Assembly: GCF_005771405.1 (NCBI RefSeq)
Contig: NZ_VAUA01000001.1
Coordinates: 558,001 to 622,000 of the forward strand
Length of the DNA stretch: 64,000 nt
Source of the DNA: Parasedimentitalea maritima
GTDB lineage: Bacteria > Pseudomonadota > Alphaproteobacteria > Rhodobacterales > Rhodobacteraceae
Direction: 5' to 3'
This document shows, in pieces, positions 1 to 64,000 of the stretch. A program made the translations under genes and the position numbers. Within the stretch, counting starts at the first letter, position 1. Each line of letters starts with the position of its first letter. The notes below the pieces were generated by a model. It did no database searches. It was not told the origin of the DNA and saw only the letters and a program-made list of their open reading frames with translations.

Positions 1-168
1 GCCGGAATAGGTTGGGGTTACTGAGATAGCCAACACATCACCGTTCCACTCGACACCTCGGATGATACCGAGGTCGACCAGAGATATCACGGGGATTTCC
101 GGATCCGGCACGGCGTCCAACCACTCCCAGATCTGACTTGTGCTTGGCTGTGTGGTTGTCTCGGTCAT
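1..168 (-). CDS. paaD: 1,2-phenylacetyl-CoA epoxidase subunit PaaD, N-terminal part
   Basis: Partial gene running off the left edge. The 56 visible codons read from ATG at 168 and contain the block WLDAVPDPEIPVISLVDLGI, typical of the N-terminal MIP18/DUF59-like domain of PaaD/PaaJ. PaaD is needed for maturation or function of the phenylacetyl-CoA ring 1,2-epoxidase, probably in Fe-S or iron handling; the C-terminal cysteines known in the family lie outside the window. It follows paaC on the same strand after an 80-bp gap holding a hairpin, so it is the next gene of the paa operon. The call rests on motif and position; both agree well. Confidence 0.9.
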   Translation of the reverse strand, partial: MTETTTQPSTSQIWEWLDAVPDPEIPVISLVDLGIIRGVEWNGDVLAISVTPTYSG

Positions 169-199
169 GTGACCAACCTCTTGCTAAAGCTGTCCCGTT

Positions 200-222
200 C
201 TCCGGCCCAATAAAGGCCGGAG
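200..222. other. intra-operon stem-loop between paaC and paaD
   Basis: Perfect 8-bp inverted repeat CTCCGGCC / GGCCGGAG with a 7-nt loop in the 80-bp gap between paaC and paaD. There is no U-run after it in the minus-strand transcript, so it is more likely an mRNA processing or stability element, or a weak attenuator, than a full terminator. Confidence 0.5.
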
Positions 223-248
223 CAATTGTCTTACCTGACTTGCGTTTT

Positions 249-1010
249 CTACCAGTTGGCTCCGGGATAGGCGCGCTGCAGCCATTGCATTTGGGTCAGA
301 AGATGCCCCAGATGTTCGGTGTGCATTTTGCCTGTACGGCCACCTTTGTGACCAAAACTGCTATCCGGAATGGTCAAAGTGGCATTTGCCAGAATGCGCC
401 CGATCAGGGTGTCGTATTCGTCACGCAGCGATGCAGGATCTGGAGCAATTCCAGCTGCTGCCATCTCGGCGTCCACGTCATCCGCTTGGAACATTTCACC
501 CACATAGGGCCACAGATAGTCCAGGGCCTCTTGCATGCGGCGGTGGCTTTCTTCGGTGCCGTCACCCAGGCCTACCACGGTGTCAGCCGAGCGTTCCAGA
601 TGATAGGTCACTTCTTTGCTGGCCTTTTCGGCAATGGCTGCGACCCGGTCATCGGATGACTTCATCAACCGACCCAACTGGATGGAATGCCAGGCATCAA
701 ACAGGAACTGACGCATCAGGGTCTGGCCAAAATCACCGTTTGGCATTTCGACCAAAAGCAGATTGCGGAAATCCCAGACGTCGCGCAGGAACGCGATGTC
801 ATCAGCGCTCTTGCCCTCCCCCTGAACCTCACCGGCCAAGCCCAGCCAAAACTGTGTCTGGCCAATCAGATCCAGCGCCGTGTTGGCCAGCGCGATGTCT
901 TCCTCTAGCACCGGCGAATGGCCACACCATTCGCTGACCCTGTGGCCAAGGACCAGGGTGTTATCGCCCATCCGCAGCAGGAACTGCAGGAATGCCTCGT
1001 CGCGAGTCAT
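249..1010 (-). CDS. paaC: 1,2-phenylacetyl-CoA epoxidase subunit PaaC
   Basis: 253-residue ferritin-like structural subunit of the PaaABCE multicomponent monooxygenase, which epoxidises the ring of phenylacetyl-CoA. PaaC pairs with the catalytic subunit PaaA but lacks its diiron site. Recognisable family sequence includes the N-terminal LGHRVSEWCGHSPVLEEDIA and the helix with NLLLVEMPNGDFGQT; the length is normal for the family. Its ATG at 1010 overlaps the stop codon of paaB by one base (TAATG), so translation is likely coupled. Cytoplasmic. Very secure from sequence plus operon order A-B-C-D. Confidence 0.95.
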   Translation of the reverse strand: MTRDEAFLQFLLRMGDNTLVLGHRVSEWCGHSPVLEEDIALANTALDLIGQTQFWLGLAGEVQGEGKSADDIAFLRDVWDFRNLLLVEMPNGDFGQTLMRQFLFDAWHSIQLGRLMKSSDDRVAAIAEKASKEVTYHLERSADTVVGLGDGTEESHRRMQEALDYLWPYVGEMFQADDVDAEMAAAGIAPDPASLRDEYDTLIGRILANATLTIPDSSFGHKGGRTGKMHTEHLGHLLTQMQWLQRAYPGANW

Positions 1011-1294
1011 TACATTGCCCCCACTTCGTCAGGGATGTCGAAAAAGGTCGGGTGGCGATAGACTTTGCTCTCGCTGGGTTCGTACAGCGGGCCTTTGTCG
1101 CTGGGAGAGGAGGCGGCGATGTGGTTGGCCTCGACAACCCAGATTGACAGACCTTCGTTGCGGCGAGTGTAGACATCGCGCGCATTCTTGATCGCCATTT
1201 CCGCGTCCGGGGCGTGCAGGCTGCCAACGTGGCGGTGGCTCATGCCGTGCTGTCCACGGATGAAAACTTCCCAAAGGGGCCATTCGTTTTTCAT
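1010..1294 (-). CDS. paaB: 1,2-phenylacetyl-CoA epoxidase subunit PaaB
   Basis: 94-residue small subunit that bridges PaaAC heterodimers in the epoxidase. The start at 1294 (MKNEWPLWEVF) is chosen because a strong Shine-Dalgarno AAGGAGG lies a few bases upstream and because PaaB proteins start with this W-P-L-W-E-V-F block; a longer in-frame reading to 1381 would run into paaA and has no support. The family motif GLSHRH appears here as GMSHRHVGSLHAPD. The stop overlaps the paaC start by one base. Length is normal for PaaB. Confidence 0.95.
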   Translation of the reverse strand: MKNEWPLWEVFIRGQHGMSHRHVGSLHAPDAEMAIKNARDVYTRRNEGLSIWVVEANHIAASSPSDKGPLYEPSESKVYRHPTFFDIPDEVGAM

Positions 1295-1314
1295 GTCATT
1301 TCCTCCTTGAGAAC

Positions 1315-2292
1315 TTATTCGGCTGCAATTTTGGCAGCGGCTTTTTTCTTGGCGTGGGCCATCAGACCTTCGCGAACCCATTCGCCGTCATCCCAGGCCT
1401 TGTTACGGGCGGCGAGCCGATCAACATTGCAGGGGCCGTTGCCCTTGATCACGTCAAAGAACTCGGACCAGTCAGGGTCGGTGTAATCATAGTGACCGCG
1501 TTCTTCGTTCCATTTGGTGCCGGGGTCGGGCAGGTCCAAGCCAAGGAACTCGATCTGTGGCACGGTCTGATCCACGAACTTCTGGCGCAGCTCGTCATTG
1601 GTGTTCATCTTGATCTTCCAGGCCATGGACTGCTCTGAATGCACCGAGTCCTTGTCCGAAGGGCCAAACATCATCAGCGCGGGGAACCACAGGCGGTTGA
1701 CTGAATCCTGCGCCATTTTCTTTTGCTCAGGGGTGCCCTCGGCCATTTTGCGAATGGCATCAAACCCCTGCCGCGCGTGAAAGCTTTCTTCCTTACAGAC
1801 CCGGATCATTGCCCGGCTGTAAGGGCCAAACGAAGTTCGCTGTAGCGGCACCTGATTGATGATCGCCGCACCATCGACCAGCCAGCCAACTGCGCCGATA
1901 TCCGACCAGTTCAGAGTGGGATAGTTGAAAATGGATGAGTATTTCATGCGGCCATCCAGCAGCATCTCGGTCAGCTCGTCCCGGCTCACACCCAGCGTTT
2001 CAGCAGCACAGTACAGGTACAATCCGTGGCCGGCCTCGTCCTGAACCTTGGCGAGCAGGATCGCCTTGCGCTCCAATGTCGGCGCGCGGGTAATCCAGTT
2101 GCCTTCGGGCAGCTGACCCACGATTTCGCTGTGGGCGTGCTGGCCAATCTGACGGATCAGAGTTTTGCGATAGGCCGCAGGCATCCAGTCCTTGGGTTCG
2201 ATCTTTTCCCCGGCATCAATGCGCGCCTGAAAAGCTGCTAGCTTCTCGGGGTCGTCCTGGGCGGCTTCGGTTTTTACCATCTGTGCATACAT
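1315..2292 (-). CDS. paaA: 1,2-phenylacetyl-CoA epoxidase catalytic subunit PaaA
   Basis: 325-residue diiron catalytic subunit of the phenylacetyl-CoA epoxidase. The ferritin-like fold carries the iron-ligand blocks [24 protein letters not shown] (E-x2-H type) and [11 protein letters not shown] (E-x2-H). Start ATG at 2292 is preceded by AAGGGAGA at good spacing; a second ATG four codons in is possible. It lies 13 bp after the thiolase stop and 20 bp before paaB, so it is in the same transcript. The enzyme makes ring-1,2-epoxyphenylacetyl-CoA, which PaaG, PaaZ and the upstream thiolase would carry on to acetyl-CoA and succinyl-CoA; PaaG and PaaZ are not in the window. Confidence 0.96.
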
Positions 2293-2305
2293 AGTCAGAT
2301 CTCCC

Positions 2306-3508
2306 TTAAACGCGTTCCAGGATCAGGGCGGTGCCCTGTCCAACGCCAACACACATGGTGCACAGCGCATAGCGCCCGCCCGTGCGTTGCAACTGATAAG
2401 CGGCGGTCAGCACCAAACGGGCACCGGACATACCAAGTGGGTGGCCAAGTGCGATTGCGCCGCCATTGGGGTTAACATGGGGTGCGTCGTCGTCTAGTCC
2501 AAGTTCCCGTAAGGTGGCCAAGCCCTGAGAGGCAAAGGCTTCGTTCAATTCTATCACATCCATCTGCTCAATGGTCAGCCCTGTGCGGGCCAGCACCTTG
2601 CGGGTGGCGGGAACCGGGCCGATGCCCATGATACGCGGCTCAACCCCGGCGGCAGCCATGCCAACAATCCGCGCCATTGGCTTCAGACCATTTTCGGTGG
2701 CAGCGGCCTCATTGGCCATCAGGATCGCGGCCGCACCGTCATTTACGCCGGAGGCATTGCCTGCTGTCACGGTCATGTCTGGACCGTTGACGCCACGCAG
2801 TTTGGCAAGCTTATCAGCACCTGTGCCGGGACGGGGATGTTCATCCGTATCGACAACAACCGGATCGCCCTTGCGCTGCGGCACATGGACGGGCGTAATT
2901 TCATCTCCAAATACACCCGCTTCATGTGCAGCAGCCCACCGGGCTTGTGATCGCGCGGCAAAGGCATCCTGATCTTCGCGGTTGATATTGTAGTCGGCGG
3001 CCACATTGTCTGCTGTCTGCGGCATCGAGTCGGTGCCGTACATTTCGTGCATCTTCTTGTTCACGAACCGCCAACCGATAGTGGTGTCATACACCGCGTT
3101 GCTGCGGCCAAAGGCTGCGGTCTGCTTGGGCATCACAAAGGGTGCGCGGCTCATGCTTTCAACACCGCCAGCGATGGCCATGTCATAGTCGCCAGCGCGG
3201 ATCCCGCGAGACGCCATGCCAACCGCATCCATGCCTGATGCACAAAGCCGGTTGATGGTGGTGCCGGGAACATCCGTTGGCAGACCTGCCAAAAGGGCTG
3301 CCATGCGGGCCACGTTGCGGTTGCTTTCGCCAGCCTGGTTGGCGTCACCATAGATGACATCATCGATGCTGGCCCAGTCCACTTGTGGATTACGGGCCTT
3401 CAGCGCGGCAATTGGAGTAGCAGCAAGATCGTCGGTGCGAACTGAGGATAACGCCCCGCCATATCGTCCAATCGGGGTCCGGGTAGCGTCGCAGATAAAT
3501 GCATCCAT
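2306..3508 (-). CDS. pcaF: 3-oxoadipyl-CoA thiolase (PcaF/PaaJ type)
   Basis: 400-residue type II thiolase that cleaves 3-oxoadipyl-CoA to succinyl-CoA and acetyl-CoA, the last step shared by the beta-ketoadipate and phenylacetate routes. The N-terminus [20 protein letters not shown] is characteristic of PcaF/PaaJ. The nucleophilic Cys is in [12 protein letters not shown] (about residue 89), the His in [10 protein letters not shown] and the second Cys in [10 protein letters not shown]. The start at 3508 has AGGAG about 12 nt upstream; an in-frame extension to 3586 would cross the predicted promoter. It is the first gene of the paa transcript, which fixes its role. Choice between PcaF and PaaJ naming is conventional. 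Confidence 0.92.
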
Positions 3509-3542
3509 GGTGTTCGCGTCTCCTATTGCGGCATTTAATAAG

Positions 3543-3586
3543 CCGACCGTTAGGTCAGTAATAGAAAGTAATGCGATTCGCGGCAA
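3543..3586 (-). promoter_or_regulatory. predicted promoter and operator of the paa operon
   Basis: On the minus strand a sigma-70-like pair TTGCCG (3581-3586) and TATTAC (3558-3563) is spaced by exactly 17 nt. Directly downstream of the -10 lies an imperfect palindrome, CTGACC-TAAC-GGTCGG (3543-3558), 35 bp before the thiolase ATG. That placement suits a repressor that blocks transcription start. PaaR, the TetR-type repressor of paa genes in many proteobacteria, binds ACCGACC-like palindromes, so this is a plausible PaaR site. No paaR gene is in the window. The elements are visible; the function is inferred. Confidence 0.5.
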
Positions 3587-3641
3587 GATAAATGTAACAA
3601 AAAATTCTAAAGTTTAGATTTCTTGTAACATGTCTGTGAGC

Positions 3642-4103
3642 TCAGCTGAGATCATAGACCTTGCGGATTGCGCCTTCGTTTGTCTCGTAGGTGCGAAAGC
3701 CTACTGACTCATAATAGGCCAAACCGCCGGTATTGTAGTTTTGGATCGTTGCATCGATGTATTTTAAATCGCCTTTCAAGGCTGCACTACGCGTCGCGGT
3801 GAATAACTTGCCGCCAATGCCCTGGCGGATTGCCTCCGGATGAATATGGGTGCCAATGACACCCCATCCAGGTGTCACCCCGTATTGGTTCCCCTCAACC
3901 GCCATCAAAAGAGCCTGAAAGCCCAAAATAACACCCTCTGGATCAGTCGCCACGCTGCATTCAATCCCGTTTGGGTTTTCGATGTAATTGTTAAGGGCAA
4001 AACCGGTGTCACTTGGCGACCGGCGAAGACCTACGGCCGTTAACGCAGTCAAGACGCGACTGATACCCGGTGCATCTGTAGGAAGAGAGGGTCTGATAAT
4101 CAT
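3642..4103 (-). CDS. GNAT family N-acetyltransferase
   Basis: 153-residue GCN5-related acetyltransferase. The acetyl-CoA-binding motif A is seen as GTHIHPEAIRQGIGGKLFTA (pattern Q/R-x2-G-x-G/A near IRQGIGG), followed by the usual end of the fold, NTGGLAYYESVGFR. Start ATG at 4103 has AGGT 8 nt upstream. It lies 36 bp downstream of another GNAT on the same strand, probably in one transcript. The two are not close copies: this one has an N-terminus with LTAVGLRRSPSDTGFAL and no recognisable substrate signature. Substrate unknown (small molecule or protein amine). It precedes the paa promoter and is not obviously linked to phenylacetate use. Confidence 0.8.
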   Translation of the reverse strand: MIIRPSLPTDAPGISRVLTALTAVGLRRSPSDTGFALNNYIENPNGIECSVATDPEGVILGFQALLMAVEGNQYGVTPGWGVIGTHIHPEAIRQGIGGKLFTATRSAALKGDLKYIDATIQNYNTGGLAYYESVGFRTYETNEGAIRKVYDLS

Positions 4104-4139
4104 GATTTTTACCTGTTTGCGTCTAAGGAAGCCAATTGA

Positions 4140-4667
4140 TCATGCGCATACAGCGAAAACCTCGTTGCAATATCGCTGATCCTCGATTTCAAAATGGGTC
4201 TGCCCTACAATTGTGAAGCCCTGCCTTTTATAAAACGAAAGTGCATTGGTATTTTCGGAGTTCGTAGCCAACCACGGTGTGTCCCATTCGATCTCTCGGC
4301 AGAGATCCAGTCCAGCGCGCAGCAATTCTTGGCCAATGCCTTTTCCATGGTGTCGCGGTTGCACGTATAGGGTTGTGACCTCGGTAGTTGACGGATGGTC
4401 GGCGGGGCAGGGCTGGTCGTTGGTGATCCGGATGTAGCCATCAATCCCAATCGAATTTTCGGAAACCAGCACGCGTTCGGCCGGATCTTTCAGAGTCTTG
4501 GCGAACTGTTCGACGGTGTAGTGGGCCAAGACATAGTCGGCAAAGAACGCATTTACGCCTTCGCGGATATAGGTGCCGAGCCAGACCTCAATCGAAAGGG
4601 CCGCAAGACTGGAACAGTCTGAGGGGCGGGCAGGACGTATGGAGAGTGTAGCTGGAAGGGCTGGCAT
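4140..4667 (-). CDS. GNAT family N-acetyltransferase
   Basis: 175-residue GNAT. Motif A is clear: TTLYVQPRHHGKGIGQELLRAG, with the pyrophosphate-binding HHGKGIG. The C-terminal part, ENTNALSFYKRQGFTIVG, is the standard beta-6/beta-7 region. The N-terminal RPARPSDCSSLAALSIEVWLGTYI with W-x2-T-Y resembles GNATs annotated as spermidine/antibiotic acetyltransferase-like, but no substrate can be assigned. The Shine-Dalgarno is poor, so the exact start is less certain than the frame. Upstream of and probably co-transcribed with the GNAT ending at 3642; the sulfatase gene starts in the opposite direction 245 bp away. Confidence 0.8.
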   Translation of the reverse strand: MPALPATLSIRPARPSDCSSLAALSIEVWLGTYIREGVNAFFADYVLAHYTVEQFAKTLKDPAERVLVSENSIGIDGYIRITNDQPCPADHPSTTEVTTLYVQPRHHGKGIGQELLRAGLDLCREIEWDTPWLATNSENTNALSFYKRQGFTIVGQTHFEIEDQRYCNEVFAVCA

Positions 4668-4911
4668 GAAACAAAACTCGGCAAAATGGGAAATGCAATT
4701 TGGGCAGGCTAGGACGGGGATATTGAAAAAGCGAGATCAATTCCATTTTGCGATTTGGGAATGTTTCAACCAGTGCAGGTTAGCGTTGGACCGAGGTTGC
4801 GAGAAGAAGTCGCTTTCCATCATAAGGCTCAGTACAGCGTAATCGGGTTTGCGGTCACCGCCTTTTTGCTTCACTTGTTCATCAGATAGACTGCGCCGGG
4901 GGAGGGCCAAT

Positions 4912-6552
4912 ATGAACATTCTCTACATCATGTTTGACCAGTTGCGGTTCGACTACCTTAGCTGCGCCGGTCATCCGCATCTGCACACCCCGCATATCGA
5001 TGCACTGGCCGCCAAAGGAGTCCGCTTCACCCGGGCCTATGTACAGTCCCCCACCTGTGGCTCGTCCAGAATGAGCAGCTATACCGGCCGCTATCCTTCC
5101 AGCCACGGGGTGCAGTTCAACAGCTACCCGCTGCGGGTGGGGGAGTGGACAATTGGTGATCATCTCCGCAAGGCGGGGATGAGCTGTCACCTGATCGGCA
5201 AGACGCACATGGTGGCGGATGCTGAAGGCATGGAACGGCTGGGGCTGGCCCCGGACAGTGTGATCGGGGTGCGCCAAAGCGAGTGTGGCTTTGACCCCTG
5301 GGTGCGCGACGATGGGCTCTGGGCTGAAGGGCCGGACGGTTTCTATGACGCAAAACGCAGCCCTTATAATGAGTACCTGAAATCCAAAGGTTATCCTGGC
5401 GATAATCCGTGGAATGATTTTGCCAATGCCGGGGTAGAAGGCGATGACATTGCGTCGGGTTGGTTTATGGCCAATGCCGACAAACCTGCCAATATTGCTG
5501 AAGAAGACAGTGAAACGCCCTGGCTCACCACCAAAGCGATAGAGTTTATAGAGCAGGCGACAGGTCCGTGGTGCGCGCATCTCAGCTATATCAAACCCCA
5601 TTGGCCCTATATCGTGCCCGCGCCGTATCACGATATGTATGGCCCGGAACATGTGCTGCCCGTCGTACGCTCGGATGCTGAACGCGAGGATGCGCACCCG
5701 GTGTTTGATGGGATGATGAACAACCAGATCGGCAAGGCCTTCTCTCGGGATGAAGTCCGCAAGAAGGTGATCCCGGCCTATATGGGGCTGATCAAACAGG
5801 CCGATGATCAGATGGGACGGCTGTTTGCCTATCTGGAACAGAGCGGCCAAATGCAGGACACCATGATTGTAGTGACCTCGGATCATGGCGATTATCTGGG
5901 TGATCACTGGCTGGGCGAAAAGAACCTGTTTCATGAGCCGTCGATCAAGGTGCCACTGATCATCTATGACCCACGAAAACAGGCCGACGTCAGCCGCGGC
6001 ACCACCTGTGATGCACTGGTCGAGGCAATTGATCTGGCACCAACCTTTCTGGAGGTCGCGGGCGGTGCGCCTGTGCCGCATATTCTGGAAGGGCGGTCGT
6101 TACAGCCTTGGCTTCACGGCCAAAACCCGGAGTGGCGCGATTATGCGGTTGCTGAATTCGACTATTCCACAATGCCATTGAGCGCAAAACTGGGATTGGC
6201 ACCCAAAGATGCCCGACTGTTCATGGTGACGGATCATCGCTGGAAGTTGATGCACGCCGAAGGCGGTTTGCGGCCCATGCTGTTTGACCTGGAAACCGAT
6301 CCCAACGAGCTGGTCGACCTCGGTACCAGTGCAGAACATGCTGACGTCCTTAAGATGATGTACGAAAGGTTGCACCAATGGTCGCTGCGAATGTCTCAAC
6401 GGATTACACTGTCGGATGAGCAGATCATCTCAGGCCGCGGCAAATCGGGGCTCAAGGGTATTTTGCTTGGGGTCTATGAACCGGACGAAATTGACGCCGG
6501 ACTGACCGTGAAATACCTCGGTCCTGTGCCCCAGAAGACCTCGGATCAGTGA
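4912..6552 (+). CDS. sulfatase / phosphonate monoester hydrolase-like enzyme with CGSSR active site
   Basis: 546-residue member of the alkaline phosphatase/sulfatase superfamily. The N-terminal metal block ILYIMFDQLRFDYLSC is present, with D9-Q10 where many sulfatases have DD. The formylglycine site is C49-G-S-S-R53 followed by TGRYPSSHG. The second metal site is DHGDYLGDHWLGEK (from about 324), followed by HEPSIKVPLI, a run more typical of phosphonate monoester hydrolases than of aryl sulfatases. The canonical site is C-x-P/A-x-R; here the third position is Ser. Start at 4912 follows GGGGAGGG; upstream in-frame ATG at 4849 lacks support. No signal peptide, so cytoplasmic. Substrate (sulfate, phosphonate or phosphodiester) is open. 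Confidence 0.85.
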   Translation: MNILYIMFDQLRFDYLSCAGHPHLHTPHIDALAAKGVRFTRAYVQSPTCGSSRMSSYTGRYPSSHGVQFNSYPLRVGEWTIGDHLRKAGMSCHLIGKTHMVADAEGMERLGLAPDSVIGVRQSECGFDPWVRDDGLWAEGPDGFYDAKRSPYNEYLKSKGYPGDNPWNDFANAGVEGDDIASGWFMANADKPANIAEEDSETPWLTTKAIEFIEQATGPWCAHLSYIKPHWPYIVPAPYHDMYGPEHVLPVVRSDAEREDAHPVFDGMMNNQIGKAFSRDEVRKKVIPAYMGLIKQADDQMGRLFAYLEQSGQMQDTMIVVTSDHGDYLGDHWLGEKNLFHEPSIKVPLIIYDPRKQADVSRGTTCDALVEAIDLAPTFLEVAGGAPVPHILEGRSLQPWLHGQNPEWRDYAVAEFDYSTMPLSAKLGLAPKDARLFMVTDHRWKLMHAEGGLRPMLFDLETDPNELVDLGTSAEHADVLKMMYERLHQWSLRMSQRITLSDEQIISGRGKSGLKGILLGVYEPDEIDAGLTVKYLGPVPQKTSDQ

Positions 6553-6563
6553 GAGAGAAAGCT

Positions 6564-6866
6564 ATGCGCAGGTTTTACGCCGCTGCAGCCGCGATTGGGA
6601 CACTTGTGCCCTGGCTGTTCTTCGGCTCGTTCTTTGCCCTGAATGGATTTGATGTTCGTGCATTTATTCTGGGGCTGTTTGCCAATGGCGCGGCGGCTGG
6701 GTTTTCCGCCGATGTGTTGATCTCAATGGTCGTGTTTTGGGTTTGGAGCTGGCAGGACGCCCAACGACGGTGCCTGCAGCATTGGTGGCTGGTCCTGCCT
6801 GCAGGTTTTACAGTTGGCCTATCTTTGGCGCTACCCCTGTATTTGTGGATGCGAGAAGACGCCTGA
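6564..6866 (+). CDS. DUF2834 family membrane protein
   Basis: About 100 residues with three predicted membrane segments. The sequence VPWLFFGSFFALNGFDVRAF, then a helix near SADVLISMVVFWVWSW and a C-terminal hydrophobic segment, matches DUF2834, a small integral membrane family of unknown function. It begins 12 bp after the sulfatase stop. ATG at 6564 is preferred; a GTG at 6549 overlapping the sulfatase stop would add five residues. Same transcript as the sulfatase is likely. Nothing shows what it does. Confidence 0.75.
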   Translation: MRRFYAAAAAIGTLVPWLFFGSFFALNGFDVRAFILGLFANGAAAGFSADVLISMVVFWVWSWQDAQRRCLQHWWLVLPAGFTVGLSLALPLYLWMREDA

Positions 6867-6912
6867 CCTTTGGTTTCTTTTTGCTGAAAGCACTGCGGGG
6901 GAGCCGAAGGCG

Positions 6913-6925
6913 GGGGCAGAGCCCC
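6913..6925. repeat. GGGGC-AGA-GCCCC hairpin element
   Basis: Perfect 5-bp stem with AGA loop in the 130-bp gap before the GntR gene. The same core occurs at 56177-56189 with a longer stem. Both sit in the sequence style of a short intergenic repeat; a weak terminator for the sulfatase-DUF2834 unit is possible, although no T-run follows closely. Confidence 0.45.
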
Positions 6926-6996
6926 TATGACACTCTCTCTGTTGTTTCAGCATTACAACACGAATAGTCTAGGGAAAACACAAACGGGGCAGAGTT

Positions 6997-7647
6997 ATGG
7001 CCGGGCAGACAGAGCAGCTCTTGAACGCAATCCTTGCGGATATTGATTGTGGGCAGTTGAATCCCGGAGATGTCTTGGACGAGGCCGGATTGGCGGCGCG
7101 CCATGGTGTGTCCCGTACGCCTGTGCGTGAGGTGTTTATACAGCTGGAAGCCACTGGATTGATCCGGCGTTTGCCCCGCAAAGGTGCGGTTCTGTTCAAG
7201 CCAACGCTGGAAGAGTTTCTGGCTATTTTAGAGGTCCACGCCCGCTTGGAAGGCCAGGCCGCGGGTCTTGCGGCTCGCCGATTGTCACCAGCACAAGGTG
7301 AGGCACTGGAAGCAGCTGTGGCTGCTTGCGAAGTTCACGCGGCAACCAAGGGAGACGGTGACCCCAATGGCTATTACCAACTGAATCTGAAGTTTCACGA
7401 GACCGTGGCACTGGGCGCTGGAAATGCGTTTTTGGTTGAGATGATCAAGACCAATGCCCGTAAATTGATGGCCTACTACCGGGCGCGCTACCGCTACCCC
7501 GGTTCAATCGCCCAATCCGCACGGGAGCACCGTCAGATCGCCACCTTGATCTTTGCGCATGATCGTACCGGGGCCGAGGCCGCGATGGTGTCCCATGTTC
7601 AATTTGATCAGGTAACCGTCATGGACTTGTTGGCGGCTCTTGGCTGA
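6997..7647 (+). CDS. GntR family transcriptional regulator (FadR/FCD subfamily)
   Basis: 216 residues. The N-terminal winged helix shows the GntR pattern GQLNPGDVLDEAGLAARHGVS followed by RTPVREVFIQLEATGLI. The C-terminal all-helical FCD effector domain has the metal-binding style motif NLKFHETVA and the later EHRQI. FCD regulators bind small carboxylates or amino acid derivatives and usually repress a neighbouring catabolic operon. It is convergent with the amidotransferase gene at 7699 and lies just left of the amidotransferase/P450/ligase group, so it is the likely local regulator of that group. The effector is unknown. Confidence 0.88.
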   Translation: MAGQTEQLLNAILADIDCGQLNPGDVLDEAGLAARHGVSRTPVREVFIQLEATGLIRRLPRKGAVLFKPTLEEFLAILEVHARLEGQAAGLAARRLSPAQGEALEAAVAACEVHAATKGDGDPNGYYQLNLKFHETVALGAGNAFLVEMIKTNARKLMAYYRARYRYPGSIAQSAREHRQIATLIFAHDRTGAEAAMVSHVQFDQVTVMDLLAALG

Positions 7648-7673
7648 CCTCACGGTTTGAGTGCTTTGGCCGG

Positions 7674-7693
7674 GGTGCGTGCTTGCACGCACC
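7674..7693. repeat. GTGCGTGC palindromic repeat, single unit (copy A)
   Basis: GGTGCGTGC-TT-GCACGCACC, a perfect 9-bp inverted repeat between the convergent GntR and amidotransferase genes. The same unit occurs at 30108-30163 and 61495-61554. By position it could also act as a bidirectional terminator. Confidence 0.75.
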
Positions 7694-7698
7694 GTTGA

Positions 7699-8406
7699 TC
7701 AGCGACGACCCTGTTCAAAAAAACTGGCAATGCTTTCGGCAAACACCTGTTGATCTGATTGGGCCTGTAAACTTTCTATGGCGCGTTCAAAAACTTCGGG
7801 TCCAATAATTGAACGCAATTCTTCGGTTAGGGCAGAGATAAAACCATGGCTCATTTCCGGGTGATGTTGGGTTGTATAAATATGGTTGCCCATCGCAAAT
7901 CCGGTGATCATCGTATCGGATTCAGCGATCTGCACCGCGCCTTTCGGTAGATCGGTCACGCATTCAATATGTGAGCCATAAAGCCCAACCTGGTCTGGCA
8001 GGTCTTGCACCCATTCAGGACGAGCCACCATTGTATTGCGGGTTAACCCATGCACCCAACCTTTTGGGTTTCGCGCCATCGACCCACCCAGCGCCAATGC
8101 GATGGCCTGATGGCCAAAGCAGGCCCCAAACAGAGGGTGACGCTTATCATTCATATCGCGGATCAACTGCAACAGTGGCGGAATCCAGTCATGACCACCA
8201 CGCACAGAGGCTGGGCTGCCAGTAATCATCGCACCATCAAATCCCGCAATATCATCCGGGAATTCACCGTCCTTCACCGAGAAAACCGAAACCTCCCAAT
8301 CTGGACGTACCATATGGACCAGTTTGGTGAACTTTTCGCCATCTTTGGGATGGCTATCGGCAAAGTCTCCGGAATCGGTATTGGTCATCAGAATGGCCAA
8401 GTGCAT
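7699..8406 (-). CDS. class I glutamine amidotransferase-like gamma-glutamyl hydrolase
   Basis: 235-residue type 1 GATase fold. The nucleophile elbow is GACFGHQAIA with C96, and the rest of the triad is in TTQHHPEM (H182, E184). Start at 8406 follows AGGTGA; a longer reading to 8571 would overlap the P450 start and is rejected. As a stand-alone GATase beside a glutamine-synthetase-like ligase it probably hydrolyses a gamma-glutamyl amide rather than feeding ammonia to a synthase. IpuF of the isopropylamine pathway of Pseudomonas sp. KIE171 is such an enzyme; PuuD-type hydrolases work similarly. It is transcribed away from the P450 gene across an 82-bp gap, so both may share one control region. 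Confidence 0.85.
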   Translation of the reverse strand: MHLAILMTNTDSGDFADSHPKDGEKFTKLVHMVRPDWEVSVFSVKDGEFPDDIAGFDGAMITGSPASVRGGHDWIPPLLQLIRDMNDKRHPLFGACFGHQAIALALGGSMARNPKGWVHGLTRNTMVARPEWVQDLPDQVGLYGSHIECVTDLPKGAVQIAESDTMITGFAMGNHIYTTQHHPEMSHGFISALTEELRSIIGPEVFERAIESLQAQSDQQVFAESIASFFEQGRR

Positions 8407-8488
8407 GGATTCACCTACAAGTTTTTCATTTACATATTTATAGCTGTCATTAATATACACAAAGCAAGTAAATCTGGAAAGGCCCAAC

Positions 8489-9748
8489 ATGACCCTTTGG
8501 ACGCCAACTGACGACGGGTATGCCGATCTCAGTAGCCACGATGCCTTTGCGCAGGGCGCACCGCACAACACCTTTGCTCGGCTGCGCCGCGATGACCCGT
8601 TGCACTGGACTGAATATGAAGGTGGTGAAAACTACTGGTCGATCACGCGCCACGCCGACATTGCTGCGATGAACAAAAACACCGCGGTGTTTTCCTCGGC
8701 GCGGGGCATCCGCATGGAAGACCAGAGCTACGAAGAATATATGGCCCGGCGCACTTTTCAGGAAACAGACGCGCCTGAGCACAGCAAAACCCGGATGAAA
8801 CTGCTCAAAGCATTTTCCAAAACCATGATGGCGCAATACGAGCAGGAAATCCGCGACCTCTGCGCTGAAATCCTTGATCCAGCTTTGGAGAAGGGCAGTT
8901 TTGATGCGGTCAAAGAGATTGCACGTCAGCTGCCAATGCGGATGCTGGGCCGGGTTGTTGGTTTGCCGCAAGAGGATCTGCCATGGTTGGTGGAAAAGGG
9001 CGACGCGCTGATCGCCAATACCGACCCCGACTTTACCAGCCATGTGCTGGACAAAATGCAAACGGATGAGTTCCGGATGATGCCCTTCAACTCTCCGGCT
9101 GGGGCAGAACTGTACGTTTACGCCAAGGATCTGATGGCCAAGAAAGAGGCCACCGGAGACACCTCGGGCATTCTCAACATGATCCTGCAACCCGCCAAAG
9201 ATGGCTCGGTGATATCAGATGCAGAGTTCCGCAACTTCTTCTGTTTGGTGGTGGCGGCAGGAAACGACACCACCCGCTATTCCATTGCGGCCGGCCTTCA
9301 AGCCCTGTGCCATCAACCTGAACTGGTGGCGCAGATGCAGGCAGGTGGAGATGTTTGGGACACTGCGGCAGATGAGATCATTCGCTGGGCGACGCCCGCT
9401 CTGTATTTCCGGCGCACGGCAACGCAGGATGTCGATATGCATGGCAAGACTATCCGCGCAGGCGATAAGGTGCTGTACTGGTGGTCCTCAGCCAACCGCG
9501 ACGAAGCGGTATTTGACGATCCGTTCCGGGTCGACTTGATGCGTAGCCCCAATAAGCACCTGGCCTTTGGGCAGGGCGGTCCGCATGTCTGTCTGGGGAT
9601 GTGGCTGGCCCGGTTGGAGGTAACAGTCCTGTTTCAGGAACTGGCAAAGCGGATTAAATCTATCGAACCCGATGGGCAGCAGCAGTTCCTGCGCTCCAAC
9701 TTCGTCGGCGGCATTAAATCGCTGCCGGTGCGGGTGACACGCGCTTAA
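8489..9748 (+). CDS. cytochrome P450
   Basis: 419-residue soluble bacterial P450. The I-helix oxygen-binding motif is AAGNDTTR (256-263), the K-helix ExxR is EIIR (296-299), and the haem loop is FGQGGPHVCLG with the thiolate C368. There is no membrane anchor, so it is a class I cytoplasmic P450 that needs a ferredoxin and a reductase. A [2Fe-2S] ferredoxin is encoded 1.4 kb downstream; no ferredoxin reductase is visible. Start has AAAGG 10 nt upstream. Together with the amidotransferase and the GS-like ligase next to it, the likely substrate is a gamma-glutamylated amine, as for the IpuD system; steroid- or terpenoid-type substrates cannot be excluded from sequence alone. Confidence 0.93.
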   Translation: MTLWTPTDDGYADLSSHDAFAQGAPHNTFARLRRDDPLHWTEYEGGENYWSITRHADIAAMNKNTAVFSSARGIRMEDQSYEEYMARRTFQETDAPEHSKTRMKLLKAFSKTMMAQYEQEIRDLCAEILDPALEKGSFDAVKEIARQLPMRMLGRVVGLPQEDLPWLVEKGDALIANTDPDFTSHVLDKMQTDEFRMMPFNSPAGAELYVYAKDLMAKKEATGDTSGILNMILQPAKDGSVISDAEFRNFFCLVVAAGNDTTRYSIAAGLQALCHQPELVAQMQAGGDVWDTAADEIIRWATPALYFRRTATQDVDMHGKTIRAGDKVLYWWSSANRDEAVFDDPFRVDLMRSPNKHLAFGQGGPHVCLGMWLARLEVTVLFQELAKRIKSIEPDGQQQFLRSNFVGGIKSLPVRVTRA

Positions 9749-9783
9749 CAATCGGGTTGTTTGCCTGGCTGCTAAGCCGGGCG

Positions 9784-9814
9784 ACGCCTGACCTTGGCGG
9801 AATTGGTCAGGCGT
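9784..9814. other. stem-loop between P450 and ligase genes
   Basis: Perfect 10-bp inverted repeat ACGCCTGACC / GGTCAGGCGT with an 11-nt loop in the 113-bp gap. No T-run follows, so partial termination or mRNA processing that sets unequal P450 and ligase levels is the likeliest role. Confidence 0.5.
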
Positions 9815-9861
9815 GACACCTTACTCAGATGCCAATTGGTCCAACTCGAAAGGACACCAAT

Positions 9862-11151
9862 ATGAAAACCCGTCTGCGCGCATTATTTTGCGATCATCTC
9901 AGCATTATGCGTGGCAAATACCTGCCACATTCGAAAATTGGCGATGACAGCACCCGATTTTGCCGATCTGTTTTTGGTACTCACTACGACCGCGACCTTC
10001 TGGACGCGCCGGGATCGCTGGTCAAACAGGGTTTACCAGATATGGAGCTGCGCTGGCGCCATGACGATATCCGCGACAGTTGGCATGCCTCAACCAAAAT
10101 TGTGTTGGGAGACCTGTATGATGACGAGGGTGCCAAACTACCGTTGTGCCCACGTGGCACGCTGAAACGGGCGGTGGCAGATTGGCAGAAACATGGGCTG
10201 ACCCCCAAGGTCGGGATTGAGCTCGAGGCTTTTGCGCTGCAGGCCGACGACAACGGGCGGTTGGTGCCCTATGACGCCCCCGGTGGGGTAGTTTATGGGA
10301 CTGGCCCCTTTGCCGATCCGTTGCGATTCAATGATCGAATTTGGGCCATGGCGGACGAGATGGGGTTCTCGCTCGAAATGATCACAGCTGAATTCGACAG
10401 CCCACAGTTTGAATATGTTTTGACCTTTGGCGATGCGGTCAAGGCGGTAGATGATATTGTGCTATTCCGCCTGATGGCGCGCGAAATTGCCCTGGAATAT
10501 GGCATCGTTCTGACCTTTATGCCCAAACCCATTCCCGAGGCCGGTGGCTCTGGCATGCATGTCAATTTCTCGTTTGCGGATCAGGCGGGCGGCAATGCAT
10601 TGTCGTCAGGCCCGCGCGGCGGGCCAGAGCATATGAACGACCTGGCTCGCGGTTGCCTGAGTGGGATGATCCACCATCACAAAGGGCTGGCCGGGCTGAT
10701 TGCCCCCACCGCCAACAGCTATATGCGGCTGCAACCGGGATCGCTGTCGGGCTATTGGCAGAACTGGGGCGGCGATCATCGCAATGTGACCACCCGTATC
10801 AGTTCCGAGGGCGGGGCCAAGGCGCGGTTGGAACACCGGATGGCAGATGCTTCGGCCAACCCCTATACCGCCACAGCGGCAGTGCTACAGGCGGCGCGAC
10901 TGGGGTTTGAAAAAGGCTATGAGCTGCCTCCGATGGAAACCGGTGATGGGTTTGACCGAACAGATGCCCGCGAAGGCACTGCAATCGATTTGAAAGGGGC
11001 CGCTGCGGACCTGCAGCGCGACACAGTCCTGACTGAAGCGGTGGGGGCGGAGCTGGTCGCCAACCATGTCTACATGAAGCAAAAAGAAGTGCGTAAAACC
11101 CGGGACCTCGAAGGTGATGGGCTGCGCGACTTCTATGTTCATTTTGTTTGA
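9862..11151 (+). CDS. glutamine synthetase-like gamma-glutamylamide ligase
   Basis: 429-residue GS-fold ligase of the PuuA/IpuC/aniline-GS type. Catalytic-domain motifs seen are KVGIELEAFAL (metal ligands E120, E122), ITAEFDSPQFEY, the ATP/glutamate site GGSGMHVNFSF with H233, and RLEHRMADASANPY near the C-terminus (E-x-R). The adenylylation-site region of housekeeping GlnA is absent and the sequence is divergent, so it is not the main glutamine synthetase. It should join L-glutamate to an amine with ATP. Start at 9862 follows AAAGGA. The ferredoxin gene begins 12 bp after its stop. Amine substrate unknown. Confidence 0.88.
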   Translation: MKTRLRALFCDHLSIMRGKYLPHSKIGDDSTRFCRSVFGTHYDRDLLDAPGSLVKQGLPDMELRWRHDDIRDSWHASTKIVLGDLYDDEGAKLPLCPRGTLKRAVADWQKHGLTPKVGIELEAFALQADDNGRLVPYDAPGGVVYGTGPFADPLRFNDRIWAMADEMGFSLEMITAEFDSPQFEYVLTFGDAVKAVDDIVLFRLMAREIALEYGIVLTFMPKPIPEAGGSGMHVNFSFADQAGGNALSSGPRGGPEHMNDLARGCLSGMIHHHKGLAGLIAPTANSYMRLQPGSLSGYWQNWGGDHRNVTTRISSEGGAKARLEHRMADASANPYTATAAVLQAARLGFEKGYELPPMETGDGFDRTDAREGTAIDLKGAAADLQRDTVLTEAVGAELVANHVYMKQKEVRKTRDLEGDGLRDFYVHFV

Positions 11152-11163
11152 GGAGTAAGCCAC

Positions 11164-11478
11164 ATGAAAGTGACCTGGAACCTGCCGGACGGCTCTGCCG
11201 TTGCGGCAACAATCGACTATGGCCAAAATCTGATGGAGGCGGCTGTCGCACAAAATGTGCAAGGGGTGGTGGGCGAATGTGGTGGCACGCTTAGCTGCGC
11301 CACATGCCATGTTTATGTTGACGATGCATGGGCGGACAAAACCGGTGAGGTTGGTGATTTTGAGGACGCCATGCTGGACATGGCCGACGGAGACCGCCGC
11401 AGCAACAGCCGGTTGAGCTGTCAGATTGAGGCCCACCCCGATCTGGACGGGTTGGTTCTGGCTGTGCCAGAGGCCTGA
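11164..11478 (+). CDS. [2Fe-2S] ferredoxin, putidaredoxin/adrenodoxin type
   Basis: 104 residues with cysteines C39-x5-C45-x2-C48-x37-C86, the spacing of adrenodoxin/putidaredoxin-type ferredoxins that feed P450s or Rieske oxygenases. The cluster loop is GECGGTLSCATCHVYV. Translation starts 12 bp after the ligase stop behind GAGGAG, so the two genes are co-transcribed. It is the natural electron donor for the P450 at 8489-9748, in the way IpuE serves its system. A reductase would have to be supplied from elsewhere in the genome. Confidence 0.93.
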   Translation: MKVTWNLPDGSAVAATIDYGQNLMEAAVAQNVQGVVGECGGTLSCATCHVYVDDAWADKTGEVGDFEDAMLDMADGDRRSNSRLSCQIEAHPDLDGLVLAVPEA

Positions 11479-11512
11479 CACGAATTACAAACCCTTCAAG
11501 GCAATCATCCCC

Positions 11513-11908
11513 ATGAACTCCTCTCTGACACGTATCGCCTTTATGGCAGGTGCTTTGTATTTCTGTTGTATGGCAGCGGCGCATTTCTTTGGGCTGAAAT
11601 ACCCACTGCTGTTCGTGTATTACGACACCCCGTTTTATGGCTACCAGGACAAGATCATCAGCTTCGCGGTGCTGGCTTATGTGGCGCTGTTCTATCAAGC
11701 TGCGCGTCGCCGCGACGCGGTGCCAACTGCGCTGGTGGTCATGGGGGTGACGATTCTTGGATTGTCTTCGGTCAACCTTTCCGAAGCCCTGGCTGAGGTT
11801 TTAACGCCAGACCAAAGTACGATACCCTATTGGATCCAAGTGGCTCTGTTTGCAGGCTATTGGCTCGCACTTTTCGGGCTGTGGCGCCGCGATGGATCCC
11901 ACAACTGA
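11513..11908 (+). CDS. small membrane protein of unknown function
   Basis: 131 residues with about four hydrophobic segments: residues near 8-27, around DKIISFAVLAYVALFY, TALVVMGVTILGLSS and IQVALFAGYWLALFGLW. It starts 35 bp after the ferredoxin stop and is on the same strand, so it may belong to the same transcript, but it has a weak Shine-Dalgarno and no motif that links it to amine metabolism. A family could not be recognised. Tandem hairpins follow the gene. Confidence 0.7.
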   Translation: MNSSLTRIAFMAGALYFCCMAAAHFFGLKYPLLFVYYDTPFYGYQDKIISFAVLAYVALFYQAARRRDAVPTALVVMGVTILGLSSVNLSEALAEVLTPDQSTIPYWIQVALFAGYWLALFGLWRRDGSHN

Positions 11909-11940
11909 TGTCCGTCGGGACCTGACAGTCTTTCACCTCT

Positions 11941-11995
11941 GCGCCGCGCAGCGGCGCTATGAACAGCGCGGGCCCGAAGCATGCTTCGGGCCCGC
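11941..11995. terminator. tandem hairpins between convergent genes
   Basis: Two perfect inverted repeats: GCGCCGC-GCA-GCGGCGC at 11941-11957, and a 28-bp uninterrupted palindrome at 11968-11995 centred on GAAGCATGCTTC and flanked by GGGCCC. They separate the membrane-protein gene from the convergent aminotransferase gene and probably end transcription from both sides, although no T-run is present. Confidence 0.6.
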
Positions 11996-12052
11996 CATGG
12001 TATCTGGTGGCGCCCCTCCTACGGCCGGGCGCGGTTGTGGCCTACTGAAAGG

Positions 12053-13408
12053 TCAGGCAACAGCGGCAAAGCCGGCGTCCAGCGCTGTGAGAATGACATT
12101 GGCGTCACTCTCAGTCAGCACCAAGGGCGGTGACAGGATGATATTGGGCCCCGAAACCCGCACCATTGCACCGGCTTGATAGGTTGCTTCCTGAAGCGCA
12201 CCGATGGTTTTCTTGTCGATAGGGGTTTTGCTGGCCTGGTCTGAGACCAGTTCCAGGGCGCACATCAATCCACGTCCGCCACGAACATCACCAATCAGGC
12301 TGTATTTCTTTTGCAGCTCCAGCAGACCCTGATGCAGCTGAGTACCGCGCGCAGCGGCATTGTCCGGTACATTCAGGCGTTTGGTTTCCTCAAGGCAGGC
12401 CAGTGCAGCAGCGGCGCCAACTGGATGGCCGGAGTAAGTATAGCCATGGCCGATTGCGGCCTTGCCTGTGGTATCGTTTTCAAACACCTCTGCCACACCT
12501 TCGGCGATCATCACCGCGCCAAAGGGGAAATAGCCATTGGTGATCGCCTTGGCGGTGCACATGAAATCAGGCTGCACGCCCCAGTGACGTGAGCCACTCC
12601 AGCTGCCAGTGCGACCAAAAGCGGTGATCACCTCGTCGGCAATCAGTAGGATACCATTGCGGCTACAGATCTCACGCACGCCGGGCATAAAACTGGCATG
12701 AGGGGGGATCACACCACCAGCCCCCAGAATAGGTTCCATGATGAAGGCTGCAATAGTGCCGGCGCCCTGAAACGCGATCTCGTCTTCCAGCGCCTGAAGG
12801 CACAGTTGCGCCAGTCGCTCCGGGTCGCTCTCTTTAAACGGGTTGCGATAGGTGTAAGGCGCGGGAATATGAAAGCAGCCGGGCAACAGCGGTTCGTACT
12901 GGGTGCGGAAGTTGGCGTTCCCATTGACCGAAGCGCCTCCCATGTGGGTGCCGTGGTAGCCCTTTTTCAGGCTCAGAAATTTGGTGCGCCCAGCTTCACC
13001 GCGAATCTTGTGGTACTGCCGCGCCAGTCGCAGCGCGGTTTCCACCGAATCCGATCCGCCTGAGGTGAAAAAGGCGCGGGTCAGCCCATCGGGCTCAAAG
13101 AAGGTGCGCAGCTCTTCGGCCAGCTGGATCACCTGGTCGTTGGTGGTGCCGCGAAAGGTGGAGTAATAGGGCAAAACATCAAGCTGCGCAGCGATGGCGT
13201 CTTTGATCGGCTGGCAAGAAAACCCAAGGTTGACGTTCCACAGCCCGCCAACAGCATCAACGGTTTCATGGCCGTCGATGTCGGTGATGCGCACACCGGC
13301 GGCCCCAGTGATGATGGCCGGCGGGTTTGCATGGCTGTCGGCCGGATGCGTCATTGGGTGCCACATCGAGCGGGCGTTCATTTCCTTGAGGAAGTTGGAA
13401 TCTTTCAT
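12053..13408 (-). CDS. class III (omega-type) PLP aminotransferase
   Basis: 451-residue fold-type I, class III aminotransferase. Visible are FFTSGGSDSVETALRLAR (cofactor phosphate cup), KKGYHGTHMGGAS, the Asp of IADEVITAFGRTG (D258) and the Schiff-base lysine K287 in CTAKAITNG. The N-terminal MWHPMTHP block is typical of beta-alanine/omega-amino-acid:pyruvate and related amine transaminases. Start at 13408 has AGGAG 9 nt upstream. It lies 61 bp after the IclR gene on the same strand. It may supply an aldehyde to the aldehyde dehydrogenase encoded across the divergent promoter, or remove the amine made by the adjacent gamma-glutamyl pathway; substrate not assignable. Confidence 0.88.
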   Translation of the reverse strand: MKDSNFLKEMNARSMWHPMTHPADSHANPPAIITGAAGVRITDIDGHETVDAVGGLWNVNLGFSCQPIKDAIAAQLDVLPYYSTFRGTTNDQVIQLAEELRTFFEPDGLTRAFFTSGGSDSVETALRLARQYHKIRGEAGRTKFLSLKKGYHGTHMGGASVNGNANFRTQYEPLLPGCFHIPAPYTYRNPFKESDPERLAQLCLQALEDEIAFQGAGTIAAFIMEPILGAGGVIPPHASFMPGVREICSRNGILLIADEVITAFGRTGSWSGSRHWGVQPDFMCTAKAITNGYFPFGAVMIAEGVAEVFENDTTGKAAIGHGYTYSGHPVGAAAALACLEETKRLNVPDNAAARGTQLHQGLLELQKKYSLIGDVRGGRGLMCALELVSDQASKTPIDKKTIGALQEATYQAGAMVRVSGPNIILSPPLVLTESDANVILTALDAGFAAVA

Positions 13409-13469
13409 CGGGTTTGCTCCTGACTGGACCCCAGCTGTGGTGGGGTTTTGAATATAGGGGGGCGGCGGG

Positions 13470-14249
13470 TCATTCCGGCGCGTTTTGCGGATAGCTGGCG
13501 GGCGAAGACCCACCAATGCGATGGGTTAGGGTCTGACCCGCGCGGTACAGGGCCTCTGGAATCAGCTGCTTTTGCTCTGCACTCATACGGGACACTGGCG
13601 CAGCGACGGCAAGTGCGCCAATCGGCTGCTGGTCGGGGCCAAATATCGGCACCGCATGAGAATGCACATCCGCCTCAAATCCCCCAATCGACTGTGCCAT
13701 GCCGCAGGCCTGCACGGATGCAATCTGGCTGCGGATCCGGTCAGGGTCGGTTTCGGTCTGCGCGGTATGGGTTTGCAAAGGCTGTGCCAGCACTTGGGTG
13801 ATAAAATCAGGCGCGGCATAGGCCAGCACCGCAAGTCCTGAACCGGTGCCATGATAGGTCAGAACCTCGGCGTCTTCCATCATCACTTTAGTGGCATGGC
13901 GTGGTGAGTAGGCATGCGACAGGGAGTTCAGCTGACTGCCCTGTACAAGTGACAGGTGGGTGGTTTCGCCAGTTTCATCACTCAGATCACGCAACACCCG
14001 ACGTGACACCGACAGGATGGGAACGGCGGCTTCACGCAGCGCAGCAAGACGCAGAACTTGTGGGCCCAGTCGGTAGGATCTGTCACTTCCTGCCTGCTCA
14101 ACGAATCCTGATTCCGTCAATTCCGTCATCAACCGATAGACAGTTGCCTTGTTCATCGCGGATAGGCGAGTCAGATCACTGAGACCGATTTCGGTCTTGC
14201 CGTGATTGAAATATGTCAGCAAAGACAGGGCTTTGGATACTGTTCCCAT
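13470..14249 (-). CDS. IclR family transcriptional regulator
   Basis: 259 residues. N-terminal winged helix: VSKALSLLTYFNHGKTEIGLSDLTRL then MNKATVYRLMTELTESGFVE, the IclR recognition helix pattern. The C-terminal GAF-like effector domain ends with the typical IGALAVAAPVSRM. It is divergent from the tctC-like gene (166 bp between them, with a perfect inverted repeat near the tctC start) and upstream of the aminotransferase, so it probably controls both units. IclR members in such positions respond to the catabolised acid. Effector unknown. Confidence 0.9.
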   Translation of the reverse strand: MGTVSKALSLLTYFNHGKTEIGLSDLTRLSAMNKATVYRLMTELTESGFVEQAGSDRSYRLGPQVLRLAALREAAVPILSVSRRVLRDLSDETGETTHLSLVQGSQLNSLSHAYSPRHATKVMMEDAEVLTYHGTGSGLAVLAYAAPDFITQVLAQPLQTHTAQTETDPDRIRSQIASVQACGMAQSIGGFEADVHSHAVPIFGPDQQPIGALAVAAPVSRMSAEQKQLIPEALYRAGQTLTHRIGGSSPASYPQNAPE

Positions 14250-14324
14250 GTTGCTGTACGGGCTCCGTTTCTGGGTGCTCAGGAGGGCCCATCAGGAAAA
14301 AGATGCGCCGTTGATGCAATTTTG

Positions 14325-14385
14325 TTGACAGATAAGTGGGTAGGCTGTCAATCTAAATTCAAACCAACGGTTCAAATAATGAACC
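14325..14385 (+). promoter_or_regulatory. predicted IclR operator and -35 element upstream of the TctC gene
   Basis: GGTTCA-AATAA-TGAACC at 14369-14385 is a perfect 6-bp inverted repeat with 5-nt spacer, 30 bp before the TctC start codon and 120 bp from the divergent IclR start. A consensus -35 hexamer TTGACA lies at 14325-14330; the matching -10 is not clear. IclR-type sites are short palindromes of this size, so this is the best operator candidate for the neighbouring regulator. Binding is inferred. Confidence 0.5.
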
Positions 14386-14414
14386 AGCTATTGAAATGTA
14401 TCTGGGAGGATCAC

Positions 14415-15359
14415 ATGAAACTGAGCAACCTGTTCAAGGGCGCATTGGCCACAGCAGCCATCGCACTCACCGCTGGTGCGGCACTGGCCGAATATCCGGA
14501 AAAGCCGGTCAACTTCATCGTACCGTGGCCTCCCGGTGATCTGGAAGACGTGCTGACCCGAATGATCGCGGATGACTTCCAAAAGGAATACGGTGTTGCA
14601 GCAGCCGTGGTGAACAAACCCGGTGGCGGTGGCGGCCCATTCCCCGGCGCGATCGAAGTCGCCAATGCACCAGCTGATGGGTACACCGTGGGGTCCTTTG
14701 TGATCGGCGTGCCAGTTGTCGGCCACCAGATCGACATTCCGCCGCTGACCCCAGCCAAGTTTGATCCGCTTGGGATTTTCCTGACCTACCCATTTGTCAT
14801 CGCCACCAGCGCCGACGCGCCATACTCGACCATGGCTGAACTGGCCGAGCACGCCAAATCCAACGATGTGGCGCTGGGCCATTTTGGTGATGTGTTGACG
14901 CCTACTCAGGTGACTAAGGCTTTTGCCGTGAATGCCGGGTTCCAGTGGGGATCGGACGCAGCCTTTGACGCACTGGATTGCAACACTCTGGCCTCAGGTG
15001 ATGCGGATGTGATCAATACTACGCTGCAATTGATCCTGCCTTGCCTGGATCAGGTCAAAGTACTGGTCTCGATCACAGACGAACGCATTGCACTGGTGCC
15101 GGACGCTCCAACCATTGGCGAGCTGGACGATAGCCTGAACATCGCACTGTGGAATGGTCTGTTCGTGACCAAGGATACCCCACAGGACGTCCGCGAGAAA
15201 ATCATCGCTGTGGCACAGAAAACCGTGATGAGCGACCGTGCCCAGGCTGTTGCCAAGGAAACCGGCGCGCTGGTCTATTGGCAGGGTGCGGATGAATCGG
15301 CAACTCGTGTGGCCGCCGACATCGATACCATCGCCCGTATCGGCGAATTGCTTCAGTAA
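14415..15359 (+). CDS. tripartite tricarboxylate transporter substrate-binding protein (TctC/BUG family)
   Basis: 314 residues with a clean Sec signal peptide (KGALATAAIALTAGAALA, cleavage before EYPEKPV). After it comes the family hallmark YPEKPVNFIVPWPPGDLEDV, then VVNKPGGGGGPFPG and ADGYTVGSF, all typical of TctC/BUG periplasmic binders of carboxylates. SD GGGAGGA lies at the right distance from ATG 14415. First gene of TctC-TctB-TctA-ALDH-Tm-1-like order. BUG proteins bind di- or tricarboxylates, aromatic acids or amino acid derivatives; the ligand here cannot be told by sequence. Confidence 0.93.
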   Translation: MKLSNLFKGALATAAIALTAGAALAEYPEKPVNFIVPWPPGDLEDVLTRMIADDFQKEYGVAAAVVNKPGGGGGPFPGAIEVANAPADGYTVGSFVIGVPVVGHQIDIPPLTPAKFDPLGIFLTYPFVIATSADAPYSTMAELAEHAKSNDVALGHFGDVLTPTQVTKAFAVNAGFQWGSDAAFDALDCNTLASGDADVINTTLQLILPCLDQVKVLVSITDERIALVPDAPTIGELDDSLNIALWNGLFVTKDTPQDVREKIIAVAQKTVMSDRAQAVAKETGALVYWQGADESATRVAADIDTIARIGELLQ

Positions 15360-15368
15360 TCAACGGCA

Positions 15369-15393
15369 GGGCCAGCGGAGCATCCTCTGGCCC
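15369..15393. other. stem-loop after the binding-protein gene
   Basis: Perfect GGGCCAG / CTGGCCC stem with an 11-nt loop between the TctC and TctB genes. Such hairpins behind periplasmic binding-protein genes commonly protect the 5' message or limit read-through so that the binding protein is made in excess. Confidence 0.55.
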
Positions 15394-15420
15394 GCCCACA
15401 CTGTACGATAGATCCCTGAC

Positions 15421-15951
15421 ATGCCCTCAGAACGTGAACACCGATTTGTCGGACCCCGACGCGGACAGCTGGTTTTTGCCCTTACCTTTGTGGTTATTGC
15501 CCTGCTGCTGCTCAGCCAGATCACCGGCCAGACCCGTTGGGTCGAGAAAACAAAGTTTGTAGCCCAGCCCCGATTTTGGCCAGCGGTTGGCTTAGGAGGC
15601 ATGCTGCTCATGGGTGGCTTGCATCTGTACCTGCTTCCATGGCGCCGGGTCAGCCGCTATGACATGCACGAAGTGCGCAACTGGGGTAAAGTCCTCGAAT
15701 ATGTGCTGTGGTTCATGGTTTATGTTCTGGCAGTGCCACTGCTTGGGTATCTGCCAGTGACACTGGCTTTTGTTCCGGCGCTAAGCTGGCGCATGGGCTA
15801 TCGCGGCCGGTTGATGATGGGGCTGAGCCTTGGCTTTGCAGTGCTGACCGTGGTGCTGTTCAAGAGCCTGCTGGGCGTCAAAATCCCCGGCGGCGCAATC
15901 TATGAGTATCTTCCCGGCGCTCTGCGCAGCTTCTTTATACTGTATCTCTGA
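15421..15951 (+). CDS. tripartite tricarboxylate transporter small membrane subunit (TctB)
   Basis: 176 residues with four hydrophobic segments (about 18-33, 57-75, 95-118 and 132-160), the size and topology of TctB. The stop overlaps the TctA start by one base (TGATG), so the two membrane subunits are translationally coupled. Little sequence conservation is expected in this subunit; the assignment rests on order between TctC and TctA. Inner membrane. Confidence 0.88.
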   Translation: MPSEREHRFVGPRRGQLVFALTFVVIALLLLSQITGQTRWVEKTKFVAQPRFWPAVGLGGMLLMGGLHLYLLPWRRVSRYDMHEVRNWGKVLEYVLWFMVYVLAVPLLGYLPVTLAFVPALSWRMGYRGRLMMGLSLGFAVLTVVLFKSLLGVKIPGGAIYEYLPGALRSFFILYL

Positions 15952-17570
15952 TGGACCTTATTCTTTCCGCTTTCGAAATTCTCATGCGTTGGGACGTGGC
16001 GTTGGCGCTCCTGGCCGGCTCAGTCGGAGGGGTGCTGATTGGCGCCATACCCGGCGTTGGACCGGCGGTGGCCATCGCCATCCTGTTGCCCGCTACGTTT
16101 TCGATGGACCCGATTGTTGGTCTGACCGTGCTGCTGGGGATTTATGGATCTTCGATGTATGGCGGAGCGATACCGGCGATCCTGATTAATACGCCCGGTA
16201 CCGCAGTGAACGCGCTGACCACCTATGATGGCTACCCGATGACCGCACGGGGTGAACCGCGGCGCGCGTTGTCGCTGGCTTACTCGGCCAGCTTCTATGG
16301 CGGCGTGTTCTCCGTGGTCTGCCTGATCCTGTTTGCCCCCTTGCTGGCCAAGGTGGCCCCGCTGTTTGGCTCGCGTGAAATCTTCCTCGCGGCCTTGTTG
16401 GGTATCATTCTGGTGGTTGTCGCCCACCGTGGCCAGGCATTGATTGCCGGCGCATTGGCGGCCTTTGGTATCTTTATCCAGACCATCGGGCTGGAACCGG
16501 TGAAATACTCGCAGCGCTATACCTTTGATCAGGATTTCCTGGGTAGTGGTATTAACCTGATTGTGGTGGTGCTGGGCCTGTTTGCTCTGTCCCAAGCCTT
16601 TGTCCTGCTGATGGATGAAGACGAAAAGGTGCACATTACCAAACTGCGTGGCGGCATGTTCCAGGGCATGCGCGAACTGTCTCGTCACCCGCGCATTGCT
16701 ACTGTGTCGGCCAGTTTTGGTGTGCTGATGGGGATGATCCCGGGCGTGGGAGAATTCACCGCTCAGTTCATGTCCTATACTTACGCTCAAAAAACCTCCA
16801 AACGGCCGCAGGATTTTGGCAATGGCTCCTCCGAGGGTCTGATCGCGGCTGAGACGGCCAACAACGCAGTGCCCGCGGCTGCCATGGTACCACTGCTCGC
16901 GTTGGGCATTCCGGGCGAGGCGCTGACTGCAATGATGCTGTCGGTGTTCTACGTGCACAACGTGGTGCCGGGTCCGGCCTTGTTCCAGAACCGCATGGAT
17001 TTTGTGGTGGCGCTGTATCTGGCCCTGCTGATCCTGAATGTGTTGGTGCTGATATTCCTGCTGATGGCGACTAAATCACTGATCAAAGTGGTGAAGATCC
17101 CCAACCGTTTCCTTGGCGTCTGTATCCTGACCCTCAGTTTTGTCGGGGTCTATAGCCTGCGTAATTCGGCCACCGACTGCGTTATGGCCGCTGCCTTTGG
17201 CATGATTGGCTATATCCTGAAACGGCTGTCCTTGCCTGCGGTGCCGATCATTCTGGGCGTGGTTTTGGGCGGAATCATGGAAGTCAAATTACGGGCTGGC
17301 ATGGCCCGCGTGAAAGAACCGCTGGACTTCATCGATCGCCCAGTTTCGTTCATCCTGTTTCTCATCATCGTTATCGTTCTGGTGGCCCATACCATCCGCG
17401 TGTTGAAGGACCGCAAAGAACGCAAGGAGGCCGAATGGCAGACCAAAACCTCATCAACAAACTTCGGCGGGCTGATGTTGCGCCGCAAAAGCTCTTTCTT
17501 GAAGGGAAGGGGCAAGCAGGTTCGGGCGCGCCACTCCAAGTTACTTCGCCGATTGACGGATCTGTTCTAA
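15951..17570 (+). CDS. tripartite tricarboxylate transporter large membrane subunit (TctA)
   Basis: 539-residue polytopic membrane protein. The family signatures are clear: GVLIGAIPGVGPAVAIAILL near the N-terminus and a second repeat LMGMIPGVGEFTAQFMSY, plus YGGAIPAILINTPGTA. It is the ion-coupled translocation channel of the TctABC system. TctA proteins usually end near residue 500; here residues 495-539, rich in Arg and Lys, overlap the first 136 bp of the aldehyde dehydrogenase gene in another frame. A lost stop codon or a frameshift near the end is possible; the transmembrane core is intact. Confidence 0.92.
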   Translation: MDLILSAFEILMRWDVALALLAGSVGGVLIGAIPGVGPAVAIAILLPATFSMDPIVGLTVLLGIYGSSMYGGAIPAILINTPGTAVNALTTYDGYPMTARGEPRRALSLAYSASFYGGVFSVVCLILFAPLLAKVAPLFGSREIFLAALLGIILVVVAHRGQALIAGALAAFGIFIQTIGLEPVKYSQRYTFDQDFLGSGINLIVVVLGLFALSQAFVLLMDEDEKVHITKLRGGMFQGMRELSRHPRIATVSASFGVLMGMIPGVGEFTAQFMSYTYAQKTSKRPQDFGNGSSEGLIAAETANNAVPAAAMVPLLALGIPGEALTAMMLSVFYVHNVVPGPALFQNRMDFVVALYLALLILNVLVLIFLLMATKSLIKVVKIPNRFLGVCILTLSFVGVYSLRNSATDCVMAAAFGMIGYILKRLSLPAVPIILGVVLGGIMEVKLRAGMARVKEPLDFIDRPVSFILFLIIVIVLVAHTIRVLKDRKERKEAEWQTKTSSTNFGGLMLRRKSSFLKGRGKQVRARHSKLLRRLTDLF

Positions 17571-18919
17571 CCACGCTGCAGGGCGCGTCTGCAACAGATG
17601 TGGAAAACGCCGTCGCTTCGGCGCGGCGGGCATTCCACGATGGTCGCTGGTCCAAACAGTCCCCCGCCGCACGGAAAAAAGTGCTGCACGCCATCGCCAA
17701 CCGGATCGAGGGTGAGGCCATCGAGCTGGCGGTCTTGGGCGTACTCGACAACGGCACCGAATTCAACATGGCCCTCAAGGCGGAACCGGGATCGGCAGCT
17801 GGCACCTTCCGCTACTATGCCGAGGCACTGGATAAAGTGGGCGGCGAGATCGCCCCGACCGGGCCAGATGTGCTGGGCCTTGTGCACCGCGCACCCGTCG
17901 GGGTGGTGGGGGCAATTGTCCCGTGGAATTTCCCCTTGATGATTGGTGCCTGGAAACTCGCCCCGGCGTTGGCAATGGGTAATTCGGTGGTGTTGAAACC
18001 GGCCGAAACCGCCTCGTTATCTTTGTTACGGCTGGCTGAGATCTGCTCTGACTGCGGCCTGCCTGACGGGGTTCTGAACGTCGTTACCGGATCAGGTGTG
18101 GAAACCGGCGCGGCCCTGTCCAAATCCATGGGCGTTGATGTGCTGACCTTCACCGGGTCAGGCACAACCGGGCGTCGCTTGCTCGAGGCATCGGCCGCCT
18201 CAAACCTGAAACGCTGCTATTTGGAGTTGGGCGGCAAATCCCCCAATATCGTCTTTGCAGATGCCCCGGATCTGGCCAAGGCCGCCAAGGTCTCGGCAGC
18301 GGGCATATTCCGCAATTCAGGGCAGGTTTGCGTTGCTGGATCGCGCCTGTTGGTCGAGGCCTCCATCCACGACGAATTTGTCGAAATGCTCAAGGCTGAG
18401 GCTGAGGCGCTGCGGGTAGGCGATCCGCTGGACCTGAATACCCAAATTGGCGCTGTGAACTCAGAGGACCAGCTGCACCGCAATCTGTCCTTTATGGATA
18501 TGGCCCGCGCCGAGGGCGGGCAGGTGATCACCGGGGGCACCCGCATCCTGCAAGACACCGGAGGCACCTATATGGCGCCAACCATTGTGACCCATGTGGC
18601 GCCAGAACATGCTCTGTTCCAGCGCGAGGTCTTTGGACCGGTGCTCTCTGTGACAAAGTTCGAGAGCGAAGAACAGGCCCTAACATTGGCCAATGCCACT
18701 GATTTTGGACTGGCCTCAGGGGTCTGGACCTCGAACCTTAGCCGCGCCCACCGTTTGGTGGCTGGCATTCGCGCAGGGGTGGTACATGTGAACACCTATG
18801 GCGGCGCAGATAATACCGTGCCGCTGGGCGGCGTGGGCCAGTCGGGCAACGGCCATGACAAATCGCTGCATGCCCTCGACAAATACGTAGATCTGAAAAC
18901 CGCGTGGATACAGTTATGA
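17435..18919 (+). CDS. NAD(P)-dependent aldehyde dehydrogenase
   Basis: 494-residue ALDH superfamily enzyme. Catalytic residues: C299 in FRNSGQVCVAG, general base E264 in LELGGKSPNIV, K188 in VLKPAETAS, N165 in PWNFPL. The start at 17435 is secured by AAGGAGG a few bases upstream, even though it lies 136 bp inside the 3' end of the TctA frame. Its stop overlaps the next gene (ATGA). It resembles betaine/aminobutyraldehyde-type ALDHs in general layout, but the substrate is not predictable. It oxidises an aldehyde derived from the transported compound or from the neighbouring aminotransferase or oxidoreductase. Confidence 0.93.
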   Translation: MADQNLINKLRRADVAPQKLFLEGKGQAGSGAPLQVTSPIDGSVLTTLQGASATDVENAVASARRAFHDGRWSKQSPAARKKVLHAIANRIEGEAIELAVLGVLDNGTEFNMALKAEPGSAAGTFRYYAEALDKVGGEIAPTGPDVLGLVHRAPVGVVGAIVPWNFPLMIGAWKLAPALAMGNSVVLKPAETASLSLLRLAEICSDCGLPDGVLNVVTGSGVETGAALSKSMGVDVLTFTGSGTTGRRLLEASAASNLKRCYLELGGKSPNIVFADAPDLAKAAKVSAAGIFRNSGQVCVAGSRLLVEASIHDEFVEMLKAEAEALRVGDPLDLNTQIGAVNSEDQLHRNLSFMDMARAEGGQVITGGTRILQDTGGTYMAPTIVTHVAPEHALFQREVFGPVLSVTKFESEEQALTLANATDFGLASGVWTSNLSRAHRLVAGIRAGVVHVNTYGGADNTVPLGGVGQSGNGHDKSLHALDKYVDLKTAWIQL

Positions 18920-20145
18920 GCAAGACAATTCTGGTTGCCGGAACCTATGACACCAAGGATGAAGAGCTGGGCTATCTGGCGGATGTGATCCGCGGGCAGG
19001 GGGGCAAGGTGCTGACCATGGATGTCAGCGTTTTGGGCGATCCAAGCCAGCCAACGGATGTCAGCAAACATCAGGTGGCTGAGGCGGGTGGCAGCTCCAT
19101 TCAAGAGGCCATCGACTCTGGTGATGAAAACACCGCGATGCAGATCATGGCGCGTGGCTCTGCTGCCAAGGCACTGGAGCTGTACCGCGATGGGCGCATA
19201 GATGGCGTGATCGTTCTGGGCGGCACTATGGGTACCGATCTTGCGCTGGATCTTTGCGCGGCGCTGCCGGTTGGGGTGCCAAAATACGTTGTCTCCACAG
19301 TATCCTTTTCCTCGCTGATCCCACCCGAACGCCTGCCCAGCGATGTGCAGATGATCCTTTGGGCTGGCGGGCTGTATGGGCTGAACTCCATCTGCAAAGC
19401 CTCGCTGTCGCAGGCCGCAGGCGCGGTTCTGGGTGCTGCCCGCGCGGTGGAGCCTCCGAAACGCGACCGCCCGCTGATCGGTATGACATCCTTTGGTAAA
19501 ACCGTTTTGCGCTACATGGTCGACCTGAAGCCGGCGCTCGAAGAACGCGGATTCGAGGTTGCAGTGTTTCACGCCACCGGCATGGGCGGTCGCGCGTTCG
19601 AAAGTCTCGCGGCGGAAGGCGCGTTTGCCGCTGTGTTCGACTTCGCACCTCAAGAAGTGTCAAACCACATGTTTGGTGGGTTGTCCGCCGGGGCTGATCG
19701 GATGACCAACGCGGGTAGATCAGGAACGCCACAACTGGTGGCTCCGGGTTGTTACGACCTCATCGACATTGTTGGCTGGCAGCCGACTCCACCGGCGCTC
19801 GCTGACCGTCCCACCCATGCCCACAACAGGTTGCTAACCTCGGCCGTGTTGGATGCAGACGAACGCCGACAGGTGGCGCGCACGATCTGTGACAAGCTGT
19901 CCAGCGCCACAGCGCCCGTTGCCTTGCTGTTGCCGCAACATGGCTGCAACGAGTGGGACCGCCCCGGTGGAGACCTGCATGACGCTGAAGGGCTGGCCGC
20001 TTTCTGTGATGAAATCACTGCGCGATGCCCGAAAAATGTGACTCTGACCAAGCTGGACTGCCACATCAATGATGCGGCTTTCACGGCCCAAGCACTGGAC
20101 GTTTTTGATGGCTGGCTGGCAGATGGAACGGTCAAATTGAAATAG
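18916..20145 (+). CDS. Tm-1-like ATP-binding (UPF0261) protein
   Basis: 409 residues. The N-terminus KTILVAGTYDTKDEELGYL and the middle motifs VIVLGGTMGTDLALDLCAALPVG, VSTVSF and GMTSFGKT are hallmarks of the UPF0261/Tm-1 family, named after the plant Tm-1 resistance protein whose N-terminal domain has this fold and binds ATP. The bacterial members have no settled function and often sit in catabolic operons. The ATG at 18916 overlaps the ALDH stop by 4 nt, so translation is coupled and a role in the same pathway is likely. An ATG four codons upstream is possible but unsupported. Confidence 0.88.
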   Translation: MSKTILVAGTYDTKDEELGYLADVIRGQGGKVLTMDVSVLGDPSQPTDVSKHQVAEAGGSSIQEAIDSGDENTAMQIMARGSAAKALELYRDGRIDGVIVLGGTMGTDLALDLCAALPVGVPKYVVSTVSFSSLIPPERLPSDVQMILWAGGLYGLNSICKASLSQAAGAVLGAARAVEPPKRDRPLIGMTSFGKTVLRYMVDLKPALEERGFEVAVFHATGMGGRAFESLAAEGAFAAVFDFAPQEVSNHMFGGLSAGADRMTNAGRSGTPQLVAPGCYDLIDIVGWQPTPPALADRPTHAHNRLLTSAVLDADERRQVARTICDKLSSATAPVALLLPQHGCNEWDRPGGDLHDAEGLAAFCDEITARCPKNVTLTKLDCHINDAAFTAQALDVFDGWLADGTVKLK

Positions 20146-20183
20146 GACGTCGGGTCGCGATGGGCCGCAGGGTGTTCACAGAG

Positions 20184-20222
20184 CTTGCCAAACAGCGCCG
20201 CATGGATACAGCTGTTGGCAAG
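20184..20222. other. stem-loop before the DAO oxidoreductase gene
   Basis: CTTGCCAAACAGC pairs with GCTGTTGGCAAG with a single bulged base and a 14-nt loop, in the 100-bp gap between the Tm-1-like gene and the oxidoreductase. It lies 24 bp before the start codon, so it may act as an attenuator or mark the end of the Tct operon. No T-run. Confidence 0.45.
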
Positions 20223-20245
20223 ACCTCTAACGCCGGATTTTTCCC

Positions 20246-21451
20246 ATGCAAATTGACACTACACCTAAACTGAAATCCTATGACGTTGTCATCATCGGTG
20301 GCGCCATGATGGGGGCCTCGGTGGCCTGGTTCCTGGCCAATCGCCCGGACTTTGATGGCACTGTTCTGGTTGTCGAACGCGCGCCCGCTTATGAATTCAG
20401 TTCAACAGCCCATAGCAACAGCTGCATCCGCCAGCAATTCACCCAGCCGATCAACGTTCAGGTCAGCCAGTTTGGTGCCGACTATGTGCACAATTTCCGT
20501 CAATACATGGGCGGTGACCCGGATGTCCCGGACATTCACATGCAGCCTTTTGGCTATATGTATCTGGCGGCCACCGCCGAGGGCGAGCAGGTGTTGCGGG
20601 CAGCGCAACAGATGCAGGCTGCAGAAGGGGCCGGAACCCAAATCCTGACCCGCGACATGCTGGCTGAACAGTTTCCGTTCTATAATCTCGATGGCATTCG
20701 GATCGGCAGTCACAACCCGGTAGACGAGGGCTACTTTGATGGCGGCTGCATGTTCGACTGGTGGCGTCGCAAAGCACGCGCTGGTGGTGTTGAATTTATC
20801 AACAACGAAGTGACGGGAATTTCACGCTCGGGCAATCAAGTGACGGGTGTTGTGCTGGCTGATGGCACCCAGATTGGGGCGGGTCACGTGGTCAATGCCG
20901 CGGGCCCCCGTGCCGGGCAAGTGGCACAGATGGCTGGGCTTGAACTGCCCGTGGAGCCGCGCAAACGCTATACATTTGTGTTCGAAGCGGCCCGACCGCT
21001 GGATGTTGATCTGCCACTGACGGTTGACCCATCGGGGGTCCATGTGCGCAGTGAAGGCAAGTATTACATGGCTGGCTGCCCGCCGTTTGAAGACCCGGCA
21101 GTCGCACCTGATGATTTCATCGAAGACCACTCTTTGTGGGAAGAGAAAGTCTGGCCCGCCATTGCCGAACGCATTCCGCAGTTTGAGGCGCTGAAACTGA
21201 TCCAAAGCTGGGTTGGCCACTATGCCTATAACACGCTGGATCAAAACGCGATCATCGGGGCCCATCCGGAGGTCTCGAATTTCATGATGATCAATGGCTT
21301 CTCTGGTCACGGCCTGCAGCAGGCTCCGGCGATGGGGCGCGGGCTGGCCGAATGGATCGCAACAGGGCGGTATGAAACGCTGGATCTGTCACCTTTTGCT
21401 TTCGATCGGATCCCAGCTGGTCAACCGTTGTTAGAGCAGGCCGTGATCTGA
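20246..21451 (+). CDS. FAD-dependent oxidoreductase, DAO family (sarcosine/glycine oxidase-like)
   Basis: 401 residues. The Rossmann motif VVIIGGAMMGASVAWFLA at about 14-31 and the acidic end of beta-2 (VVERAPAYEFSST) bind FAD; the C-terminal ATG-like block GHPEVSNFMMINGFSGHGLQ, reading AHPEVSNFMMINGFSGHG here, closes the flavin site. The overall layout fits DAO proteins that oxidise secondary or primary amines or N-methyl amino acids, near FOXRED1/sarcosine oxidase beta-like proteins. No covalent-flavin Cys was identified. It follows the Tct-ALDH-Tm-1 group on the same strand; the electron acceptor is unknown. Confidence 0.85.
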   Translation: MQIDTTPKLKSYDVVIIGGAMMGASVAWFLANRPDFDGTVLVVERAPAYEFSSTAHSNSCIRQQFTQPINVQVSQFGADYVHNFRQYMGGDPDVPDIHMQPFGYMYLAATAEGEQVLRAAQQMQAAEGAGTQILTRDMLAEQFPFYNLDGIRIGSHNPVDEGYFDGGCMFDWWRRKARAGGVEFINNEVTGISRSGNQVTGVVLADGTQIGAGHVVNAAGPRAGQVAQMAGLELPVEPRKRYTFVFEAARPLDVDLPLTVDPSGVHVRSEGKYYMAGCPPFEDPAVAPDDFIEDHSLWEEKVWPAIAERIPQFEALKLIQSWVGHYAYNTLDQNAIIGAHPEVSNFMMINGFSGHGLQQAPAMGRGLAEWIATGRYETLDLSPFAFDRIPAGQPLLEQAVI

Positions 21452-21502
21452 TCTGGCCCCGGCAATGAGAGATCGTTAACAAGTGACGTGAGGTATGGGT
21501 GC

Positions 21503-21529
21503 CCTCGCCGGGCTAGGGGCTTGGCGGGG
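21503..21529. terminator. possible terminator after the oxidoreductase gene
   Basis: CCTCGCC pairs with GGCGGGG (one G-T wobble) around a 13-nt loop in the 155-bp gap between the oxidoreductase and the FadJ-like gene. Weak; no T-run. Confidence 0.3.
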
Positions 21530-21606
21530 TGCGCTCATCTATGTCTAGATCGAATTAACATAAGGGTGCTGCACATTTGCCGCCCACACGGATAAAGGAA
21601 CAGCGG

Positions 21607-23700
21607 ATGAGCAACGCAATCAAATACGAAAAAATAGGCGATATTGCGGTGCTGACTGCGCAAAACCCTCCGGTGAATGCACTGGGGTTTGACGTGCGCA
21701 AGGGGTTGCTGGCCGGGATCCAACAGGCGGAAGATGACGGGGCCAAGGCGGTGCTGATCTACGGCGATGGGCGCACCTATTTTGCCGGTGCCGACATTCG
21801 CGAGTTTGGCAAGCCAATGCTGGATCCGGGTCTGCCGGATCTTTGCAACCGGATCGAAGCTTCACCTCTGATTGTGGTTTCCTCGATGCATGGTACTGCA
21901 CTGGGGGGCGGTCTAGAGGTCGCCCTCAGCTCACATTACCGCATCGCAGTGCCCAGTGCCAAAATGGGATTGCCCGAGGTGCATCTGGGTATCTTGCCCG
22001 GCGCAGGCGGCACGCAGCGTTTGCCCCGCGTCGCAGGCACCGAAGCTGCATTGGACATGATCACCTCTGGTCGTCCAATCAAGGCAGGTGAAGCACTGGA
22101 AAAAGGCATCATTGATCGTGTCACCGAAGGCGAGCCACGCGAAATCGGCCTGGCCTATGCGCAGGAGTTACTGGACGCTGGTGCAGCGCGCCGTGCAGTC
22201 GGTGATATGCCCGCGCCTGAAGCCATCGATTTTGACGCGCGATATGAGACGCTGCTGAAAAAGGGCCGGGGTCAACTGTCCCCGGCGACAGCCATGCGGG
22301 CGGTACAGGCTGCCTGCGAGGCTGATAGTTTTGAAGCAGGCATCAAGCGCGAGCGCGAATTGTTCATGGAGCTGATGAACTCGGATCAGCGGCAGGGCAT
22401 GGTCCATGCGTTTTTCTCCGAACGCGCGGTTTCCAAACTGCCCGAACTGAAAGGCGTCGCACCCCGGGCGTTGGCGGATATCGGCGTTATTGGTGGTGGC
22501 ACCATGGGCGCAGGTATCGCCACTGCGGCGCTGTTGTCTGGGCTGAGTGTAACCATGCTGGAAATGACCGACGAGGCTGCCGCAGCTGCCAAAGGCCGGA
22601 TTGCGGGTAACCTGCAAGGGGCCGTCAAGCGTGGCAAGATCAGCGCAGATCAGTTTGAAGCACTGACCAACCAATCCCTGACACTGGCCACCGACTACAC
22701 CTCTCTGGCCAATGCAGATCTGGTGATGGAGGCCGTGTTCGAAGAGATGTCGGTCAAGAAAATTGTGTTCACACAACTGGATGAGGTCTGCAAGCCTGGC
22801 GCTATTCTCGCCACCAACACTTCCTATCTGGACGTCAATGAGATCGCCGCCTGTACCAAACGACCCGAGGAAGTGATCGGCCTGCACTTCTTCTCACCCG
22901 CCCATGTGATGAAACTGCTTGAAGTGGTGGTGGCAGACAAAACATCCATTGATGTGGTCGCCACTGGTTTTGCCTTGGGTAAAATGCTGAACAAGATTTC
23001 GGTGCGTGCCGGTGTCTGTGATGGCTTTATCGGCAACCGTATCCTGTCCACCTATCGCGCCTGTGCTGATCATATGATCTTGGATGGCGCCAGCCCTTAT
23101 CAGATCGACAAGGCCCTGACAGGGTTTGGCTTTGCCATGGGGCCGTTTGCAGTTGCTGATCTGGCGGGTCTGGACATTGGCTGGGCCTCGCGCAAGCGAC
23201 TGTCACCAACGCGGGATGCTCGCGAACGGGTGCCCAGTTTCCCTGACAAATTGTGCGAAGATGGTCATTTTGGCCAAAAAACCGGCAAGGGCTATTACGT
23301 TTACGAGGCTGGCAAACGCGGCGGCACACCAAACCCGGATGTGCCAGCATTGATCGAAGCCAACCGGGCTGAATTGGAGATCGCCCCACGCGACTTTACG
23401 GATGAGGAAATCACCCGCCGTTACATGTGCGCCATGGTGAATGAGGCCGCCAAAGTGGTGGGCGAAGGCATCGCCCAGCGACCGCTGGATGTGGATATGA
23501 CGCTGCTGTTTGGCTACGGCTTCCCGCGCTATCGCGGTGGTCCGTTGAAATGGGCTGACATCGAAGGGCTGGATGGCATTCTGGCGGATATCATGGCCTA
23601 CGCCAAAGAGGACGACTATTTTTGGCAGCCCGCGCCGCTATTGCAGCAACTGGTGGCCGATGGCAGCACATTTGACGATCTGAATCGGGAGAACTCTTGA
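21607..23700 (+). CDS. bifunctional enoyl-CoA hydratase / 3-hydroxyacyl-CoA dehydrogenase (FadJ-like)
   Basis: 697-residue fusion enzyme of beta-oxidation. N-terminal crotonase domain (about 1-190) has the oxyanion loop [15 protein letters not shown] and the catalytic pair E104 and E124 (GLPEVHLG). The dehydrogenase half begins with the NAD-binding [14 protein letters not shown] (about 292-305) and contains the catalytic His in [17 protein letters not shown]; two C-terminal helical domains follow. Start at 21607 is preceded by AAAGGA. The thiolase gene starts 1 bp after the stop, so both form an operon that performs the last three steps of a beta-oxidation turn. Cytoplasmic. Confidence 0.94.
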
Positions 23701-23701
23701 T

Positions 23702-24874
23702 ATGAAACAGGCAGTTATTGTCTCAACAGCCCGCACCGGTCTGGCCAAATCATTTCGCGGGTCATTCAACATGACCCATGGTGCCACCATGGGCGGTCAT
23801 GCGGTGCAGGCTGCGGTGGAACGGGCCGGGATCGACCCGGGCATGATCGAAGATTGCGCCATTGGCTGTGGTTTTCCAGAAGGCGAGACAGGTGGCAATA
23901 TCGCCCGCCAGATCGCGATGCGGGCAGGTCTTCCTATTTCAGCGGCAGGTATGACAGTGAACCGCTTCTGTTCATCCGGCCTGCAGACGGTTGCCCTTGC
24001 GGCCAATGCCATCACCGCAGAGGGCGCAGGCCCGATGGTTGCGGGCGGCGTTGAAAGCATTTCGATGGTGCAGCCTAAGTTGCGCCCCGCGAAGGAGGCC
24101 TGGATCGCTGAGCACAAGCCAGCAATCTACATGCAGATGATCGAAACTGCAGATGTGGTGGCCGAACGCTATGGCATCACCCGCGCAAAACAGGATGAAT
24201 ACGGGTTGCGCAGCCAACAGCGTATTGCCGCCGCACAAGCGGCTGGTCTGTTTGACGATGAAATTGTCCCAATGCAGACCACCATGGCGGTCAAGGACAA
24301 GGAAACCGGTGAAATCTCGATGCACGAGGCAACTGTAGCCCGTGACGACTGCAACCGCCCGAACACGGTGATCGAAGGTCTTCGCGGTTTGAACCCCGTG
24401 CGCGAGGGTGGATTTGTCACTGCCGGCAATGCCTCGCAATTGTCTGATGGGGCCGCTGCACTGGTGCTGATGGATAGCAAACAAGCCGAGCAGCAGGGCC
24501 TTGAAGCCATGGGGGCCTTCAAAGGCTTCTGTGTTGCGGGTTGTGAACCAGACGAGATGGGCATTGGTCCGGTCTTCGCCGTACCACGTTTATTGGAACG
24601 CCATGGGCTCAAGGTAGACGATATCGACATTTGGGAGCTGAACGAGGCCTTTGCCAGCCAGGCGATTTACTGTCGCGACAAGCTGGGCATCGACGATGAG
24701 AAATGCAACGTCAACGGTGGCTCAATTGCCATTGGCCACCCGTTTGGCATGACCGGCGCCCGCATGACCGGCCACATCCTGCGTGAAGGCAAGCGGCGTG
24801 GCGCCAAGCTGGGTGTTGTCACCATGTGCATCGGCGGCGGCATGGGCGCAGCTGGGTTGTTCGAGATCTACTAA
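23702..24874 (+). CDS. acetyl-CoA acyltransferase (FadA-like thiolase)
   Basis: 390 residues. Active-site C90 in [11 protein letters not shown], His in [10 protein letters not shown] and Cys in [13 protein letters not shown] define a degradative thiolase. It lies 1 bp after the FadJ-like gene and two acyl-CoA dehydrogenase genes follow after 92 bp, so it should release acetyl-CoA from the 3-ketoacyl-CoA made by FadJ. It is distinct from the PcaF-type thiolase at 2306-3508. Chain-length preference unknown. Confidence 0.94.
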
Positions 24875-24966
24875 AGTCACGGCAATAAAATTAGGGCGGC
24901 GCTCGACCTTTTTTTGGGGGGCTGCCCGGCGTGCCGCCGAGCCAGACAGTGAGAAGAGGAGTATCA

Positions 24967-26166
24967 ATGGACTTGAGTTTCTCTGCCGAAGAGCAGGCCT
25001 TTCGCGCCGAGGTGTGCGGGTTTCTTGCTGACAAGCTGCCGCCCGAATTGGCGCAAACCGTTCGCGATGGGCGGGGCCTTAGCAAAGACAACTACGAGCG
25101 CTGGCACGCGTTGCTAAATGAACAGGGTTGGCTGGCCCCCAACTGGCCAAAAGAGTTTGGCGGCTGTGAATGGAACGCGGTGCAGAGGCACATATTCGAG
25201 GACGAGTGTTGCCGCGCCCATGCGCCGCGTATCGTGCCCTTTGGTCTGTCGATGCTGGCGCCGGTCTTGCAGAAATTCGGCTCTAAACAACAGCAAGATC
25301 ACTATCTACCCCGAATTCTGTCGAGCCAGGATTGGTGGTGTCAGGGGTATTCCGAACCCGGCGCTGGGTCTGATCTGGCCTCGCTGAAAACCAAGGCGGT
25401 GCGGGATGGTGACACCTACGTAGTCAACGGCCAGAAAACCTGGACCACGCTTGGGCAATACGCCAACTGGATATTCTGTCTGGTCCGCACCGACCCTACC
25501 GTCAAACAGCAGGCCGGGATTTCGTTCCTGTTGATCGACATGGATACTCCGGGCATCGAAGTCCGCCCGATCATCCTGCTGGATGGTACCCATGAAGTGA
25601 ACGAGGTCTGGTTCACCGACGTCCGCGTGCCGGTGGAAAATCTGGTTGGCGAGGAAAACATGGGCTGGACCTATGCCAAGTACCTACTGACCCACGAGCG
25701 CACCAATATCGCTGGGGTTGGGTTCAGTCAGGCCGGTCTGGCAGCGGTGAAACGGCTGGCCCGCAGCCAGATGCACCGGGGCCGCCCGCTGATTGAAAAC
25801 CCACATTTTGCCGCTCGCGTAGCGCGGGTCGAAATTGACCTGATGGCCATGTCCACCACCAACCTGCGGATCATTTCGGGGGCCGCCAAAGGTCAAGCGC
25901 CGGGGGTGGAAAGCTCCATGCTCAAGGTTAAAGGCACCCAAATCCGACAGGAAATCAACGATCTGGCCCGCCGCGCGGCGGGTGTCTACGCGATGCCCTT
26001 CGCCTCGGAAGGGGTCGAAGGCAGTAACGAAGCCCCGATTGGCCCCGAAGGCACAACCCATGTTGCGGCGCAGTACTTCAACAATCGCAAACTGTCGATC
26101 TTTGGCGGCAGCAACGAGATCCAGCGCAACATCATTGCCAAGGTTAAACTGGGAGGGGGCGCATGA
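24967..26166 (+). CDS. acyl-CoA dehydrogenase (subunit 1 of an adjacent pair)
   Basis: 399-residue flavoprotein of the ACAD family: MDLSFSAEEQAFRAEV at the N-terminus, WCQGYSEPGAGSDLA (FAD/substrate loop), TYVVNGQKTWTT, and GGSNEIQRNIIAK at the C-terminus. It catalyses alpha,beta-dehydrogenation of an acyl-CoA; electrons go to ETF. The usual catalytic Glu region is not obvious by eye. Start at 24967 follows GAGGAG. Its stop overlaps the ATG of the next ACAD gene (ATGA). Such tightly linked, unequal ACAD pairs are known to form alpha2beta2 enzymes acting on steroid or other bulky acyl-CoAs. Confidence 0.93.
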   Translation: MDLSFSAEEQAFRAEVCGFLADKLPPELAQTVRDGRGLSKDNYERWHALLNEQGWLAPNWPKEFGGCEWNAVQRHIFEDECCRAHAPRIVPFGLSMLAPVLQKFGSKQQQDHYLPRILSSQDWWCQGYSEPGAGSDLASLKTKAVRDGDTYVVNGQKTWTTLGQYANWIFCLVRTDPTVKQQAGISFLLIDMDTPGIEVRPIILLDGTHEVNEVWFTDVRVPVENLVGEENMGWTYAKYLLTHERTNIAGVGFSQAGLAAVKRLARSQMHRGRPLIENPHFAARVARVEIDLMAMSTTNLRIISGAAKGQAPGVESSMLKVKGTQIRQEINDLARRAAGVYAMPFASEGVEGSNEAPIGPEGTTHVAAQYFNNRKLSIFGGSNEIQRNIIAKVKLGGGA

Positions 26167-27296
26167 ACTTTGATCTGACGGATGAACGCCAGATGCTGCA
26201 AGACAGCCTGCGCCGGTTCCTCACTGACCGCTACACCACCCAAGTGCGCAACGACATCCTGAACAGCGACACCGGATACAGCACCGAAATCTGGGCGCAA
26301 CTGGCGGAGCTGGGCATCATTGGTGCACTGTTCACCGAGGATCAGGGTGGCTATGGCGGTGCCGGTTTTGACATCGCGGTGGTGTTCGAAGAACTGGGCC
26401 GCGCAGGTGTGGTAGAACCGTTTCTGGACAGTGCCGTGCTTGGCGGTGGGCTGATTGCAGCCCTTGGAACAGAGGCTCAGAAAACCCTGCTGGAGCAAGT
26501 GATCGACGGCTCTCTGCTTCTTGCCTTTGCCCATGGTGAACCCGCCAGCCGATATGACCTGTCGCATGTGCAAACCACCGCCACGATACAGGATGACAGC
26601 ATCGTCCTGTCTGGCCGCAAGGCGGTGGCGGTCAATGCCGAGGCCGCCGGTTTTCTGATTGTCTCAGCTCGTGAAAATGGTGCGGTGATGGATCAGGATG
26701 GGATCTCTCTGTTCCTAGTTCCTGCCGATACACCCGGCCTGTCTCTGCGCGGCTATCCCTTACTGGCAGGTGGGCGCGCGGCAGAGGTCGAATTGGATCA
26801 TGTCACTCTACCTGCATCCGCGCGACTGGGTGTTGCCGGGCAGGCCTATCCGGTGATTGCCGAACGTGCCGCCGCCGCCTCGGTTGCTCTGGCCGCTGAA
26901 ACGCTGGGTGCAATGGAGACCGCAACTGTGCTGACCCGTGACTACCTGCAAACCCGCCAGCAGTTTGGTCGTCCTATCGGCAGCTTCCAAGCGCTGCAAC
27001 ACCGCATGGCCGACCTTTTGATCGAGCTGGAACAAGCGCGTTCTGCCGTCATCAACGCTGCCGGCCATCTAGAGGGTGAACCGCACCAGCGCGACCTGCA
27101 CATCGCAGCTGCCCGCAATCTGGTCGCCCGCACGGGGCGTTTGGTGTCCGAAGAAACGATCCAGCTGCACGGCGGCATTGCCATGACCCAGGAATACGAG
27201 CTCGCCCATATCGCAAAACGTATCACCATGGCTGAACATCGGTTTGGCGATGCCGACCATCACTTGGAGCAGTTTATTGACCTCAGCACCGCCTGA
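26163..27296 (+). CDS. acyl-CoA dehydrogenase (subunit 2 of an adjacent pair)
   Basis: 377 residues, ACAD fold: MNFDLTDERQMLQDSLRRF at the start, a central beta domain around SIVLSGRKAVAVNAEA, and the C-terminal QLHGGIAMTQEYELAHIAKR that carries the position of the catalytic glutamate (Q-E-Y). The C-terminal G-x-x-E/Q-I-Q motif seen in the neighbour is missing and the loop equivalent to S-E-P-x-A-G-S-D is degenerate (GEPASRYDLSH). These differences make a heteromer with the preceding ACAD more likely than an independent enzyme. Starts by ATGA overlap with it; a thioesterase frame overlaps its end. Confidence 0.9.
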   Translation: MNFDLTDERQMLQDSLRRFLTDRYTTQVRNDILNSDTGYSTEIWAQLAELGIIGALFTEDQGGYGGAGFDIAVVFEELGRAGVVEPFLDSAVLGGGLIAALGTEAQKTLLEQVIDGSLLLAFAHGEPASRYDLSHVQTTATIQDDSIVLSGRKAVAVNAEAAGFLIVSARENGAVMDQDGISLFLVPADTPGLSLRGYPLLAGGRAAEVELDHVTLPASARLGVAGQAYPVIAERAAAASVALAAETLGAMETATVLTRDYLQTRQQFGRPIGSFQALQHRMADLLIELEQARSAVINAAGHLEGEPHQRDLHIAAARNLVARTGRLVSEETIQLHGGIAMTQEYELAHIAKRITMAEHRFGDADHHLEQFIDLSTA

Positions 27297-27693
27297 TCCC
27301 CTCCGTGAGATCAACGATCCCGGTTGCCAGCAATTGGTTGGTTACCGCACCCAAATGGATACCCGGGCAGGGTCGTGTGAGGTTACACTGGACCTGCAGC
27401 CACAACACCTGAACCGGATCGGAGTCTTGCACGGTGGCATTGTGGCTACCCTGCTGGATGTGGTCTGCGGCAACACTGCTTCGGCCTTTTTTGACCGTGA
27501 AAGCCATCCCAATCTGGTCACTGTTTCGCTGAACATCTCCTATGTCGCCGCCGCGCGGTCTGGGTCAGTGATCGCCAAGGCACAGGCCACCGGCGGAGGC
27601 CGCAGTATTGCTTATGTGAATGGAGAGTTGCGAGACGAGGAGGGTGCGTTACTGGCTACAGCAACTGGGATCTTCAAACGCGTACGGGGCTGA
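27250..27693 (+). CDS. hotdog-fold thioesterase (PaaI-like)
   Basis: About 147 residues. The hotdog motif NRIGVLHGGIVATLLDVVCG contains the HGG and the Asp typical of PaaI/ACOT13-like acyl-CoA thioesterases, followed by VTVSLNISYVAAARSG. The start is uncertain: ATG 27250 overlaps the ACAD by 47 bp; TTG at 27277 has GGAG at better distance. It probably hydrolyses stalled or end-product acyl-CoAs of the adjoining beta-oxidation set. Last gene of the ACAD transcript. Confidence 0.85.
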   Translation: MPTITWSSLLTSAPPDPLREINDPGCQQLVGYRTQMDTRAGSCEVTLDLQPQHLNRIGVLHGGIVATLLDVVCGNTASAFFDRESHPNLVTVSLNISYVAAARSGSVIAKAQATGGGRSIAYVNGELRDEEGALLATATGIFKRVRG

Positions 27694-27776
27694 GTGAGTG
27701 CTCTGTGCTTCCTCAATAGTGGACTTCAAAACCATTCCGCGCAAAGATCAGAGCATTCATGATGTGAGGGATGAGT

Positions 27777-28250
27777 ATGCGTTGGTTATTTGCAATTCTG
27801 ATCAGTTTTTCCGCCACCGGAGGCTTGGCTGACGGGGTGGATCGCGACGCAATCTGCACCGAACTGGCACAGGACTATGTCGAGAAACACCAGAAAAGCC
27901 GCGACTACCGACTGTATCGCATATTTGATTTCTACAGCAGCAAGATCGATGCCTGCATCCATGTCGAGGCCAAGCTGTTTGGCACCAGCGTTCAGGTGCG
28001 CGACCTGACAGGCGTGGTGTTCAAGGGACACGAAAACCTGCTGCTGGATTGTGATGCGCGTGGCATTGATGATGTCAGCATTGAAACGGTGCGGGTACAT
28101 CGTGGTGATGTAGAGGAGCTTCCGGTCAAGGACTGGATGAGTGACGGTTTGGGTGGGCCTGCCAGAACTGTAAAAACGGCTGAAATCCCATTGACGCGAC
28201 GCGATTGCGAAGCCGCGTTAGAACGCTGGCTGGTTAGGTGGAACGGCTGA
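27777..28250 (+). CDS. hypothetical exported protein
   Basis: 157 residues with a Sec signal peptide (MRWLFAILISFSATGGLADG). The mature part has four cysteines, one each in DAICTELA, IDACIHVEA, LLLDCDARG and RRDCEAAL, suited to two disulfides in the periplasm. I do not recognise a family. ATG 27777 is preferred over 27771 because GAGGGATG sits at Shine-Dalgarno distance. It stands alone between the thioesterase and a 361-bp non-coding gap; no link to the neighbours is visible. Confidence 0.65.
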   Translation: MRWLFAILISFSATGGLADGVDRDAICTELAQDYVEKHQKSRDYRLYRIFDFYSSKIDACIHVEAKLFGTSVQVRDLTGVVFKGHENLLLDCDARGIDDVSIETVRVHRGDVEELPVKDWMSDGLGGPARTVKTAEIPLTRRDCEAALERWLVRWNG

Positions 28251-28611
28251 GAGTTGTGATTGCCAAAGCCGGGAACTGCCAGAAACTCCATATCCAACAA
28301 CACCATGCGCTTTGGCGAAGGCGTAAAGTATCGGTCGCGATCCAGCACAATTTGCTGGAAAGACTGGATCGCTGTCACATTCATGGAAGAGATGAAAGGA
28401 TTAACTAAGTGTACATATTTTAATGAGTCATCACATGGTGGAATACCTTACCAATGGTCAATGTGAGCGTCGACCCGTTGGCTGGCGACCGCAACCAACC
28501 CTGCCCATCGGAGACACTGGTGTCGGATGTCAGTGACCTAGAGTGCCTTTCGCTCAATACGCCGAATTTTCTGTTTCAGGGGCCTGAGACAGCCCACTTA
28601 AGGAGTGTTTC
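28251..28611. other. 361-bp intergenic region with a two-state hairpin
   Basis: No convincing gene. At 28337-28372 GCGATCCAG pairs perfectly with CTGGATCGC; inside the same stretch CCAGCA can instead pair with TGCTGG, so two exclusive folds exist. No T-run follows. The region ends with AAGGAG, the Shine-Dalgarno of the acyl-CoA synthetase, and must hold that gene's promoter, which I could not place. Confidence 0.4.
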
Positions 28612-30228
28612 GTGGATAAATGGCATGGATTTCTGGATGGGCAGTGCGCCCTTCGTCCAAACGCACCGGCGTTTTCTGACACAACAGGAACCCGTTGGAA
28701 TTACCGCGACCTATCGGTGGCCTGCGAGGCTCTGACGGCTGAGCTTGGATCCCATGGCGTCGAAGCTGGCGATCGCGTGGTTGTGCTGTCGGAAAACTGC
28801 TGTGCGGCGGTGGCGGTATTGTTTGCAATCTCGCGCCTTGGGGCCGTAGCGGTGCCGGTGAACGCTCGGATGAGTGCGGCAGAAGTAAACCGAATTCTGG
28901 ACCACGCACGCCCTGCGGCCTTGTTGGCCACAACCGGAGTTTCAGAGGAGGCGGCAGGTCATGCCCTGCGGTTGAACGCCGTGCCCTGCGACGGAATTTG
29001 GGGGCAGTTGCATCTGGCGTTGCCCTATCCCAGCACGCCCCATGATGATCCGGAATTGGCCGTGCTGCTGTATACCACGGGGACCACCGGCGCCCCCAAG
29101 GGGGTGATGTTGAGCCATGCCAATATGTGCTTCGGTGGCAAAACCTCGGCCCAGCTGCGCGATATGACGGCGGAAGATGTCATCTATGGCGTGTTGCCGA
29201 CGACCCATGTGTTCGGATTGGCCTCGGTGGTGACGGCAGCGATCTATATTGGGGCTCAGGTGCGGCTTGAAGCACGGTTCAGTCCTGCGAAACTGTATCT
29301 GGCGTTACAGGGTGGGGTAACACTGCTGTCGGCTGTACCTCAGATGCACGCCTTGCTGATGCAATACACCCGCGAGCAGGGTCATGAGAGCCTGCAAGAC
29401 TGCCCGCTGCGCTATGTTTCTTCTGGGGCCGCGCCACTGGACCCGGACTGGAAACGCCGGGCAGAGGGTTTCTATGGCGTGGCCTTGCAAAACGGGTATG
29501 GCATGACCGAGACCACCGCTGGCATCTGTGCGACCCGTAGTTTGATCGGGGATCCTGACATCTCGGTTGGTCCTGCTTTGCCCGGGGTCGAGATTCGCGT
29601 GGATCAAGATGTCGAAGGCGGCGGAGCCGGGCTGGGTGAGGTGCTGACACGCGGTCCACATGTCATGCTGGGGTATTATCAGAGTGCCGAGGAAACGGCG
29701 AAGGTGCTTGATGGCGACGGGTGGTTACGGACCGGTGATTTGGGACGTCTCGATGACACCGGACTGTTGCATATTGAAGGTCGCGCCAAAGAGCTGATCA
29801 TCCACGGTGGGTTCAATGTCTTCCCACCTGAAGTGGAGGCAGCGCTGAACGCCCATCCGCAAGTGGTGCAATCGGCTGTAGTTGGACGCAGAGTGCAGGG
29901 CGATGAACAGGTGCTTGCCTTTGTGCAGGTGGCCGATGGAGATGAACCCGACGAGGCTGATCTACGCGCTTTTGTAGCTGACCAGCTGGCGGGCTATAAG
30001 CGACCCTCGCGGATTGTTATGGCTCTGTCGTTACCCGCCGCGCCAACAGGCAAGATCTTGAAGCATAAACTGTTGGACCACTTTGCCCCGCACCTTGACG
30101 CTACAGCGGTGCGCGCTTGCGCGCACCGCTGTAGCGTCAAGGTGCGTGCAAGCACGCACCCTACACCTGACGCCTATGCCCAGACGCCTTCGGCCGCAGC
30201 GCGAATGTTGCGGATGTTTTCACCATAG
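28612..30228 (+). CDS. AMP-dependent acyl-CoA synthetase/ligase with repeat-derived C-terminal tail
   Basis: 538-residue ANL enzyme that activates a carboxylic acid to its CoA thioester. Motifs: P-loop VLLYTTGTTGAPKGVML (about 150-166), NGYGMTETTAG (A5), GWLRTGDLGRLDDTG (A7), GRAKELIIHGGFNVFPPEVE (A8 hinge) and the catalytic Lys in PAAPTGKILKHKL (A10). GTG start with AAGGAG 8 nt upstream. ANL enzymes normally end shortly after A10; here residues from about 494 are encoded by the palindromic repeat at 30089-30163 and by sequence antisense to rpe, overlapping that convergent gene by 55 bp. It could supply substrate to the beta-oxidation set upstream. Confidence 0.92.
   Translation: MDKWHGFLDGQCALRPNAPAFSDTTGTRWNYRDLSVACEALTAELGSHGVEAGDRVVVLSENCCAAVAVLFAISRLGAVAVPVNARMSAAEVNRILDHARPAALLATTGVSEEAAGHALRLNAVPCDGIWGQLHLALPYPSTPHDDPELAVLLYTTGTTGAPKGVMLSHANMCFGGKTSAQLRDMTAEDVIYGVLPTTHVFGLASVVTAAIYIGAQVRLEARFSPAKLYLALQGGVTLLSAVPQMHALLMQYTREQGHESLQDCPLRYVSSGAAPLDPDWKRRAEGFYGVALQNGYGMTETTAGICATRSLIGDPDISVGPALPGVEIRVDQDVEGGGAGLGEVLTRGPHVMLGYYQSAEETAKVLDGDGWLRTGDLGRLDDTGLLHIEGRAKELIIHGGFNVFPPEVEAALNAHPQVVQSAVVGRRVQGDEQVLAFVQVADGDEPDEADLRAFVADQLAGYKRPSRIVMALSLPAAPTGKILKHKLLDHFAPHLDATAVRACAHRCSVKVRASTHPTPDAYAQTPSAAARMLRMFSP
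30089..30163. repeat. GTGCGTGC palindromic repeat, inverted pair (copy B) inside an ORF end
   Basis: A perfect 28-bp stem (30089-30116 with 30119-30146, TT loop) contains the variant unit GGTGCGCGC-TT-GCGCGCACC at 30108-30127. It overlaps a second unit, GGTGCGTGC-AA-GCACGCACC, at 30141-30160, followed by CTAC. The two hairpins share 30141-30146 and cannot form together. Placed at the convergent ends of the acyl-CoA synthetase and rpe genes, where it may also terminate transcription. Confidence 0.8.
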
Positions 30229-30866
30229 GGGGCAGGGTTGTTGACTGAGCCACCTTTGAAAACTGCTGAGCCAGCCACCAGAACATCTGCCCCCGCAGCG
30301 GCAACCAGTGGCGCAGTAACCGGATCCACACCACCGTCAATCTCAATGTGGATGGGACGATCGCCAATCAATGCGCGCAACTGTTTGACCTTTTCGATCT
30401 GGCTGTGAATGAACTTTTGGCCGCCAAAACCAGGGTTCACCGTCATCACACAAATCAGGTCCACCATGTCGAGATAGTACTCAACCTCGGACACCGCAGT
30501 GCCGGGGTTCAGTGCCAGACCAGCTTTGGCGCCTGCCGCGCGGATGGCCTGCAGGGTGCGGTGGGTATGTGCGCCGGCCTCCACATGGGCGGTGATCACA
30601 TCTGCACCAGCCTTGGCAAACCCTTCGATGTAGGGATCGACGGGGGCAATCATCAGGTGCACGTCCATTACGCCCTTGATGTGGGGGCGGATGGCGGCGC
30701 AGGTTGCTGGACCAAAAGTAATGTTGGGCACAAAATGCCCGTCCATCACATCCACATGCACCCAGTCGGCGCCCTGGGCTTCGATGGCCGTACATTCAGC
30801 GCCAAAGTTGGCGAAGTCGGCGGCAAGGATGGAGGGGGCGATTTTGATCTTGCGGTCAAAGGACAT
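30174..30866 (-). CDS. rpe: ribulose-phosphate 3-epimerase
   Basis: 230-residue TIM-barrel epimerase that interconverts ribulose 5-phosphate and xylulose 5-phosphate in the pentose phosphate pathway. Family motifs: IAPSILAADFANFG, VHVDVMDGHFVPNITFGP (metal His and Asp), MTVNPGFGGQKFI and IEIDGGVDP (second catalytic Asp). Start at 30866 follows AAAGGGAA. It is not next to Calvin-cycle genes here and appears as a single gene behind the SDR. Its 3' end overlaps the extended acyl-CoA synthetase frame on the other strand. Confidence 0.96.
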   Translation of the reverse strand: MSFDRKIKIAPSILAADFANFGAECTAIEAQGADWVHVDVMDGHFVPNITFGPATCAAIRPHIKGVMDVHLMIAPVDPYIEGFAKAGADVITAHVEAGAHTHRTLQAIRAAGAKAGLALNPGTAVSEVEYYLDMVDLICVMTVNPGFGGQKFIHSQIEKVKQLRALIGDRPIHIEIDGGVDPVTAPLVAAAGADVLVAGSAVFKGGSVNNPAPYGENIRNIRAAAEGVWA

Positions 30867-30894
30867 CGGGGTGTTCCCTTTAGCATTTGCGTTT

Positions 30895-30913
30895 GAGGGG
30901 CATATAGCCCCTC
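30895..30913. other. stem-loop between SDR and rpe genes
   Basis: GAGGGGC-ATATA-GCCCCTC, a perfect 7-bp stem in the 93-bp gap between the SDR stop and the rpe start (both minus strand). It may end SDR transcription or act in the rpe leader; there is no U-run on the minus-strand transcript. Confidence 0.5.
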
Positions 30914-30959
30914 TTGCTGCAGGGTGATAGAGGCTTTTAGTGTCGCAGACCCGGGATGA

Positions 30960-31724
30960 TTAGCCAGATACAGATGGCAAGCCGACCTCGGCACGACCCT
31001 GATCTGATTTCAGTGAGAAGTCTTGGCCGCGCCATGCATCTCCGCCCGGTCCACAAAGATAGGCCAAAGACTTTGCCACCCAATCCGCTGGGATATGAAC
31101 CGAGGGATCCAGTTTGCTGACAGGATTCAGACCCGAGTCCCGTATGTTGCGTTGCATATCAGTGGCCACGGTACCGGGGCTAAGGCCGATGACGTTCAGG
31201 CCCTGGGCCCGGCACTCTTCGTCGCCGCAGCGGGTCAGCGACAGGACTGCAGCCTTGGTTGCACAGTAATGGCTCCAGCCTTCCAGAGCGCCGGTAGCCG
31301 CACCAGATGAGATGTTGAGAATGGTTCCGTGACCCTGTGCCACCATAACCGGAATGGCGGCGCGCATCCCGTGATAGACACCTTTGACATTGATGTCGGT
31401 GGCAATGCCCCAAGCCGCCGGATCACTGTCTTCAATCCGGGCAATCGGGTCGATCACGCCAGCATTGTTGATCAGCACATCCACCGTTCCAAACTTTGTT
31501 TGTGTAGTGCCGATCAGCTCTGAAACCTGTTTCCAATCACTGACATCACAAGGAACCGCAGTTGCATTGGATCCCAGTTCATCGGCCAGGGCTGTGATTG
31601 CATCAACGCTGCGTGCAGCCAATACGACATTTGCGCCAAGCCCAGACATGTGGCGGGCTGTGGCCTCGCCAATACCGCGGCTGGCACCTGTGATGATGAT
31701 GGTTTTTCCTGCTAAGTCACTCAT
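30960..31724 (-). CDS. short-chain dehydrogenase/reductase (SDR)
   Basis: 254-residue classical SDR. Cofactor motif TGASRGIGEATA (TGxxxGIG), the NNAG motif in VLINNAGVID, catalytic Ser in LNISSGAATG and the YxxxK pair in HYCATKAAV. Start at 31724 (MSDLAGKT) follows CGGAGA; an extension to 31811 would cover the intergenic operators. Divergent from a LysR regulator with 96 bp between start codons, so it is probably that regulator's target. Oxidoreductase acting on an alcohol or ketone with NAD(P)H; substrate unknown. Confidence 0.92.
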   Translation of the reverse strand: MSDLAGKTIIITGASRGIGEATARHMSGLGANVVLAARSVDAITALADELGSNATAVPCDVSDWKQVSELIGTTQTKFGTVDVLINNAGVIDPIARIEDSDPAAWGIATDINVKGVYHGMRAAIPVMVAQGHGTILNISSGAATGALEGWSHYCATKAAVLSLTRCGDEECRAQGLNVIGLSPGTVATDMQRNIRDSGLNPVSKLDPSVHIPADWVAKSLAYLCGPGGDAWRGQDFSLKSDQGRAEVGLPSVSG

Positions 31725-31763
31725 TTCGGTCTCCGTGTAGAAATATGAGTTCCAGATAGACGG

Positions 31764-31822
31764 TGCAAAATTTGCAAAACATGGTCGATCATTCACTATA
31801 TTCATGCGCATATTGCACGAAT
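31764..31822. promoter_or_regulatory. predicted LysR-type binding sites between SDR and LysR genes
   Basis: TGCAAA-A-TTTGCA at 31764-31776 is a perfect inverted repeat of the T-N11-A form. A second, imperfect dyad (ATTCATGC...GCACGAAT, 31800-31822) overlaps the regulator's own start codon, which would allow autorepression. The pair of sites between divergent genes fits the usual LysR arrangement of a recognition and an activation site. Binding is inferred. Confidence 0.5.
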
Positions 31823-32711
31823 GGATCTATCAACACTCAACACACTGCTGCTCGTTGCCCAACAAGGCAGTCTCGCTGGTGCTGCGCGCGTGCTGGACCT
31901 GGATCCGTCTTCGGTTTCGCGAACCTTGGCCACAGCCGAAGCGGAGCTGGGGTTGAGAATTTTCCAACGCAGCACAAGACGTCTGAACCTGACCGAAGAG
32001 GGGGAGAGCTATCTGACCCGCATCGCGCCTCTGGTCCAAGAACTGGAGCTGGCCAACGAAGAGGCGCGAGCACAGCGCCAGCACCCGGTTGGGCCGTTGC
32101 GGATCTCGGCCTCGGTGGCCTTTGGACAGGTCTGCATGTTGCCGTTGCTGCCACAGTTTCGGGCGGAATTACCCGGTATTCAGCTGGATCTACACCTCAG
32201 TGACCTGAATGTGGATCTTGTTGGCGAGGGAATCGACATCGCCATCAGGTTGGCACCCGCCCCCAATGGCGATCTGATCGGAACCCGCCTGAAAGGGGCA
32301 CGCTATCATGTTTGTGCCGCGCCCGAATATCTGGCTCGTGGCCCTGCACCAAACCATCCCAGCGACTTGGCCCAGGTTGATTGCCTGCGCCTGTCCTTGC
32401 CAGTGTACCGCAGTTGCTGGCAGTTTCGCGATCTTCAGGGTGCAGAGGTTGAAGTCGAGGTTGATGGGTCGTTGATCATATCAAACCCACTGGCCCTGCG
32501 CGAGGCCGCACGTTTGGGATTGGGCCCAACCCTGCTGGCCGATTGGCTGGTTGCAGATGATCTGGCCACGGGTCAGTTGGTTGATCTGTTCCCCAACTGG
32601 CAGGCCACCGCCACAATGTTTGAGACAGGAGTTTGGGCCTTGTATCCCAGTCGTTCCTATCTGCCCGCACGGGTGCGGGCGGGCTTGGATTTCTTCAAAG
32701 CCCATTTATAG
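31821..32711 (+). CDS. LysR family transcriptional regulator
   Basis: 296 residues. N-terminal HTH: MDLSTLNTLLLVAQQGSLAGAARVLDLDPSSVSRTLATAEAELG, then FQRSTRRLNLTEEGE, the LysR linker helix start. The C-terminal periplasmic-binding-like effector domain begins at VGPLRISAS. It is of the CrgA/DmlR-like type by these motifs. Divergent from the SDR gene. Its stop is only 1 bp from the convergent stop of a small membrane protein gene. Effector unknown. Confidence 0.92.
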   Translation: MDLSTLNTLLLVAQQGSLAGAARVLDLDPSSVSRTLATAEAELGLRIFQRSTRRLNLTEEGESYLTRIAPLVQELELANEEARAQRQHPVGPLRISASVAFGQVCMLPLLPQFRAELPGIQLDLHLSDLNVDLVGEGIDIAIRLAPAPNGDLIGTRLKGARYHVCAAPEYLARGPAPNHPSDLAQVDCLRLSLPVYRSCWQFRDLQGAEVEVEVDGSLIISNPLALREAARLGLGPTLLADWLVADDLATGQLVDLFPNWQATATMFETGVWALYPSRSYLPARVRAGLDFFKAHL

Positions 32712-32712
32712 G

Positions 32713-32889
32713 TCAGTCGTTGGTACCATCGCCCGGGACAGACACATCATCAATGCCATGGGTAAAGGTACTGCGTGATCTGAGCTTTTTGTGCGGCGTG
32801 GGTTTGGAAAACATCCCATACAAGATCGCGGCGACAACGGCACAGCCAAGCAACAGGGCCAATGCGGCGTAAACATACTCCATAAACAT
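32713..32889 (-). CDS. small single-pass membrane protein
   Basis: 58 residues starting at ATG 32889, which has GAGGG 9 nt upstream. The first 26 residues form one hydrophobic helix (YVYAALALLLGCAVVAAILYG), followed by a basic stretch (KPTPHKKLRSRS) and an acidic end. No known family. It is plausible as a real gene because of the Shine-Dalgarno, the sharp helix and its tail-to-tail fit with the LysR gene, but it is short and unproven. Confidence 0.45.
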   Translation of the reverse strand: MFMEYVYAALALLLGCAVVAAILYGMFSKPTPHKKLRSRSTFTHGIDDVSVPGDGTND

Positions 32890-32981
32890 CACTGAAACCC
32901 TCTGAACACTGATCCTTGAATACAATTTTCGCGCTAGTATACGCGTGATCGCTCAGAGGGCCAGCGCGGGATGATCTGCGA

Positions 32982-33461
32982 TTAGGCTGCCCTGTAGAAC
33001 AGGTAACGCTCGGGCGGAATGCTCTCAGGTGCCTTCAGGGGTTCAAACCCCACCAGTGGCTGACCTGAAACAATGATCCCACCCGGTGCCATGACGGCAG
33101 CGATGGTGGGGGACAGGCGCGCGGCTTCAGCGACGTCCTCTTCCTTCACACCAAAGCCAAAGTCATAATGTGCCAGTGCCATTTTGTGACCCTGTTCTGC
33201 CAGTTGTGCCATCATCGGCTCGGCCTCGCCCTGCAAGAAGTTTTCCTTGGGAGGCACGCAGGAGGGGTGGCATTGCAGAACACGGTCGATCACCCAAACG
33301 CGACGCTCAGGCAGGACCTCACGCAGGTGGTCATAGGTGCGGCCATTGCCCAGCCCCATATCCAACACATCTCCGTCCTGCGTTGATATCTGTTCGGCAG
33401 CCCAATTCAGCCCATCGCGCTGGGCGGTAAAGCGGCGGAGCATAGAATCCAGTCGGCTCAT
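32982..33461 (-). CDS. small class I SAM-dependent methyltransferase-like protein (operon gene 7)
   Basis: 159 residues. SAM motif I is DVLDMGLGNGRTYDH (GLGNG at 36-40), with an acidic residue ending beta-2 (VWVIDR). Later text AVMAPGGIIVSGQ fits motif III. It is shorter than most class I methyltransferases and lacks an obvious substrate domain. Its paralogue lies at 49826-50314 with the same LGLGNGRTY core. Last gene of the seven-gene glycosyltransferase operon; its ATG overlaps the stop of the deacetylase-like gene by 4 nt. It may methylate the sugar product, or have lost catalysis. Confidence 0.8.
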   Translation of the reverse strand: MSRLDSMLRRFTAQRDGLNWAAEQISTQDGDVLDMGLGNGRTYDHLREVLPERRVWVIDRVLQCHPSCVPPKENFLQGEAEPMMAQLAEQGHKMALAHYDFGFGVKEEDVAEAARLSPTIAAVMAPGGIIVSGQPLVGFEPLKAPESIPPERYLFYRAA

Positions 33462-34219
33462 ATCAAATTCCTTGTGTCTAAGGTCCAGGGGCAGGCTGGG
33501 CCAGCCATCAGGCGCGCGATCAGCGCCTCGGTAACGCGCCAGATCTCGGCGTCATGAACCAGATGATGGGTCAGAATACCATAGGGTTCTGTGTTATCAG
33601 CCCGTCCTAAGCGGCGGGCATTCAGCTGTTTGGTTGCCTGATCCAGCAGCTGTTGCGGCGGCACCACCGAGCGGCTGCCTTTCCAGTGGATCGGGTCCAG
33701 ATGGGTGTTGATCTGCGCCAGCCCTTCGGCAGCGAGCGGAGCTGTGCGCGGGGTAAAGGTCGATAGCGCAGTAAAGCCAAGGCCGGGAAGCTCCTGAACC
33801 ACTTCGGCGGCGATCCGGTTCCAGGGGGGCACAAACATCGGGACCAGTTCCGGCCCAAACAACTTCTGCAGGTTGCGCAGTCCCTGGCTAGCGTCTTTTA
33901 TGATCTCATCAACCGGGCGATGCGCCCCAAATTCGGCCTTTTTCTCACCCTTCGGAGCGTGGCTGAGATGGGCCCACCCATGCACCACCGGGATTAGCTG
34001 AGTGGTCTCAGTCAGATAGTCAGCAAGCGTTTTGGTTGCGCCCTTCGGGATCACTGCCAAATGTACGGGCAGACCCAGTTTGGTTGAGAGGGCGGTCAGC
34101 TGATCCAGTTCTGCGGTGGGAGCAATCGCGTCATCATCGCGCCACCACAGCGGCAATGTCAGACCCTGATCCACCCAAGTCTGCAATTCTTGATCCAACG
34201 CGGCCCAGTCAGTACTCAT
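33458..34219 (-). CDS. polysaccharide deacetylase-like protein (operon gene 6)
   Basis: 253 residues. The NodB-type features are LWWRDDDA near residue 25-31 (catalytic/metal Asp) and the metal motif H-x3-H in VVHGWAH (H80, H84), then VPPWNRI, equivalent to the R-x-P-W/Y motif of deacetylases. No signal peptide, so it acts in the cytoplasm, unlike cell-wall deacetylases. It likely removes an N- or O-acetyl group from a sugar intermediate made by the glycosyltransferases of this operon. Coupled by ATGA overlaps on both sides. Confidence 0.82.
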   Translation of the reverse strand: MSTDWAALDQELQTWVDQGLTLPLWWRDDDAIAPTAELDQLTALSTKLGLPVHLAVIPKGATKTLADYLTETTQLIPVVHGWAHLSHAPKGEKKAEFGAHRPVDEIIKDASQGLRNLQKLFGPELVPMFVPPWNRIAAEVVQELPGLGFTALSTFTPRTAPLAAEGLAQINTHLDPIHWKGSRSVVPPQQLLDQATKQLNARRLGRADNTEPYGILTHHLVHDAEIWRVTEALIARLMAGPACPWTLDTRNLI

Positions 34220-35352
34220 GCGCGGCCCTCAGCCATGCCTATGGCGATCTCAACCGCACGGGCAGCGCCGTCAAACTGCAGCTCATTTGTCGCGCGGCGG
34301 GGGGATGTTATGGCGGCGTTAAGGGCTGTGCAGAGGCTCGCTGGTGTCAGATCGCTGCTGCGCAAGACTTCGATGCCGTCCAGAGGGGAAAGGCTCTCAG
34401 CGCGCAATCCCTGCTCAACCTCTTTACCCGCATCAAACGGGATCAGAACGGACGGCGTTCCAGCCTGAAGCAGATCCAGCGCCGTATTGTAGCCGCACAT
34501 ACTGACTGAGGCCGCGGCCAGCGGCAGCATCTGGCGGAAGTCAGGGCGGGCGGCTTCGATGACTGCAGGTGATCCTGTGGCGTTTAGGCGTGCGATCCGG
34601 TCGGTCGCATCGCTGCCACCAACCAACAGACGCCACGGGATATCCGACATCTGCGCGGCAGCAAGCAATGCGGTTTCAAACAGCGCATCACCGACGCTGC
34701 CGCCACCGGCGCTGACCAACACTTCGCCACGCCCAGCATTCAGCGGATGAGGTATCGCAGCGGGTGGGGCAACGTACCCCGTGTATCGCAGCTTGGCGTG
34801 CAACATTTCTGAGACCGGCCAGCTGACTTCAAGCCGGGTGGCGACCGGGTCCGAATGGACCAGCACCGCGTCGTAGAACTCGGCGATCATCGCGTCTGCT
34901 TGTGTGGCCTTTTTGGGCTTAGAAGGCGGTGCCAGAATATCGCGGATTGATGCCAGCACCACCGGGCGACGGGGCTGCGCATGGGCTGTTCGCAGCAATG
35001 CCTGAAACTCGGCAGCGAGACTGCGCCGTCCAAAGGGGTATAATTCAGTGATCAGTATATCCGGCTGCATGTCAGAGAGCGCTGCACAAAGGGCGGTCTG
35101 CCGCCGGGCGTAATACGCGGTCTCTGTGATCGTTCCGGTCTCATCCAGCAGTCGGGTGAAGTCCACTCCGTCAGATCGCAGGGGTGGCAGTTGCAACAGC
35201 TCAACCCCGTCCGTGTTTAGCTGTGCTGCCGGAAACCCACCCGAGGCCACACGGACCTGATGTCCCGCATCGGCAAAGGCGCGGCCCAGCGTCAGCGCCC
35301 GGCTGAGATGGCCGGTGCCTAACAGGTGGGTTACAGCAATCAGAACTTTCAT
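34216..35352 (-). CDS. GT28-like glycosyltransferase (operon gene 5)
   Basis: 378 residues, GT-B fold of the MurG/COG4671-like type. N-terminal MKVLIAVTHLLGTGHLSRALTL carries the G-x-G-H motif; the C-terminal half has VSAGGGSVGD and the nucleotide-sugar site SMCGYNTALDLLQAGTPSVLIPF with the Gln/Glu of EVEQ. It is a distant paralogue of the gene at 38262-39488 (both have TGYL/TGYV and GGYN/CGYN motifs). Probably transfers a sugar or aminosugar from a UDP donor. No membrane segment. Coupled by ATGA overlaps. Confidence 0.82.
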   Translation of the reverse strand: MKVLIAVTHLLGTGHLSRALTLGRAFADAGHQVRVASGGFPAAQLNTDGVELLQLPPLRSDGVDFTRLLDETGTITETAYYARRQTALCAALSDMQPDILITELYPFGRRSLAAEFQALLRTAHAQPRRPVVLASIRDILAPPSKPKKATQADAMIAEFYDAVLVHSDPVATRLEVSWPVSEMLHAKLRYTGYVAPPAAIPHPLNAGRGEVLVSAGGGSVGDALFETALLAAAQMSDIPWRLLVGGSDATDRIARLNATGSPAVIEAARPDFRQMLPLAAASVSMCGYNTALDLLQAGTPSVLIPFDAGKEVEQGLRAESLSPLDGIEVLRSSDLTPASLCTALNAAITSPRRATNELQFDGAARAVEIAIGMAEGRA

Positions 35353-35939
35353 ACGGCAGCTGTACGCTTCGTCAGACGCACTGGTTCTGCGAGGGGGGTC
35401 AGAGTGTCACCATCGATTTCGACAACAAACAGCCGGTTGCGCTTGATTCTGAAGGGGGCGGGGCCGTCAAAGTTCCAGCCATAGGCACGCGCTAGGATCA
35501 TCCGCATAATGCCAATGTGGCAAACTGCGACGGTGTCACGTTGCAGGCTGGCAACCCAAGGGGAGATACGCGCCCAGACCTCTCCCGGCGTTTCGCCATT
35601 TGGCGGACGATAGTCCCAGCCCCATTGTTCAATATCGCGAAACCCGCTGTTGGGGTCCGCCTTTAGGTCCAGCCCATGGGAGCCTTCCCAGTCTCCCCAA
35701 AACATTTCAGTCAAGGCCGGCGCGGTTTGTGGTTCGCGATCTGACACAATGCGGGCGGTTTCCGCTGCGCGCATCAGGGGGCTGGACCACAGGTCCGCGT
35801 GATCCCACGGCGCGGGCAGCGCAAAGGCAGCAAGGTCAGCGCGAGCCTCATCATCCAGTGGAATATCACTGCGGCCCTGAATGCGGCCTGCGCGGTTCCA
35901 GTGAGTGTGACCATGGCGCAAAAGAGCAAGGCGGATCAT
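35349..35939 (-). CDS. histidine phosphatase family protein (operon gene 4)
   Basis: 196 residues. The RHG motif is LALLRHGHTHWNRAGRIQGRSDIPL (phospho-accepting His in R-H-G), with Glu in EMFWGDWEG and the second His in VAVCHIGIMRM. It is a phosphoglycerate-mutase-like phosphatase. Start at 35939 is fixed by the ATGA overlap with the preceding gene. In a sugar operon it probably dephosphorylates a sugar phosphate or a glycosylated phosphate intermediate, like the phosphatases in alpha-ribazole or glucosylglycerol-type routes. Confidence 0.88.
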   Translation of the reverse strand: MIRLALLRHGHTHWNRAGRIQGRSDIPLDDEARADLAAFALPAPWDHADLWSSPLMRAAETARIVSDREPQTAPALTEMFWGDWEGSHGLDLKADPNSGFRDIEQWGWDYRPPNGETPGEVWARISPWVASLQRDTVAVCHIGIMRMILARAYGWNFDGPAPFRIKRNRLFVVEIDGDTLTPLAEPVRLTKRTAAV

Positions 35940-37024
35940 GTGGTAGCCTCCAGAAGGGGGGTAACGGCAGACCAAAACCGCGCAGTTGCGGCAGGTGCCA
36001 AATGAGTCTTGGATATCATCCTACGCGCGGCTGTGCCAAGGCTGGCACGCAGGGCCGGATCGGTCAGAAGGCCAGTAATTTGATGGGCCAACGCCTTTGG
36101 GCCATCCTCGGGTGTTGGGTAGGTGCCGGGCAGTAATACATCCCGCAGGCCCGGCCGATCCTGCGCTACAACCGGCAATCCGTGACCTTGGGCCTCAAGG
36201 TAGACCATGCCAAAGGCCTCGTTCACGCCGGGCCATAGGAACAAGCTGGCATTGGCGTAGGCCGCTGCCATTTCGGTACGGTCCAGTTGGCCCAGAAAGG
36301 TAACGCGCGGGCCAAACGGGGCCATCAGTGTTTCGACCTCGGCACGAGCAGGCCCGTCGCCGGCAATCTGCAAGGACCAATCCCCGGTTAGATGCGCAAG
36401 GGTCTTGGCGATGATCTGGTATGAGGCCAGTTTGTCGCCGCTGCGCATCATGCCTGCGGTCAGCATAGGGCCCGTCAAACGGGCCGCCGACGGAAGCGTC
36501 TCTGTTGGCAAGAAGGGGGGGAAATGCACCAGGTTCTGGTTTTCAAAACGCTCACGTTTCAAGGTGATCAGGTCATTGGCTGTCAGATAGAAAATCACAT
36601 CAGCCGCATCACAGGCCCTATGGGCGGAGGCCGCGAACCCTGCCCATGAGCCGGTTAACCGACTGGTGGCGCGGGTGCTTTCGATCTGTACATAGGGGAT
36701 GTTGCGGGCATGGGCCACGATTGGACCAATCAGGTCTGGGGCCTTGTAGTAGTTGTGGTAGGTGACCCAGAGATCCATGTCTGGCAGGGTGCGGATCAGA
36801 CGATCGGCTTCGGTTTTTGCCTGCGCGTGCAGATCCTCTTGCAAGGCGCGGTCCCCTCGCTTGTCATAGATCTTCAGCTCGGAAACCAGATCAACAGATG
36901 CGCCACCTGCAGCAATAATGGCCATCAGATTGCGCGCCATTTCCCGGTCACCCGACGGCACCGGGTGGTGCGGCGATTTCAGGGGCGCATAAAAGGCAAC
37001 CCGTCGACCCGCCCCTGTGATCAT
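35936..37024 (-). CDS. GT4 family glycosyltransferase (operon gene 3)
   Basis: 362 residues, GT-B fold. The C-terminal donor site has the E-x7-E signature NEAFGMVYLEAQGHGLPVVA and LQIAGDGPARAEVE. The N-terminal acceptor domain starts GRRVAFYAPLKSPHHPVPSGDREMARNL. No membrane segments or signal peptide, so peripheral or cytoplasmic. Retaining transferase using a nucleotide sugar. ATGA overlaps at both ends. Acceptor unknown. Confidence 0.88.
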   Translation of the reverse strand: MITGAGRRVAFYAPLKSPHHPVPSGDREMARNLMAIIAAGGASVDLVSELKIYDKRGDRALQEDLHAQAKTEADRLIRTLPDMDLWVTYHNYYKAPDLIGPIVAHARNIPYVQIESTRATSRLTGSWAGFAASAHRACDAADVIFYLTANDLITLKRERFENQNLVHFPPFLPTETLPSAARLTGPMLTAGMMRSGDKLASYQIIAKTLAHLTGDWSLQIAGDGPARAEVETLMAPFGPRVTFLGQLDRTEMAAAYANASLFLWPGVNEAFGMVYLEAQGHGLPVVAQDRPGLRDVLLPGTYPTPEDGPKALAHQITGLLTDPALRASLGTAARRMISKTHLAPAATARFWSAVTPLLEATT

Positions 37025-38265
37025 TGGCCTGCCAGCATCGCAGTCAGACGTTGGGACAGGCGGGTGATGCCGGGGCTCATACCAAATTCACATTTCAGCC
37101 GGGACAATGCCGCCTCAGCCATCTCAGCCGCCTGATCCGGATGCCGTGCAATTTGCAGCATGGCTTCAGCCAGGCATTCGGGCGCATCATCTGACAGCAA
37201 TCCGTGGGTGCCTGTGGTGATGAATTCTGGGATTGCTGATACTGCGGTGGACAGGATTGGCAGGCGCTGCGAGGCCGCCTCCATCAGCACGTTGGGCAAC
37301 CCATCGCGATCCCCATCACTGGCGATGCGACTGGGCAGGACAAACAGATCAGCTGCGCGCATGGCGGCAATCACCTCTGGCTGGTCACAGGCGCCGCGCC
37401 AGTTGATCCGGTGGTTGATCCCAGCCTTTATGGCCATGTCTTCAAGAGGTGCCTTCAGGTCACCGCCGCCAATATGGGTCCAATGCCAATCCAATCCCTC
37501 GGGCAGCAACGCGAGTGCGGCAATTAAGTTGTCAAAGCCCTTCTTCTCAACCAGGCGCCCGACTGACATCAGATGCAGCGGATCACCCGCCTTGCGCCAG
37601 ACCCGATCCGGCGCGGCGGGAAATCGGCCCAGATCAAGGCCATGGTAAATCAGGTCAACGCGGGTTGGATCGTCCGACATCTCTTGCAGATGTTTGGCGC
37701 CAAACCCAGTGCAGGTTGCCCCAAAGGCCGCGCCATGATGGGCACTGGACAGTTTTTCTGAAATCTCCCAATCGGGTGAGGTCCAGATGTCTTTGGCATG
37801 GGCTGAGAAGCTCCATGGCAATCCGCGTATGATAGCGGCGTAGCGTGCAACCGATGACGGCGTGTGAAGGAAATGCGCGTACATGCCCAGCACTGCATCC
37901 GGCATTTCAGCTGCCAGGACACAGGCCTGCCCAAACCGGCGAATGCGATTATGGGAGGGGTCGCGTTTCAGGTCGGTGCGCCAGATCCTGTAGGCTTCGG
38001 CATAGCCGGGCAGGGTCTGCGCTACATTTCGTGCACGCCAGACCCGGTCCGGTTCCTGATACAGATATTCGGGCAGGTAATTTACCTGTGCCTGCAACTG
38101 GTCATGTAACGGATGGCGTTTGACGTCGGTGGGATGACGGAGTGACCAGATCTCAAAACTATGTCCGGCTGCTTCCAGCGCGACCAGTTCCTGCGCGATA
38201 AATGTTTCGGACAGGCGCGGCCAGCCCTTGACCAAAACCGCTAGCGGCGGAGATGTATTGCTCAT
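37021..38265 (-). CDS. GT4 family glycosyltransferase (operon gene 2)
   Basis: 414 residues. N-terminal VLVKGWPRLSETFIAQELVALEAAGH is typical of GT4 enzymes of the capsule/exopolysaccharide and colanic-acid type. The donor domain has MSVGRLVEKKGFDNLIAAL, IGGGDLKAPLE and DGDRDGLPNVLMEAASQRLPILST, the E-x7-E region with Asp at the first acidic position. A middle region rich in aromatic residues replaces membrane anchors. Second gene of the operon with ATGA overlaps on both sides. Confidence 0.88.
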   Translation of the reverse strand: MSNTSPPLAVLVKGWPRLSETFIAQELVALEAAGHSFEIWSLRHPTDVKRHPLHDQLQAQVNYLPEYLYQEPDRVWRARNVAQTLPGYAEAYRIWRTDLKRDPSHNRIRRFGQACVLAAEMPDAVLGMYAHFLHTPSSVARYAAIIRGLPWSFSAHAKDIWTSPDWEISEKLSSAHHGAAFGATCTGFGAKHLQEMSDDPTRVDLIYHGLDLGRFPAAPDRVWRKAGDPLHLMSVGRLVEKKGFDNLIAALALLPEGLDWHWTHIGGGDLKAPLEDMAIKAGINHRINWRGACDQPEVIAAMRAADLFVLPSRIASDGDRDGLPNVLMEAASQRLPILSTAVSAIPEFITTGTHGLLSDDAPECLAEAMLQIARHPDQAAEMAEAALSRLKCEFGMSPGITRLSQRLTAMLAGQ

Positions 38266-39488
38266 TCTGTCGTCTCTTGTTGGGCACTGGCAAGCAGGCT
38301 TGCGACACGGTTGGTGACATAGTCCAACCCGTCAAGCAGCCCATCTGATATGGCCGCTGAAGGTGGCTTTTGCTGATCCAGTGCCCGAATGGCGCGGATC
38401 ATCGAGTCGGCGGTCATGCCATCGCGTTCTTCGTCCAGCATAGCAATCAGGCCCAGCTGCTCAGCACGGCTTGCACGGATCCATTGCTCCAGACGTGGCG
38501 TGGTGCGCGGCACTATGACTGCGGGTTTGTCAAACGAGAGCACTTCACAGAAGGTGTTGTACCCCCCCATGCAGACCACACTCTGCGCTCCAGCAAACAG
38601 GGTTTCGATCTTGGATTCAAATCCTACGGCAGTGACCCGGCCACTCAGTTGGGCAACACGGGTTTCGAATTGCTCGCGGGTGTCACCGGACAGGAACGGC
38701 CCATAGACCAAAACCGCGCGTGGGTTCAGATCTGGGTCGCGTTCATAGGCGGCCAACACCAGATCCACCATTGCAGCGCCATCGCCGCCACCGCCCGGTG
38801 TGATCAGAATATAGGGTTGTTCGGGTGGTTCGCCCAAAGTGCCAAGATCGCGGCGCAGATAACCAGTGTAATGAGTGCGAGCCTGAACATCTGCGCTAAG
38901 GTCGAGCCCGGATGTTGGGTTATAAATCGAGCGCAGCCCATAGACCCAAAGCTCGTCATAGAAACTTTCGGTGGCTGGGATCGCGCCTTTGCGATGCCAC
39001 TCGGCGGCGAGGACATCGGGTTCGTCCAGCACGTCGCGCAGTCCTAACACCAGGCGCGCGCGACCACGCGATTTAAGCAGATCCAGCGTTGGCAGTAGCT
39101 CTCCGCGAAAGCCGGTTGGTTCTTTGTCAACAATCAGGATGTCGGGGTCATATTGCTCGGCGGTCGAGCGGATCAGTCCAGCACGCAGGTCTGTGGTTTC
39201 ATCAATGCTCATCCCCATGGTGCGGGAGGCATAAGACCCGTCCGAGCGTTTGATAACGCCGGGCAGGCGCACGTGATCAACGCGGGTGGGAAAGGCAAAC
39301 CGGCCTGCCACAGGAGACCCGGTCAGGATCAGGGCCGAGGCGGTGGGGTCGGCGGCGGTGATGGCACCGGCCAGCGCACGCGAACGGCGCAGGTGGCCCA
39401 GACCAAAGGTGTCATGGCTGTACAACATCACCCGGGGCGGGCGTGAATCGTTGGTCGCGGGCGAAATGGTAGGAGTTTGAACTGTCAT
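38262..39488 (-). CDS. GT28-like glycosyltransferase (operon gene 1)
   Basis: 408 residues. GT-B fold of the MurG/COG4671-like type: VMLYSHDTFGLGHLRRSRAL with G-x-G-H, and a C-terminal site LITPGGGGDGAAMVD, then CMGGYNTFCEVLSFDKPAVIVPR. It opens a run of seven genes all joined by 4-nt overlaps. The Shine-Dalgarno is weak. The 426-bp upstream region contains several hairpins and must hold the promoter, back to back with the MscS gene. Probably starts assembly of a glycan or glycolipid; acceptor unknown. Confidence 0.83.
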   Translation of the reverse strand: MTVQTPTISPATNDSRPPRVMLYSHDTFGLGHLRRSRALAGAITAADPTASALILTGSPVAGRFAFPTRVDHVRLPGVIKRSDGSYASRTMGMSIDETTDLRAGLIRSTAEQYDPDILIVDKEPTGFRGELLPTLDLLKSRGRARLVLGLRDVLDEPDVLAAEWHRKGAIPATESFYDELWVYGLRSIYNPTSGLDLSADVQARTHYTGYLRRDLGTLGEPPEQPYILITPGGGGDGAAMVDLVLAAYERDPDLNPRAVLVYGPFLSGDTREQFETRVAQLSGRVTAVGFESKIETLFAGAQSVVCMGGYNTFCEVLSFDKPAVIVPRTTPRLEQWIRASRAEQLGLIAMLDEERDGMTADSMIRAIRALDQQKPPSAAISDGLLDGLDYVTNRVASLLASAQQETTE

Positions 39489-39914
39489 GGTCGAGCCTGA
39501 GCGGATGGGTCAATAAGTAGGATCGCGACAGGGCTATTTTGACCTGAGGCAAAGCAATAGAAAGCAGTCCGCGCGAGTCGGTGCGCCGCCCATAGCGGCG
39601 CCAGATGCGGTGAAGGGAAACCCCTTGTCTGCTCGGCCATTGTTCGCCTCAGGTTGCGCAGCCAGCTCCCAAAATTGGGATCAGGCACGGTCCATGTTTT
39701 TTCGCGCGTCCCTGCGGAGCACCCGGTTGCAAATTGCGTTGCAGACGGACCTCCGCGCCCGGAGGCTCGCGAACACAAAATGTATAGCCTGCGCGCAAAA
39801 AACATGCAATCAGCCGGGGTTCAACAATGCACAAAGTTGCGTATGGTCGTTGGGTTTGCGCTGCTGCCTCGGCTGGGCTATTTTTGTACAAATCACCCGA
39901 GGACCATCTTTCCC
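39489..39914. other. 426-bp divergent intergenic region with short hairpins
   Basis: Between the glycosyltransferase operon and the MscS gene. I see no convincing gene. Small perfect dyads: GCGCCGC-CCATA-GCGGCGC (39583-39601), CCCAAAATTGGG (near 39668), and CCTCCG-CGCC-CGGAGG (near 39750). Promoters for both sides must lie here. A structured RNA is possible, but no known family was recognised. Confidence 0.35.
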
Positions 39915-42251
39915 ATGACGCATTTGTTTTTTCGTTTTCTGTTGAGTGGCTTGCTGGCAGTGATGCTGGCGGTTCCGTTGGCCTCACCCCTGGCTGCACA
40001 AAGCGATGACGCCAACAGCGCCGAAGCACTAGCCAAGGCTATCGAACTGGCCGCCGACAGTGGCGTTGGTGTTATTGTTCTGGATGGTCGAGGTCAGTTG
40101 GTTGGCGGCAGTGTCGAGGAACCGGGGGCAGGTGAGTCGGCGGATGGGATGGGGGGACCATCTGCGTTGATGCAGGTGCAATCCGAAGTCGACAAGTTTC
40201 GGCAAGAGCTGCGCAGCAGGTTGGCAGCCTTACCCTATGCCAAAGTAGAAGTGGCGTATATTCTGAAACAGACCAGCCCGGACGGGCGCATTCAGACCTA
40301 TCTGGAGATCTTGGGCTGGTCTGTGCTTTTGCTGTTGATTGGTCGTTGGCTCTCCATTGAGATCTACGGCAAACGGATCGCCAAGCGTTTGGTTGTCGGG
40401 CGGGTCAAAGCCGACCCTGAAGGCTATCGCGATAAAATGCCATTCTTGGTGTTTCGGTTTGTCATGGGGATGGGAGCCACCATCTTTGCGATGATTTTTG
40501 CGGGGCTGGCGGGCTATCTTATTTTTGGACCCGCTGAGGACAGCTCGGTTAAATTTACTGTTACAGCGGTTTACACAGCCTATTTTCTGGCCTGCACCGC
40601 GTCAGACCTGTGGCGCATGGTGCTTTCCCCCTATCTTAGCCAGTACCGTATTCCGGTTTTCTCAGACCGGGATGCCAAACGCCTGTATCTTTGGGCCTCC
40701 ATTTTGGCGACCTATGATATTTGTTCGATCCTGTTTGCCACCTGGGTTGGTGATTTTGGCCTGAACTATAACTTGTATGCCTTGGTGCATGGTGTGCTGA
40801 CGCTGGTCGCGACCATCGGCAATCTGGCAATGGTTCTTTTCAATGCCCGCGCTATTACCAATGCGATCCGCGCCGGGAAGCCAAAGGCTGAATGTAGCTG
40901 GCTGGTGCAGGGGTTAAGCACCATCTGGGCCCCACTTGTGATGGCCTATATGGTGTTTGGCTGGCTGAACCTGGCGTTTGATCTGGTACTGGAACGCGAA
41001 GCTCCGATCCCATTGATGGTGGGAACCTATATGGTGCTGACGTTGATCCTGATTGTTTACGGGGTCATAAACTATGTGATCGAACGCTTCTTTGACCGGT
41101 CGCGTCAGGTGCAACAGTTGAACGAGGAATTGGCCGAGGCCGAGGGCATGGAAGTGATGCCCATGGATGATGATATGCGGCCAGCCCGTCCGGTGCATCC
41201 GATTGCCACGTTTGAGGATCTGGCACGCCGGGTGGCAGGTATTCTGGCTTTTGTGGTCGGGGGCTTTGCGCTGATCCGGGTTTGGAATCCGGATGTAAAC
41301 TGGATGGCTGACTCGGTTGGTGAAAGAGTGACGGACGTTATCTCTATCCTGTTCATCGGCTATATCATTTATCACCTGTTCCGGATTTGGATCGACAGCA
41401 AAATCGCCGAAGAGACGGTTGATACGGAGGATGGTGAACTCGGCGATGAGGGGGGCGAAACAGGAGCCAGCCGGTTGGCAACACTGCTGCCGTTGTTTCG
41501 GGGGGCAATTCTGGCGGTTGTTGTGGTCTCCATTGGTCTAATAGTGCTGCTGGAGCTGGGCATCAACGTCAGCCCGCTGTTTGCGGGTGCAGGTGTGGTT
41601 GGTCTGGCCATCGGCTTTGGTTCGCAGACTCTGGTGCGTGACATTTTCTCAGGCGCGTTCTTTTTGGTCGATGATGCATTCCGCAAAGGCGAATACATCG
41701 ACATTGGTGATGTGAAAGGCACGGTTGAAAAGATCTCGGTCCGGTCGTTCCAGTTGCGGCACCATCTTGGCGCGCTGCAGACCATTCCCTTTGGTGAAAT
41801 CCGGGTGTTGACCAACTATTCCCGCGACTGGGTGATCATGAAACTGCCGTTGCGGGTAACCTATGACACCGATGTCGAAAAAGTACGTAAGCTGATCAAG
41901 AACCTGGGCAAAGAGCTGCTGAACGATCCGGTGATTGGCGATAACTTTATCCAACCCCTGAAATCGCAGGGCGTGATTGAAATGCAGGACTCTGCGATGA
42001 TCATCCGGGTCAAATTTATGACCAAACCGGGTGATCAGTGGCTGGTGCGCAAGAAGGTCTACGAAGAAATCCGTCAATTGTTCGAGCGCGAGGACATCCA
42101 TTTTGCCCACCGTGAGGTCACTGTACGCCTGGCCGAAGGTAAACCCGAGGATCTGAACCAGAAACAGAAAGAGGCGGTAACCGGTGCGGTGCAGGCTGCG
42201 ATGGATGGGGATTTGCTGGACGAAGGTGGCGGAGCTGGCGACGATCGCTAG
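39915..42251 (+). CDS. large mechanosensitive channel of the MscS family
   Basis: 778 residues. Signal peptide at 1-29 (LLAVMLAVPLASPLAAQ), a periplasmic N-terminal part, many hydrophobic helices from about 135 to 520, then the MscS core: pore helix LFAGAGVVGLAIGFGSQTLVRD (about 555-577) and the beta domain FRKGEYIDIGDVKGTVEKIS. The C-terminal vestibule domain follows. It resembles MscK/YbdG-type multi-helix channels that open on hypo-osmotic shock. ATG 39915 is chosen because it starts the signal peptide; the in-frame extension to 39654 is unlikely. Inner membrane. Confidence 0.9.
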   Translation: MTHLFFRFLLSGLLAVMLAVPLASPLAAQSDDANSAEALAKAIELAADSGVGVIVLDGRGQLVGGSVEEPGAGESADGMGGPSALMQVQSEVDKFRQELRSRLAALPYAKVEVAYILKQTSPDGRIQTYLEILGWSVLLLLIGRWLSIEIYGKRIAKRLVVGRVKADPEGYRDKMPFLVFRFVMGMGATIFAMIFAGLAGYLIFGPAEDSSVKFTVTAVYTAYFLACTASDLWRMVLSPYLSQYRIPVFSDRDAKRLYLWASILATYDICSILFATWVGDFGLNYNLYALVHGVLTLVATIGNLAMVLFNARAITNAIRAGKPKAECSWLVQGLSTIWAPLVMAYMVFGWLNLAFDLVLEREAPIPLMVGTYMVLTLILIVYGVINYVIERFFDRSRQVQQLNEELAEAEGMEVMPMDDDMRPARPVHPIATFEDLARRVAGILAFVVGGFALIRVWNPDVNWMADSVGERVTDVISILFIGYIIYHLFRIWIDSKIAEETVDTEDGELGDEGGETGASRLATLLPLFRGAILAVVVVSIGLIVLLELGINVSPLFAGAGVVGLAIGFGSQTLVRDIFSGAFFLVDDAFRKGEYIDIGDVKGTVEKISVRSFQLRHHLGALQTIPFGEIRVLTNYSRDWVIMKLPLRVTYDTDVEKVRKLIKNLGKELLNDPVIGDNFIQPLKSQGVIEMQDSAMIIRVKFMTKPGDQWLVRKKVYEEIRQLFEREDIHFAHREVTVRLAEGKPEDLNQKQKEAVTGAVQAAMDGDLLDEGGGAGDDR

Positions 42252-42295
42252 TTGCTAGATGCTTTCAAATACCCAAACGCTCCCGCCGTCGCACT

Positions 42296-42353
42296 GGGCC
42301 GCTGTCGCGGCCCGTTTAACGTTGGGCATGGCGCTGCGGCTAGACCGCAGCGC
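42296..42353. terminator. tandem hairpins between MscS and CoA-transferase genes
   Basis: GGGCCGC-TGTC-GCGGCCC followed by GTTT at 42296-42313 fits a terminator for the MscS gene. GCGCTGCGG-CTAGA-CCGCAGCGC at 42331-42353 (9-bp perfect stem) lies 1 bp from the stop of the convergent CoA-transferase gene and probably ends that operon. Confidence 0.7.
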
Positions 42354-42354
42354 G

Positions 42355-43698
42355 TCAGAGCCAGATTGCGCCGGATGTACCAAGTCGGCTGGCGGGAAGG
42401 TCCCATGACATCGAGGTTGTGGACAGCGACAGTGGGGCGGTCAGGCGCTGACCAATCCCCCAGCCACTGTGTTCGGGTAGGGTCGCAAAGTCGCTATTCT
42501 GCGCGGAGGTGATATCCGGGCCTACCGCATCTTTTGACAGATCAGCCAGCAATGCGGCGGTGCGCGCAAGCGACAGGCGCGCCTGAGGTACTGGGTTTCC
42601 CTGAGTGGCAGCTGTCAGGGCAGACAGGACAGTAGCGGCCATCAGATACCCGGTTGCGTGATCCAACGCCTGTACCGGTAGCGGTGTCGGGGTGTCGGAA
42701 CCGGACCAGCGACGCCCGGCATCCGCAATGCCACTGCTCATCTGGACCAAGCTGTCAAAACCACGTCGGTTTGCCCAAGGCCCACTCCAGCCATAGGCAT
42801 TCAGGGTGACCTCAATCAGGTTCGGAGCAAGTTGACCGCGGGCTTCCAGATCATAGCCCAACCCATCAAGTGCGCCGGGGCGGTAGCCATGCACCAACAC
42901 GTCGGCATTGGCCAGAAGGGTTTCAAATGTGCGGCGGTCCTGTGCATGGCGCAGATCAAGATAGGTGCAACGTTTGCCCAGCGAAATATCGGGGATAACG
43001 CCCGGTTCATCCCAACCGGGCGGATCAATCCGCAGCACCTCTGCGCCAAACCCAGCCAGAGTTCGGGTTGCAATCGGGCCGGCCAGAACACGAGTCAGGT
43101 CAAGCACGCGCAGACCAGCCAATGGTCGTTCTGCGGTGGCTTGCGGTCGGGGGCGCAGAGCAATGGTGCGTGGCGCTACCCAGTCGATCAAGGGGTCTGA
43201 GGTGACGGCCTGACCTTGAGCGTGCGCCAGCCAATCAGACTGGGAGCGCATGGCGGCGGCAACACCACCACTGTCGACAATGGCGCCTTCCAATGCGTCC
43301 CCTTGCCATTTGCGCACTGCGGTGGTCACGGCATCCCGGGTATTTGCGCAATCAAGCACCCGCAAAGCCGCGGCACGGTGATGGGGCAGGTTGGTGTGTA
43401 GGCGTATCCAGCCGTCAGCGCATTGATAGTTCCCGGCGATGGCGTCCCACAGGCTGGGCATGTCCCACCCGCTGGGACGGAAGCTGTAGCCATACCACAG
43501 CGATGCGAGGCGCTGATCAACCGTGATCTGCGGTTGCTGTTTGGCAAGGTCCAGAGCCCGTATCAGCCCCGCCAGTTCTGATCCGACTGCAGCCAGCGAG
43601 GCCGTGGCCAGCTCTGTCACCGCAAAGGCGCTGGGAAGTTGGCCTGACCCGGTAACCTTGTAGGTCGCAGGGTCAGGTAGGGTGCGCAGCAGGGTCAA
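42355..43698 (-). CDS. CaiB/BaiF family CoA-transferase
   Basis: 447 residues, class III CoA-transferase. The family core is LAGLRVLDLTRVLAGPIATRTLAGFGAEVLRIDPP, then GKRCTYLDLRHAQDRRTFETLLANADVLVHGYRPG. In most members this block is N-terminal; here about 190 residues precede it, so this is the longer, apparently two-part type. Moves CoA between carboxylic acids. Its ATG overlaps the stop of the ABC permease by 4 nt, so it is co-translated with the importer and probably activates the imported acid or its breakdown product. Confidence 0.88.
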   Translation of the reverse strand: MTLLRTLPDPATYKVTGSGQLPSAFAVTELATASLAAVGSELAGLIRALDLAKQQPQITVDQRLASLWYGYSFRPSGWDMPSLWDAIAGNYQCADGWIRLHTNLPHHRAAALRVLDCANTRDAVTTAVRKWQGDALEGAIVDSGGVAAAMRSQSDWLAHAQGQAVTSDPLIDWVAPRTIALRPRPQATAERPLAGLRVLDLTRVLAGPIATRTLAGFGAEVLRIDPPGWDEPGVIPDISLGKRCTYLDLRHAQDRRTFETLLANADVLVHGYRPGALDGLGYDLEARGQLAPNLIEVTLNAYGWSGPWANRRGFDSLVQMSSGIADAGRRWSGSDTPTPLPVQALDHATGYLMAATVLSALTAATQGNPVPQARLSLARTAALLADLSKDAVGPDITSAQNSDFATLPEHSGWGIGQRLTAPLSLSTTSMSWDLPASRLGTSGAIWL

Positions 43699-44849
43699 TG
43701 CTGGTACGGGTCAAGACTGTCGCGCAGCCCATCGCCAAGGAAGTTGAAGGCCAAAACCACGATAATGATCGGTAGCATTGGGATGGCGGTCCAGGGGTAG
43801 ATCTCGATCGAGGCGAGGTTCTGGGCGTCATTCAGCATAACTCCCCAACTTACCGCCGGCGCCCGCAGGCCAAGGCCAAGGAAAGACAGCGCTGTTTCGC
43901 CAAGGATCATTGCCGGAATCGACAGGGTCGCTGATGCTATCAGATGTGACATGAAATTGGGCAGCATGTGTTTGCGGATGACCCGACCGGGGCTGGCCCC
44001 CATCATTTCGGCGGCGCGGACATATTCCTCTTCGCGCAGGGACAGGAACTTGGCGCGTACGGAACGCGCTAAGCCGGGCCAGTCCAGAATGCCGAGAATC
44101 ACCGAGATGATGAAGAACACCGCCACTGGTCCCCAGTTTGACGGCACCGCCGCGGATAGGGCTAACCAGAGTGGCAGCTCTGGCAGCGAGCGCAGAATTT
44201 CAATCACCCGGTTGATGCACCAATCAATTCGACCGCCGAAGTAGCCGGCAATTGATCCAAAGGTGATGCCCAGCAGGAACGACACGGTGATGCCGATGAT
44301 GCCCACGGTCAGGGACAATTGTGCGCCGTATAAGATACGGCTGAACACGTCGCGCCCTAACCGGTCAGAGCCCCATAAGAAAATGGTGGCATCACCGGGC
44401 GCGCAGAACAGGTGGGTGTCTGTGGGGATAAGCCCGGCCAGATAGTATTCTTTACCCTCACAGAAAAATTCAAGTGAGGCGGGATTATCGGTGTCGGGCA
44501 CGAACTCCCACTGGAAGGTTTCCAGGTTGGCCTCGGATGTCATCGGATAAACATAGGGGCCGATGAATTCACCCTCGTGGAAAAAATTGATCGATTGTGG
44601 CGGCGAGTACAGGTGATCAGGGTGGCGTTCATTGGCGGTGTAAGGCGCGATGAAGCCGGCAACGGGCAGCAACGCGTAGCTGATCAGGAGGAAAATACCT
44701 GAGACCAAGCCCAGCTTGTGGGTCTTGAACTGGCGCCAGATCAGTACCCAGTTGGGGGCGTCCAGATCTGTGCGCTCAAGCTGTTGCAGTGAAACGTTGG
44801 CGTCATATGGGGCGTCGTCGACATAGCGGCCATCAGGAAGTTGGGTCAT
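43695..44849 (-). CDS. ABC transporter permease (YejE/DppC-like)
   Basis: 384 residues. C-terminal BPD_transp_1 domain with the EAA-type loop EEEYVRAAEMMGASPGRVIRKHMLPN and FLGLGLRAPAVSWGVML, typical of oligopeptide permeases. Between the first helix and the permease domain is a periplasmic insert of about 130 residues containing two cysteines (EFFCEGK and LFCAPGD), as in YejE-type proteins. Overlaps the preceding permease and following CoA-transferase genes by 4 nt each. Inner membrane. Confidence 0.92.
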   Translation of the reverse strand: MTQLPDGRYVDDAPYDANVSLQQLERTDLDAPNWVLIWRQFKTHKLGLVSGIFLLISYALLPVAGFIAPYTANERHPDHLYSPPQSINFFHEGEFIGPYVYPMTSEANLETFQWEFVPDTDNPASLEFFCEGKEYYLAGLIPTDTHLFCAPGDATIFLWGSDRLGRDVFSRILYGAQLSLTVGIIGITVSFLLGITFGSIAGYFGGRIDWCINRVIEILRSLPELPLWLALSAAVPSNWGPVAVFFIISVILGILDWPGLARSVRAKFLSLREEEYVRAAEMMGASPGRVIRKHMLPNFMSHLIASATLSIPAMILGETALSFLGLGLRAPAVSWGVMLNDAQNLASIEIYPWTAIPMLPIIIVVLAFNFLGDGLRDSLDPYQH

Positions 44850-45874
44850 GTCTCACGCCCCTCATATCGAATGCGGGGATCGAGCAGCACCAGCAGCACG
44901 TCTGAAATCATTGTGCCCATCAGCGTCAGCAAGGCGACGAACATCAGCACAAAGGCCGACAGGAACAGGTCCTGTGTTTTAAGCGCGGTCAGCAGTGTGG
45001 GGCCGATGGTTTGCAGGCCCAGCACCACCGAGACCAAAACAGAACCGGAAACCATCGAAGGCAGCAGGTTCCCGATATCGGCGACAAAGGGATTAAAAGC
45101 CATGCGCAGCGGGTATTTGGTCAACATTCGGGCCGGAGCCATGCCTTTGGCCACAGCTGTTTCCACATAGGGCTTGCCCAGCTCATCCAGAAGGTTGGCA
45201 CGCAGGCGTTGCATCATGGCTGCGGCACCGGATGTACCAATGACAAAGGTGGGAACAATCAGGTGGATCAGAATCGACTTGGTTTTGTCCCAGCTAAGCG
45301 GTTCGCCCTCGTAGATCGGGTCCATCAAACCGCCAATGGGCAGGTCGAAATACTTGTGCCCATAGTAGAACAGGATCAGCGCCAGAAGAAAGTTGGGGGT
45401 CGCAAGCCCAAGATAGCCGACAAAGGCCGAGGTGTAGTCAACCCATGTGCGGGATCGCGCGGCGGCGATGACACCCAGCGGCAATGCGACAAGATAGACA
45501 AACAGCACCGCAGCCAGATTGACCAGCACGGTCAGCCACAGGCTGTCACCGACGATTTCGGCGACCGGTTGGTCAAACTCAAACGACCAGCCAAAATTAC
45601 CCTGGATCAGGCCGGAAAAGCCGTGCGGGCCGGGGATGAAGCCAACCCAGATCAGGTATTGCTGATACAGCGGACGGTCGAGTGCGTATTCTGTGCGCAG
45701 AAATTCGGCCTTGGCCACGCCCGCAGATTGGCCTGAGGCCCGCAGTTCTGCGATCTGGTTGCTGAGATAGTCGCCGGGAGGCAGGTTGATGATGGCAAAA
45801 ACCATCACCGACACCACCAGCAGCGTTAGCAGCATGGTGCCAAACCGGTAGATCGCGTAGCGCAGGATCTCCAT
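44846..45874 (-). CDS. ABC transporter permease (YejB/DppB-like)
   Basis: 342 residues. N-terminal IYRFGTMLLTLLVVSVMVFAIINLPPGDY is the signature of DppB/YejB permeases, and the EAA loop reads LLDELGKPYVETAVAKGMAPARMLTKYPLRMA. A loop after helix 1 carries the conserved Asp/Gln-rich part (LDRPLYQQYLIW). Start overlaps the binding-protein stop by one base. Pairs with the next gene to form the pore for a peptide- or opine-like solute. Confidence 0.93.
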   Translation of the reverse strand: MEILRYAIYRFGTMLLTLLVVSVMVFAIINLPPGDYLSNQIAELRASGQSAGVAKAEFLRTEYALDRPLYQQYLIWVGFIPGPHGFSGLIQGNFGWSFEFDQPVAEIVGDSLWLTVLVNLAAVLFVYLVALPLGVIAAARSRTWVDYTSAFVGYLGLATPNFLLALILFYYGHKYFDLPIGGLMDPIYEGEPLSWDKTKSILIHLIVPTFVIGTSGAAAMMQRLRANLLDELGKPYVETAVAKGMAPARMLTKYPLRMAFNPFVADIGNLLPSMVSGSVLVSVVLGLQTIGPTLLTALKTQDLFLSAFVLMFVALLTLMGTMISDVLLVLLDPRIRYEGRET

Positions 45875-47793
45875 CAGCCGTCACCACCCTCAAAGAAAAA
45901 CTCATCCGGACGGTGGACGCCAAAGTGAGCCCCCGGTTCCCAGGCCCAGATGCCTTTGGTTGGGACGTTGCGCAGATTTTTGTTGACCACGACGGGCTGC
46001 GGCGCGCCGGCCAGAATACCGATACCGTAAACCTGTTCCGAGTGGATCTTGAGCATCTCTTCCCAAGCCGCGGTGCGTTCCGCATCCGAAGTGGCGATTT
46101 CCCAATTGTGGAACAGCTCCATCAACCGTTGAGCTTCGGGTAAGTCTGGTGTTTCGCCAGCTTCACCACCGGTCTGATAGAACTGACCCCATTTAGGCCA
46201 TGCCAGAAAGACTTGATCCGTTGGCGCCAGATAGGAGGGAGACGTATAAGACTGCGGTAGCCCGTTGTCCCAGCCGAACCAGACCGAAGCCATGGAGGTG
46301 CCAGAGAACACCCGATTGCGCAGAATGTCACGGTCCAGCGGGCGCATGATCAGTTTGACACCGACATCACGCCAGTCATCCGTGATGATCTGCAGGGCGT
46401 TTTCAACCTCTTGACGTTCCCCGGCGGTCTCGATCACAAACTCCATTGGGCGTCCATCAGGTAGCTTGCGGATGCCGTATTTGTCTTTTCCGGTCAGGCC
46501 GGCCTCGTCCAGCAGGCTGTTGGCCATTTCCGGATCCCAAGAGGCCCAAGCTGCACGCAGGTCGGCATCAAAGAAAGGGCTGCTTTCGAGCACAGACATG
46601 GCGCCTGGTTTGGCAAGCTTGAAGTACAGAGCCTTGTTGATGGAGTCGCGGTTGATTGCCAACGACAGGGCGCGGCGGACCCGGACATCGCGGAGCACTG
46701 CGCGCCAAGTATCGTCATTTACGTTCAGGTTGGGATAGATGGCGATTTGTGATGCGGTGCCAGTGCCCCAAAGGTAGGTTTCATAGTTGCCACCATCTGC
46801 CTCACCTTTGCGCAAGATAGCGATATCGCGAAAGCCCAGGCCGCGCGCCTGCAAGTCAGCCTCGCCTGCGTTGGATTTGGCGGCGACCAGCCCGCCAGAC
46901 ACGATCTCCATTTCGACCACATCAATGTAAGGCAGCTGTACGCCGTTCTTATCGATGCGGTGATAGTAGGGGTTGCGCACGAACATGTGGCGAATTTTTT
47001 TGCCCGAGGTGGAGTTCATCCAGGGCTGCAAAGTTGGCAGCTCGTGGTTGTCGAACTTGTACATGTTGTCGCGTCTGTTGTGCAGTGCGGCCCAGCTTTT
47101 GACGCGGGCATCATCCACTTCAAACGCCAGCTGCTCCGGATCGGCGTAATCAGCGTGATACTTTTTCAGGAACTCTGACGGGCGGAAAATAAAGGGCGGG
47201 CGGGCCTGTGCAAGACTTTGCAGAAAGTTGGGGTTAGGGTTATCCCATTCATAGATAACAGTCTGCGGGTTGGGAAAACTGACGCGGGGAAATTCGCCCT
47301 CGATGCGCAGAAAATCAGGCGGCCCGGTGGGGCTGAGCAGGGCATTGTTGGCAACATCATTCCACCAGTATTCAAAATCTGCCGAAGTAAAAGGACTGCC
47401 GTCGGACCATCGGTGGCCGGGGCGTAGATTCAAGGTAAAGCGGCGGTTGTCCTCGTTTTCAAACGACATCAACAGATCGGGGCGCAGTTCGTAATTGGTG
47501 TCATACCCGACGAGCCGCGCATAACCATAGACCACCATTTGACGGATGTCTTTGGAGCGCGTGATCATGGTATTCAGAGTACCACCCTGTACCCCCGGTG
47601 TGCGATCTCGCGCGGCCAAGTCGACCATAAGCGGTACTTCGGGGACGCGATCAGCGGCGGCGGGCAGATTGCCGGCATCTACTTCCTGACGCCAGAAGTC
47701 ACTTTCTTGTATATCGGGTGCCGCTAAGCTGCTTAGCGGAGTCATCAGCGCCGCAACGGCCAGTGCGCAAATGGATTTTGGGAAATTAAACAT
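45874..47793 (-). CDS. ABC transporter substrate-binding protein, family 5 (YejA-like)
   Basis: 639 residues. Signal peptide FNFPKSICALAVAALMTPLSSLA, then a SBP_bac_5 domain with LRPGHRWSDGSPFTSADFEYWWNDV and DVRVRRALSLAINRDSINK, both family hallmarks. It is longer than DppA and matches the YejA type in having an extended N-terminal stretch (residues 25-70). Start 47793 follows from the signal peptide; its start codon overlaps the ATPase stop by 8 nt. Binds a peptide or other solute in the periplasm; ligand unknown. Confidence 0.92.
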   Translation of the reverse strand: MFNFPKSICALAVAALMTPLSSLAAPDIQESDFWRQEVDAGNLPAAADRVPEVPLMVDLAARDRTPGVQGGTLNTMITRSKDIRQMVVYGYARLVGYDTNYELRPDLLMSFENEDNRRFTLNLRPGHRWSDGSPFTSADFEYWWNDVANNALLSPTGPPDFLRIEGEFPRVSFPNPQTVIYEWDNPNPNFLQSLAQARPPFIFRPSEFLKKYHADYADPEQLAFEVDDARVKSWAALHNRRDNMYKFDNHELPTLQPWMNSTSGKKIRHMFVRNPYYHRIDKNGVQLPYIDVVEMEIVSGGLVAAKSNAGEADLQARGLGFRDIAILRKGEADGGNYETYLWGTGTASQIAIYPNLNVNDDTWRAVLRDVRVRRALSLAINRDSINKALYFKLAKPGAMSVLESSPFFDADLRAAWASWDPEMANSLLDEAGLTGKDKYGIRKLPDGRPMEFVIETAGERQEVENALQIITDDWRDVGVKLIMRPLDRDILRNRVFSGTSMASVWFGWDNGLPQSYTSPSYLAPTDQVFLAWPKWGQFYQTGGEAGETPDLPEAQRLMELFHNWEIATSDAERTAAWEEMLKIHSEQVYGIGILAGAPQPVVVNKNLRNVPTKGIWAWEPGAHFGVHRPDEFFFEGGDG

Positions 47794-49558
47794 GGCAACG
47801 TACCTTATGTCCGGGTTCCACCTGTACCAATGACGGTATCTCGGTGTCGGAAAAACGAAAATGATCGGGCCAGCTTTCGGGCGAGCCAGCACCCAGGGCC
47901 ACCAGCTTGAGATCAATAGGACGGTCAATGTCCGGCTCGGGCTGAGCAGCAATCAATGCTTTGGTATAGGGGTGTTTTGGGTTGTGGAACAATGTGTCCG
48001 GCGGTGCTTGTTCAACCACCAATCCGGCCCGCATCACAGCCACTTCGTCCGCTATCCGGGCGACGACAGCGAGATCGTGACTGATGAACAGATAGGACAG
48101 ATTTTTGCGGTCACGGATGTCTTCCAGCAATTGAAGAATTTGTTCTTGCACAGAGACGTCCAAGGCCGAAGTCGGCTCGTCACAAACCAAAAGCGACGGG
48201 TCTAGCATCAGCGCCCGGGCAATTGACAATCTCTGGCGCTGGCCACCGGAAAAGGCATGCGGATAGCGTTGCAGCATGTCTGGATCAAGCCCTACCAACC
48301 GCAGCATGTCAGCAGCCTTGTCGCGGCGTTCGGGTTTGGAGCCGATGCCATGGATATCAAGGGGCTCAACCAACGCGTCAAGAATGCGCATCCGTGGTGA
48401 CAGGGATGAATAGGGATCCTGAAACACCATCTGCGCCTCGCGCTGGAACGCAGTTCGGGCAGCGCGCGACATGTGATGCACACCAATGGGGTTGGAATGT
48501 GATGTGGCGCGGAACAGAACCTCACCACCCTCGTCGGGCAGCTCCGCCCCCAATGCGATCCGTGCTGCGGTGGTTTTCCCCGAGCCACTTTCGCCTACAA
48601 TCGCCAATGTCTTACCGCGTTGTAGCGAAAAGTCGACGCCGCGGCAGGCTCGGATTTTGGCCTCAGCCTTCCAGCTTTTGCCTGCGCGCATTGAATAGGT
48701 TTTGGAGACGGATTTCATCTGCAGGATCAGATCGTCCAGTGGCAGCTCTGGAGCGCTCTCCGGATTGGCCGGGATGGCTGGTGCAGCGTCAAATAGTTGC
48801 TGAGTGTAGGCATGCGCAGGGGAGCGCAGCAGCGGCTCGGCTGCTCCGGACTCCATCACCTGGCCTTTGTGCATCACCACAACCTGTTCGGCCATATTGG
48901 CCACAACGCCCAGATCATGGGTGACCAGGATCATCGCCATACCTGTGTCGCGTTGCAGTTCTTTCATCAGCCCCAGGACTTGGGCCTGCGTCGTGACATC
49001 CAGTGCAGTTGTTGGCTCGTCCGCGATCAACAAGTCAGGTTTAGCGACCATGGCCATGGCAATCATTGCGCGCTGACGCATACCACCGGACAGTTCAAAC
49101 GGATAAGACCTATAGGCGCGTTCTGGGTCCGGGAAACCGACACGCTCAAAACACTCCAGCACTTCTTTACGGGCTGCAGCCTCGCGGGTTCGTCCATGTA
49201 GCCACAGCACTTCGGAGACCTGATTGCCAATCCGGTGTAGCGGCGACAGTGATCGCATCGGCTCTTGAAAGATCATCGAGATTGTATTGCCGCGCACGTT
49301 TCGCATTTGACGTTCGCTGAGTGTTGACAGTTCTTGCACGCCGTTGCTGCCATTCAACCGGACGGTGCCAGAATGAATACGAGCAGCGCGTGGCAGGATC
49401 CGCAAAACGGCCCGGCAGGTCACTGTTTTGCCTGAGCCACTTTCGCCAACCAGCGCCAGCGTCTCACCAGGGTTCACCTGAAAACTGACATCACGGACCA
49501 CAGGCTCACCAGCGCCAAAGCCAATGCTGAGATTTTCTACTGATAGCAAAGGCTGCAT
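47786..49558 (-). CDS. ABC transporter ATP-binding protein with two fused ATPase domains (YejF-like)
   Basis: 590 residues with two complete nucleotide-binding domains. First: Walker A GESGSGKTVT, signature ELSGGMRQR, Walker B LLIADEPTTALD. Second: Walker A GESGSGKTTA, signature FSGGQRQR, Walker B LLVCDEPTSALD. Each is followed by the oligopeptide-ABC C-terminal piece (HAYTQQL and HPYTKALI). It is the first gene of the importer operon, an order unlike the usual binding-protein-first layout. Energises the permeases encoded downstream. Confidence 0.94.
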   Translation of the reverse strand: MQPLLSVENLSIGFGAGEPVVRDVSFQVNPGETLALVGESGSGKTVTCRAVLRILPRAARIHSGTVRLNGSNGVQELSTLSERQMRNVRGNTISMIFQEPMRSLSPLHRIGNQVSEVLWLHGRTREAAARKEVLECFERVGFPDPERAYRSYPFELSGGMRQRAMIAMAMVAKPDLLIADEPTTALDVTTQAQVLGLMKELQRDTGMAMILVTHDLGVVANMAEQVVVMHKGQVMESGAAEPLLRSPAHAYTQQLFDAAPAIPANPESAPELPLDDLILQMKSVSKTYSMRAGKSWKAEAKIRACRGVDFSLQRGKTLAIVGESGSGKTTAARIALGAELPDEGGEVLFRATSHSNPIGVHHMSRAARTAFQREAQMVFQDPYSSLSPRMRILDALVEPLDIHGIGSKPERRDKAADMLRLVGLDPDMLQRYPHAFSGGQRQRLSIARALMLDPSLLVCDEPTSALDVSVQEQILQLLEDIRDRKNLSYLFISHDLAVVARIADEVAVMRAGLVVEQAPPDTLFHNPKHPYTKALIAAQPEPDIDRPIDLKLVALGAGSPESWPDHFRFSDTEIPSLVQVEPGHKVRCHV

Positions 49559-49825
49559 TCAGCCCCACCCAACCATTTGTTGTGCCGCTATCATGATCTT
49601 CCCCCTTGTTTTTTGCCACCATCGCGTGCCGGGACCTCACTAGTCAAACCCCATTTGCCCAGAGACGGTGCACAAGCGGGGAATTTCAACCGTTTAGGTG
49701 TCAAAAAAACAGATTTCAGCAAGTTGGAGGTCTGGTATTCCATTGCGCTACACATTTGCGTCATTCTCTGGCACACGGGGTGGGATTAACCTGAAGCATA
49801 TTTTCAGGCCAAAAGGAGTTTGCTC
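49559..49825. promoter_or_regulatory. divergent intergenic region, importer operon / methyltransferase
   Basis: 267 bp between two divergent start codons; it must carry promoters for both. A strong Shine-Dalgarno AAAAGGAG lies at 49811-49818 for the methyltransferase gene. I could not place -35/-10 elements with confidence. Confidence 0.4.
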
Positions 49826-50314
49826 ATGTCGTCCCGTCTTGATCTGTTTATTGACCGAATGGTGTCGCAACGCGCCTGTCTGGATTTTGCTATTTCTGAA
49901 ACGGCGGCAATGACAGGGCCGGTGTTTGAACTGGGGCTGGGTAATGGACGCACGTATCACCACATGCGCCGTTACGTTGAAAATCGCGACATCTATGTTT
50001 TTGAACGTGCGGTGGCCTCTCACCCCGACAGCACTCCGCCTGAAGACAAGGTCATTTTAGGTGATGTGCGTGAAACCCTGCCACAATCATTGGAGCGCTT
50101 TGGCCCGGTGGCTAGTTTGGTCCACGCAGATCTGGGGGGCCATAACCGCGAAAAGAACGATATCTTTGCCCGGTTCGTTTCGCCATTAATCGAACCGCTG
50201 ATGGCGCCGAGTGGGTTAATGGTGTCATCTGACCGGATGTATTTCGATACACTGACCGAGGTTGCACTGCCTGAAGGGGCTGTTGAGGAACGCTGCTTTA
50301 TCTATCGTCGCTGA
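49826..50314 (+). CDS. small class I SAM-dependent methyltransferase-like protein
   Basis: 162 residues. SAM motif I: VFELGLGNGRTYHHMR (GLGNG at 37-41), with acidic end of beta-2 in IYVFERAV and MAPSGLMVSSD as motif III. It shares layout and short motifs with the methyltransferase at 32982-33461 (S-R-L-D start, LGLGNGRTY-x-H, H-P-x-x-x-P-P, a final YR). Start 49826 has AAAAGGAG at ideal spacing. Stands alone between a divergent ABC operon and two strong terminators. Substrate unknown; catalytic activity not certain. Confidence 0.8.
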   Translation: MSSRLDLFIDRMVSQRACLDFAISETAAMTGPVFELGLGNGRTYHHMRRYVENRDIYVFERAVASHPDSTPPEDKVILGDVRETLPQSLERFGPVASLVHADLGGHNREKNDIFARFVSPLIEPLMAPSGLMVSSDRMYFDTLTEVALPEGAVEERCFIYRR

Positions 50315-50319
50315 TTGGT

Positions 50320-50376
50320 CGCCTGTGCTGTTGTTTGCACAGGCGAAGTAGCCCGCCAAGGAGGCATCCTTGGCGG
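50320..50376 (+). terminator. two tandem terminators after the methyltransferase gene
   Basis: CGCCTGTGC-TGTTGTTT-GCACAGGCG at 50320-50345 and CCGCCAAGGA-GGCA-TCCTTGGCGG at 50353-50376, the second followed by TTGTTCT. Both stems are perfect. The remaining 318 bp up to the GST gene (50377-50694) show no gene I can support; a 6-bp dyad GGGGAT-TTT-ATCCCC lies near 50455. Confidence 0.75.
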
Positions 50377-50694
50377 TTGTTCTATATAAGTGATCGTTCA
50401 ATTCCATAATCTGGTTACGAGCGGCGGTACCGCGCAAGCGGGGTAGGCCGGGGATTTTATCCCCCGTGCGTAGATGCATCTCGTTAGCACCCCGGTCCAA
50501 CGGGGCCCTGATCCTGTTGCCGGGGACGTTACGCCCAGCGGTAATCGCGATTGCCGCAGAAGGTGACATGTCGATGGAAACATCCCGTAAAGTGACCGTG
50601 CGCTGCCAGTATGCTGTCAACGCGATATCTGGTTGCGAGGATGTGGGGTTGCCGCCTAGGCTGTGTCCAACCATGTGTGACAAGGAAGCTGGCA

Positions 50695-51324
50695 ATGATT
50701 TTTTACGACTGTTCTACAGCTCCCAACCCGCGCCGGGCACGGATGTTCATCGCCGAAAAGGGGCTGGAGATCGAATGTCATGACATTTCGATCGCTAAGG
50801 GCGAGCAGCTGGGCGCGGCTTTTAAAGCCATAAACCCAAACGCCACTGTGCCGGTGCTGATCACCGATGATGGCACCACGCTGACCGAAAATCTTGGGAT
50901 TGCCGCCTATCTGGAAGCGGCCCATCCCAACCCGCCTTTGATGGGAGACACCGCTGAAGAAAAGGGGCTGGTGCTGATGTGGAATGCGATTGCCGAACAG
51001 CAAGGTGGTATGCCAATCGCCGAGGCCTTGCGGAACTCCAACCCATTTTTTGAAGACCGCGCAATTCCCGGACCGGAGGACTACGCGCAGGTGCCAGAAC
51101 TGGCGGCGCGCGGATTGGATCGTACTGCCAGGTTCTTTGACTTGCTGGAACAACGGTTGCAATCAAGCCGCTACCTGGCCACAGCGGAGTTCACTTTGGC
51201 AGACATCAGCGCTTTTGTGTTTGTCGAATTTGCGCGCGTGATCAAAACGCGTATTCCTGAAGGGAATACTGCTACGTTAGCCTGGCACGCAGGGATCAAA
51301 TCTCGTCCAAGTGCGCAGGTCTAA
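50695..51324 (+). CDS. glutathione S-transferase family protein
   Basis: 209 residues. N-terminal thioredoxin-like domain: FYDCSTAPNPRRARMFIAEKGLEIE, with cis-Pro in ATVPVLITDDG and the glutathione gamma-Glu site TENLGIAAYL. The C-terminal helical domain contains the N-capping motif TLADISAFVF. Start 50695 has AAGGAAG upstream; a longer frame from 50611 lacks support. Conjugates or reduces electrophiles with glutathione, or works in catabolism; substrate unknown. A TetR regulator follows 47 bp downstream on the same strand. Confidence 0.9.
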   Translation: MIFYDCSTAPNPRRARMFIAEKGLEIECHDISIAKGEQLGAAFKAINPNATVPVLITDDGTTLTENLGIAAYLEAAHPNPPLMGDTAEEKGLVLMWNAIAEQQGGMPIAEALRNSNPFFEDRAIPGPEDYAQVPELAARGLDRTARFFDLLEQRLQSSRYLATAEFTLADISAFVFVEFARVIKTRIPEGNTATLAWHAGIKSRPSAQV

Positions 51325-51371
51325 ACGTTCATTCGCCTATTGCTTTTGCTGCTCAATACGAAAGGTAGACC

Positions 51372-52037
51372 ATGTCCCCGAAACCAGTTCTGCGCCGCGA
51401 TGACCCCGAAGCTGAACCCCTTGTGGGCAATATCAAAGTCACCCGCGATGACTGGTTGAATGTGGCGATGGATGTGTTGATTTCGGATGGGGTTGAGCGG
51501 GTCAAAGTGTTGGCTTTGGCCGAACGGATGGCGGTCTCGCGGTCGTCGTTCTACTGGTACTTCAAAACGCGACAAGATTTGCTGGATGCCTTGTTGAAGA
51601 GCTGGGAACAGACCAATACCGCTGGTTTGGTGGGGCAAGCAGGCGCACCGGCGAAAACTGTGACTGCCGCTGTTTTGAATGTCTGGCGTTGCACTGCCAA
51701 TCCTGACTTGTTCAACACATCACTGGATTTTGCTGTGCGGGACTGGGCGCGCCGGTCTGGGCCTGTGCGCAACCTGCTGGATCGATCTGACGCCCGTCGG
51801 GTGGAGGCCCTGACTGAGATGTTCCAACGCTATGACTTCCCTGAGGTCGAGGCGCAGGCGCGTGCCAAGGCGTTGTATTACATGCAATTGGGGTATGACA
51901 TGGCGGGGCTGAACGAAAGTGGCAGCTACCGGTTGGCGATGACCTCTGAGTATTTGAAGGTGTTCACTGGCTGTGAGCCGGAACCTGGTGAGCTGGAAGA
52001 GTTTTCCAGCTATTCACTACAGTTCTGGGACCCTTGA
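51372..52037 (+). CDS. TetR family transcriptional regulator
   Basis: 221 residues. The N-terminal HTH reads VTRDDWLNVAMDVLISDGVERVKVLALAERMAVSRSSFYWYFKTRQDLLDALL, the TetR pattern. The C-terminal ligand domain is not recognisable. A 24-residue tail precedes the HTH. SD AAAGGT. Same strand as the GST gene, 47 bp apart, so likely autoregulated with it. Convergent with the large oxidoreductase gene behind a good terminator. Confidence 0.9.
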   Translation: MSPKPVLRRDDPEAEPLVGNIKVTRDDWLNVAMDVLISDGVERVKVLALAERMAVSRSSFYWYFKTRQDLLDALLKSWEQTNTAGLVGQAGAPAKTVTAAVLNVWRCTANPDLFNTSLDFAVRDWARRSGPVRNLLDRSDARRVEALTEMFQRYDFPEVEAQARAKALYYMQLGYDMAGLNESGSYRLAMTSEYLKVFTGCEPEPGELEEFSSYSLQFWDP

Positions 52038-52067
52038 CGACACTACACGTAGGGTCGATTGGGGGGG

Positions 52068-52095
52068 ACCCCACTCCAAATCTATGGAGTGGGGT
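52068..52095. terminator. bidirectional terminator between TetR and IOR genes
   Basis: ACCCCACTCCA-AATCTA-TGGAGTGGGGT, a perfect 11-bp stem with a 6-nt loop in the 65-bp gap between convergent genes, 7 bp from the oxidoreductase stop. Confidence 0.75.
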
Positions 52096-52102
52096 GTTGG
52101 AG

Positions 52103-55100
52103 TTAGCCCTTGAGAGACGCAAGTTCCTTGTCTGCGGCGGCTTTTACCGATTTAGCAGCTTCTAGCCGAACGGGACCATAGCCGCGGATTTCCATTGGCG
52201 CTGCGAGAATATCCCGGCAGCGATTGTGGGTGTTGGCGTTATAGTTTTGCGCAACCTGATCCAGAGCGGCTTCGAACCATATCAGCAACTCCCGGTGCAG
52301 CTTGGCTTCTGCGTGATAGCCGAAGATATTGAGCGAGCTGCCGCGCAAACGTTTGCCTTTGGCCAGTATCGACATGACAGGCCGCAGCCAGGCGCCAAAT
52401 ACGCGCTTCAGCGGGCGTCCGCGACCATCTACCTTACGACTTAGAAGCGGTGGGGCTAGGTGGTATTTGACGGTGAAGTCGCCTTCGAATTCACCTTCGA
52501 TCTGATGCTTGAAGTCTGGACTGGTTAGCAGTCGGGCCACCTCAAATTCGTCTTTGTAGGCCATCAGTTTGAACAAGGATTTTGCCGCCAGTGGTGCCAG
52601 TTCTTCTGCAGCCGCTGCGGGCAGGGACTTGCGGAATTTGGACAGAGAGGTGGTATAGCGTTTGGCGTAGTCGATATCCTGATAGCCGGTCAGGAATGTG
52701 GCGCGGCGTTGGATCAAGTCGATCAGCGTTTCCTTAGGCGCGGGCGTTTCGTCGTAGTGGTTGGCGACCAGTTTTGGGTCAACAGCCATGGCCCGACCGA
52801 CGGCCAGGGCCAGACGGTTCTTCTCAATGGCCACACCGTTCAGAACAATGGCCTGGTCCAGTGCGCCCGCGCCGACGGGTACCAACCCCTGTTGCCAGGC
52901 AAAGCCCAGCATCATTACATTCGCCAGCACCGCATCGCCCAACAGGGTCTCTGCAGCTTCGTTGGCGTTGAACCCCGACAGGTTGTCTGTCCCGACAACC
53001 GAGGCAATGGCCTGTTCTCGCAGATCTGTCTTCAAATCGGCATCACGCCGCAGTACCAGGTCACCGGTGGGCATTTCTGCCCGGTTCAACACGATGCGCG
53101 TGCTGCCGTTGTAATGGGTCGAGGCCTTGGGGGCGGAACTCACCACGATATCGCAGCCGATCACAGCGTCTGCGGCTCCCTGATCGATGCGGACCTGATT
53201 GACCGTTTCGGGGGTTGATGAGAGGCGGATATAGCTGAGAACAGTGCCGAATTTCTGAGCAAAACCGGTGAAGTCCAGCACGCTAGAGCCTTTGCCCTCC
53301 AGATGCGCAGCCATGGTGATCAAGGCGCCAACAGTCACCACCCCGGTGCCGCCAACTCCGGTGACCAGCAGGTCAAACGGTTTCGTCAGCGCCGGAAGAT
53401 TTGGAGTGGGCAGGTCGGCAACCAGCTGGGCGGCATCCAAATCAGCGGGCTGTTTCTTGCGACGGATGGCCCCTTCAACGGTGACAAAGCTGGGGCAAAA
53501 CCCGTTCAGGCAGGAAAAATCTTTGTTGCAACTGGACAGGTTGATCTTGCGCTTGCGACCAAATGGCGTCTCTTTGGGTTCGACGCTCAGGCAGTTGGAT
53601 TCAATAGAGCAATCGCCACAGCCTTCGCAGACCAGATCGTTGATCACGGCGAACTTCTTGGGGTCTTCCATGGTGCCCCGTTTGCGACGGCGGCGCTTCT
53701 CAGTGGCGCAGGTCTGTTCATAGATTAACACAGTGACGCCGGGGATCTCGCGCAGCTCCCGTTGTATAGCATCTAATGCGCTTCGGTCATGGAATGTGGT
53801 GCCGGAGGGAAAGTCAGAGATTGAGAACTTGCCAATGTCATCGGACACCAGTGCAATACGCTGCACCCCTTCGGCGCGACAGGTCTGGGCTATCCCCGAA
53901 ACACTGACCGGGCCATCCACCGGCTGACCGCCGGTCATCGCTACGGCATCGTTATAGAGGATTTTATAGGTGATGTTGGTATTTGCTGCGACGGCCTGCC
54001 GGATCGCCAGCGATCCCGAATGATACCATGTGCCCTCGCCAAGGTTTTGAAACACGTGCTTGCCACCGTTGAACAGCGATGCAGCCGACCAGGTGACGCC
54101 TTCGCCGCCCATTTGGGCATAGCCTGCAGTGTCGCGGTCCATCCAGCTGGCCATCACGTGGCAGCCAATCCCAGATTTTGCGGTGCTGCCTTCGGGCAGC
54201 TTGGTCGAACTGTTATGCGGGCAACCAGAGCAGAAATACGGCGTCCGGTTGGCACCTGAAATATTCAGCAGATTGGGCGGCGTTTCGGTCAGCGCTTTCG
54301 CCTTGGCTGGCAGATTTTCACCGGGGAAGAACCGGTCCAGACGCGCGGCGACAATTGGCACCAGCATCAAGGGGCTCAGTTCACCTGTCCAGGGGATCAG
54401 AGGCTCACCCTGACTGTCGTATTTTCCGGTCATCTTTTCAGGTTTGTCACCGGGCCAGTCATAGAAATATTCTTTGAATTGTGACTCGATGATGCCGCGC
54501 TTTTCTTCGACGACCAGTACTTCCTGTTTGCCGTTTACAAAGCGCAAGGCCTCTGGGCGGGCCAGGGGCCAGACCATGCCGACTTTGTAGACGTCGATAC
54601 CCAAGCGGCGGCAGGTCTCTTCGTCCAAACCCAGCAAGCGCAGGGCTTCCATCAGATCCAGATGGCCTTTGCCGGTGGTGACAAACCCAAAACTTGCCTT
54701 GGGCAGATCGTAAATCCGACGGTCAATTGGATTGGCCTCTGCAAAGGCGCGTACGGCCTTTAGTTTCGCACGAATGCGGGTTTCGATTTCAGGGCTGGGC
54801 AAGTCGGAGGGGCGTACATGCAACCCGCCGGGGTACGGGGGCAATTCAGGTAGGGTGAAAGTTCGATCCGGCGCCAGCTCAACCGAGCGGGCACTTTCCA
54901 CGGTTTCCGACACCGCCTTGAACCCAACCCAAGTGCCGGAATAGCGCGACAGGGCAAAGCCATATTCGCCGTAGGTGAGGAATTCGTCGACCGTTGCAGG
55001 ATTTAGCACGGGCATGAACCAGGACATAAAGGCGACGTCGGACTGGTGCGGCATCGAAGAGCTGACGCAGCCATGGTCATCACCTGCTACCACCAGAACA

Positions 55101-55531
55101 CCACCTTTGGAGGATGATCCATAGGCATTGCCGTGCTTCAGCGCATCCCCCGAACGGTCAACACCCGGACCTTTGCCATACCACATCGAGAACACACCCT
55201 CGACGTCACACTCGGGGTCTAGCACCGCCTGCTGCGCTCCCAGCACTGCCGTGGCGCCCAGATCTTCGTTTACGGCGGGCATAAACGTGATGCGATTGTC
55301 TTCCATCCGCTGCTTGGACCGCCAGAACTCCAGATCAACAGCGCCAAGTGGTGAGCCGCGATAGCCCGAAACAAAACCAGCAGTGTCCAACCCTGCTGTT
55401 CTATCGCGCCGTGCCTGATCCAGTATGACCCGCGCCAGGGCTTGGGTGCCGGTTAAAAAAACCCGGCCGGTCTCTTGGGCGTAACGGTCATCCAGTTGGT
55501 ATTGGAGAAATTTGTGGGTCAGCTGGGTCAT
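52103..55531 (-). CDS. indolepyruvate ferredoxin oxidoreductase, fused single-chain form
   Basis: About 1142 residues. It oxidatively decarboxylates aryl or branched 2-oxo acids to acyl-CoA with TPP, Fe-S clusters and a ferredoxin-type acceptor. N-terminal part has FVSGYRGSPLGAVDLEF and the TPP region GIGCHVMASWMDRDTAGYAQMGGEG; a cysteine cluster (CEGCGDCSIESNC and later CNKDFSCLNGFC) lies about 630-690; the gamma-like domain starts at LLVTGVGGTGVVTVG (about 723). This matches the long alphaproteobacterial IorA-IorB fusion. ATG 55531 is preferred over 55540 because AAGGG sits at proper distance. Divergent from an Lrp regulator. Confidence 0.92.
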   Translation of the reverse strand: MTQLTHKFLQYQLDDRYAQETGRVFLTGTQALARVILDQARRDRTAGLDTAGFVSGYRGSPLGAVDLEFWRSKQRMEDNRITFMPAVNEDLGATAVLGAQQAVLDPECDVEGVFSMWYGKGPGVDRSGDALKHGNAYGSSSKGGVLVVAGDDHGCVSSSMPHQSDVAFMSWFMPVLNPATVDEFLTYGEYGFALSRYSGTWVGFKAVSETVESARSVELAPDRTFTLPELPPYPGGLHVRPSDLPSPEIETRIRAKLKAVRAFAEANPIDRRIYDLPKASFGFVTTGKGHLDLMEALRLLGLDEETCRRLGIDVYKVGMVWPLARPEALRFVNGKQEVLVVEEKRGIIESQFKEYFYDWPGDKPEKMTGKYDSQGEPLIPWTGELSPLMLVPIVAARLDRFFPGENLPAKAKALTETPPNLLNISGANRTPYFCSGCPHNSSTKLPEGSTAKSGIGCHVMASWMDRDTAGYAQMGGEGVTWSAASLFNGGKHVFQNLGEGTWYHSGSLAIRQAVAANTNITYKILYNDAVAMTGGQPVDGPVSVSGIAQTCRAEGVQRIALVSDDIGKFSISDFPSGTTFHDRSALDAIQRELREIPGVTVLIYEQTCATEKRRRRKRGTMEDPKKFAVINDLVCEGCGDCSIESNCLSVEPKETPFGRKRKINLSSCNKDFSCLNGFCPSFVTVEGAIRRKKQPADLDAAQLVADLPTPNLPALTKPFDLLVTGVGGTGVVTVGALITMAAHLEGKGSSVLDFTGFAQKFGTVLSYIRLSSTPETVNQVRIDQGAADAVIGCDIVVSSAPKASTHYNGSTRIVLNRAEMPTGDLVLRRDADLKTDLREQAIASVVGTDNLSGFNANEAAETLLGDAVLANVMMLGFAWQQGLVPVGAGALDQAIVLNGVAIEKNRLALAVGRAMAVDPKLVANHYDETPAPKETLIDLIQRRATFLTGYQDIDYAKRYTTSLSKFRKSLPAAAAEELAPLAAKSLFKLMAYKDEFEVARLLTSPDFKHQIEGEFEGDFTVKYHLAPPLLSRKVDGRGRPLKRVFGAWLRPVMSILAKGKRLRGSSLNIFGYHAEAKLHRELLIWFEAALDQVAQNYNANTHNRCRDILAAPMEIRGYGPVRLEAAKSVKAAADKELASLKG

Positions 55532-55676
55532 GGCGGACATCCCTTGCGCGATCTGTTGTGTTATCGAAATGATAAACCAGTATTTATGGATAATGTTTTC
55601 ATTCTATCTGGCGCATGCTGAATTTTTGGGTAAATTGACCGGGCGTGGGGTGAGTTTCGAATTGAGGTTTCAATTT

Positions 55677-56135
55677 ATGAAAATCGACGACCGAGATCGG
55701 CGAATTCTGACGCTTCTGCAACAGGATGCCCGTATGTCGAATGCAGATCTGGCCGAGGCGGTTGGTATGTCAGCCTCCGCGCTATGGCGGCGGGTGCGGG
55801 CCCTGGAAGCGGGCGGAGTGATTGAACGTTATGGGGCCATCGTCAACCCGTCAGCGATGGGATTGGGGTTTCAGGCCATTGTGCATGTGCACCTGACCCG
55901 GCACGACCCGGAAAAGCTTGTTGAGTTCATCCGCGCGGTTGAGGGCAGCGCCTTGGTGCAAGAGTGTTATGCAACAACAGGCCAGGCCGATTATCACCTG
56001 CGAATTTTGGCACCGGACCTGGAGGCCTATAATCTATTTCTGGAGCAGTTTCTGTTTCAGTTGCCCGCTGTGGCCAGCGCCCAAACCAATTTGGTCCTGC
56101 GCACTATCAAACACAATAAACCGGTGTCACCCTGA
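55677..56135 (+). CDS. Lrp/AsnC family transcriptional regulator
   Basis: 152 residues. N-terminal HTH DDRDRRILTLLQQDARMSNADLAEAVGMSASALWRRVRALEAGGVI and C-terminal RAM domain with ECYATTGQADYHLRI. Start 55677 (MKIDDRD) has GAGG 9 nt upstream. It is divergent from the indolepyruvate oxidoreductase with 145 bp between starts and probably activates it in response to an amino acid such as an aromatic or branched-chain one. Confidence 0.93.
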   Translation: MKIDDRDRRILTLLQQDARMSNADLAEAVGMSASALWRRVRALEAGGVIERYGAIVNPSAMGLGFQAIVHVHLTRHDPEKLVEFIRAVEGSALVQECYATTGQADYHLRILAPDLEAYNLFLEQFLFQLPAVASAQTNLVLRTIKHNKPVSP

Positions 56136-56174
56136 TCAGGATCCGCCTTCATCTAGCCAGAAATATCCCGGGGT

Positions 56175-56191
56175 TTGGGGCAGAGCCCCAA
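56175..56191. terminator. terminator / repeat TTGGGGC-AGA-GCCCCAA
   Basis: Perfect 7-bp stem with AGA loop between the convergent Lrp and DUF3307 genes. It shares the GGGGC-AGA-GCCCC core with 6913-6925. A second small dyad AGGGC-A-GCCCT follows. Confidence 0.6.
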
Positions 56192-56208
56192 GAGGGCAGC
56201 CCTAGGTA

Positions 56209-56601
56209 TTAGGTCGCGACGTATTCAACCCAGGCCCAGACCATTGCCAGATAGGTCAAATGATGCAGCGCCTGATCTGTCCCCATAGCGCACCAGAACA
56301 TACCCATCGTGGGGGTCAGCTTCTTGACCTCAGAGAAGCGGGCCTTGCAGTAATCGATGTTGAAATGGACAACCCATTCCAAGGCGCAGAGGGTTAAGAT
56401 GAATGCGGTGGGGGCGCCGAACCAGACCAATACCAGAATTGAGCCAAGGGCATGCACAGCCGCGTGTTGGGCCCGCCCCATGTGCATATATTCACCCCGG
56501 CCAGACAGCATTTTGGGAGTTTGCATGTAGAAATCGGCAAACATATGCTTGATCTGAAACAGACACAGCAGCAGCAGTACAGATCCGACATATTCCGGCA
56601 C
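56209..56601 (-). CDS. DUF3307 family membrane protein
   Basis: 130 residues with about four hydrophobic segments. The start is GTG 56601, with AGGGAAA 7 nt upstream. The N-terminal FQIKHMFADFYMQTPKMLSG (Q-x-K-H-x-x-A-D-F-x-x-Q) is typical of DUF3307, followed by HAAVHALGSILVLVWF; the conserved His and Asp suggest a metal site in the membrane. Function of the family is unknown. Isolated gene, convergent with the Lrp regulator. Confidence 0.8.
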   Translation of the reverse strand: MPEYVGSVLLLLCLFQIKHMFADFYMQTPKMLSGRGEYMHMGRAQHAAVHALGSILVLVWFGAPTAFILTLCALEWVVHFNIDYCKARFSEVKKLTPTMGMFWCAMGTDQALHHLTYLAMVWAWVEYVAT

Positions 56602-56753
56602 GAGACGGTTTCCCTGAACAATGTAAGCTTCAGAAGCTTACGGATTTTTATGGCAATGGCAAACGGGCATTGAATAATGTTCCGCAACGGGATTTCAGTT
56701 ATGGGAAATGCTCAAAACCATTGCCTGTTCTGGTGAAATCGCGCTAGGCATTA

Positions 56754-59700
56754 ATGAAACATTTTTCTCAGCCACAACGGAGCCGTCCCATCGAGCGCTC
56801 GCTTTTCCGTTTCATCTGGAAATACTCCAAACGTGACCAGTTGGTTTTGCTGCTGGTAACTACGACGCTGTTTCCACTGCTATTCCTGACACTCGAACTT
56901 CCCAAGCGGATCATCAACGATGCCATTGGTGCGCAGACATCTACCATTGATGTGCTGGGCCGACCGGTTGAGCAGCTGAATTACCTTTGGTTGCTCTGTG
57001 GCGGGTTTCTATTGGCGGTGACGGTTCATGGTTTGATGAAAATGCGCATCAACACCATGAAAGGTGTGCTGGCGGAGCGCATGCTGCGGCGGTTTCGGTA
57101 TCAGTTGATTGCCCGGGTTCTGCGGTTTCCACAGCCTTATTTCGAGCGGATCAGCCAGGGTGAACTGGTGTCGATGATCACCGCCGAAAGTGAGCCGATG
57201 GGGGGGCTGATGGGGGATGCCATCAGTCAACCTGTGTTACAGGCCGGGCAGATGATTACCATCTTGTCGTTCCTGTTTTTGCAAAACGTCTGGTTCGGGT
57301 TGGCCGCCGTAGCGCTGATCCCGTTGCAGGGCTGGCTGATCCCGATGCTGCAGCGGCGTATCAACCTGTTGAACAAGAAGCGTATCAAACAGGTGCGCGC
57401 GCTGGCTGCTGAAATCGGTGAAAGCGCTGCCGGGGCGTCTACGTTGCGGATCAACGGTGGCTGGCGTTACCGGATGGCGGTGATCACCGCGCGTTTGGGG
57501 CGGTTGTATGATATCCGCCTTGAGATCTACCAGAAGAAATTCTTTATGAAGTTCCTCAACAACTTCATCACGCAACTGACGCCATTTCTATTCTACGCTA
57601 TTGGTGGCTATTTGGTGCTGCAAGGATCAGTTTCCTTGGGCGCGCTGGTGGCGGCACTGGCCGCTTACAAAGATCTTGCCTCGCCATGGAAAGAGCTGCT
57701 GGCCTATTACAATCAGACTCAGGACATGAGCCTGCGTTGGGATGTGATCATGGAGCGGTTTGCCCCATCCGGCATGGTGGACGAGACGCTGATGGTGGGA
57801 GAGCCTGACGACCTGGTGCATCTCAAAGGGGATGTCGTCCTGGACAGCGTCAACGTGCGTGATGCCGATGGCAATCTTGTGCTCGAAGATCTCAGTGCCC
57901 GACTGCCGGCGGGTAAAGTGGTGGGCATCGCAGCCCCATCAGAAGAAGACCGTCGCGCGATGGCAGAACTGTTGACCCGGGAGCTGTTGCCTTCGGTTGG
58001 AACTGTCTCGGTTGCGGGGCATGATTTGAGCAAGCTTCATCAGGCGGTTATTGCTGCGCGCATTGGGCATGCAACTTCGCGGCCGGTGCTGTTTCAGGGC
58101 TCTTTTGGTGACAACGTGATGATGCCGATGCGACCCCGGCCCAGCGGCGCGGCGCGTAACACTGTACAGTTTGAAAAAGCAAAGAAAGCGGGCAACAGCC
58201 CTGATCCGCATGATGCCCCATGGCTGGATCCATCCTTGGCCGGATTCACCACAGAGGGCGAGTTGCGCGATTGGTGGTTGAAACTGGTAGAGGGTATCGG
58301 TTCGGAGACCGCCCTGTTCAGACGTGGCATGGAGCAACGTTTCGATCCCAAAACACATCCGATTTTGAGCGGTCGGTTGGTAAAAGTGCGTGCGCAGGTG
58401 CAACAGGCTGTGCGCGATGCAGGCCTTCGCCAGCACACCTTTTTATTGAAACCTGATCAGTACAATCCGGCCTTGCCTGTGGCAGAGAACCTTCTTTACG
58501 CCACGCCACATGCGCCAATTACCGAAACGGTTCTGGCCGAGCAGACCGATTTTCTGGATCTGATCAAAGAGCTGAACCTGGATGAAGATCTGGTGGCATT
58601 GACTCAGGACGTGGTCGATATGCTGCGCCAGATTTTTGGCTTGGACGGTACTGACCATCCGCTATTCAGAAAATTGGGTCTAGAGCCATCTGCCTACGAA
58701 GCCGCCTTGGCGCTTGTTGAGAAAACCCGTTCCAAAGGTGCGGATGTGTTGGATCACAAAGAGTTGGCGCAATTGCTGATCGTTCCGTTCCGGATTTCAG
58801 CAGAACAGATTGGACCTGCCTTTAGCGAAGAGATGCAGAGTCGCATTTTGACGTTCCGCCAAAGTCATTCTACCCGGCTGATGGCAACGTTGGGCGATCT
58901 TTTCGTACCCTTGAGCATTGATCAGTTCGCACCTGGGCTGACGGTTATGGAAAACGCTCTGTTTGGCAAAATCTCTGACCTGGCCGGGGCCAAAGGGGAT
59001 GAGCTACGCAAACTGGTGGCAGAGCTGTTGGTGGATCAGGGTGTTCGTGATTTGGTGGTTGAACTGATCTTTGATTTACCGATTGCGCTGGGTGGGCAGG
59101 GGTTGGCTGCCAGCTTTGCTGAACCGCTGGCCTTCTCGCGTGCCACAGTCAAACGGCCGGATATACTGATCCTAGATTCAGCAATGTCGAGTTATGATCT
59201 GGATACCCGCATATCGGTCCACAAGAACCTGCGTCGGTTGTTGCCGGATACCACTCTGATCTATCTTAGCGACAGTTTCGAAAGCCCCGAGGTCTTTGAC
59301 GTCTACTACGAGTTGCGTCAGGGGCGGTTGGTCACTGATGAGGTCGAGGATGCTGTGGTTGAAGATGGAGCCGCCAGCGCCGATCTGGCGCGCAAGCTCC
59401 GGGCATTGGAACAGACCGAGCTGTTTTCAGGCTTGAATCGCCGTCAGCTGCGGTTGCTGGCCTTTAGTGCACGCTGGTATCATGCTGACGTTGGAGAGGT
59501 TGTTTTCCTGAAGGACGACGAGGCCAGTGACGGTGCCTATATGATCCTGGAAGGTGAGGCTGGGCTGTACCTGCCTGCTGAAGGGCAGGCGGACCGGTTG
59601 ATTGCGACGGTTGGTCCCGGACGTTTGGTTGGTGAATTGGGCCTGATCCGTAAAGAACCCCGGTCGTTGAGCATGATCGCCCAAAGCGATTTGACCTGTC

Positions 59701-59798
59701 TTCGTATCGGAGAAGAGGAATTCTTTGCCGTGGTCGAGAACGACGCGGCCACTGCGTTCAAATTGCTGCAGGTTGTGGCTGGGTATGTATCAAACTGA
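56754..59798 (+). CDS. ABC-exporter-like protein with degenerate ATPase, large insertion and C-terminal cyclic-nucleotide-binding-like domain
   Basis: 1014 residues. Residues about 25-330 are an ABC exporter membrane domain (FPQPYFERISQGELVSMI is its coupling region). The following domain aligns with a nucleotide-binding domain but its motifs are lost: Walker A is GIAAPSEEDRR (391-401), the LSGGQ site reads AASFAE, Walker B keeps Asp in ILILDSAM but has Ser for the catalytic Glu, and the H-loop has no His (IYLSDSF). About 260 residues (460-720) are inserted after the Q-loop. Residues 885-1010 form a cNMP-binding fold with the phosphate cassette VGELGLIRKEPRSLS. Probably a non-hydrolysing sensor or scaffold; role unknown. 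Confidence 0.85.
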   Translation: MKHFSQPQRSRPIERSLFRFIWKYSKRDQLVLLLVTTTLFPLLFLTLELPKRIINDAIGAQTSTIDVLGRPVEQLNYLWLLCGGFLLAVTVHGLMKMRINTMKGVLAERMLRRFRYQLIARVLRFPQPYFERISQGELVSMITAESEPMGGLMGDAISQPVLQAGQMITILSFLFLQNVWFGLAAVALIPLQGWLIPMLQRRINLLNKKRIKQVRALAAEIGESAAGASTLRINGGWRYRMAVITARLGRLYDIRLEIYQKKFFMKFLNNFITQLTPFLFYAIGGYLVLQGSVSLGALVAALAAYKDLASPWKELLAYYNQTQDMSLRWDVIMERFAPSGMVDETLMVGEPDDLVHLKGDVVLDSVNVRDADGNLVLEDLSARLPAGKVVGIAAPSEEDRRAMAELLTRELLPSVGTVSVAGHDLSKLHQAVIAARIGHATSRPVLFQGSFGDNVMMPMRPRPSGAARNTVQFEKAKKAGNSPDPHDAPWLDPSLAGFTTEGELRDWWLKLVEGIGSETALFRRGMEQRFDPKTHPILSGRLVKVRAQVQQAVRDAGLRQHTFLLKPDQYNPALPVAENLLYATPHAPITETVLAEQTDFLDLIKELNLDEDLVALTQDVVDMLRQIFGLDGTDHPLFRKLGLEPSAYEAALALVEKTRSKGADVLDHKELAQLLIVPFRISAEQIGPAFSEEMQSRILTFRQSHSTRLMATLGDLFVPLSIDQFAPGLTVMENALFGKISDLAGAKGDELRKLVAELLVDQGVRDLVVELIFDLPIALGGQGLAASFAEPLAFSRATVKRPDILILDSAMSSYDLDTRISVHKNLRRLLPDTTLIYLSDSFESPEVFDVYYELRQGRLVTDEVEDAVVEDGAASADLARKLRALEQTELFSGLNRRQLRLLAFSARWYHADVGEVVFLKDDEASDGAYMILEGEAGLYLPAEGQADRLIATVGPGRLVGELGLIRKEPRSLSMIAQSDLTCLRIGEEEFFAVVENDAATAFKLLQVVAGYVSN

Positions 59799-59830
59799 TT
59801 GTGGTTTGTGATCGTGGCCCAGCTAGATCT

Positions 59831-60163
59831 CTACTCAGAGCTGCAGAACAGGCCATATAATAGATTGATCATCTGTTCGGTATTGCCGTCATTTAGTGAG
59901 TAAAAGATGGTCTTGCCATCGCGCCGGGTAGCAACCAGCCCATCGTCGCGCAATCGGGCCAACATCTGGCTGACAGCGGCCTGACGAATATCCAGCAGGG
60001 CCTCTAACTCTCCAACAGATTTTTCACCTGCGCTCAGGTGGCACAGGATCATCAATCGCCCTTCGTGTGCCAGAGTCTTGAGAAAGGCGGCAGCTTGAGC
60101 CGCGCTCTGGGACATGTCTGTTGGCGGATCTGCCGCAATCTGTTCGGGGGGCTGGGAGGTCAC
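59831..60163 (-). CDS. ArsR-type repressor of the SqrR/BigR persulfide-sensing group
   Basis: 110 residues from GTG 60163 (AGGA 10 nt upstream). HTH: KSVGELEALLDIRQAAVSQMLARLRDDGLV. The two cysteines fall at C41 (GRLMILCHL) and C107 (YGLFCSSE), the same positions as the redox cysteines of Rhodobacter capsulatus SqrR, which form a tetrasulfide bridge on exposure to sulfide and release DNA. This match supports the start codon chosen. SqrR/BigR usually control sulfide:quinone reductase or persulfide dioxygenase genes; none is in this window, so its targets are elsewhere or to be found upstream of its promoter. Confidence 0.88.
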   Translation of the reverse strand: MTSQPPEQIAADPPTDMSQSAAQAAAFLKTLAHEGRLMILCHLSAGEKSVGELEALLDIRQAAVSQMLARLRDDGLVATRRDGKTIFYSLNDGNTEQMINLLYGLFCSSE

Positions 60164-60241
60164 GTCACGTTGGTCCTGCTGAGGTTGCTCGCTATATAGT
60201 GCCTCAACCGGAATAGGGAAGTCACCCCCCTTGTCATTCCC

Positions 60242-61474
60242 CTATTCGTCCAATGGTGGAGCGCCTCCAGCGAAACTGTTTGGTCCAACATAACTGCAGG
60301 GGGCTTCTTGCATATTGAGATGAAGATCAGCGCCAGTGAAGGGGTGGGCGCGGGCCAATGCCTCGTCCACCTCAATACCCAGTCCCGCCGCCGTGGGCGG
60401 GGAAATGAAACCTTCTTCGACTTGGATCGTGCCTTTGATCAGCTCGCTATGAAAGGGTGTTTCGATGCTTTCCGCCATCAGGATGTTGGGGATCGAGGCC
60501 GCCAGCTGGATGTTGGCCGCCCATTCAATGGGTCCCGCATAAAGATGAGGGGCGATCTGGGCGTTGTAGACTTCGGCAAGGGTAGCGATTTTCTTGGTTT
60601 CCCAGATACCACCAGAACGGCCCAAGGCCGGTTGCAGGATGCTGGCGGCACCTGACCGGAGAACCGGTGCAAACTCGGCTTTTGTTGTCAGCCTTTCGCC
60701 GGTTGCAATCGGGATCTTTGTTGCACTCGCAACTTTCGTCATTTCGTTGACATTGTCCGGTGGGACAGGCTCTTCGAACCACAAGGGTGCGTAGGGTTCG
60801 ATGGCCTGTGCCAGCCGGATGGCACCAGCGGTGGTGAACTGGCCATGGGTGCCAAACAACAGATCGGCGCTGTCCCCGACCGCCTCGCGGATGGCTTTGC
60901 AAAAGGCGGTGGACGTCGAGATATCTCTCATCGCAGGCATATGGCCGCCGCGCATTGTATAAGGTCCGGCTGGATCAAATTTTACCGCTGTGTATCCCTG
61001 CTCAACTAGTCTGGTTGCGCTCTCTGCGGCCATCTCGGGTGAGGCCCAGAACTCTGACATGCTGTGGTGGGGGAGCGGGTAGAGATAGGTATAGGCGCGG
61101 ATGCGATCATTCATCCGGCCGCCAATCAGGGCATGCACGGGACGATCCCGGTCCTTGCCCAATATATCCCAGCAAGCGATTTCCAACCCGGAAAAGGCCC
61201 CCATCACCGTCAGGTCTGGACGCTGTGTAAATCCCGATGAATAGGTCCGGCGAAACATCAACTCGATGTTTTCAGGGTTCTCGTCTGCCATGTGGCGGTC
61301 AAAAACGTCCCGGATGACATGGGTCATGGCCTCTGGCCCAACCGAGGCAGCGTAACACTCGCCCCAGCCGGTGATGCCGGTATCAGTGGTGAGTTTGACC
61401 AATATCCAATACCGCCCCCCCCAACCCGGAGCTGGTGGCGCGGTGACGATGACATCGAGATCTTGCAGTTTCAT
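60242..61474 (-). CDS. enolase-superfamily sugar-acid dehydratase/cycloisomerase (mandelate racemase-like)
   Basis: 410 residues, MR/MLE fold. N-terminal capping domain has GWGECYAASVGPEAM; the barrel has the Lys of VKFDPAGP (about 163), Glu ligands in LWFEEPVPPDN and TGERLTTK, and the catalytic His in APHLYAGP (about 306). Where D-galactonate dehydratases have D-F-H-G-R, this protein reads G-T-H-G-Q (about 205), so the first metal ligand seems changed. Likely acts on an acid sugar or its lactone. Start 61474 is supported by the conserved MKLQDLDVIVTAPP; the extension to 61549 runs through the palindromic repeat. With the next alcohol dehydrogenase it may form a sugar-catabolic unit. Confidence 0.85.
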   Translation of the reverse strand: MKLQDLDVIVTAPPAPGWGGRYWILVKLTTDTGITGWGECYAASVGPEAMTHVIRDVFDRHMADENPENIELMFRRTYSSGFTQRPDLTVMGAFSGLEIACWDILGKDRDRPVHALIGGRMNDRIRAYTYLYPLPHHSMSEFWASPEMAAESATRLVEQGYTAVKFDPAGPYTMRGGHMPAMRDISTSTAFCKAIREAVGDSADLLFGTHGQFTTAGAIRLAQAIEPYAPLWFEEPVPPDNVNEMTKVASATKIPIATGERLTTKAEFAPVLRSGAASILQPALGRSGGIWETKKIATLAEVYNAQIAPHLYAGPIEWAANIQLAASIPNILMAESIETPFHSELIKGTIQVEEGFISPPTAAGLGIEVDEALARAHPFTGADLHLNMQEAPCSYVGPNSFAGGAPPLDE

Positions 61475-61494
61475 GGGCTGAACTCTCGTTTTGC

Positions 61495-61554
61495 GTAGGG
61501 TGTGTGCTTGCACGCACCACTGCGGGAAAAGGTGCGTGCAAGCACACACCCTAC
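61495..61554. repeat. GTGCGTGC palindromic repeat, inverted pair (copy C)
   Basis: Two 24-bp units in perfect inverted orientation (61495-61518 and 61531-61554) around a 12-nt spacer, in the 93-bp gap between the zinc alcohol dehydrogenase stop and the enolase-family start. Each unit holds its own small palindrome (GTGC-TT-GCAC core). Consensus of the flank is GTAGGGTG, also seen (reverse strand) at 30160. Confidence 0.85.
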
Positions 61555-61567
61555 AATGGAAACAGGT

Positions 61568-62656
61568 TCAGCGATTGAACAGGATGACATTGCGCTTGGC
61601 GCTGCCGGTTTTTGTATCCGCAATTGCTTCGTTGATTTGTTCCAGCGACCAACGACCGGAAATCAATTCATCCAGTTTTAGCCGACCTTGTTGATACAGG
61701 TCGATCATCCAGGGAATGTCCCGTTGGATAACCACATCCCCCATTTTGGAACCAATCAATCCCTGACCCACGGCAGCCAGCATCACGGGTTCATAGCTTG
61801 CCTTGGCGCCGGAATGCGGCATGCCAATCATGATGGCCTTGCCGCCACGAGCAAGATATCGCGGCGCCTGCTCGTAGGCTGGAATCGCGCCAACGGTGAT
61901 CAGCACCGCGTCTGCGCCGCGCCCGCCAAGCGCCTTGTAGGACGCGCGCCAGGGTTGGTCCTGGGTGGCCAGAACGCCATGGGTCGCACCGAATTCCTTG
62001 GCAATCGCCAGCTTGTCTTCGCTCATGTCTACCGCAACAATGCGGCGCGCCCCTGCGATACGGGCCCCCTGAATGGCATTGAGTCCCACACCGCCAGCGC
62101 CGATCACCACGACATCCTGACCTGGGCGCAGCTGGGCAGCATTGACCACAGCACCAACCCCCGTGATCACCCCGCACGAAATCAGTGAGGCGACGTCTTT
62201 GCCCAGATCATGTGGGATTTTCACGATCTGCCGTTGGTCCACCACGACCTTTTCGGCGAAGGCTCCACAGGCCATGGCCTGCTCCAGCGGTTTACCGTCG
62301 GAGGTCTGTAGGGGGCCTTCGCCGTTGTATGATGTTTCGCAGATTGTAGGCTTGCCGCCCGCACAGCTGGGGCAAGTGCCGCAGGAGCGGATCAGGGTGA
62401 CCACAACGGGATCACCGGCAGAAAAATCCGACACACCAGAGCCAACAGCGCTAATGACCCCGGCGGCTTCATGTCCATAAACTGCGGGCAACTGCCCCCC
62501 CCATGCTCCTTCGGCATAGGAAATATCGCTGTGGCAGATCGCAACCGCATCCAGGGTAACCTCGACTTCACCCATGTCAGGTGCCGCCAGTTGCACCTCC
62601 TCGACTACCAATGGTGCGCCAAATTCGTGGCAGACTGCGGCCTTGATGGTTTGCAT
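61568..62656 (-). CDS. zinc-dependent alcohol dehydrogenase, class III-like
   Basis: 362 residues, medium-chain dehydrogenase fold. Catalytic zinc ligands C41 and H62-E63 (GHEAAG), structural zinc C92, C95, C98, C106 (SCGTCPSCAGGKPTIC), Rossmann motif VVVIGAGGVGLNAIQGA. SD GGGAGAA. It resembles Zn-ADHs near S-(hydroxymethyl)glutathione/mycothiol dehydrogenases in lineage, but lacks a clear thiol signature. Upstream of, and on the same strand as, the enolase-superfamily enzyme; oxidises an alcohol with NAD(P). Confidence 0.92.
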   Translation of the reverse strand: MQTIKAAVCHEFGAPLVVEEVQLAAPDMGEVEVTLDAVAICHSDISYAEGAWGGQLPAVYGHEAAGVISAVGSGVSDFSAGDPVVVTLIRSCGTCPSCAGGKPTICETSYNGEGPLQTSDGKPLEQAMACGAFAEKVVVDQRQIVKIPHDLGKDVASLISCGVITGVGAVVNAAQLRPGQDVVVIGAGGVGLNAIQGARIAGARRIVAVDMSEDKLAIAKEFGATHGVLATQDQPWRASYKALGGRGADAVLITVGAIPAYEQAPRYLARGGKAIMIGMPHSGAKASYEPVMLAAVGQGLIGSKMGDVVIQRDIPWMIDLYQQGRLKLDELISGRWSLEQINEAIADTKTGSAKRNVILFNR

Positions 62657-62734
62657 GAAATTCTCCCGTTTGTTGCCAATACGGTGACCCGCAACCGCGG
62701 ATGCCGCAAGACAGAAAACGTCAAGAACAGGTCG

Positions 62735-63937
62735 TTATGACGCTACGGAGGTTTTGGTGCGCAGAAAAATAAACAACCCTATTCCCATCAATCCCAATGC
62801 AACTAGAAACGGCGCGCCGGGGAGGTAGATGGGGGCACCTTCGCGACTGAACTGAGCAAAGACCGAGGCCATCATCATTGGGGAAATTATCATCGCCAGC
62901 GCGTTGACGGCGGTCATAACGCCTTGCAATTCACCCTGTTGATTGTCGTCGACCATTTTCGACATGATCGCCTGTAATGCGGGGGTCACCACGGCACCCA
63001 TCGCGGTGATTGGGGTCAGGATCAGCGCCAGCACGCCACTGGTGATGAAGGCCAGAAAACTGAAACCGACAAAATCAAAGATCTGACCGTAAATGACGGC
63101 ATTGCGTTCGCCGAAGCGGCGGATCACATGGCGCAGCAATCCCCCCTGCACAAAGGCCATCATCGAGCCAAAAATGGCTAATGACACTCCGATCATCTGT
63201 GGCGACCAGTTAAACCGTTCTTCGGTGAAATAGGACCAGATGGCCGGATAGACATAGATCGAAACGGAATACAGGAAATAGACCCAAAGCAGGCGTTGGA
63301 TGCCGGGGATACGCGCCATGGAGCGGAACGCACCAAAAGGATGTGCACGACGCCAGTCGAAGGCGCGTCGGGTTTTGTCGGTGACGGTTTCGTTCATCAC
63401 AAACCAGCCAAGGGTGAAGTTCATGGCGGCCAATATGGCGGCGGCGTAGAAGGGCGCGCGGGTGCCCAATTCGCCCAATAGACCGCCAACCAGTGGACCC
63501 AGCACAAAGCCAACACCAAACGCGGCGCCCAACATGCCAAAGTTGGCGGCTTTTTCTTTGGAATCAGAAACATCCGCCATGTAAGCCCCAGCCGTGGCAT
63601 GGGTGGCCGCCGTGATGCCACCGATCAGACGCCCCAGAAGGAGCAGCCACATGGTATGGGCCAGCGCCATCAGCACATAGTCCAGCACCATGACAAACAG
63701 GGACAATAACAGCACAGGTCGACGGCCATAGGCATCAGACAGGTTGCCAAGGATCGGGCTGAACAGGAATTGCATCACCGCAAAAGAGGTGGCCAGAATA
63801 CCTCCCCATAGGGCTGCATCGGCCAGGCTGCCGCCCTGCACCTCAACAATCAGGCCAGGCATGATTGGCATGATCAGACCAACGCCCATAGCATCGATCA
63901 TCACGGTGGTCAGGATAAACAGAAAGGGCAGGCGCAT
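62735..63937 (-). CDS. MFS efflux transporter, TetA-like
   Basis: 400 residues, 12 predicted helices. Motif A between helices 2 and 3 reads GNLSDAYGRRPVLL, and motif C near helix 5 is GAAFGVGFVLGPLVGG, which marks drug:H+ antiporters of the DHA1/TetA type. N-terminus FILTTVMIDAMGVGLIMPIMPGLI is typical of TetA(G)-like proteins. No adjacent TetR gene, so regulation and substrate are unknown; most such chromosomal relatives do not confer tetracycline resistance. The last 63 bp of the window hold no feature. Confidence 0.9.
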   Translation of the reverse strand: MRLPFLFILTTVMIDAMGVGLIMPIMPGLIVEVQGGSLADAALWGGILATSFAVMQFLFSPILGNLSDAYGRRPVLLLSLFVMVLDYVLMALAHTMWLLLLGRLIGGITAATHATAGAYMADVSDSKEKAANFGMLGAAFGVGFVLGPLVGGLLGELGTRAPFYAAAILAAMNFTLGWFVMNETVTDKTRRAFDWRRAHPFGAFRSMARIPGIQRLLWVYFLYSVSIYVYPAIWSYFTEERFNWSPQMIGVSLAIFGSMMAFVQGGLLRHVIRRFGERNAVIYGQIFDFVGFSFLAFITSGVLALILTPITAMGAVVTPALQAIMSKMVDDNQQGELQGVMTAVNALAMIISPMMMASVFAQFSREGAPIYLPGAPFLVALGLMGIGLFIFLRTKTSVAS

Positions 63938-64000
63938 CGTTGGTCATTCTCTGGTTAGATTGGACGCAACCGTAGCGGCGGCCTGCAGCAGGGGGAAGGT

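Follow-up and report, generated by a model that had tools for sequence, protein, structure and literature searches.

Acidic, ABC-dependent capsules of the Vi antigen type are encoded by the genes tviBCDE-vexABCDE. On the uptake side, the cluster C solute-binding proteins and Opp-type importers, among them SPH1118 (pectin), AgpA (alpha-galactosides) and Yej, combine a binding protein of the SBP_bac_5 family with a dual ATPase and two permeases. The locus described here, in a 64,000-nt stretch of the Parasedimentitalea maritima genome (the window), comprises a seven-gene operon of glycan enzymes (A to G), an Opp-type importer with the same components, and an ABC-exporter-like protein (X). Unlike the importers just named, this one is genetically tied to glycan synthesis. 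Relatives of the operon genes occur in an Escherichia plasmid cluster (L203) with the layout GT28-GT4-GT4-ABC exporter-two phosphotransferases-alginate export-nucleotide-sugar dehydrogenase: A and B have full-length relatives there (33%), C is weakly similar to its second GT4, and an ABC protein and a nucleotide-sugar dehydrogenase likewise share one cluster. It differs in that the motifs of its ABC exporter are intact, an alginate-export gene is annotated, and the stretch carries no annotated importer, D, E, F or G. In Rhizobium etli CIAT 652, the genes recorded as redA and redB are orthologues of A (43%) and B (49%) and adjoin an importer, X, a cNMP-binding protein, UDP-glucose dehydrogenase and adenylate cyclases. 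Searches of open-licence literature, mostly with several exact terms at once, returned no publication on the redA/redB names and, as the sequence-only reading of this DNA had supposed, no described pathway for the gene set.

All seven genes lie on the minus strand at 32982-39488, an arrangement borne out by our ORF check. The first gene, A (38262..39488), encodes a GT28/MurG-like glycosyltransferase of 408 aa, labelled COG4671-type in the sequence-only reading. It is followed by two GT4 glycosyltransferases, B (37021..38265, 414 aa) and C (35936..37024, 362 aa), a histidine phosphatase, D (35349..35939, 196 aa), a second GT28-like glycosyltransferase, E (34216..35352, 378 aa), a CE4/NodB-like deacetylase without apparent signal peptide, F (33458..34219, 253 aa), and a small SAM methyltransferase, G (32982..33461, 159 aa). 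Neighbouring genes share 4 nt (A/B 38262-38265, B/C 37021-37024, C/D 35936-35939, D/E 35349-35352, E/F 34216-34219 and F/G 33458-33461, all on the minus strand), and a scripted check returned -4/ATG at 6/6 junctions, confirming the ATGA overlaps reported earlier. Such overlaps are the mark of a tight operon and unremarkable in themselves. Two candidate extensions were rejected: a longer TTG ORF of gene D, to 35975, is a mere mechanical listing (D starts at the ATG at 35939), and an upstream ORF at 39485-39805, despite its 4-base overlap with A, was taken as chance because the equivalent place in TM1040 has no annotated gene.

By comparison with relatives the gene order A-F is old, since A-B-C-D-E-F is kept in 20/20 fetched loci of the window's order (Rhodobacterales); G accompanies it in 19/20, with no match in the remaining locus (L050). 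The overlaps held up in part: a -4 start is available at 99/119 junctions, but only 6/20 loci keep all six, and these include L033, with 95-100% identity to the window. We also considered the 80 named loci with the best A matches listed, which partly stem from the same genomes as the fetched loci (e.g. L045 and L194); 59 of the 80 have full flanks, and these read ABCDEFG (45), ABCDEF (12) or otherwise (2). The rhizobial stretches examined deviate from the A-F order. D was undetected in five of them (L197-L201) and the importer in L197, so the gene set is not fixed.

Family models agree with the enzyme assignments made from the sequence alone. The GT28 C-terminal domain scores 27 bits in A and 28 bits in E (cut-off 22), Glycos_transf_1 gives 93 bits for B and 73 bits for C, His_Phos_1 gives 127 bits for D, and Methyltransf_17 (PF12692) 252 bits for G, which a profile search relates to the solved structure 3iht. 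The same kind of search found no solved relative of A, whose mean column identity is 62% across 13 orthologues, or of F. For B the best NCBIfam model is EpsE (exopolysaccharide), far below cut-off; DGxPxxxxEA is present in 21/21 orthologues and EGxP in none. A pattern of our own, E-x-[FL]-G-x4-EA, occurs in 13/21 orthologues of C, and RHG in 20/21 of D. F has no Pfam match above cut-off. Its motifs RDDD, HGxxH, PPWNR and LTHH are invariant or nearly so among 15 aligned orthologues, and each is found in 21/21; we take them to form a CE4/NodB-like Asp-His-His metal site. Judged by these residues, F keeps an intact deacetylase metal site. A crude hydropathy scan found no membrane segment in A-G, which are apparently cytoplasmic. 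Taken together, the comparisons support the operon as genuine and conserved, its products being glycan enzymes that all seem to be cytoplasmic.

The Opp-type importer spans 43695-49558, also on the minus strand. It consists of a dual ATPase (47786..49558, 590 aa), an SBP_bac_5 solute-binding protein (45874..47793, 639 aa with an inferred start), and permeases in the OppB (44846..45874) and OppC positions (43695..44849), the latter with its first two hydrophobic segments ~100 residues apart. The best-scoring PDB relative of the binding protein, 5ipw, is named as an oligopeptide protein. The binding protein is also related to the pectin-binding SPH1118, which prefers acidic sugars (PMC9314435). 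Of the SPH1118 ligand residues, the window protein has counterparts for Trp594, Arg438 and Arg466 but none for Arg57 and Arg496 (alignment, by eye); the Arg438 equivalent is lost in L091/L096, again by eye. With these ligand residues shared in part only, an SPH1118-like specificity of the window protein is doubtful.

X (56754..59798, plus strand, 1014 aa) is an ABC-exporter-like transmembrane protein fused to a cNMP-binding domain. The ABC_membrane transmembrane domain is matched (PF00664, 68 bits), with helices predicted at 17-335 in a structural model. Strict Walker A, Walker B and signature (LSGGQ) motifs are kept in 0/46 sequences, PF00005 is unmatched in the window protein at E<=0.01, and the nucleotide-binding domain contains a long insert: the Q-to-signature spacing is 326-362 in X, whereas a single intact-motif exporter used for comparison has 57 residues there. 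Because the ATPase motifs are lost in 46/46 sequences, X is probably not an ATP-driven pump. Its cNMP-binding domain carries the phosphate-binding cassette pattern of such domains, GELGLIRKEPRS; this pattern is found in 15/24 fused copies and in 19/22 separate ones, 2 of the 22 being clipped by the end of the stretch.

Operon, importer and X occur together across the class. Among 289 Alphaproteobacteria, A is present in 93, a strong E in 95, X in 96 and a strong importer binding protein in 91 (93 at E<=1e-60). At least one of them is found in 101 genomes, of which 85 have all four, and 188/289 have none; Fisher p values range from 9e-58 to 8e-64, with the kinship of the genomes ignored. Likewise, the 196 genomes examined from the window's order include 56 with F, 57 with X and 55 with both. 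In Azospirillum lipoferum 4B, operon, importer and X form one contiguous 12-gene cluster, and in many distant relatives they share one neighbourhood; X stands without any of the glycosyltransferases in two fetched stretches (G110 and G141). The near-complete co-occurrence and the Azospirillum cluster speak against mere neighbourhood, and we rejected a lone operon with mere synteny on the co-occurrence across 289 genomes. The same evidence does not support the earlier view of a self-contained operon that lacks transport. By genome comparison, the operon appears to be one half of a wider system, so far uncharacterised, whose genes are inherited together in roughly a third of the sampled Alphaproteobacteria. 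A occurs in 70/224 genera sampled, and Ruegeria, Azospirillum, Rhizobium and Sinorhizobium have it; existing annotations give the genes only general labels such as glycosyltransferase, 'oligopeptide' or plain ABC transporter and 'multidrug' ABC protein.

Clues to the product come from a nucleotide-sugar dehydrogenase gene directly 5' of A in 17 of the 80 best-listed named loci, with gaps of -4 to 48 nt counted to the first candidate start. The three such enzymes tested were all TviB-like (462-496 bits, below the cut-off of 592). Within the window's order, a TviB-like gene is present in 41/56 genomes with F versus 18/140 without; 15 of the 56 have no match at E<=1e-90. The window operon has no dehydrogenase, and the only TviB-like match of the source genome lies in another surface-polysaccharide locus. 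Nucleotide-sugar dehydrogenases are annotated in six rhizobial plasmid clusters and the Escherichia-plasmid relative. From the linked dehydrogenase, the deacetylase metal site of F, the Escherichia relative with its intact exporter and alginate export, and the binding protein related to the pectin-binding SPH1118, we infer that the product is an acidic, uronate-bearing oligo- or polysaccharide that is exported and then re-imported. As in Vi-type capsule loci, part of the relatives have a TviB-like UDP-GlcNAc 6-dehydrogenase beside the glycosyltransferases, and GT4 transferases and an ABC protein are present. Unlike there, X lacks ATPase motifs, an Opp-type importer, a histidine phosphatase, a CE4-like protein without signal peptide and a PF12692 methyltransferase are included, and no TviC- or VexA/C/D-like genes were noticed in the layouts, which were read without model search.

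We would put at roughly an even chance the reading that the operon supplies the biosynthetic half of a system found across the class, which makes an acidic uronate-bearing glycan and handles it across the inner membrane. A, B, C and E would use UDP-sugars, a UDP-(N-acetyl)uronate among them, to assemble an oligosaccharide or short repeat; in genomes that have it, D may take phosphate off an intermediate, F would de-N-acetylate sugars in the cytoplasm, and G would methylate the product. This would then cross the inner membrane, with X as a cNMP-controlled conduit, scaffold or regulator and not an ATP-driven pump, and the Opp-type importer might recover the product or its fragments. Reading the layouts of the alphaproteobacterial clusters, without model search, we noticed no glycan polymerase or outer-membrane exporter. 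A bolder version seems to us unlikely: that X is a former exporter without ATP hydrolysis, now a cNMP-controlled conduit or a platform on which an amino-uronate oligosaccharide of the cell's own making is assembled, to be retaken through the dedicated importer. This would be an undescribed make-release-recover cycle, governed by a second messenger and inherited from an ancestor of much of the Alphaproteobacteria. Should the reading of an acidic-glycan system hold, it would reveal a surface or periplasmic glycan so far unrecognised in marine and plant-associated bacteria, explain what an ABC-like family lacking ATPase motifs does, and connect cyclic-nucleotide signalling with the traffic of glycans; relatives that can be grown in culture make the system testable.

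Alternatively, in line with the sequence-only reading, the product could be a small glycoside, soluble or lipid-linked, that is built, dephosphorylated, deacetylated and methylated in the cytoplasm and never leaves the cell, importer and X being mere neighbours; we regard this as improbable. All seven proteins look cytoplasmic, and a phosphatase, a deacetylase and a methyltransferase together resemble small-molecule pathways, mycothiol being a possible analogy. The absence of flippase and polymerase noted earlier also stands for the seven proteins, none of which matches such a family, but co-occurring transport genes lie ~4-20 kb away in the window. The near-complete co-occurrence in 289 genomes, the single Azospirillum cluster and the simpler relative with an intact-motif ABC exporter and an alginate-export gene all argue against this alternative.

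An osmoregulated periplasmic glycan is rather doubtful: here cNMP would control the placing of an anionic oligosaccharide in the periplasm, the importer would recover it, and a neighbouring MscS-type channel would release osmotic stress. The gene for this channel (39915..42251, plus strand, start read from the sequence) is divergent from the operon; it is near the operon in 20/20 fetched loci, in 52 of the 59 full-flank loci of the best-listed 80 and, in a different order, in Sinorhizobium, and adenylate cyclase genes are annotated in rhizobial clusters. However, MscS was undetected in 20 distant stretches (L084-L103) and is without annotation in the Azospirillum cluster. Similarly hard to sustain is an ordinary ABC-dependent exopolysaccharide or capsule locus with its other export genes elsewhere in the genome, although B resembles EpsE/WcaL (far below cut-off) and the cluster on the Escherichia plasmid has the look of a compact exopolysaccharide locus. 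X, which has lost its ATPase motifs, is the one exporter-type ABC protein with recurrent linkage, and in reading the cluster layouts, without model search, we noticed nothing like Kps, Wza or AlgE. An Opp-type importer is also present, which to our knowledge capsule loci do not usually carry.

Counting against the glycan system is a CaiB-type CoA transferase gene (42355..43698, minus strand), which a glycan leaves unexplained: it is the last gene of the importer operon, overlaps the permease gene by 4 nt, and was detected in 22 of the 59 full-flank loci of the best-listed 80. In Sinorhizobium, a polysaccharide lyase gene (PF14099) accompanies the importer; a profile search gave no solved relative of the lyase, and glucuronan as the product is a thought that it raises. 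The genome has another F-like gene (39%, C21), which was considered as a second pathway and rejected; when the window genes were searched against the 19 kb around it, matches came only from F and, weakly, from CaiB. An ORF that by eye reads as GT25-like lies ~7 kb from this gene.

The seven genes A to G occupy the minus strand, A running from 39488 and G ending at 32982, and ORF positions together with a junction check bore out what the sequence-only reading had described, namely one strand and an ATGA overlap at each of the six junctions. Its assignment of two GT28 and two GT4 glycosyltransferases, a phosphatase and a methyltransferase was matched by family searches: a GT28 C-terminal domain is found in A and E, while B and C belong to GT4, D to the histidine phosphatases and G to PF12692; G is similar to the solved structure 3iht. 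Pfam gave nothing above cut-off for F. Its RDDD, HGxxH, PPWNR and LTHH motifs, characteristic of the metal site in CE4/NodB deacetylases, are kept across 15 orthologues, and each pattern was present in 21/21 sequences (window plus 20 relatives). The RHG pattern of D occurred in 20/21 sequences (window plus relatives), the SAM motif of G in 18/20 and the GT4 pattern of C in just 13/21. A hydropathy scan revealed no membrane segments in A-G, and profile search returned no solved relative for A or F. The window genome carries a second F-like deacetylase (39%; G000 C21:260582-261310, L002 and L003) beside a gene that we read as GNAT-type, and 11 other genomes of the 196-genome search have two F matches each.

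F is present in 56 of the 196 Rhodobacterales genomes and in 22 of 87 genera, the best named matches among those listed being from Phaeobacter, Roseobacter and Leisingera. Gene order across Rhodobacterales, proposed earlier as a check, proved to be kept: all 20 fetched stretches have A-B-C-D-E-F, 19/20 also have G, and an MscS-type gene is nearby in 20/20. The overlaps, whose loss in relatives would have counted against the operon, are conserved as well, with a -4 ATG or GTG start available at 99 of 119 junctions across the 20 loci (at all six junctions in 6/20). Among 80 named loci, the best A matches among those listed, 59 had full flanks and read ABCDEFG (45), ABCDEF (12) or otherwise (2); some genomes are shared with the fetched stretches (e.g. 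L045 and L194). The A copies of L118, L160, L165 and L167, titled Nocardioides, Granulosicoccaceae and Chromatiales, are 62-76% identical to the window's, and these records are perhaps mislabelled or misbinned.

The idea of a conserved operon outside any described pathway stood, and no published description of the cluster was found in open-licence papers, searched mostly on several exact terms combined. The idea of a self-contained set did not, as an Opp-type importer (43695-49558 in the window) and X, an ABC-exporter-like protein fused to a cNMP-binding domain (56754-59798), co-occur with it. In one common set of 289 Alphaproteobacteria, strong E matches (cut better than ~1e-18) were found in 95 genomes (147 for any match at 1e-3), X in 96 (1e-30), A in 93 (1e-40) and the importer's solute-binding protein, SBP, in 93 (1e-60; 91 strong once G250 and G424 are dropped). 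All four were present in 85 genomes, at least one in 101 and none in 188, with Fisher p of 9e-58 to 8e-64 that ignores shared ancestry. Within the 196 Rhodobacterales genomes F occurs in 56, X in 57 and both in 55, the exceptions being G138 (F without X), G110 and G141 (X without F) and G184 (weak X match only). The last gene of the importer operon, joined to it by 4 overlapping nucleotides, is a CaiB-type CoA transferase (42355-43698); a glycan substrate does not explain it.

Linkage extends further. Azospirillum lipoferum 4B has twelve co-directional genes in one run, G-X-ATPase-SBP-permease-permease-A-B-C-D-E-F, with -4 at 4/5 A-F junctions. In 20 further stretches, each of 19 kb and picked by E from 19 alphaproteobacterial genomes other than the window's, A-F were complete in 13, X was present in 14, SBP in 15 and H (a protein of ~170 aa with two hydrophobic segments by hydropathy) in 15; a gene absent from a stretch may sit at another place in that genome (L091 and L092 come from a single genome). 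The rhizobial versions (L197-L201) keep A, B, E, X and a cNMP protein together, mostly with the importer, and C and F are nearby in four of the five stretches (not in L201's); no D was detected in these stretches. Around the Mesorhizobium variant cluster (L197, NZ_CP021071.1, 4297-29173) are four adenylate/guanylate cyclase genes plus MBL-fold and DUF3095 genes. In Rhizobium etli CIAT 652 (L200, CP001075.1, 19992-22481) the A and B orthologues are named redA and redB in the record; the open-licence literature yielded no paper describing these names.

X was compared across 46 sequences that include the window's; some of them are near-identical, others are second-copy paralogues and one is short. 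Strict Walker A, LSGGQ and Walker B motifs occur in 0/46; the aligned Walker A lysine position holds K in 14 and R in 21, never K followed by S/T, and Walker B never has D followed by E. The Q-loop lies 326-362 residues from the signature, against 57 in a single intact-motif yardstick. In an AlphaFold2 model (39 sequences; pLDDT 82.8, pTM 0.70), membrane-type helices span 17-335, a mainly helical insert of ~330 residues interrupts the NBD, and the C-terminal region, to which Pfam assigns the cNMP domain, is rich in beta structure. The membrane half is the best conserved, with 31 of 39 invariant columns (45 sequences) before residue 335. Judged from these motifs, copies with GK may still bind ATP, and ATP hydrolysis looks unlikely. 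The window and 34/46 copies examined retain the phosphate-binding cassette pattern; it is degenerate in certain second copies, and Azospirillum has an altered version. The Mesorhizobium, Sinorhizobium and Rhizobium clusters contain adenylate cyclase genes. A second X copy (~50% identity) is present in many Rhodobacterales genomes, and shorter matches that cover just the membrane half (~40-44%) occur in some.

What might such a system handle? The reading we favour, at about even chances, is that it would make and handle an acidic glycan. In 17 of the 80 best listed named loci the gene directly 5' of A, on the same strand (gap -4 to 48 nt), is a nucleotide-sugar dehydrogenase; L152 has one too, with an interrupted frame. 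The three tested scored 462-496 bits against the model of TviB, the UDP-GlcNAc C-6 dehydrogenase of the Vi antigen (below its cut-off of 592), and 143-164 bits against that of the UDP-Glc dehydrogenase AglM. TviB-like genes (E<=1e-90) occur in 41/56 genomes with F vs 18/140 without; F is ~6 kb away from each of the 14 closest (at least 66% identity) and within 6 kb of two more that share 54% (G064, G153). The window genome's own copy (55%) sits in another surface-polysaccharide locus. An annotated nucleotide-sugar/UDP-glucose dehydrogenase is also found in six rhizobial plasmid clusters; the only one tested (L198) is not TviB-type. Sinorhizobium clusters additionally carry a polysaccharide lyase gene, assigned to PF14099 in the single case tested. 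Relatives of SBP include 5ipw (putative oligopeptide), AgpA (alpha-galactosides) and SPH1118 (pectin). According to its description (PMC9314435), SPH1118 prefers acidic sugars, with ligand residues including Arg57, Arg438, Arg466, Arg496 and Trp594. Aligned by eye, the window SBP has Trp at 594 and Arg at 438 and 466, with no match at 57 and 496; since the match is partial, it is mainly the linkage of genes that supports 'acidic glycan'. A bolder and improbable reading of the same genes would make X a cNMP-controlled pseudo-exporter paired with re-import. X may also have a role wider than the glycan system, because the stretches fetched from G110 (C12:178398-180992, L225) and G141 (C1:956482-959130, L226, with an MBL-fold gene) contain X and a cNMP-binding protein but none of the system's glycosyltransferase genes.

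A sample of the phylum gave A in 17/239 genomes, of which G567 alone lies outside the class; its stretch contains genes resembling A and B as well as an E-like match, and it shows similarity to the ABC exporter of the Escherichia cluster described below. Ten plasmid records of Escherichia contain A-like genes too. As a further clue to the product, an Escherichia plasmid relative has A- and B-like glycosyltransferases (33%) together with a UDP-Glc-type dehydrogenase, an ABC exporter whose motifs are intact and a gene annotated alginate export. This cluster (L203, plasmid NZ_AP025748.1, 9998-20176) reads GT28-GT4-GT4-ABC exporter-two phosphotransferases-alginate export-nucleotide sugar dehydrogenase, and near-identical copies of its first 6 kb are present in 18 of 5426 E. 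coli genomes, plasmid-borne in every case.
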